18,970 nucleotides of DNA from contig JAENVT010000334.1 of the NCBI GenBank assembly GCA_016650435.1, positions 1 through 18,970 on the forward strand, given 5' to 3'. The stretch's first letter is position 1, and the number at the start of each line of letters is the position of its first letter. Below are positions 1 through 18,970 of this stretch, one piece after another. Below the pieces are notes generated by a model. The model did not search any database and was not told where the DNA came from. It saw only the letters and a list, made by a program, of their open reading frames with translations. The position numbers and the translations under genes are program-made. Source of the DNA: Ilumatobacteraceae bacterium (GTDB taxonomy: Bacteria > Actinomycetota > Acidimicrobiia > Acidimicrobiales > Ilumatobacteraceae).

Positions 1-495
1 CTGATCGAAGGATGTCACTTGGAATTGGTCACCGACCTTCGTACCGAAGTGATCGGCGAGATAGTTGGCAAATGTGCGGTTGACCGTGAATTCGTCGGGT
101 GCCGCCGGGTCGGTGAAGCGGCCAGCGCCGACGCGCGCGCCGAGCCAGCGATCGTCGCCGGCGAAGGGATTGGGCACAAGCACCGGCGTCCCGTCGTCCG
201 GTGCAACCAGGAATGAGGTCACGAAGGCGGTCGATCGGGCCTCGGCCACCCCTGGAATGCCGGCGATTTTCTCTGTCAGCGGCACGCCACCCTGCTGCGT
301 GATGAGGAGATCAGGATCGCCGCCGGCCTGCGACGTGTACCTGTCGGGCGCAGTAGCCGTCCTCCGAGCACCAGCGGCCAGACCGATGACAACACCGCCG
401 ATGACGCCAATGAGTAGAGCGGTCACAACGAGGAGGCGCAAGCGTGGACGGGTCCACACGCGCACTCGAAGCATTGTCGCCGACACCAGCACCAC
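1..495 (-). CDS. FtsX/MacB-like ABC transporter permease, N-terminal part (cut by left window edge)
   Basis: The first 165 residues are visible; the rest lies outside the window. One strong membrane segment (about residues 19-42, LLVVTALLIGVIGG...) is followed by AGARRTATAPDRY and a soluble extracytoplasmic stretch. This resembles the large FtsX-like permeases of actinobacteria, whose first helix ends in a similar AGARRT motif and leads into a MacB-type periplasmic-core domain. Such permeases work with a LolD/MacB-type ATPase in export, lipoprotein release or cell-wall processes; no partner ATPase is in view on this side. I chose the GTG at 495-493 because GAGGGG lies 7 nt upstream. An ATG at 474-472 is the alternative and would shorten the protein by 7 residues. 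The gene is divergent from the protease at 663. The family call is from sequence pattern; the substrate is unknown. Confidence 0.72.
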   Translation of the reverse strand, partial: MVLVSATMLRVRVWTRPRLRLLVVTALLIGVIGGVVIGLAAGARRTATAPDRYTSQAGGDPDLLITQQGGVPLTEKIAGIPGVAEARSTAFVTSFLVAPDDGTPVLVPNPFAGDDRWLGARVGAGRFTDPAAPDEFTVNRTFANYLADHFGTKVGDQFQVTSFDQ

Positions 496-502
496 TTTCG
501 AT

Positions 503-508
503 CCCCTC
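503..508 (-). promoter_or_regulatory. Ribosome binding site of the left-edge permease
   Basis: On the minus strand GAGGGG lies 7 nt before a GTG at 495. The ATG at 474 has no comparable purine-rich stretch at the right distance, so this site decides the start. Confidence 0.5.
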
Positions 509-662
509 GAACACCCGAACAAGTGTGGTAGCCCCACCTCCCGTCCTACTGGTCACTCAACGGGATCTTGCGGTGGTCGACAACCAGGGCTCGATGCGTC
601 GGGATTTGTGGGCTGCGAACAGTGTTAGGTTCGCTGTGATCGAGCGAAAACGGGGTCATGCT

Positions 663-1415
663 ATGAAACGATTCCGCTGGGCAGCGGTGAGCGCTATCAG
701 TGTTCTGACGGTGACGACAACCGCCGTTGCGATAACGAACGGCGTTGCAGATGGCGAGGGGCATCCGAATGTCGGAGGGTTGGTAAACGCTGTCCAGTAT
801 TCGGATGGCACCTGGATCTACTGCTCCGGAACGTTGATCTCCACGACGGTTTTCCTCACCGCCGCGCACTGCGGGGACCAAGGCGAACGAGTCCGAGTTA
901 CCTTCGACACCGCCTACCAAGCAGGCGATGCCGTTTACCCGGGCACGTTCAGGTCCGATCCTCTGTATTCGCAGTCGCAGAGCGACCCACATGACATCGC
1001 CGTCGTGGTGCTCGATCGACCGGTGAAGCGCATCACGCCGGCACTGCTGCCCAAACAAGGCGCGTTGTCGCAGCTGTCGTCCGCCCAGAAGTTCACATCC
1101 GTCGGATATGGCGCGTACCTGGTTACCAACGGTCCGGGCGGAAAGACGTATCTATACAACGACGTACGGATGACCGCCGTCGGAACGCTCAACGCCATCA
1201 ACCCCGCCTGGCTGCGCATCTCGATGAATGCCTCCACAGGAAACGGTGGAACGTGCTACGGCGACTCGGGCGGGCCCAACTTCCTGGGAAGCAGCAGCAC
1301 CATCGCAGCAACGACGATCACTGGCGACGCAGTATGCCGGGCGACCAACGTCGCGTACCGGTTGGACACACCTTCGGCGCGCGCGTTCCTCGCTGGATAC
1401 GTAGCCCTTCCCTAA
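663..1415 (+). CDS. Secreted trypsin-like serine protease (S1A family)
   Basis: This is a 250-residue chymotrypsin-fold protease with a complete catalytic triad: His69 in LTAAHC, Asp111 in HDIAVVVLD and Ser202 in GDSGGP. Cys54/Cys70 and Cys198/Cys225 sit where S1A enzymes form disulfides. The N-terminus is a Sec signal peptide (MKRFRW, hydrophobic core, AVA at 21-23), so the enzyme acts outside the membrane. The mature N-terminus would be ITNG at residue 24, equivalent to the activating IVGG of trypsin. The ATG at 663 was chosen because it begins the signal peptide; the frame stays open upstream to 444, but that extension has no export signal or family similarity. It is followed 12 nt later by the amine oxidase and is probably co-transcribed with it. 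The S1 pocket residue six before the serine is not a clear Asp (GGTCYGDSGG), so trypsin-like Arg/Lys specificity is not assured. Confidence 0.88.
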   Translation: MKRFRWAAVSAISVLTVTTTAVAITNGVADGEGHPNVGGLVNAVQYSDGTWIYCSGTLISTTVFLTAAHCGDQGERVRVTFDTAYQAGDAVYPGTFRSDPLYSQSQSDPHDIAVVVLDRPVKRITPALLPKQGALSQLSSAQKFTSVGYGAYLVTNGPGGKTYLYNDVRMTAVGTLNAINPAWLRISMNASTGNGGTCYGDSGGPNFLGSSSTIAATTITGDAVCRATNVAYRLDTPSARAFLAGYVALP

Positions 1416-1427
1416 GACGGAGAGATC

Positions 1428-2999
1428 ATGGCGCATACACCACTCTTGACGATGCTGCAGCGAGCCGCGTCCGATATTGCCGCGGACGATGTCGGCGAGG
1501 AACGGCGAGTCGAAACGGACGCGCCGGACGGTACATCGAGGCGACGGTTTCTTGCCGGAGCAGCGGCAGCAGGTGCGGTAGCCGCGGCTTGGCGCATCGG
1601 GGATGCAGCGCCCGTCGCAGCAGCCGCCGGTCCGCGAATTGTCATCGTCGGCGGCGGTCTTGCCGGTTTGACATGCGCGTACCAATTGCGCAAGGCCGGG
1701 TACCTGGCAGAGATCCACGAAGCATCGCCAGACCGTGTCGGCGGCCGGTGTTGGTCGATCCACGACTACTTTGCCGAAGGGCAGGTCGCGGAGCACGGCG
1801 GCGAGTTGATCGATCAAGGACACACCGAGGTTCGCCAGCTTGCCCAGTCGCTCGGCTTGCCGCTCGAGAACCTGCTCGCCGCCGAGCAGAACGGCACGGA
1901 ACCGAAGTTCTGGTTCGACAACGGTCCATACACCTATACCCAGGCCACGTCTGACCTGAAAGGCATTTGGCAGAAGATCAAGAGCGATGTCCAAGCTGCC
2001 AGCTACCCGACCCTGTACAACCTCTCCACAGCGCGGGGTCGACAACTCGATCAGATGTCGATCATCGACTGGATCAACGAGAGCGTTCCCGGCGGCATCA
2101 CCTCGAAGCTCGGACAGCTTCTCGACGTCGCGTACAACATCGAATACGGAGCCGAATGCTCGGTTCAGAGTTCGCTCAATCTGTTGTATCTGCTGGGATT
2201 CTCAGGACAAGGTCAATTGCGGATATTCGGTACCTCGAATGAGAAGTATCACGTTCGTGGAGGTAACGATCAGATCGTCGCCGGACTCCGTTCGCTTCTC
2301 ACTGGGCAGATCACATTCGGGTCCGCGCTCACCGCGTTAACACGCCGCGCCGATGGCGCATACGACATCACCATGCGCTTCAACGGCAAGAACGTCACGT
2401 CGCGAGCGGACAGGGTGGTGTTGGCCCTGCCGTTCGCGGTATTGCGAACGCTCGACATCTCCAAGGCCGGTTTCTCTCCCGTGAAGCTCCGCGCAATTCG
2501 CGAGCTCGGCATGGGTACCAACTCGAAATTGAACGTGCAGTTCACTGAACGACTCTGGCGAAAACTCGGCGTCAACGGTGACACCTTCGCCGATACCGGT
2601 TACCAGTCGACGTGGGAGGTCACTCGAGCCCAGCCCGGTGTAGCTGGAATTCTCGTCGACTACACCGGCGGAGCGATCGGAGCTTCATTCGGAACCGGCA
2701 CGCCAACGTCGCGAGCACAACAGTTCACCTCACAGATCGAACCGCTGTTACCCGGCCTGTGGTCGCGATTCAACGGGCGGGCGACCATCGACTTCTGGAC
2801 GGCGAACCCGTATACCAACGGGTCCTACTCGTACTGGAAGGTAGGCCAGTACACGGGCTTCGCAGGGGCCGAGCGAGAGCAGAGCGGCAACTGTCACTTC
2901 GCTGGTGAACACACCTCCATCGATTTCCAGGGATATCTGAACGGTGCTGTTGAAACGGGATACAGGGCTGCTGGGGAAATCCTCGCCGGCTTCAAATAG
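1428..2999 (+). CDS. Tat-exported FAD-dependent amine oxidase
   Basis: This is a 523-residue flavin monoamine oxidase-family protein, which would oxidise a primary or secondary amine or an L-amino acid to the imine with release of H2O2. A dinucleotide-binding motif IVIVGGGLAG (71-80) is followed by the acidic strand end IHEAS and the RVGGRCWS motif (103-110). The C-terminal FAD motif FAGEHTS lies at about 491-497, followed by GYLNGAVETGYRAA. A Lys near 367 (GTNSKL) is in the region where MAO-type enzymes keep a flavin-proximal lysine. The N-terminus has a twin-arginine signal, SRRRFLAG (37-44), after an unusually long acidic n-region, then an Ala-rich core. This implies export in a folded, FAD-loaded state. 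The ATG is preceded by GGAGAG, and the gene follows the protease by 12 nt. The substrate cannot be read from sequence. Its 3' end overlaps the converging ABC gene by 8 bp. Confidence 0.88.
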   Translation: MAHTPLLTMLQRAASDIAADDVGEERRVETDAPDGTSRRRFLAGAAAAGAVAAAWRIGDAAPVAAAAGPRIVIVGGGLAGLTCAYQLRKAGYLAEIHEASPDRVGGRCWSIHDYFAEGQVAEHGGELIDQGHTEVRQLAQSLGLPLENLLAAEQNGTEPKFWFDNGPYTYTQATSDLKGIWQKIKSDVQAASYPTLYNLSTARGRQLDQMSIIDWINESVPGGITSKLGQLLDVAYNIEYGAECSVQSSLNLLYLLGFSGQGQLRIFGTSNEKYHVRGGNDQIVAGLRSLLTGQITFGSALTALTRRADGAYDITMRFNGKNVTSRADRVVLALPFAVLRTLDISKAGFSPVKLRAIRELGMGTNSKLNVQFTERLWRKLGVNGDTFADTGYQSTWEVTRAQPGVAGILVDYTGGAIGASFGTGTPTSRAQQFTSQIEPLLPGLWSRFNGRATIDFWTANPYTNGSYSYWKVGQYTGFAGAEREQSGNCHFAGEHTSIDFQGYLNGAVETGYRAAGEILAGFK

Positions 3000-5900
3000 C
3001 GGTTGTGCGGGCCTCGTCGAAGGCATTCCACAAGTCGGCGTAGCGACCATCCGCGGCGAGCAGGTCTTCGTGGGTTCCGTCTTCGATGATCCGTCCGTCG
3101 TCGACCACCACGATGCGCGACGAGTTGCGGGCAGTCTGCAATCGGTGAGCGATCAGCAACGTGGTCCGTCCTTTCGACGCCAGGTTCATCGCTCGCTGCA
3201 CCTCCGCCTCGGTGGCCAGGTCGAGGTTCGAGGTCGCCTCGTCGAGGATCAAGATGCTGGGATCGATCAGCTGGGCGCGAGCCAAGCACAGCAGTTGGCG
3301 CTGGCCGGCCGATAGCGAGCGGCCAGTTTCGGCGACGGGCGTGAGATAACCGTCGGGCAGCGATGCCACCAGGTCATGGGCGCCAACAGCGCGGGCAGCG
3401 CGCTCGACTTCCACATCCGTTGCGCCGGGACGGCCGTAGGCGATGTTCGAGCGGATCGTTCCGGAGAACAGGAATGGCTCCTGCGGTACGTAGCCGATGT
3501 TGCGGCGGAAGGCGTGAAGCTGGAGGTCGCGCAGGTCGGTACCGTCGACGAGGACTCGACCTCCGGTCGGGTCGTAGAACCGGGCAACAAGTTTGACGAA
3601 CGTCGACTTGCCAGCGCCCGTTGTTCCGACGAGAGCAACCGATTCGCCGGGTCGAATCTCCAGGTCGACACCGCGCAACGCCTCGGGCGCATCGGTGGAG
3701 TAAGCGAAGTGCACATTTTGCAGCTGCACCGTTCCGGCGACGCGGCCCGGATCAATCGGATGCTCGATCTCGGGCGTCGACGTCGGCGTTGCGAGCAGTT
3801 CGTCGAGGCGGCCGAGTGAAACGCGTGACTGGATCCACTGATCGAACACACCCGAGAGTTGCTGCAACGGGTTGAAGAACTGGTCGAGGTACAACAAGAA
3901 GGCAATCAGCAGGCCGGTGGATAACGTGCCTTGCCCGATGAGCCGAGCGCCATACCAGAGAATGATCGCCTTGGCGATCGTGCTCAGCAGCTGGCTGCTG
4001 GCGAAGTAGATCGACATCAGCTGCATCGACTTCAATCGAGCATCGCGATAGCGCTCGGAGCGAGCCGCGAATCGAGGGGCGTTGTTGTCGTCGCGACCCA
4101 GCGACTGCGTCACGCGGATGCCCGACAGACTCTCTTGAAGTTCGGCGTTGACAGTCGAGATCGCATCTCTGGATCGGAGATACGACCGTCGCGAGCCGCG
4201 CTGGAACCAGATGGTCACGAGCACCTGCACCGGAAGCACGATGAACGCGGCAAGCGCCAAACGAACGTCGAGCACGAGCAAAATACCGACGACCCCGAAG
4301 CAGCTGACAAAGCTGGTGAGCGCGAGCAACAATCCCTGTTGCAGCAGCTGAGCAAGCGCCTCGACATCGGTGGTCATGCGGGTCATGATCCGCCCGCCCA
4401 TTTCTTTGTCGTAATAGTCGAGCGACAGCCGCTGGAGGTGCCCGAACGTCCGCGCTCGCAGCGAGTACATGATGCGCTCCGCGGTGTGCGAGGTGTGCAT
4501 CAGTTCGACGACCTGGTTTCCCCAGCTGAGCAGTTGCACAGCGAGAAACACGATGCACATGGCAACGAGAACGCTGCCCTTGTGAAGCTCGACGCCGCTA
4601 TCGAGGCCGTGACGGATCAGCAACGGACCGACCAGCGTGGTGCCCGCATCGATCAGCACCAACAGGCCGACGAAGAACAGCGGTAACCGGAACCGTTTCG
4701 CGAGCCGTCGCAGTGTCGACGAACCGTCCAGCGTCGTGGCATCGTCGAGATCGACCTCGGGATCGCCGTGCAGGGGTGGCAGCGCCTCGACGCGCGCGAG
4801 AAGTTCGGGACTTGCCGCCACCAGGCCGGTGCGCCCAGCGAGGTTGTGCAACCCCACGCCGGCCGACATTCCCGCGAACATCGTCGATAGTTCGACGCGC
4901 GGTGATCCGCGATCGGCGCGGTCACCGGACTGCGGCCACGCATCGTCGCTGACAACGTCGATCGGCTCGGAGAACGCATCCGGCAACTCGAGTTCTGGAC
5001 CGGTGAGCAACTCGCGGTACAGCTGCGACGAATGCCAGAGCTCGGCGTTGGTGCCCTCGGCGACGATGCGACCCTCGTCGAGCACCAGCACCCGGTCGGC
5101 CAATCGCAACGTCGACGATCGATGAGCGATCAGGATCGTGGTGCGCGAGCTGAGCTCGTCCTCGAAGGAACGATGAATGGCTTCCTCCGTGCGCGCGTCG
5201 ATCGCCGATGTCGCGTCGTCGAGCACCAGCACCGCCGGATTTGCCAGCGCGGCGCGAGCAAGCGCGATGCGTTGACGTTGCCCGCCCGACAGCGTGTATC
5301 CGCGCTCGCCGACCATCGTGTCGTAACCATGCGACAGGCCGAGGATGAACTCGTGAGCTTGCGCGACGCGCGCCGCCTCCTCGATGTCGTCATCGCTCGC
5401 GTCGGGGCGGGCGAAGGCAATGTTCTCCTTGATGGTCGCGGAGAACAGAAAGCTCTCCTCGAACACGACATTGACGGCCGAGCGCAACGACGACATCTCG
5501 TAGTCACGAACGTCGATGCCGTCGAGCCGCACGGTTCCGCTGCGCGGATCATAGAAGCGAGCCATCAGCAACGCGAGCGTGGTCTTGCCCGATCCCGACG
5601 CGCCGACCAGCCCGACGCGCTCGCCGGGCTGAATCGTCAGCGAGACGCCGTGCAGCGCGGCCGGACCGTCGGCGTAGCCAAACGTGACGTCGTCGAACTC
5701 AACCGCACCTTCCGGATCGACCACTGGGAGGGCATCGTCCTTGTCGGTTACACGCGGTTGCGTATCGAGCAGTTCGAAGACTCGTTCGGATCCAGCGCGC
5801 GCTTGCTGAGCGGTCGCTAGGACTCCGGAGAGAATCCGCACCGGGGTGATGATCTGCACCATGTAGCTGGCGAACGCAAGGAACACGCCGAGTGTTATTT

Positions 5901-6774
5901 GCCCGTCGAGCGCGAGCCATCCCCCAACACCGAGCACGCCGAGCTGACCGAGCATTGGGAGCAGCTGTAGTGTCGACGAGTAGCGCGAGTTGAATCGTGC
6001 CGTGCGCATTCGGGATTGATACAGCTCGAGCGAGCGGTCCATCAGGCGGGCGAACTCGCGATCCTCCTGGGCGAACGCCTTCACGACACGCACGCCGGTG
6101 ACTGCCTCGTCGACGACTCCGGCGACCGCGCCCGACAGACGCTGGTCGTTCCAGCTGGACGGGAAGATGCGGTTGCGGAACCGATAGGCGAGCCAGGCAA
6201 AGATCGGCACGAAGATTGCAATCACCAGGCCGAGAATCGGCGAGAGAACGAACATCACTGTCAGCGCAACGATCAGCAGCGTCAGGTTGGCCACCAGCAT
6301 TGGTACCGAGAAGAAGAACACCTGAATCAACGTCAAGTCCGCGGTGGCACGCGACATCACGTCGCCGACTGAAAGTTCGTCATGTCGCGAAAAATCCAGC
6401 TCGTAGAGATGACGATGGATCGCCAGTCGCAGATCATGCTGGATGCCGACGCTCACCTTGGCGCCGAGGTAGCGACGGCCATAGTTGGCCGTGAACCCGA
6501 CCATTCCGGTCGAGACAAGCACGAGGATCATCGGTCCGACCGGATGCTGCTTGGTGAGAATGCTGTGATCGACGATGACCTGCTGGATAAGGGGCAGCAG
6601 ACCGATCAACGTCTGGGCGACCACAGACAGAATCAGGGTCGCGATGACTGCCCCGCGATAGCGGTGGATGAACGGCCCAAGACGTCGGAGCCAACCGATG
6701 CCCGGGCCCGCGGGGCCGGGGCGCGTGTATGCCGGGTCAGTGAGCGGTGCGCGCAGCTTGAGGCGTCGAATCAT
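2992..6774 (-). CDS. Single-chain heteromeric ABC exporter (TMD-NBD-TMD-NBD)
   Basis: These 1260 residues hold two type-IV (MsbA/BmrCD-like) exporter halves fused in one chain. The membrane domains lie at about 35-325 and 695-985 and the ATPase domains at about 355-590 and 1013-1250, joined by a linker of about 100 residues. NBD1 has Walker A GASGSGKTT (Lys397), signature LSGGQ (495-499) and His551. Its Walker B is LVLDDATS with Asp520 where the catalytic Glu should be, and its Q-loop reads VFEES instead of VPQEP. NBD2 has Walker A Lys1056, Gln1098, Walker B ILDEATS with Glu1179, and His1210, but its signature is LSAGQ (1154-1158). This fits the asymmetric multidrug exporters in which one ATP site is degenerate. 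Its ATG overlaps the TGA of the MarR gene (ATGA), so the pair is one coupled operon. It is likely a MarR-regulated efflux pump in the cytoplasmic membrane; the substrate is unknown. Confidence 0.92.
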   Translation of the reverse strand: MIRRLKLRAPLTDPAYTRPGPAGPGIGWLRRLGPFIHRYRGAVIATLILSVVAQTLIGLLPLIQQVIVDHSILTKQHPVGPMILVLVSTGMVGFTANYGRRYLGAKVSVGIQHDLRLAIHRHLYELDFSRHDELSVGDVMSRATADLTLIQVFFFSVPMLVANLTLLIVALTVMFVLSPILGLVIAIFVPIFAWLAYRFRNRIFPSSWNDQRLSGAVAGVVDEAVTGVRVVKAFAQEDREFARLMDRSLELYQSRMRTARFNSRYSSTLQLLPMLGQLGVLGVGGWLALDGQITLGVFLAFASYMVQIITPVRILSGVLATAQQARAGSERVFELLDTQPRVTDKDDALPVVDPEGAVEFDDVTFGYADGPAALHGVSLTIQPGERVGLVGASGSGKTTLALLMARFYDPRSGTVRLDGIDVRDYEMSSLRSAVNVVFEESFLFSATIKENIAFARPDASDDDIEEAARVAQAHEFILGLSHGYDTMVGERGYTLSGGQRQRIALARAALANPAVLVLDDATSAIDARTEEAIHRSFEDELSSRTTILIAHRSSTLRLADRVLVLDEGRIVAEGTNAELWHSSQLYRELLTGPELELPDAFSEPIDVVSDDAWPQSGDRADRGSPRVELSTMFAGMSAGVGLHNLAGRTGLVAASPELLARVEALPPLHGDPEVDLDDATTLDGSSTLRRLAKRFRLPLFFVGLLVLIDAGTTLVGPLLIRHGLDSGVELHKGSVLVAMCIVFLAVQLLSWGNQVVELMHTSHTAERIMYSLRARTFGHLQRLSLDYYDKEMGGRIMTRMTTDVEALAQLLQQGLLLALTSFVSCFGVVGILLVLDVRLALAAFIVLPVQVLVTIWFQRGSRRSYLRSRDAISTVNAELQESLSGIRVTQSLGRDDNNAPRFAARSERYRDARLKSMQLMSIYFASSQLLSTIAKAIILWYGARLIGQGTLSTGLLIAFLLYLDQFFNPLQQLSGVFDQWIQSRVSLGRLDELLATPTSTPEIEHPIDPGRVAGTVQLQNVHFAYSTDAPEALRGVDLEIRPGESVALVGTTGAGKSTFVKLVARFYDPTGGRVLVDGTDLRDLQLHAFRRNIGYVPQEPFLFSGTIRSNIAYGRPGATDVEVERAARAVGAHDLVASLPDGYLTPVAETGRSLSAGQRQLLCLARAQLIDPSILILDEATSNLDLATEAEVQRAMNLASKGRTTLLIAHRLQTARNSSRIVVVDDGRIIEDGTHEDLLAADGRYADLWNAFDEARTTAI

Positions 6775-7223
6775 CGGCGGCCACCATCGGGTGCGACCAA
6801 TTCTTCCTTGGCCACACGTTGCAACCAGCGCTCGTCGAGCGCGTCGCCCAACGCGGCGAGTGCGTCGAGGACGCCTTCGGGATCAGCACATACCGCGAGC
6901 ACCTCTTCGAGCACGCCGCGAAACTCATCAGCCGCTCGTCGCAGTTGCGCTCGTCCCGAGTCCGTGATCGACAATCGAATCGAGCGGCGATCACCGTCGG
7001 GAATCTCGCGCGCCACGAAGCCGCGCTCGAACAGGCTGTCGATGATCGATGTCAACGTCGGCTTGGCCACCGAGACCCGGCTCGCCAGCAGACTTGCCCG
7101 TTCGTCGCCACCAGCCAGCAGACCCAGAACGCGATATTGCGGCAAGGTGAGCCCGGCGGCGGTGTTGCACTCCAACACACGAGAGAGCCGAGCGATGGTG
7201 AGGGTAGGGTCGTCTACGGTCAT
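6771..7223 (-). CDS. MarR-family transcriptional regulator
   Basis: This 150-residue protein has a typical MarR winged-helix layout. A helical N-terminus carries LTLPQYRVLGLLAG (about 26-39). The recognition region is ASLLASRVSVAKPTLTSIID. The wing RGFVAREIPDGDRRSIRLSITDSGR (about 68-92) contains the DxR(R) signature of the family, followed by dimerisation helices. Such proteins bind palindromes near their own promoter and release DNA when they bind a ligand or are oxidised. The gene overlaps the downstream exporter by 4 nt (ATGA), so it almost certainly controls that exporter. It is divergent from the cyclase gene, and a perfect TTCGA-N3-TCGAA palindrome lies 41 nt upstream of its start. The start ATG at 7223 has AAAGGCGG 6 nt upstream. 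Confidence 0.88.
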   Translation of the reverse strand: MTVDDPTLTIARLSRVLECNTAAGLTLPQYRVLGLLAGGDERASLLASRVSVAKPTLTSIIDSLFERGFVAREIPDGDRRSIRLSITDSGRAQLRRAADEFRGVLEEVLAVCADPEGVLDALAALGDALDERWLQRVAKEELVAPDGGRR

Positions 7224-7264
7224 GAGCGGCCGCCTTTGTCGAAGGTGATTCGGGTCTAGAATTG

Positions 7265-7277
7265 TTCGAGATTCGAA
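7265..7277. promoter_or_regulatory. Candidate MarR operator in the divergent intergenic region
   Basis: TTCGA-GAT-TCGAA is a perfect 5-bp-arm inverted repeat. It is framed by a direct repeat GAATTGTT at 7259-7266 and 7275-7282. This is the AT-richest patch of the 154-bp gap between the MarR and cyclase starts, where both promoters must lie. On the plus strand TAGGCT at 7283-7288 could be a -10; on the minus strand TAGACC (7258-7253) could be one. A MarR dimer bound here would block either. The site is inferred from symmetry and position only. Confidence 0.38.
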
Positions 7278-7366
7278 TTGTTAGGCTATCGCGTGGCCGG
7301 CCAGCGGCTTGGACTCTGGCCTTGATTTTTGGCCGAGTAGGGTCAAACCGCGTCAATCGGGGAGGC

Positions 7367-7372
7367 AGGTGA
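7367..7372 (+). promoter_or_regulatory. Ribosome binding site deciding the cyclase start
   Basis: AGGTGA, matching the core of the anti-Shine-Dalgarno complement, lies 5 nt before ATG 7378. The open frame reaches back to a TTG at 7309, which has no such site, and a GTG at 7369 overlaps this motif. Confidence 0.5.
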
Positions 7373-7377
7373 CGTCG

Positions 7378-10300
7378 ATGGCGATGAGCGACACGTACGT
7401 CGACCGATCCGAGGCCTATCTCGCTGGCGATCGCCGTCGTGCGCTCGCTGAAGGTCGGGAGCTCAACGACCGGGTGTGGGGCGCAGCCCTGTTCGCCGAC
7501 GTATCGGGCTTCACACCACTCACCGAGGCGCTAGCCAACGAACTCGGCCCGCAGCGAGGCGCCGAGGAATTGACGCATCATCTGAACCGGGTGTTCCACG
7601 CAGTCATCGACGACGTCGATCGCTATGGCGGCGAGGTCATCTACTTCGGAGGCGACGCAATTACCTGCTGGCTCGACGGCGACGACGGCAGACGCGGGGC
7701 GGCATGTGGCTTGGCGATCCAGCGAACGATGTCGTCGGTTGGCACCATCCGCACACCTGCCGGTACCGAGGTCGTACTCGCCATCAAGGTGGCGGTCGCG
7801 GTGGGAGACGCCCGGCGCTTCGTCGTCGGCGACCCCTCGATCCAATTGATCGACGTGCTTGCCGGCAGGCTGATCGACGAGCTGGCCGACGCCGAGCACA
7901 TGGCCGAGAAGGGTGACGTCGTGCTGGCCCGCTCCGCGCTCAATTCGATCGGCGACCACGTGAACATCCGCGAGCACAGGCAAGCAACTGATCCCGACGA
8001 GAGCCATGACGAAGCAACGGTCGGTGTCCTCGGCGGTCTCCGGATCCACGTCGACGAGGCGGAGCCCGCGCCGCCATCGGCTGCACTCGGCGAGGCGTTG
8101 GTGCGACCATGGATCTTGCCGGCGGTGTACGACCGGCTCGTCACTGGCCGCGGCGAGTTCTTGGCCGAACTTCGTTCTGCGTATCCGATGTTCATTCGTT
8201 TCGGTGGGATCGACTACGACAACGATCCCGATGCCGTTCAAAAGCTCGACCACTTCACGCAACGTGTCCAGCAAGTGCTCTCCGAGTTCGGCGGCAACCT
8301 GTTGCACGTCATCCTTGGCGACAAAGGTGCATATCTGTGTGCAGTGTTCGGCACGCCGCATGCCCACGAAGATGACGCCTCGCGGGCCGCAACGGCAGCG
8401 ATCGAGTTGTTGACGTTGGACAGAGAAACGGCAGCGACGGATCTGCAAGTAGGGATCTCACATGGCCGGGTTCGCAGCGGCGCGTACGGCCATCCGATGC
8501 GTCGCACGTTCACGTGCCTGGGCGACGCGGTCAACCTGTCGGCGCGGCTGATGTCGCAGGCTCCTCCGGGTCACGCCTATCTCAGCGAAGAGGTGCACCA
8601 GGCGTTGAGTGAACGGGTCGAGTGTCAACTCGTCGGCGATATCACCGTCAAGGGCAAGGCTGATCCGGTGCGTGTCCTCAGCATCGTCGGGCTGCGGCGA
8701 GGTCTGACCAAGCGGGAGGTCAGATATCCGCTGCCGATGGTCGGCCGCGATGCCGAGATGGCAGCGCTTGCCCAATCGCTCGATGAGGTGCTCGGCGGTG
8801 CCGGACGAGTGGTGGGGATTGCAGCAGAGGCCGGCCGCGGCAAGTCCCGGCTGATTGCCGAAGTTGTGCGCAACCTCGTCACCCGGGGTGTCACGGTGGC
8901 GTGGGGCGAAGCGCAGAACTTCGGCCGCACCACCAGCTATCTCGTGTGGCGCGATGTTTGGCGAACCCTGCTCGAGATGGACGACGACGCCACCGAAGCC
9001 TCGCAAGCCCGAGACCTGACGCGTCGGCTCCGGACAATCTCCGGCGACTACGCCCGCCGCGGTCCATTGCTCGGGCCCGTCGTCGGCATCGGCATCGACG
9101 ACAACGACCTCACGCGCACGTTCGATGCCAAGCTACGCAAGACGTCGTTGGAGTCACTGCTCGTCGACCTGCTCCGAGCGCGTGCCGACAACGGCGCGCT
9201 CGCCATCGTGCTCGAGGACTGCCACTGGATCGACGCCCTCTCCCGGGATCTCCTCGAAGAACTCGTGCTCGCCTCTGCATCACTCCCAGTGCTGTTCGTG
9301 CTCGCCTATCGACCTGCGGACGCACCGGGCGGAGGGCTGGGACTCGATCGAATCCCATACTTCCAGGAGCTTCATCTCGCCGAGCTGGCGGCAAACGACG
9401 CCCAGCTGGTGCTGCAGGCCAAGCTGTCGCAATTGTTCGGTGAGTCCGTGCGTCCAGCCAGCGAGCTCGTCGACTTCGTGCTCGAGAGGGCGCAGGGCAA
9501 CCCGTTCTACCTCGAGGAGTTGATCAACTACGTGCACGGTCGCGGGATCGACCCGGCCGAGCCGGCTGCCTTCAGGCACCTCGATGTTCCCGACACCCTG
9601 TTCCGGCTGGTCCAGAGCCGCATCGACATGTTGGACGAAGGGCCGCGAACGGCGCTGAAGGTCGCGAGCGTCGTTGGGCGAGCGTTCGAAGCACCGTTCG
9701 TGCAGGGCGTGTACCCCGACCTCGGCTCGCTTGACGACGTCGAGGCGCGGTTCGAAGCAGCACGTCAGGCCGACATCTTGAGGATCGATCGCGTCGAGGA
9801 TCGGTCGTGGCTCTTCCGTCACGTCGTGGCCCGCGATGTGGCCTACGACAGCTTGCCGTTCGCGATGCGAGCGCACTTGCACGACCGTGTCGGCAGGTAC
9901 CTCGAATCAGAAGGGCCGCAAGCGATCGAGCGAAATCTCGATCTGCTCGCGTATCACTACTGGCTCGGCGAGGACGACGACAAAAAGCGCGAGTACGCAG
10001 TGCGCGCGGGAATTGCGGCTCAGTCGCGATACGCCAACGATGCTGCCGCCGACTACTTCCAACGCGCACTACCTCTGGTGCCCGACGTTGAACGGGCAGG
10101 TGTGCTGCGCCGGCTGGGGAAGGTGCTCGAACTTCGCGGCGGCTGGGCTGACGCTGAGGCGACATACACACAAGCGATCGAGCTGTCGCGTCGCCTGGGA
10201 GACGTGACAGAACAGGCCCGGGCGCACACCGATCTTGCCGAGACACTGCGCAAGCAAGGTCGATTCGAAGACGCCCGCCAACAGTTGATCCTTGCCGGCG

Positions 10301-11079
10301 AAATGTTCTCTGGCCACGGCGACGACGCCGGGCTCGGTTTGGTCCTGCACCTCGAAGGAACACTCGCGTCGCAACAAGGCCACTACGACGACGCACGTAC
10401 TTCCTACGAACGGAGCCTCGAGATCCGCGAACGACTCGGCGACAGGGCCAGCATCGGCGGCCTGCTCAGCAACCTCGGATTGGTCGCCGAGTGCGTAGGA
10501 GATCTCGAACTGGCGCGCACGATGAACGAGCGCGCCCTGGCGATGCGCGAGGAATTGGGGGATCGGTGGCCGATCTGCGTCTCTCAGAACAACCTCGGGA
10601 TGATCGCGCTGCTGCAACTCGATTTTGCTGTCGCACAGATGCGCTTTGAAGAATCCATGCGCCTCGCCATCGAGATCGGAGACCGATGGATGGTCGCGGT
10701 CGGCCATCACAATCTCGGCAATGCCAACCTCGGGCTCGGCGAGCCCGGCACGGCCGGGGATGAATTCCTCCAAGCCCTGCAGGCGTACGAGGACTATGGC
10801 GACCTCTGGTCGGTTGCGCTGTTGGTCGAGGACATGGTCTTGCTGGCTTTGGCCAAGAACGAGATCGTCCACGCCACCGAACTCGTCGGCGCTGCGGACG
10901 CCCTCCGATCCCGACTGGAGGCACCGCGACCTCCTGCGCTCGCGACAACGCTCGAGGCGGCGTTGGCCGCAGTTCGGCCGCGACTCGGTGTCGACGAATC
11001 CGCGGCGCACGAACGCGGACTCGAATTCGACGCGGCTGCGTTGGGAGCACTACTCAGAGAGGTCGGACGCTCCACGTAA
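7378..11079 (+). CDS. Soluble-adenylyl-cyclase-like protein: tandem class III cyclase domains, P-loop ATPase, TPR tail
   Basis: This 1233-residue cytosolic protein has no membrane segments. Cyclase domain 1 (about 35-190) carries both metal-binding aspartates, Asp41 in FADVSGF and Asp93 in YFGGDAI, but lacks the NxxxR catalytic pair (Asp167/Asp171 instead). Cyclase domain 2 (about 270-440) has Arg274 at the first metal position but keeps Asp315 (LGDKG) and the pair Asn386/Arg390 (DAVNLSAR). The two therefore complement each other into one active site, as C1/C2 do in mammalian soluble adenylyl cyclase. A P-loop domain follows, with AEAGRGKS (Lys489, first Gly replaced by Ala) and a Walker B-like LEDCHWID (Glu613/Asp614). 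TPR-like helices fill about 905-1170 (e.g. LSNLGLVAE, NNLGMIALL, HNLGNANLG). The likely product is cAMP; cGMP is not excluded. Start: ATG 7378 with AGGTGA 5 nt upstream. It is divergent from MarR and followed at 91 nt by the secreted peptidase. Confidence 0.87.
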   Translation: MAMSDTYVDRSEAYLAGDRRRALAEGRELNDRVWGAALFADVSGFTPLTEALANELGPQRGAEELTHHLNRVFHAVIDDVDRYGGEVIYFGGDAITCWLDGDDGRRGAACGLAIQRTMSSVGTIRTPAGTEVVLAIKVAVAVGDARRFVVGDPSIQLIDVLAGRLIDELADAEHMAEKGDVVLARSALNSIGDHVNIREHRQATDPDESHDEATVGVLGGLRIHVDEAEPAPPSAALGEALVRPWILPAVYDRLVTGRGEFLAELRSAYPMFIRFGGIDYDNDPDAVQKLDHFTQRVQQVLSEFGGNLLHVILGDKGAYLCAVFGTPHAHEDDASRAATAAIELLTLDRETAATDLQVGISHGRVRSGAYGHPMRRTFTCLGDAVNLSARLMSQAPPGHAYLSEEVHQALSERVECQLVGDITVKGKADPVRVLSIVGLRRGLTKREVRYPLPMVGRDAEMAALAQSLDEVLGGAGRVVGIAAEAGRGKSRLIAEVVRNLVTRGVTVAWGEAQNFGRTTSYLVWRDVWRTLLEMDDDATEASQARDLTRRLRTISGDYARRGPLLGPVVGIGIDDNDLTRTFDAKLRKTSLESLLVDLLRARADNGALAIVLEDCHWIDALSRDLLEELVLASASLPVLFVLAYRPADAPGGGLGLDRIPYFQELHLAELAANDAQLVLQAKLSQLFGESVRPASELVDFVLERAQGNPFYLEELINYVHGRGIDPAEPAAFRHLDVPDTLFRLVQSRIDMLDEGPRTALKVASVVGRAFEAPFVQGVYPDLGSLDDVEARFEAARQADILRIDRVEDRSWLFRHVVARDVAYDSLPFAMRAHLHDRVGRYLESEGPQAIERNLDLLAYHYWLGEDDDKKREYAVRAGIAAQSRYANDAAADYFQRALPLVPDVERAGVLRRLGKVLELRGGWADAEATYTQAIELSRRLGDVTEQARAHTDLAETLRKQGRFEDARQQLILAGEMFSGHGDDAGLGLVLHLEGTLASQQGHYDDARTSYERSLEIRERLGDRASIGGLLSNLGLVAECVGDLELARTMNERALAMREELGDRWPICVSQNNLGMIALLQLDFAVAQMRFEESMRLAIEIGDRWMVAVGHHNLGNANLGLGEPGTAGDEFLQALQAYEDYGDLWSVALLVEDMVLLALAKNEIVHATELVGAADALRSRLEAPRPPALATTLEAALAAVRPRLGVDESAAHERGLEFDAAALGALLREVGRST

Positions 11080-11160
11080 TCGCTTGCGTCCTGTACCGAT
11101 TAGCGTTCTGGCCGTTCATGGGGATGGATGCGATGGTGTGTTCTCTCCTTGACGCCGATC

Positions 11161-11166
11161 GAGGAG
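11161..11166 (+). promoter_or_regulatory. Ribosome binding site deciding the C25-like peptidase start
   Basis: GAGGAG followed by ATC and then ATG 11170. The frame is open back to 11128, but only the 11170 start puts a signal peptide at the N-terminus. Confidence 0.5.
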
Positions 11167-11169
11167 ATC

Positions 11170-14100
11170 ATGCGCAACCAACCGTCTCGCCGCACTTCCC
11201 TACGGGGCCTTCACCTCGCGCTCGTCGCGTCGCTGTTGGCGCTTGTCACGCCCGTCATCGGAACGTCAGATGTTGCGAGTGCCGCAACGCCCACTCCATG
11301 GACGGCGAGCGGCCCCGCCAACTTCACGACTAACTCTGATGGCTTGGTCACCCCTGCACAGATGACCTACAACCTCCTCGACAATCCGCTTGGCACGCGG
11401 TTCACGGACAAGACGTGGACGTTTCAAACCACTGCGGTCGGCGATTCCACCGAGGTCGTGCCTTACACCTACACCGGCTTTCACGCCTACTTCGCGGTGA
11501 GGGTTCACCTTGACGCCTTCGTCATCCACAACGGCATCACCACCACAAACCTGGTTACCGGCGGGCCTGTCAACTGCTGCACGCCCCCTTCGGGCGGGTT
11601 CACCTATTCGGGCAACCATTCTTTCGTCGTGGCTGATGGTGACACCTACGGGTTCACGCTCGGCGGCGTCAACTACGACTCCAACCCAAGCTTCTACGGC
11701 ACCCTGACGCTCGCGCCGCCGCCTACGTCGCCGTTCACGGATCCCGCTGCGGTGGCCGCGAACACCTCATGGACCACGGCGGCTCCGCTCACAGGGGCCG
11801 GCGTCGACGGCACGCTGACGCAAGCCGGTGAGGTCCGCTGGTTCAAGTTCCCCATCCAGCCCGACAGCCAAGTGCAGGTCGACCTCAGCCACCTGGATCA
11901 GAACTTCGACCTCACCATGTTCCGCGACATCGGTCAGACCTTCTCGACGCTGACGTCGACCCAAGACCTCACCAAGCTGAGTGCGCAGTTCGCCGGTGAC
12001 GTGTTCAGCCCGTCGGTCTACTCACCCTCCGTCTACAGCCCGTCGGTCTACTCACCCTCCGTCTACTCGCCCTCGGTGTATTCGCCGTCCGTCTACAGCC
12101 CATCCGTGTACAGCCCGTCGGTCTACTCACCCTCCGTCTACAGCCCGTCGGTCTACTCGCCGTCCGTCTACTCACCGTCGGTCTACTCACCATCGGTCTA
12201 CAGCCCATCCGTGTACTCCCCGTCGGCTGCCTTCGTGCAGGCGTTCTCCAGCGCGCAGACGCGCAGCCTCATCGGCGTGTCGGCCAACGAAAACGCGGCC
12301 GCCGAATCCATTCGCACCGCGACGTGGAACAACACGGGCGATTTCTACGTACGCGTGCAAGGTCGCAACGGCGCGTTCTCGGCTACACCGTTCCACCTTG
12401 GATTGACAACGACCGGCGGGGAGTGCTCGGCCCCGCTCGACTCGTACAGTGCCCTGCCCACGATCGTCGGCACACCCGGTGCCAAACAAACGGTCATCCT
12501 CACCGACAGTTCGCGGTTCACCCCGCCGGCACCGGCACTGGTCACAAGGCTCCAGCAGTTGGAGCCCACGACCGGCGGCAAAGTCATCGACCTCAGCGGC
12601 AGTGCGCGCATCAATGCCCTGAACCTGCAGGCCGACCTCAACAAGGCCTGCCCATACGCGAAGAACCTCGTTGCCGAGGCCATTCGCGACGTCGTCAACT
12701 CGTATCGCGACAACAGCAACACACTGAAGTACGTCGTCCTGGCCGGCGGCGACTCCATCATCCCGTTCTTCAGATATGCCGACTCGGCGGGCATCGGACC
12801 GGAGTCCGACTTCGTCCCGCCCGCGCTCGACGCCAGTGCGTCGCAAGCGAGCTTGCGGCGCAACTACGTGCTCGGGCAGGACGCCTACGGCGCTCTCTCC
12901 GACCTGAACGTGAAAGGCGCGGTGATACCCGTCCCCGATCTCGCAGTCGGAAGACTGGTCGAAACGCCCACTGAGATCGGCGGCATGGTCGACGCATACC
13001 TCGGGCTCGGCCCGGCCGGTGTCTTGCCGCAGCCAACCTCGTCGTTGGTCACCGGTTACGACTTCCTCACGAGCGCGGCCAATTCCGTGCAGACCGACTT
13101 CGCCGCCGGTCTGGGCCCGACCGGACGTGCCGACTCGCTGATCACCGACCAAGGCGTCCCGACAACTCTCACGACGCTCGGAGCGCCAAGCCACGATCGC
13201 TCGTGGACCGCCGGCGATCTCTCCAACTCGCTGCTCGGCTCGCATCACGACCTGGTGTTCCTGGCAGGCCACTTCAGCGCCAACAGCGCGCTCGCCGCCG
13301 ACTACCAGACCAGCCTGTCGACACTTGATCTCGATGCCCATCCCAATTTGCTGACCAACTCGTTGGTGATCAGCGCCGGCTGCCACGCGGGATACAACCT
13401 GCTCGACGACGAGGCCGATCTGGCGCGCACGGTTGGGCTCGACTGGCCCGAAGCCATGGCCAGGCAGCGCGCCACCTTGATCGCCGGCACCGGCTATCAA
13501 TACGCCGATACTGACTTCGTCGCCTACAGCGCCAAGCTGTACACCCTGCTGGCGACCGAGTTGCGCAGCGGCTCGGGCGCGGTCCCCCTCGGCCAGGCCT
13601 TGGTCAACGCCAAGCAGGACTACCTCGCCAGCGTCTCCACCCTGGGTGGCATCGACCAAAAGGCGTTGATCGAATCAACGCTCTACGGCCTGCCGATGAC
13701 GGGCGTCAACCTTCCCGCGGGTCGCACGACAGACCCGGGGAACGGCGCGGGCATCGCGCCGACCTCGATCACGAGCAAGCCCGGCGTGGAGCTCGGTCTG
13801 AAGTCTGCACCGCTGACCCTTACTCCAACCCTCACACCGCCGCCTTCCCCGCTGAGGCAAGTTCTCGACACCAACTTGGCCCCGGTGGTTCCTACGGCCT
13901 ACTTCAACTGGTTCACCGGTCGCGACGGCGTTCAGTCTGCGCCGGCCCTGCCGGCTCTTCCCAAACAGATCGACGACGTGACAAGCACCACGGGAGAAGT
14001 ACTGCGCGGCGTGGGCTTCACCAGCGGCGCTTACACCGACGCACATGGCGTCACCCCGTTGACGGGCGCACCCACGACCGAACAGAACGGCATACACACC

Positions 14101-16212
14101 AGCTTCGTCTCGCCGGTCTTCTACCCGCAGAAGCTCGCCACCGTCAACTACTTCGGCGCCCTCGATGCCAACGGCGCCGATGGTCGCACGAAGTTGATCA
14201 CGACGCCCGTGCAGTACAGGTCGGAGCCGAACACGACGACCGACACCGAGCGCAAGTATTCGCAACTCGGCTTGGAGTTGTTCTACAGCAGCAACACCCA
14301 GACCTACGGCAACAACACGCCGTCGCTCGCGGCGCCGCCGTCGATCTCGGGGGTGAGCGATGCTCTGGCCACAAACGCGGTGACCGTCAGCGCACACGTC
14401 ACCGGCGACCTGTCTGCTGGCATTCAAAAGGCGTGGGTGACCTACACCGGCGAGGCCGGGCCATTGCACGGCTCATGGCAGTCGGCCCCTCTCGTGCAGG
14501 ACCCCGTCGACTCGACATTGTGGACCGGCACGATCCCGCTGGCGAGTGATCAGTTGGCGTCCGACGTGCGGTACATCGTGCAGGCGGTCAACGGCGTCGG
14601 CCTGGTCGGCCTCGACAACAACCTCGGCGACGGTTACACCCCGGGCGTGCCGGTTGGCGTCGTCATCCCGCCGGCCATACCGACGACAACGAGTCTTGAT
14701 CTCGTCAACCCGAGCAGCGCCGTTTCCGGCACGACCGTCACCGTTGCAGCGACGACGAATGCGCCGGCGGGTAGCACCATCACGTTCGCTCTCGGCACCG
14801 CGTCGATCGACGCATCGACAACTGCCAGCGGGCGAGCAAGCGCGACGTTGCCGCTGCAAGATGCGGTCGGCACCTACACCCTGTCGGCTTCGTACGGCGG
14901 CGACTCGACACACAGAGCCTCGGCGGACACACATTCTTTCGGCGTCACCAAGGTGGGAACCGCGTTGACGCTCTCCGCAGCGACGGCCACGACCGTCAGC
15001 GCCGTCCTCTCGCGCACCGCACCGAGCATCCCGTTGCCGCAGCAGACGGTCTACTTCTCGGTGACCGGTCCGGCCACGAGCCCGGTCACCCGACTCTTCA
15101 CCGCCAGCACCGATCCACAAGGACGGGCCCAACTCCCAACGGGCACGCTGGCAGACGGCACCTACACGGTCTCGGCAGAGTTCCGCGGCACACCATCGAC
15201 GTTCCTGTCGAGCACTCCGGTCGCACCCGTGGTCTTCACGCTCGACTCCACCGGGCCTGCCCTGACTGTCCTGAAGCTGACTCCCGCGTCGATCGTCCTG
15301 GGTACCACGACGAAGCTCACGGCTTTGGTTGCCGACCCGAGAGCCGTGTCGCGCGTCGAGTACTTCGTCGGCACCGACCCCGGTGTCGGCCTCGCTACGT
15401 CAGCAACCGTCACGGCAGGTGCCCTCGCGGCGACCTTCGGCGCGACGTTGCCGGTCGGCAGCTACACCGTGGGGGTCCGCGCCCGCGACGGCTTGGGCAA
15501 CTGGTCGGCAACCTCGACCACGACGTTGACCGTGACGCAGATCGGTGTGTCGTTCAGCACCAGCGCCAACAGATCGGGAGCCGTCGATTTCGCTGGTGCG
15601 ACAGTCTCTGGCAACATCGCCGTGTTCGCTACCCCGGCTGCGAACACAAGTCGTGTTGCGATCGTCGGGTTCTACATCGACGATCCCAATCGAACTAGCC
15701 TGCCGTACTGGGTGCAGTTGCTCAGTCCCTACGACCTCGGCGGGACGTTGAAGAACGGCACGGCCAACCTGTTCGACACGCGACTGCTGCCCAACGGGAC
15801 ACACACGCTGACGCTCGAAGTCCTTCGGTTGAACGGCGCCCTCGAACGACGAACCGTGTCGTTCACCGTCAGCAACCCGGCACCAACGGTGACTCAGAAA
15901 CTCCAGGTCAGCAGCAGTGCAACGCGTAGCAGCGCGGCCGATCTCAACGGGCGTACGCTCACCGGCTCGGTCGCTATTTTCGTTACACCGACGACCTCGG
16001 TGAAGTCGGTTGAGTTCTGGCTGGACAAGGTCACTCTCGTGCCGCGCTCCACCGACTCGGCAGCTCAGTTCGACTTCAATGGCACGGCCAACAACGGACA
16101 GGCGGTGTTGTTCAACGTTGGCACCTTGGCCGCCGGTTCCCACCGGGTCTTTGCTCGCATCACCTACAGCAACGGAACGACCGCGGTCATTTCGAGCACG
16201 TTCACGAAATAG
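11170..16212 (+). CDS. Large secreted gingipain-like (C25, clan CD) cysteine peptidase with SPSVY repeats and Ig-like modules
   Basis: 1680 residues. The signal peptide (about 1-38) has SRRTSLRG and a hydrophobic core ending near ASAA; Sec is likely, Tat possible. Residues 40-185 form an unassigned beta-rich domain. Residues 197-414 resemble a bacterial pre-peptidase (PPC) domain: EVRWFKFPIQ, FDLTMF, then TGDFYVRVQGRNG. It is interrupted at 280-349 by fourteen SPSVY repeats. The peptidase domain (about 440-850) shows YVVLAGGDSIIPFF, DLAVGRLVE, His701 in VFLAGHF and Cys738 in VISAGCHAGY, a plausible clan CD His/Cys dyad 37 residues apart. Residues 850-1165 are unassigned. Ig-like modules follow (about 1172-1450), then two homologous modules of about 105 residues (1458-1568, 1576-1680). 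There is no C-terminal anchor, LPXTG or membrane helix, so the protein is probably released or held by its Ig modules. It ends 11 bp from the converging ABC gene. Fold-level call; substrate unknown. Confidence 0.8.
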   Translation: MRNQPSRRTSLRGLHLALVASLLALVTPVIGTSDVASAATPTPWTASGPANFTTNSDGLVTPAQMTYNLLDNPLGTRFTDKTWTFQTTAVGDSTEVVPYTYTGFHAYFAVRVHLDAFVIHNGITTTNLVTGGPVNCCTPPSGGFTYSGNHSFVVADGDTYGFTLGGVNYDSNPSFYGTLTLAPPPTSPFTDPAAVAANTSWTTAAPLTGAGVDGTLTQAGEVRWFKFPIQPDSQVQVDLSHLDQNFDLTMFRDIGQTFSTLTSTQDLTKLSAQFAGDVFSPSVYSPSVYSPSVYSPSVYSPSVYSPSVYSPSVYSPSVYSPSVYSPSVYSPSVYSPSVYSPSVYSPSVYSPSAAFVQAFSSAQTRSLIGVSANENAAAESIRTATWNNTGDFYVRVQGRNGAFSATPFHLGLTTTGGECSAPLDSYSALPTIVGTPGAKQTVILTDSSRFTPPAPALVTRLQQLEPTTGGKVIDLSGSARINALNLQADLNKACPYAKNLVAEAIRDVVNSYRDNSNTLKYVVLAGGDSIIPFFRYADSAGIGPESDFVPPALDASASQASLRRNYVLGQDAYGALSDLNVKGAVIPVPDLAVGRLVETPTEIGGMVDAYLGLGPAGVLPQPTSSLVTGYDFLTSAANSVQTDFAAGLGPTGRADSLITDQGVPTTLTTLGAPSHDRSWTAGDLSNSLLGSHHDLVFLAGHFSANSALAADYQTSLSTLDLDAHPNLLTNSLVISAGCHAGYNLLDDEADLARTVGLDWPEAMARQRATLIAGTGYQYADTDFVAYSAKLYTLLATELRSGSGAVPLGQALVNAKQDYLASVSTLGGIDQKALIESTLYGLPMTGVNLPAGRTTDPGNGAGIAPTSITSKPGVELGLKSAPLTLTPTLTPPPSPLRQVLDTNLAPVVPTAYFNWFTGRDGVQSAPALPALPKQIDDVTSTTGEVLRGVGFTSGAYTDAHGVTPLTGAPTTEQNGIHTSFVSPVFYPQKLATVNYFGALDANGADGRTKLITTPVQYRSEPNTTTDTERKYSQLGLELFYSSNTQTYGNNTPSLAAPPSISGVSDALATNAVTVSAHVTGDLSAGIQKAWVTYTGEAGPLHGSWQSAPLVQDPVDSTLWTGTIPLASDQLASDVRYIVQAVNGVGLVGLDNNLGDGYTPGVPVGVVIPPAIPTTTSLDLVNPSSAVSGTTVTVAATTNAPAGSTITFALGTASIDASTTASGRASATLPLQDAVGTYTLSASYGGDSTHRASADTHSFGVTKVGTALTLSAATATTVSAVLSRTAPSIPLPQQTVYFSVTGPATSPVTRLFTASTDPQGRAQLPTGTLADGTYTVSAEFRGTPSTFLSSTPVAPVVFTLDSTGPALTVLKLTPASIVLGTTTKLTALVADPRAVSRVEYFVGTDPGVGLATSATVTAGALAATFGATLPVGSYTVGVRARDGLGNWSATSTTTLTVTQIGVSFSTSANRSGAVDFAGATVSGNIAVFATPAANTSRVAIVGFYIDDPNRTSLPYWVQLLSPYDLGGTLKNGTANLFDTRLLPNGTHTLTLEVLRLNGALERRTVSFTVSNPAPTVTQKLQVSSSATRSSAADLNGRTLTGSVAIFVTPTTSVKSVEFWLDKVTLVPRSTDSAAQFDFNGTANNGQAVLFNVGTLAAGSHRVFARITYSNGTTAVISSTFTK
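12007..12216 (+). repeat. Fourteen 15-bp tandem units encoding (Ser-Pro-Ser-Val-Tyr)x14
   Basis: Fourteen in-frame 15-bp units follow GTGTTC directly; a degenerate fifteenth (SPSAA) follows at 12217. Protein identity is absolute across the units, but the DNA differs by synonymous changes. The first serine is AGC in units 1, 3, 7, 8, 10 and 14 and TCN in the others. Units 1-2, 3-4 and 8-9 share an identical 30-bp sequence, suggesting past duplication in pairs. The array is coding and interrupts the PPC-like domain of the peptidase. Confidence 0.95.
15541..16209 (+). repeat. Two homologous C-terminal modules in the secreted peptidase
   Basis: At the protein level, residues 1458-1568 and 1576-1680 share the same order of motifs. 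SANRSGAVDFAGATVSGNIAVF aligns with SATRSSAADLNGRTLTGSVAIF at the start. FYIDD aligns with FWLDK in the middle, and GTANLFDTRLLPNGTH with GQAVLFNVGTLAAGSH near the end. They look like a duplicated beta-sandwich that may bind carbohydrate or serve as a spacer; the function is not shown by the sequence. Confidence 0.65.
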
Positions 16213-16223
16213 CCCATATCGAG

Positions 16224-17213
16224 TCAGCGATGACCGCGGATGAGTGAAGGGATCTTGTCGTCGCCGACGAGGTTCCTGAAGGCTTTGACGCTGTAGCCGG
16301 TCAGCGTCGACGCCATCCTGGCGCGCACGGTCGCGGCGCGATCGAGACCGAACAGGGGACCCATCTCCCCGACGTAGTCGCCGGCACTGATGATGCTCAG
16401 CAGCACCCGGCCCTCGGGCGATTCGCGCAAGACCTCCAGTTCACCTGAGTCGACCACGTAGATGACGTCGCTCGGGTCGCCTTGCTCGAACAGCAGCGAT
16501 CCGGCGGCAAGATTCACAGTGCGCGAGGTCGCGTCGTCGGGGACAAAGTGCGGGCGCATCTCGATGATCTGGTCAGCGAGAGCGAGCAGCCGTTCGTCGT
16601 GGGTCGCAACGACGACAGCCCGACCGCCGTCGGTAAGGCCGCGAATGATTCGAAGGATCCCCTCGACCTGGACGTAGTCCAAATGAGCGGTTGGCTCGTC
16701 GGCCAGCACGAGCAATGGATCGAGGGCAAGTGCCCGAGCGATCGCAACACGTTGCTGCTGCCCGCCGCTGAGGCTGTTCGGGCGGTGCGTCAGTCGATCT
16801 CCCAGCCCAACGCTCTCGAGCAAACCCACCGCTTTGTCTCGTGCCTCGCGGCGGGCGACGCCAGCCGAGCGCATCGGCACCGACACGTTCTCGACCGCGG
16901 TCAGGCTGGGAACCAGATTGAAGGCCTGGAACACGACACCGACGCCGCGTTGGCGATAGTTGGTGAGCGCCTTGCCCGCCAGTGTGGTGACGTCGGTGCC
17001 GGCATAGGAAATCTTGCCGGCCGTCGGCTTCAAGATGCCGCCCAAACACGACAACAACGTCGTCTTTCCACAACCCGAAGGACCGAGCAGAAGCGCCAAC
17101 GAGCCCGCAGGAACGGTGCAGCTGAAATCGTCGAGCGGCCGCACCGTGTAGTCGCCTTTGGTGAACTCGACCGTCAGGTTTTCGATGACGAGGTCGGCCA
17201 CCGTTTCTGTCAT
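16224..17213 (-). CDS. MacB/LolD-type ABC ATPase with C-terminal cyclic-nucleotide-binding domain
   Basis: 329 residues. The ATPase domain (about 8-222) is complete: Walker A GPSGCGKTT (Lys50), Q-loop Gln in VVFQAFNL (about 96), signature LSGGQ (148-152), Walker B LLVLADEPT (Asp172/Glu173) and His205. It belongs to the MacB/LolD/FtsE-like group. The tail (about 226-315) is a cNMP-binding beta-barrel with a phosphate-binding cassette GEMGPLFGLDRAATVRA. Glu283 and Arg292 correspond to the residues that hold the ribose and cyclic phosphate in CRP and PKA, so binding looks possible. An ATPase and a cNMP sensor are thus joined in one chain. The ATG at 17213 was chosen over one 18 codons upstream because GGAGG lies 5 nt before it; the permease stop ends 1 nt before this ATG. 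It energises the permease at 17215-18243. Convergent with the secreted peptidase. Confidence 0.9.
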   Translation of the reverse strand: MTETVADLVIENLTVEFTKGDYTVRPLDDFSCTVPAGSLALLLGPSGCGKTTLLSCLGGILKPTAGKISYAGTDVTTLAGKALTNYRQRGVGVVFQAFNLVPSLTAVENVSVPMRSAGVARREARDKAVGLLESVGLGDRLTHRPNSLSGGQQQRVAIARALALDPLLVLADEPTAHLDYVQVEGILRIIRGLTDGGRAVVVATHDERLLALADQIIEMRPHFVPDDATSRTVNLAAGSLLFEQGDPSDVIYVVDSGELEVLRESPEGRVLLSIISAGDYVGEMGPLFGLDRAATVRARMASTLTGYSVKAFRNLVGDDKIPSLIRGHR

Positions 17214-17214
17214 C

Positions 17215-18243
17215 TCATCCTCCAAACGCGGTCGCGGGATCGATACGTGCCGTCCGTCGTAGGGCAACCGAGCAGGCGATGAGACCGACGACGACGGTAA
17301 TCACGGGCAGCAGCAGGTAGCCACTCGCCGGAATCTCGACGTTCAGCGGGAACAGCGGCGCCAGAACCGTGGCGAGGATCGCTGCCAGAACCGCAGCGGC
17401 CAACGACAGCATCACGGCCTGCACGGCGAGGCCAACGCCGATGGCAGCTGTCGATGTTCCGGTTGCCTTGAATACAGCGAAATCACGGGTGCGCTCGAGC
17501 GCCTGAAGGTACAGCACTGATCCGACGACGATCGCGGCGACGAGCCACAGCAGCAAGCGAACGAAGCTGATCGAAGATCGTGCAGCCTTCAACGGCCGCA
17601 ACACATCGTCTTTGACGTCCTTGTTCGACATCACCTTCAAGTCGGCGGGCACGAACGTGGGGACCTCGGAGAACAGCATCGCGGTGGCAAGCGGCTGCCC
17701 CGCCACTGCCACCGTTTGTGCATCGGCCAACAGGATGTAGACCAGGGGGATACCGGCGAACAGGCTTTGACCGGAAATCGTGCCGACTACTCGAAAGTGT
17801 TGGCCACCGAAGGAGACCGTGTCGCCGACCGAAGCACCGGGAAGGCTCCGATCAACAACGACCTGACCAGAGCTTGTGAGATCTGCTCCGCGTGAGGCCT
17901 GAGGAGACCCGAGAGCGCCTGGCTCTACTCCCATCACGATGATGTCGCGAACGGTTGGCCCATCCTGGATTGTTTCGCGAAGCACCATGACCGACGATCC
18001 GCCGATGTTCGCTGCCTCGGACGTCGGAATCGGGCTGAAGGAGTTGAACGGCCCGGATGCGTCCGACGCAACCGCCCACCGCTCGGCGCCGATGGAGTCG
18101 AGCGTTCGATCGACCTCGGTCGAGAACGAGGTTGCCAGACCGGTCATGATCAGACCCATCGCGAAAACCAGCGCAACGCCGATCATGGCGATCACGAATC
18201 GTTTCCAACGCCATTGGAGATCGCGCAGAGCGGCTCTCACCAT
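17215..18243 (-). CDS. MacB/DevC-like FtsX-family ABC permease
   Basis: 342 residues with the four-helix layout of the MacB/DevC family. One helix near the N-terminus (about 16-38, RFVIAMIGVALVFAMGLIM) is followed by an extracytoplasmic domain of about 185 residues. Three C-terminal helices follow (about 228-248, 270-297 and 309-328), ending in the usual ALRRTARIDPATAFGG. These permeases work mechanically from the outer face, moving lipids, peptides or proteins rather than importing solutes. The partner ATPase follows after a single nucleotide, with its GGAGG overlapping the last codons here, so the two are translationally linked. No periplasmic adaptor (MacA/DevB-like) gene is in view. The start ATG at 18243 has GGAAG 5 nt upstream. 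The gene is divergent from the small ORF at 18374. Substrate unknown. Confidence 0.87.
   Translation of the reverse strand: MVRAALRDLQWRWKRFVIAMIGVALVFAMGLIMTGLATSFSTEVDRTLDSIGAERWAVASDASGPFNSFSPIPTSEAANIGGSSVMVLRETIQDGPTVRDIIVMGVEPGALGSPQASRGADLTSSGQVVVDRSLPGASVGDTVSFGGQHFRVVGTISGQSLFAGIPLVYILLADAQTVAVAGQPLATAMLFSEVPTFVPADLKVMSNKDVKDDVLRPLKAARSSISFVRLLLWLVAAIVVGSVLYLQALERTRDFAVFKATGTSTAAIGVGLAVQAVMLSLAAAVLAAILATVLAPLFPLNVEIPASGYLLLPVITVVVGLIACSVALRRTARIDPATAFGG
17219..17223 (-). promoter_or_regulatory. Ribosome binding site embedded in the permease stop region
   Basis: GGAGG on the minus strand lies 5 nt before the ATPase ATG at 17213 and is formed by the last glycine codons of the permease. 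It fixes the ATPase start and suggests translational coupling. Confidence 0.6.
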
Positions 18244-18373
18244 GTTTGCTTCCAGTGGCTTGGGTCAAGAACGATGCGTGACTGTAACCCGACGGCATCT
18301 CGCGGCCTGCTGCTGTTTCAGGAATCTGATCATCGGGAAATCTCACGCGACCAATCGTGAACGGAGTCTGCAG

Positions 18374-18730
18374 ATGGGAACCGAGAAGCAGAAGGCGCAA
18401 GCCCACAAGAACATCAAGAAGGCCGAGGCCGCCTCGGCCAAGAAAGGGCCCGCCAAGAAGAAGACACCGTCCGGTGGAATGACTGAAGCCGCTCGGGATC
18501 GGCTGAGCGACGGTAAGTTCGCCTTCCCCGACGATCGCAAGGAGCCGCTGAACGACGCCAAGCATGTTCGCAACGCAATCGCCCGGTTCGATCAAGTCGA
18601 AGATGTCAGCGACGCTGAACGGGCCCGCGCGTGGAAGCGGATCAAGGCCGCTGCCAAGAAGTTCGACGTCGAGATCGAAGCAACCGATTGGCGCGAACTG
18701 ATGCGAGGTGGCAAGTCGAGCCGCCGCTGA
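18374..18730 (+). CDS. Small lysine-rich protein, DUF6582-like
   Basis: 118 residues, strongly basic. The first 35 residues are Lys/Ala-rich (e.g. KKGPAKKKTPSGG) and look disordered or nucleic-acid-binding. The folded part (about 36-112) contains LSDGKFAFPDDRKEPLND, HVRNAIARFDQV and WKRIKAAAKKFDV. This resembles the small DUF6582 module (FALP...YPI.D..HARNALARV...), a family of unknown function; the match is from memory of the motif. The ATG at 18374 has GGAG 7 nt upstream. The frame is open further back to 17939, but that stretch is antisense to the permease and resembles no protein. The gene is divergent from the permease across 130 bp and followed at 94 bp by an exported protein. Confidence 0.75.
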   Translation: MGTEKQKAQAHKNIKKAEAASAKKGPAKKKTPSGGMTEAARDRLSDGKFAFPDDRKEPLNDAKHVRNAIARFDQVEDVSDAERARAWKRIKAAAKKFDVEIEATDWRELMRGGKSSRR

Positions 18731-18824
18731 ACCCGAGATTTTGCCTGGGCACAACCTTGCCGAAATGAACTCCTGAACCCCTCACGACGACACTCCGCTG
18801 CGTAGGAGCGTCGAGAGGATCGGG

Positions 18825-18970
18825 ATGTCGACAACAAAGCGCGGTCGGTACACATCGGGAATGCTGCTTCGGGCAATGGCAACCGTCGCCATGTGCGCGT
18901 TGAGTCTGGTGTGGATCGATTCGGGTGGACGTGTTGAAGCGGCAGATCTGGTCGTCTCGACGCCCTATCC
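18825..18970 (+). CDS. Exported protein, N-terminal part (cut by right window edge)
   Basis: Only 48 codons are visible. The start ATG has GAGAGGA 5 nt upstream. The sequence begins with a basic n-region (MSTTKRGRYTSG), a hydrophobic core (about 13-31) and a likely signal peptidase site near VEA-ADL, so the product is exported. The mature protein opens with ADLVVSTPYP. That resembles the first strand of NEW3/alpha-galactosidase-associated beta-sandwich proteins, but ten residues are too few to assign a family. Confidence 0.6.
   Translation, partial: MSTTKRGRYTSGMLLRAMATVAMCALSLVWIDSGGRVEAADLVVSTPY

What the first reader, a model, noticed from the sequence alone, without database searches (positions are those of the whole stretch)
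16224..17213. ABC ATPase of a MacB-like transporter fused to a cyclic-nucleotide-binding domain
A complete LolD/MacB-type ATPase continues into a CRP/PKA-type cNMP barrel that keeps the Glu (283) and Arg (292) needed for ribose and cyclic-phosphate binding, nine residues apart as in PKA. cNMP domains usually sit on transcription factors, kinases or channels. Here cAMP or cGMP could directly gate a mechanotransmitting exporter.
Basis: partly seen in the sequence, partly recalled or inferred. Interest (0 to 1): 0.7.

Follow-up and report, generated by a model that had tools for sequence, protein, structure and literature searches.

The report
Cyclic-nucleotide-sensing ABC transporter ATPase
A bacterium, probably an actinobacterium, carries a membrane-transporter motor protein with what looks like a working built-in receptor for a cyclic nucleotide such as cAMP; mycobacteria and other actinobacteria have relatives, and I found no test of what the receptor does.

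Summary
ORF 16224-17213 (-) is a 329-residue MacB/LolD-type ABC ATPase (Pfam E 1.5e-33) followed by a cyclic-nucleotide-binding (CNB) domain (E 4.5e-18). Glu283 and Arg292 align without gap to the PKA phosphate-binding cassette. Glu283 is kept in 120 of 120 and Arg292 in 119 of 120 best-listed sequences, window included, and in 36 and 37 of 37 more divergent rows. The motor motifs are intact and a FtsX/MacB-type permease gene ends 1 base before it. The pair is no oddity: 37 sampled genomes carry the fusion, one clade on an ATPase-only tree, and it matches Mycobacterium tuberculosis Rv2563/Rv2564, where PF00027 on Rv2564 is already in print (PMC4886424). Added here: a strong link to a second CNB protein, a patatin/NTE-type lipase (9 of 12 NTE_Ploop genes within 4 kb), a weaker excess of nearby cyclase genes (9 of 37 genomes within 15 kb, 2.3 expected), and in this window and two relatives a giant protein between cyclase and transporter. 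Most likely cAMP tunes an envelope transporter. Binding and gating are inferred. A base-capping helix seems missing, so the ligand is open.

The parts
16224..17213 (-). ATPase subunit: ABC nucleotide-binding domain (residues about 8-220) fused to a C-terminal cyclic-nucleotide-binding domain (about 230-320)
16320..16370 (-). Phosphate-binding cassette, residues 282-298, with Glu283 (16365-16367) and Arg292 (16338-16340)
17058..17084 (-). Walker A of the ATPase, residues 44-52
   Evidence: Gly44, Gly49 and Lys50 in 35 of the 35 rows with letters there, of 38 aligned
16749..16772 (-). ABC signature, residues 148-155
16689..16712 (-). Walker B with Glu173, residues 168-175
17215..18243 (-). Partner permease, 342 aa, FtsX C-terminal domain plus MacB-like periplasmic core domain; ends 1 base before the ATPase start codon
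   Evidence: Pfam FtsX E 3.5e-11, MacB_PCD E 5.2e-07; hydropathy; a match near the fusion in 34 of 37 loci
7309..11079 (+). Candidate signal source: tandem class III cyclase with AAA_16 and TPR region; best solved relative is adenylate cyclase type 10 (soluble adenylyl cyclase)
11128..16212 (+). Giant protein with a C25-peptidase-like core and Ig-like repeats, secreted by my reading of its start; a match lies near the pair in two relatives too

Best explanation
The protein is the ATPase subunit of a two-gene type VII (MacB/LolD/FtsX kind) ABC transporter whose activity is set by a cyclic nucleotide, most likely cAMP, bound to the C-terminal domain of each ATPase chain. Shown by sequence: intact ATPase motifs, a phosphate-binding cassette that is nearly invariant, and a permease gene in the same run. 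Inferred: that cAMP binds, that binding changes ATPase dimerisation or hydrolysis, and that the substrate is an envelope lipid, lipoprotein or secreted protein. The recurrent partner, a patatin/NTE-type lipase with its own CNB domains, suggests a cAMP-controlled envelope lipid or surface-protein process.
For: Pfam and PKA/CRP matches. Cassette Glu 120 of 120, Gly and Arg 119 of 120 listed sequences, window included; Gly 37, Glu 36, Arg 37 of the 37 rows with letters in the divergent set, window included, while many other columns of the domain vary. A permease match near the fusion in 34 of 37 loci. The fused ATPases form one side of a branch, 99% SH-aLRT, on a tree from ATPase columns alone. 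9 of 12 NTE_Ploop matches in the 37 genomes lie within 4 kb of the fusion gene, 0.045 expected. A class III cyclase match lies within 15 kb of the fusion in 9 of 37 genomes, 2.3 expected, and 36 of 37 genomes have one somewhere. The window's own cyclase keeps residues expected of a working site (residue roles recalled).
Against: No binding, ATPase or transport datum for this family was seen in anything read here. The chain ends soon after the barrel; the CNB-only model shows two short helices after it with falling confidence, so the long helix that caps the base in CRP and PKA (recalled) seems absent, leaving ligand choice and the switching step open. One divergent member (L111, genome G248) has Ala for the cassette Glu, and G248 is the one genome of 37 without a cyclase match. 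The whole-protein model is poor (pTM 0.50). 24 of 37 loci show no CNB-lipase near the pair, the window among the places without one.
Confidence: 0.68

Rival explanations
1. The CNB domain binds a ligand other than cAMP (cGMP, a pyrimidine cyclic nucleotide or another small molecule), or takes its base cap from the permease or the second ATPase chain, so that cAMP is not the signal.
For: Short C-terminus after the barrel. Ser or Thr follows the cassette Arg in 31 of 37 rows, a position tied to cGMP preference in other CNB proteins (recalled).
Against: In the window itself that residue is Ala, as in the PKA sequences aligned. Nearest solved relatives by sequence are PKA regulatory subunits; of the 50 fold matches listed most are CRP-type proteins, many titled as cAMP complexes; the window cyclase aligns best with an adenylyl cyclase.
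Confidence: 0.17
2. The domain no longer binds a nucleotide and is a structural add-on that helps dimerise the ATPase or dock a partner.
For: CNB families with non-canonical cassettes exist (PMC2246266, passages); L111 lacks the Glu.
Against: Cassette residues are nearly invariant while many other columns vary.
Confidence: 0.1
3. It is a glutamine importer ATPase, as the mycobacterial relatives are named (GlnQ).
For: Annotation history reported in PMC7761784, which also states more than 70% identity of the mycobacterial ATPases to glutamine-type ones (passages); the NCBIfam GlnQ model matches at E 1.3e-44, but with 152 bits against a 379-bit cut-off.
Against: Permease is FtsX/MacB-type; among the 25 of 191 NCBIfam matches shown, FtsE, DevA, MacB and LolD models score higher than GlnQ and none reaches its cut-off; no solute-binding protein among the window ORFs scanned; the same review notes that the membrane part resembles MacB.
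Confidence: 0.02
4. The neighbourhood is an anti-phage signalling system of the Pycsar kind (cyclase plus CNB effector).
For: PADLOC matches: CNB domain to TIR-type effector and PycC models, E 7e-05 to 6e-04; window cyclase to PycC, E 9e-11; the CNB-lipase of G556 to PycTIR, E 3e-17, and to phospholipase effectors, E 1e-06. The ATPase part also matches mad3 (E 1.5e-28), mad8 and AriA models, which I read as shared ATPase fold.
Against: The Pycsar-type matches cover only the CNB, cyclase and patatin folds; no TIR or PycTM part was found in the five sequences scanned; the CNB-ABC family is one clade with a steady permease partner.
Confidence: 0.03

Closest known systems
M. tuberculosis Rv2563/Rv2564 and Rv0072/Rv0073 ('GlnQ' type VII ABC pairs)
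   Same: Separate MacB-like permease and ATPase (PMC7761784, passages); Rv2564 carries PF00027 and is paired with cyclase-like Rv2561 and near CNB protein Rv2565 (PMC4886424, section 9). Mycobacterium-labelled homologues P0103 and P0111 are 62 and 61% identical to the window protein with the same two domains.
   Different: The Rv sequences themselves were not compared here. No CNB-lipase was seen next to the window pair, and the window cyclase is of sAC type, while Rv2561 belongs to the set related to DUF2652 in that paper.
MacB / LolCDE / FtsEX type VII ABC transporters
   Same: ATPase closest to these by family models, PDB sequence and fold; FtsX-type permease.
   Different: ATPase is a separate chain (unlike MacB) and bears a CNB domain, absent from MacB, LolD and FtsE as I know them.
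'AAA_Atpase' CNB family of PMC2246266
   Same: A CNB domain with an ATPase, several members with an ABC-transporter-like membrane region (passages).
   Different: That family has a variable cassette Arg by the paper's table; here it is nearly invariant.
OpuA with CBS domains sensing c-di-AMP
   Same: A ligand-sensing domain on the ATPase chain of an ABC transporter (PMC10710835, passages).
   Different: Different domain, messenger and transporter type.

Membership tests
Cyclic-nucleotide-binding domain family (PF00027) | Profile match above curated cut-off | tested here: met
   65.5 bits against 27.5
Cyclic-nucleotide-binding domain family (PF00027) | Phosphate-binding cassette with Gly-Glu and Arg | tested here: met
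Cyclic-nucleotide-binding domain family (PF00027) | Beta-barrel fold like cAMP-bound CNB structures | tested here: met
   CNB-only model mean pLDDT 84.4; MtbCRP with cAMP is rank 2, TMq 0.77
Cyclic-nucleotide-binding domain family (PF00027) | C-helix that caps the base | tested here: inconclusive
   Two short helices only; last two blocks of the model have pLDDT 80 and 58
Cyclic-nucleotide-binding domain family (PF00027) | Binds a cyclic nucleotide | not testable with these tools
   needs purified protein
Type VII (MacB/LolD/FtsX) ABC transporters | ATPase of the LolD/MacB/FtsE group | tested here: met
   scores below each equivalog cut-off, so the group and not one named member
Type VII (MacB/LolD/FtsX) ABC transporters | Permease with FtsX domain and MacB-type periplasmic core | tested here: met
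   Pfam matches above cut-off; four strong hydrophobic stretches and one borderline
MacB proper | ATPase and membrane part in one chain, with a MacA adaptor | tested here: not met
   Separate chains; no adaptor among the window ORFs scanned by Pfam
Rv2564-type ATPase family | ATPase + PF00027 next to a MacB-like permease | tested here: met
   identity with Rv2564 itself not measured
Soluble adenylyl cyclase (ADCY10) type, for window 7309-11079 | Tandem C1-C2 cyclase, P-loop ATPase, TPR-like tail | tested here: met
   the tail of ADCY10 itself is recalled
Soluble adenylyl cyclase (ADCY10) type, for window 7309-11079 | Bicarbonate-site Lys in C1 (recalled: K95) | tested here: not met
   Tyr at the aligned position
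Pycsar | PycC cyclase with PycTM or PycTIR effector | tested here: not met
   Fold-level matches only; no TIR or PycTM part in the five sequences scanned

The most novel reading that the evidence does not exclude
A self-contained cAMP envelope module: a soluble-adenylyl-cyclase-like enzyme makes cAMP, which in the same cell switches two receptors at once, an NTE-type lipase and a type VII ABC transporter ATPase, to release, process or anchor a giant surface protein with a C25-like peptidase core. In genome G556 all five genes lie in one co-directional run.
Probability: 0.25. Interest if true: 0.68.

Novelty: new member of a known kind. Interest (0 to 1): 0.45.

Why it matters
If cAMP does gate this transporter, it would be a direct second-messenger switch on an ABC exporter motor, outside transcription and channels, and would reframe an actinobacterial transporter family that in mycobacteria is still filed as a glutamine system. 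The review of mycobacterial ABC systems that I searched for the words holds 0 matches for 'cyclic nucleotide' and for 'cNMP'. The tight link to a second CNB protein gives a concrete pathway to test.

Tried and rejected
Genome scan with the whole protein used the only scan; of its 80 loci only L015 had a match running past residue 300. Searching the window's own genome failed: none is held. Plasmid records: no match at E 1e-15. PDB sequence match for the C25-like core: none at E up to 1. Pycsar: rejected. Promoter and terminator scan of 16100-18970: nothing above shuffles. Literature: Rv0073 with cyclic terms, 0 papers; searches for CNB with FtsX, MacB or Rv3239c, 0 or off-topic; a paper recalled as McCue et al. 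2000 on mycobacterial cNMP proteins is not held, so prior annotation may go further than I saw.

A reading changed on checking. From the list, cut short at 150 rows, I had judged nearby cyclases to be no more common than density predicts. Searches gave the full lists for all 25 genomes, 9 of 37 genomes have a cyclase match within 15 kb of the fusion against 2.3 expected (P 2.5e-4), 5 within 10 kb against 1.75 (P 0.03), 3 within 5 kb against 1.0 (P 0.08). The distances were chosen after the fact and genomes are related, so the P values flatter the link. I raised the odds of the novel case from 0.22 to 0.25 for this.

Limits. In some searches only the top 12 or 9 candidates per genome were scored, so counts are lower bounds. 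The NTE_Ploop test was chosen after linked lipases had been seen; 11 of its 12 matches pass the family cut-off; the 9 linked ones come partly from one subclade, so P 2e-20 is overstated. In the tree, a short search, 34 of 37 fused loci were used (L104, L156, L159 left out as cut or partial) and 40 of the 80 loci (odd numbers). L015 was labelled unfused there but carries a CNB domain; it falls outside the main clade. L112 has no CNB columns because its contig ends. The C25 match appears only when residues 440-900 are scanned alone, not in the whole-protein scan at E up to 1, and homologue P0209, which the database marks with PF01364, did not show it in my scan.

Full report
Observation. The minus-strand ORF 16224-17213 encodes 329 residues. 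Pfam assigns ABC_tran to residues 27-176 and cNMP_binding to 233-316, both well above cut-off. The ATPase motifs are complete. The CNB part aligns without gap through the cassette with the PKA type I regulatory subunit, its best solved relative by sequence. A CNB-only AlphaFold model from 77 sequences has mean pLDDT 84.4 and pTM 0.75; of the 50 fold matches listed most are CRP-type proteins, many titled as cAMP complexes. The two-domain model is poor (pTM 0.50), so nothing is claimed on how the domains meet. The model was not docked with a nucleotide.

Selection on the pocket. Among the 120 best-listed sequences of 7998 matches, window included, all with both Pfam domains, Glu283 is kept in 120, Gly282 in 119 and Arg292 in 119; P0099 has an aberrant tail that covers its Arg exception. 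In 37 further loci plus the window, 37 rows have letters there: Gly 37, Arg 37, Glu 36 (L111 has Ala); L112 ends before the domain. Many other columns of the domain vary. This is the main reason to expect a bound ligand.

Partner and family. The permease 17215-18243 ends 1 base before the ATPase start (sequence printed) and matches FtsX and MacB_PCD. A permease match lies near the fusion in 34 of 37 loci; of the three without one, L104 and L159 are cut by contig ends, and L156 (genome G626) has none at E 1e-6 although its contig goes on. Sampled prevalence: 12 of 296 genomes of the phylum of G001, 25 of 395 of the class of G114 (G114 in both), 4 of 66 in the class of G098 (one new), and 3 of 24, 1 of 3 and 1 of 5 in other classes (none new): 37 distinct genomes. 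On a tree of ATPase columns the 35 fused rows (34 loci and the window) lie on one side of a branch, SH-aLRT 99, so one old fusion can explain them. L015, from a record titled Kouleothrix aurantiaca (Chloroflexota), carries a CNB domain too, falls elsewhere on that tree, is followed by what I read as an FtsX-like permease, and has the cassette Arg displaced by one: best read as a second fusion.

Neighbours. A patatin-type protein lies near the pair in 13 of 37 loci, with CNB domains shown by Pfam in 11: L110 and L112; L141, L142, L145, L147, L154, L155, L157, L158, L160; L109 and L161 by tblastn only. As a genome-wide check, PF24179 (NTE_Ploop) has 12 matches in the 37 genomes, one a genome, and 9 lie within 4 kb of the fusion; 0.045 expected, P about 2e-20 under uniform placement and independence, which is overstated. 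No such gene was seen next to the window pair; in G649, one of the two nearest sampled relatives, it lies on another contig.

Signal source. Window 7309-11079 has cyclase, AAA_16 and TPR matches. Its best solved relative is adenylate cyclase type 10, aligned over both cyclase domains, E about 2e-27; two C1 aspartates and the C2 Lys, Thr, Asn and Arg (roles recalled) are kept, whereas a C1 Lys that I recall as part of the bicarbonate site is Tyr. Over the 37 genomes a cyclase match lies within 15 kb of the fusion in 9 (G098, G039, G468, G389, G377, G556, G697, G654, G582), against 2.3 expected from each genome's density and contig ends; P 2.5e-4 at that distance, 0.03 at 10 kb, 0.08 at 5 kb. 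So cyclases are nearer than chance, about four-fold at 15 kb, but most loci lack one.

Ordered arrangement. In L164 (genome G556) one strand carries in order cyclase 4269-7970 (51% to the window's), a giant protein 8112-13439 (47% over the best stretch), a CNB-lipase 13467-15278, permease (match 15298-16290) and the CNB ATPase (match 16331-17260). In L163 (genome G468) a more distant tandem cyclase (28%), a giant protein (28% over part), permease and ATPase follow in the same order. In the window the pair is inverted relative to these. A giant-protein match near the pair was found in 2 of 37 loci (L139, L154), so this arrangement recurs but is uncommon. In L109 a tandem cyclase gene lies next to the permease on the opposite strand.

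Giant protein. The core at residues 440-900, scanned alone, matches Peptidase_C25 (E 5.3e-11); the whole-protein scan did not list it. His715 and Cys752, the likely dyad by analogy with clan CD peptidases (recalled), are kept in 120 of 120 listed homologues. The family is broad, 1122 proteins at E below 0.001 among 7964 candidates, with names from several actinobacterial groups; whether those genomes hold the ATPase was not examined. It is a possible client or partner, no more.

Prior art. PMC4886424 (section 9 read) lists Rv2564 and Rv2565 with PF00027 as partners of cyclase-like Rv2561. PMC7761784 (passages) describes Rv2563/64 and Rv0072/73 as MacB-like pairs of doubtful function, with no match for 'cyclic nucleotide' or 'cNMP'. 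PMC2246266 (passages) lists CNB domains with ATPases, several with an ABC-transporter-like membrane region. PMC10710835 (passages) cites CNB domains on MFS transporters and CBS domains on OpuA. No passage read here reports a test of ligand binding or gating for this family; the searches are in one open-licence library.

Mechanism. Most likely cAMP binds the CNB domain of each ATPase chain and changes how the ATPase dimer closes or turns over, setting an envelope transporter of MacB type. A precedent for a type VII pair working with an esterase appears in the PDB list as YbbAP-TesA (entry title only). Steps shown: domains, intact motifs, conservation, partner genes. Steps inferred: ligand, direction of the effect, substrate. 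The apparent lack of a base-capping helix is a real gap and may mean that the cap comes from another chain.

Noticed in passing
window 11128-16212 (+): 1694-aa protein with 14 exact SPSVY repeats (residues 294-363), a C25-peptidase-like core with His715/Cys752 kept in 120 of 120 listed homologues, and Ig-like repeats.
   Followed up: partly
window 7309-11079 (+): Bacterial protein colinear with adenylate cyclase type 10 over both cyclase domains, plus AAA_16 and TPR, with the recalled bicarbonate-site Lys replaced by Tyr.
   Followed up: partly
L164 4269-17272: Five co-directional genes: cyclase, giant C25-like protein, CNB-patatin lipase, permease, CNB ATPase.
   Followed up: yes
L015 5334-8890: ATPase-CNB fusion in a Chloroflexota record, followed by what reads as an FtsX-like permease split across two frames; cassette Arg displaced by one.
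   Followed up: partly
L111 9204-10331: Family member with Ala in place of the cassette Glu, in the one of 37 genomes with no class III cyclase match.
   Followed up: no
G654:C171:38929-39369: A cyclase match in a 392-aa frame about 0.1 kb from the end of the CNB-ATPase match, on the other strand.
   Followed up: no
window 2992-6774 (-) and 6771-7223 (-): Single 1260-aa chain with two ABC_membrane and two ABC_tran stretches, preceded by a MarR-type regulator gene that overlaps it by 4 bases.
   Followed up: no
window 651-1415 (+) and 1428-2999 (+): Trypsin-like protease followed by a flavin amine oxidase with a twin-arginine-like stretch near its start (the signal reading is mine).
   Followed up: no
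P0013 and P0136: A CNB-ATPase homologue and a giant-protein homologue both reported from a jgi contig of 34200 bases, which suggests linkage in another relative.
   Followed up: no
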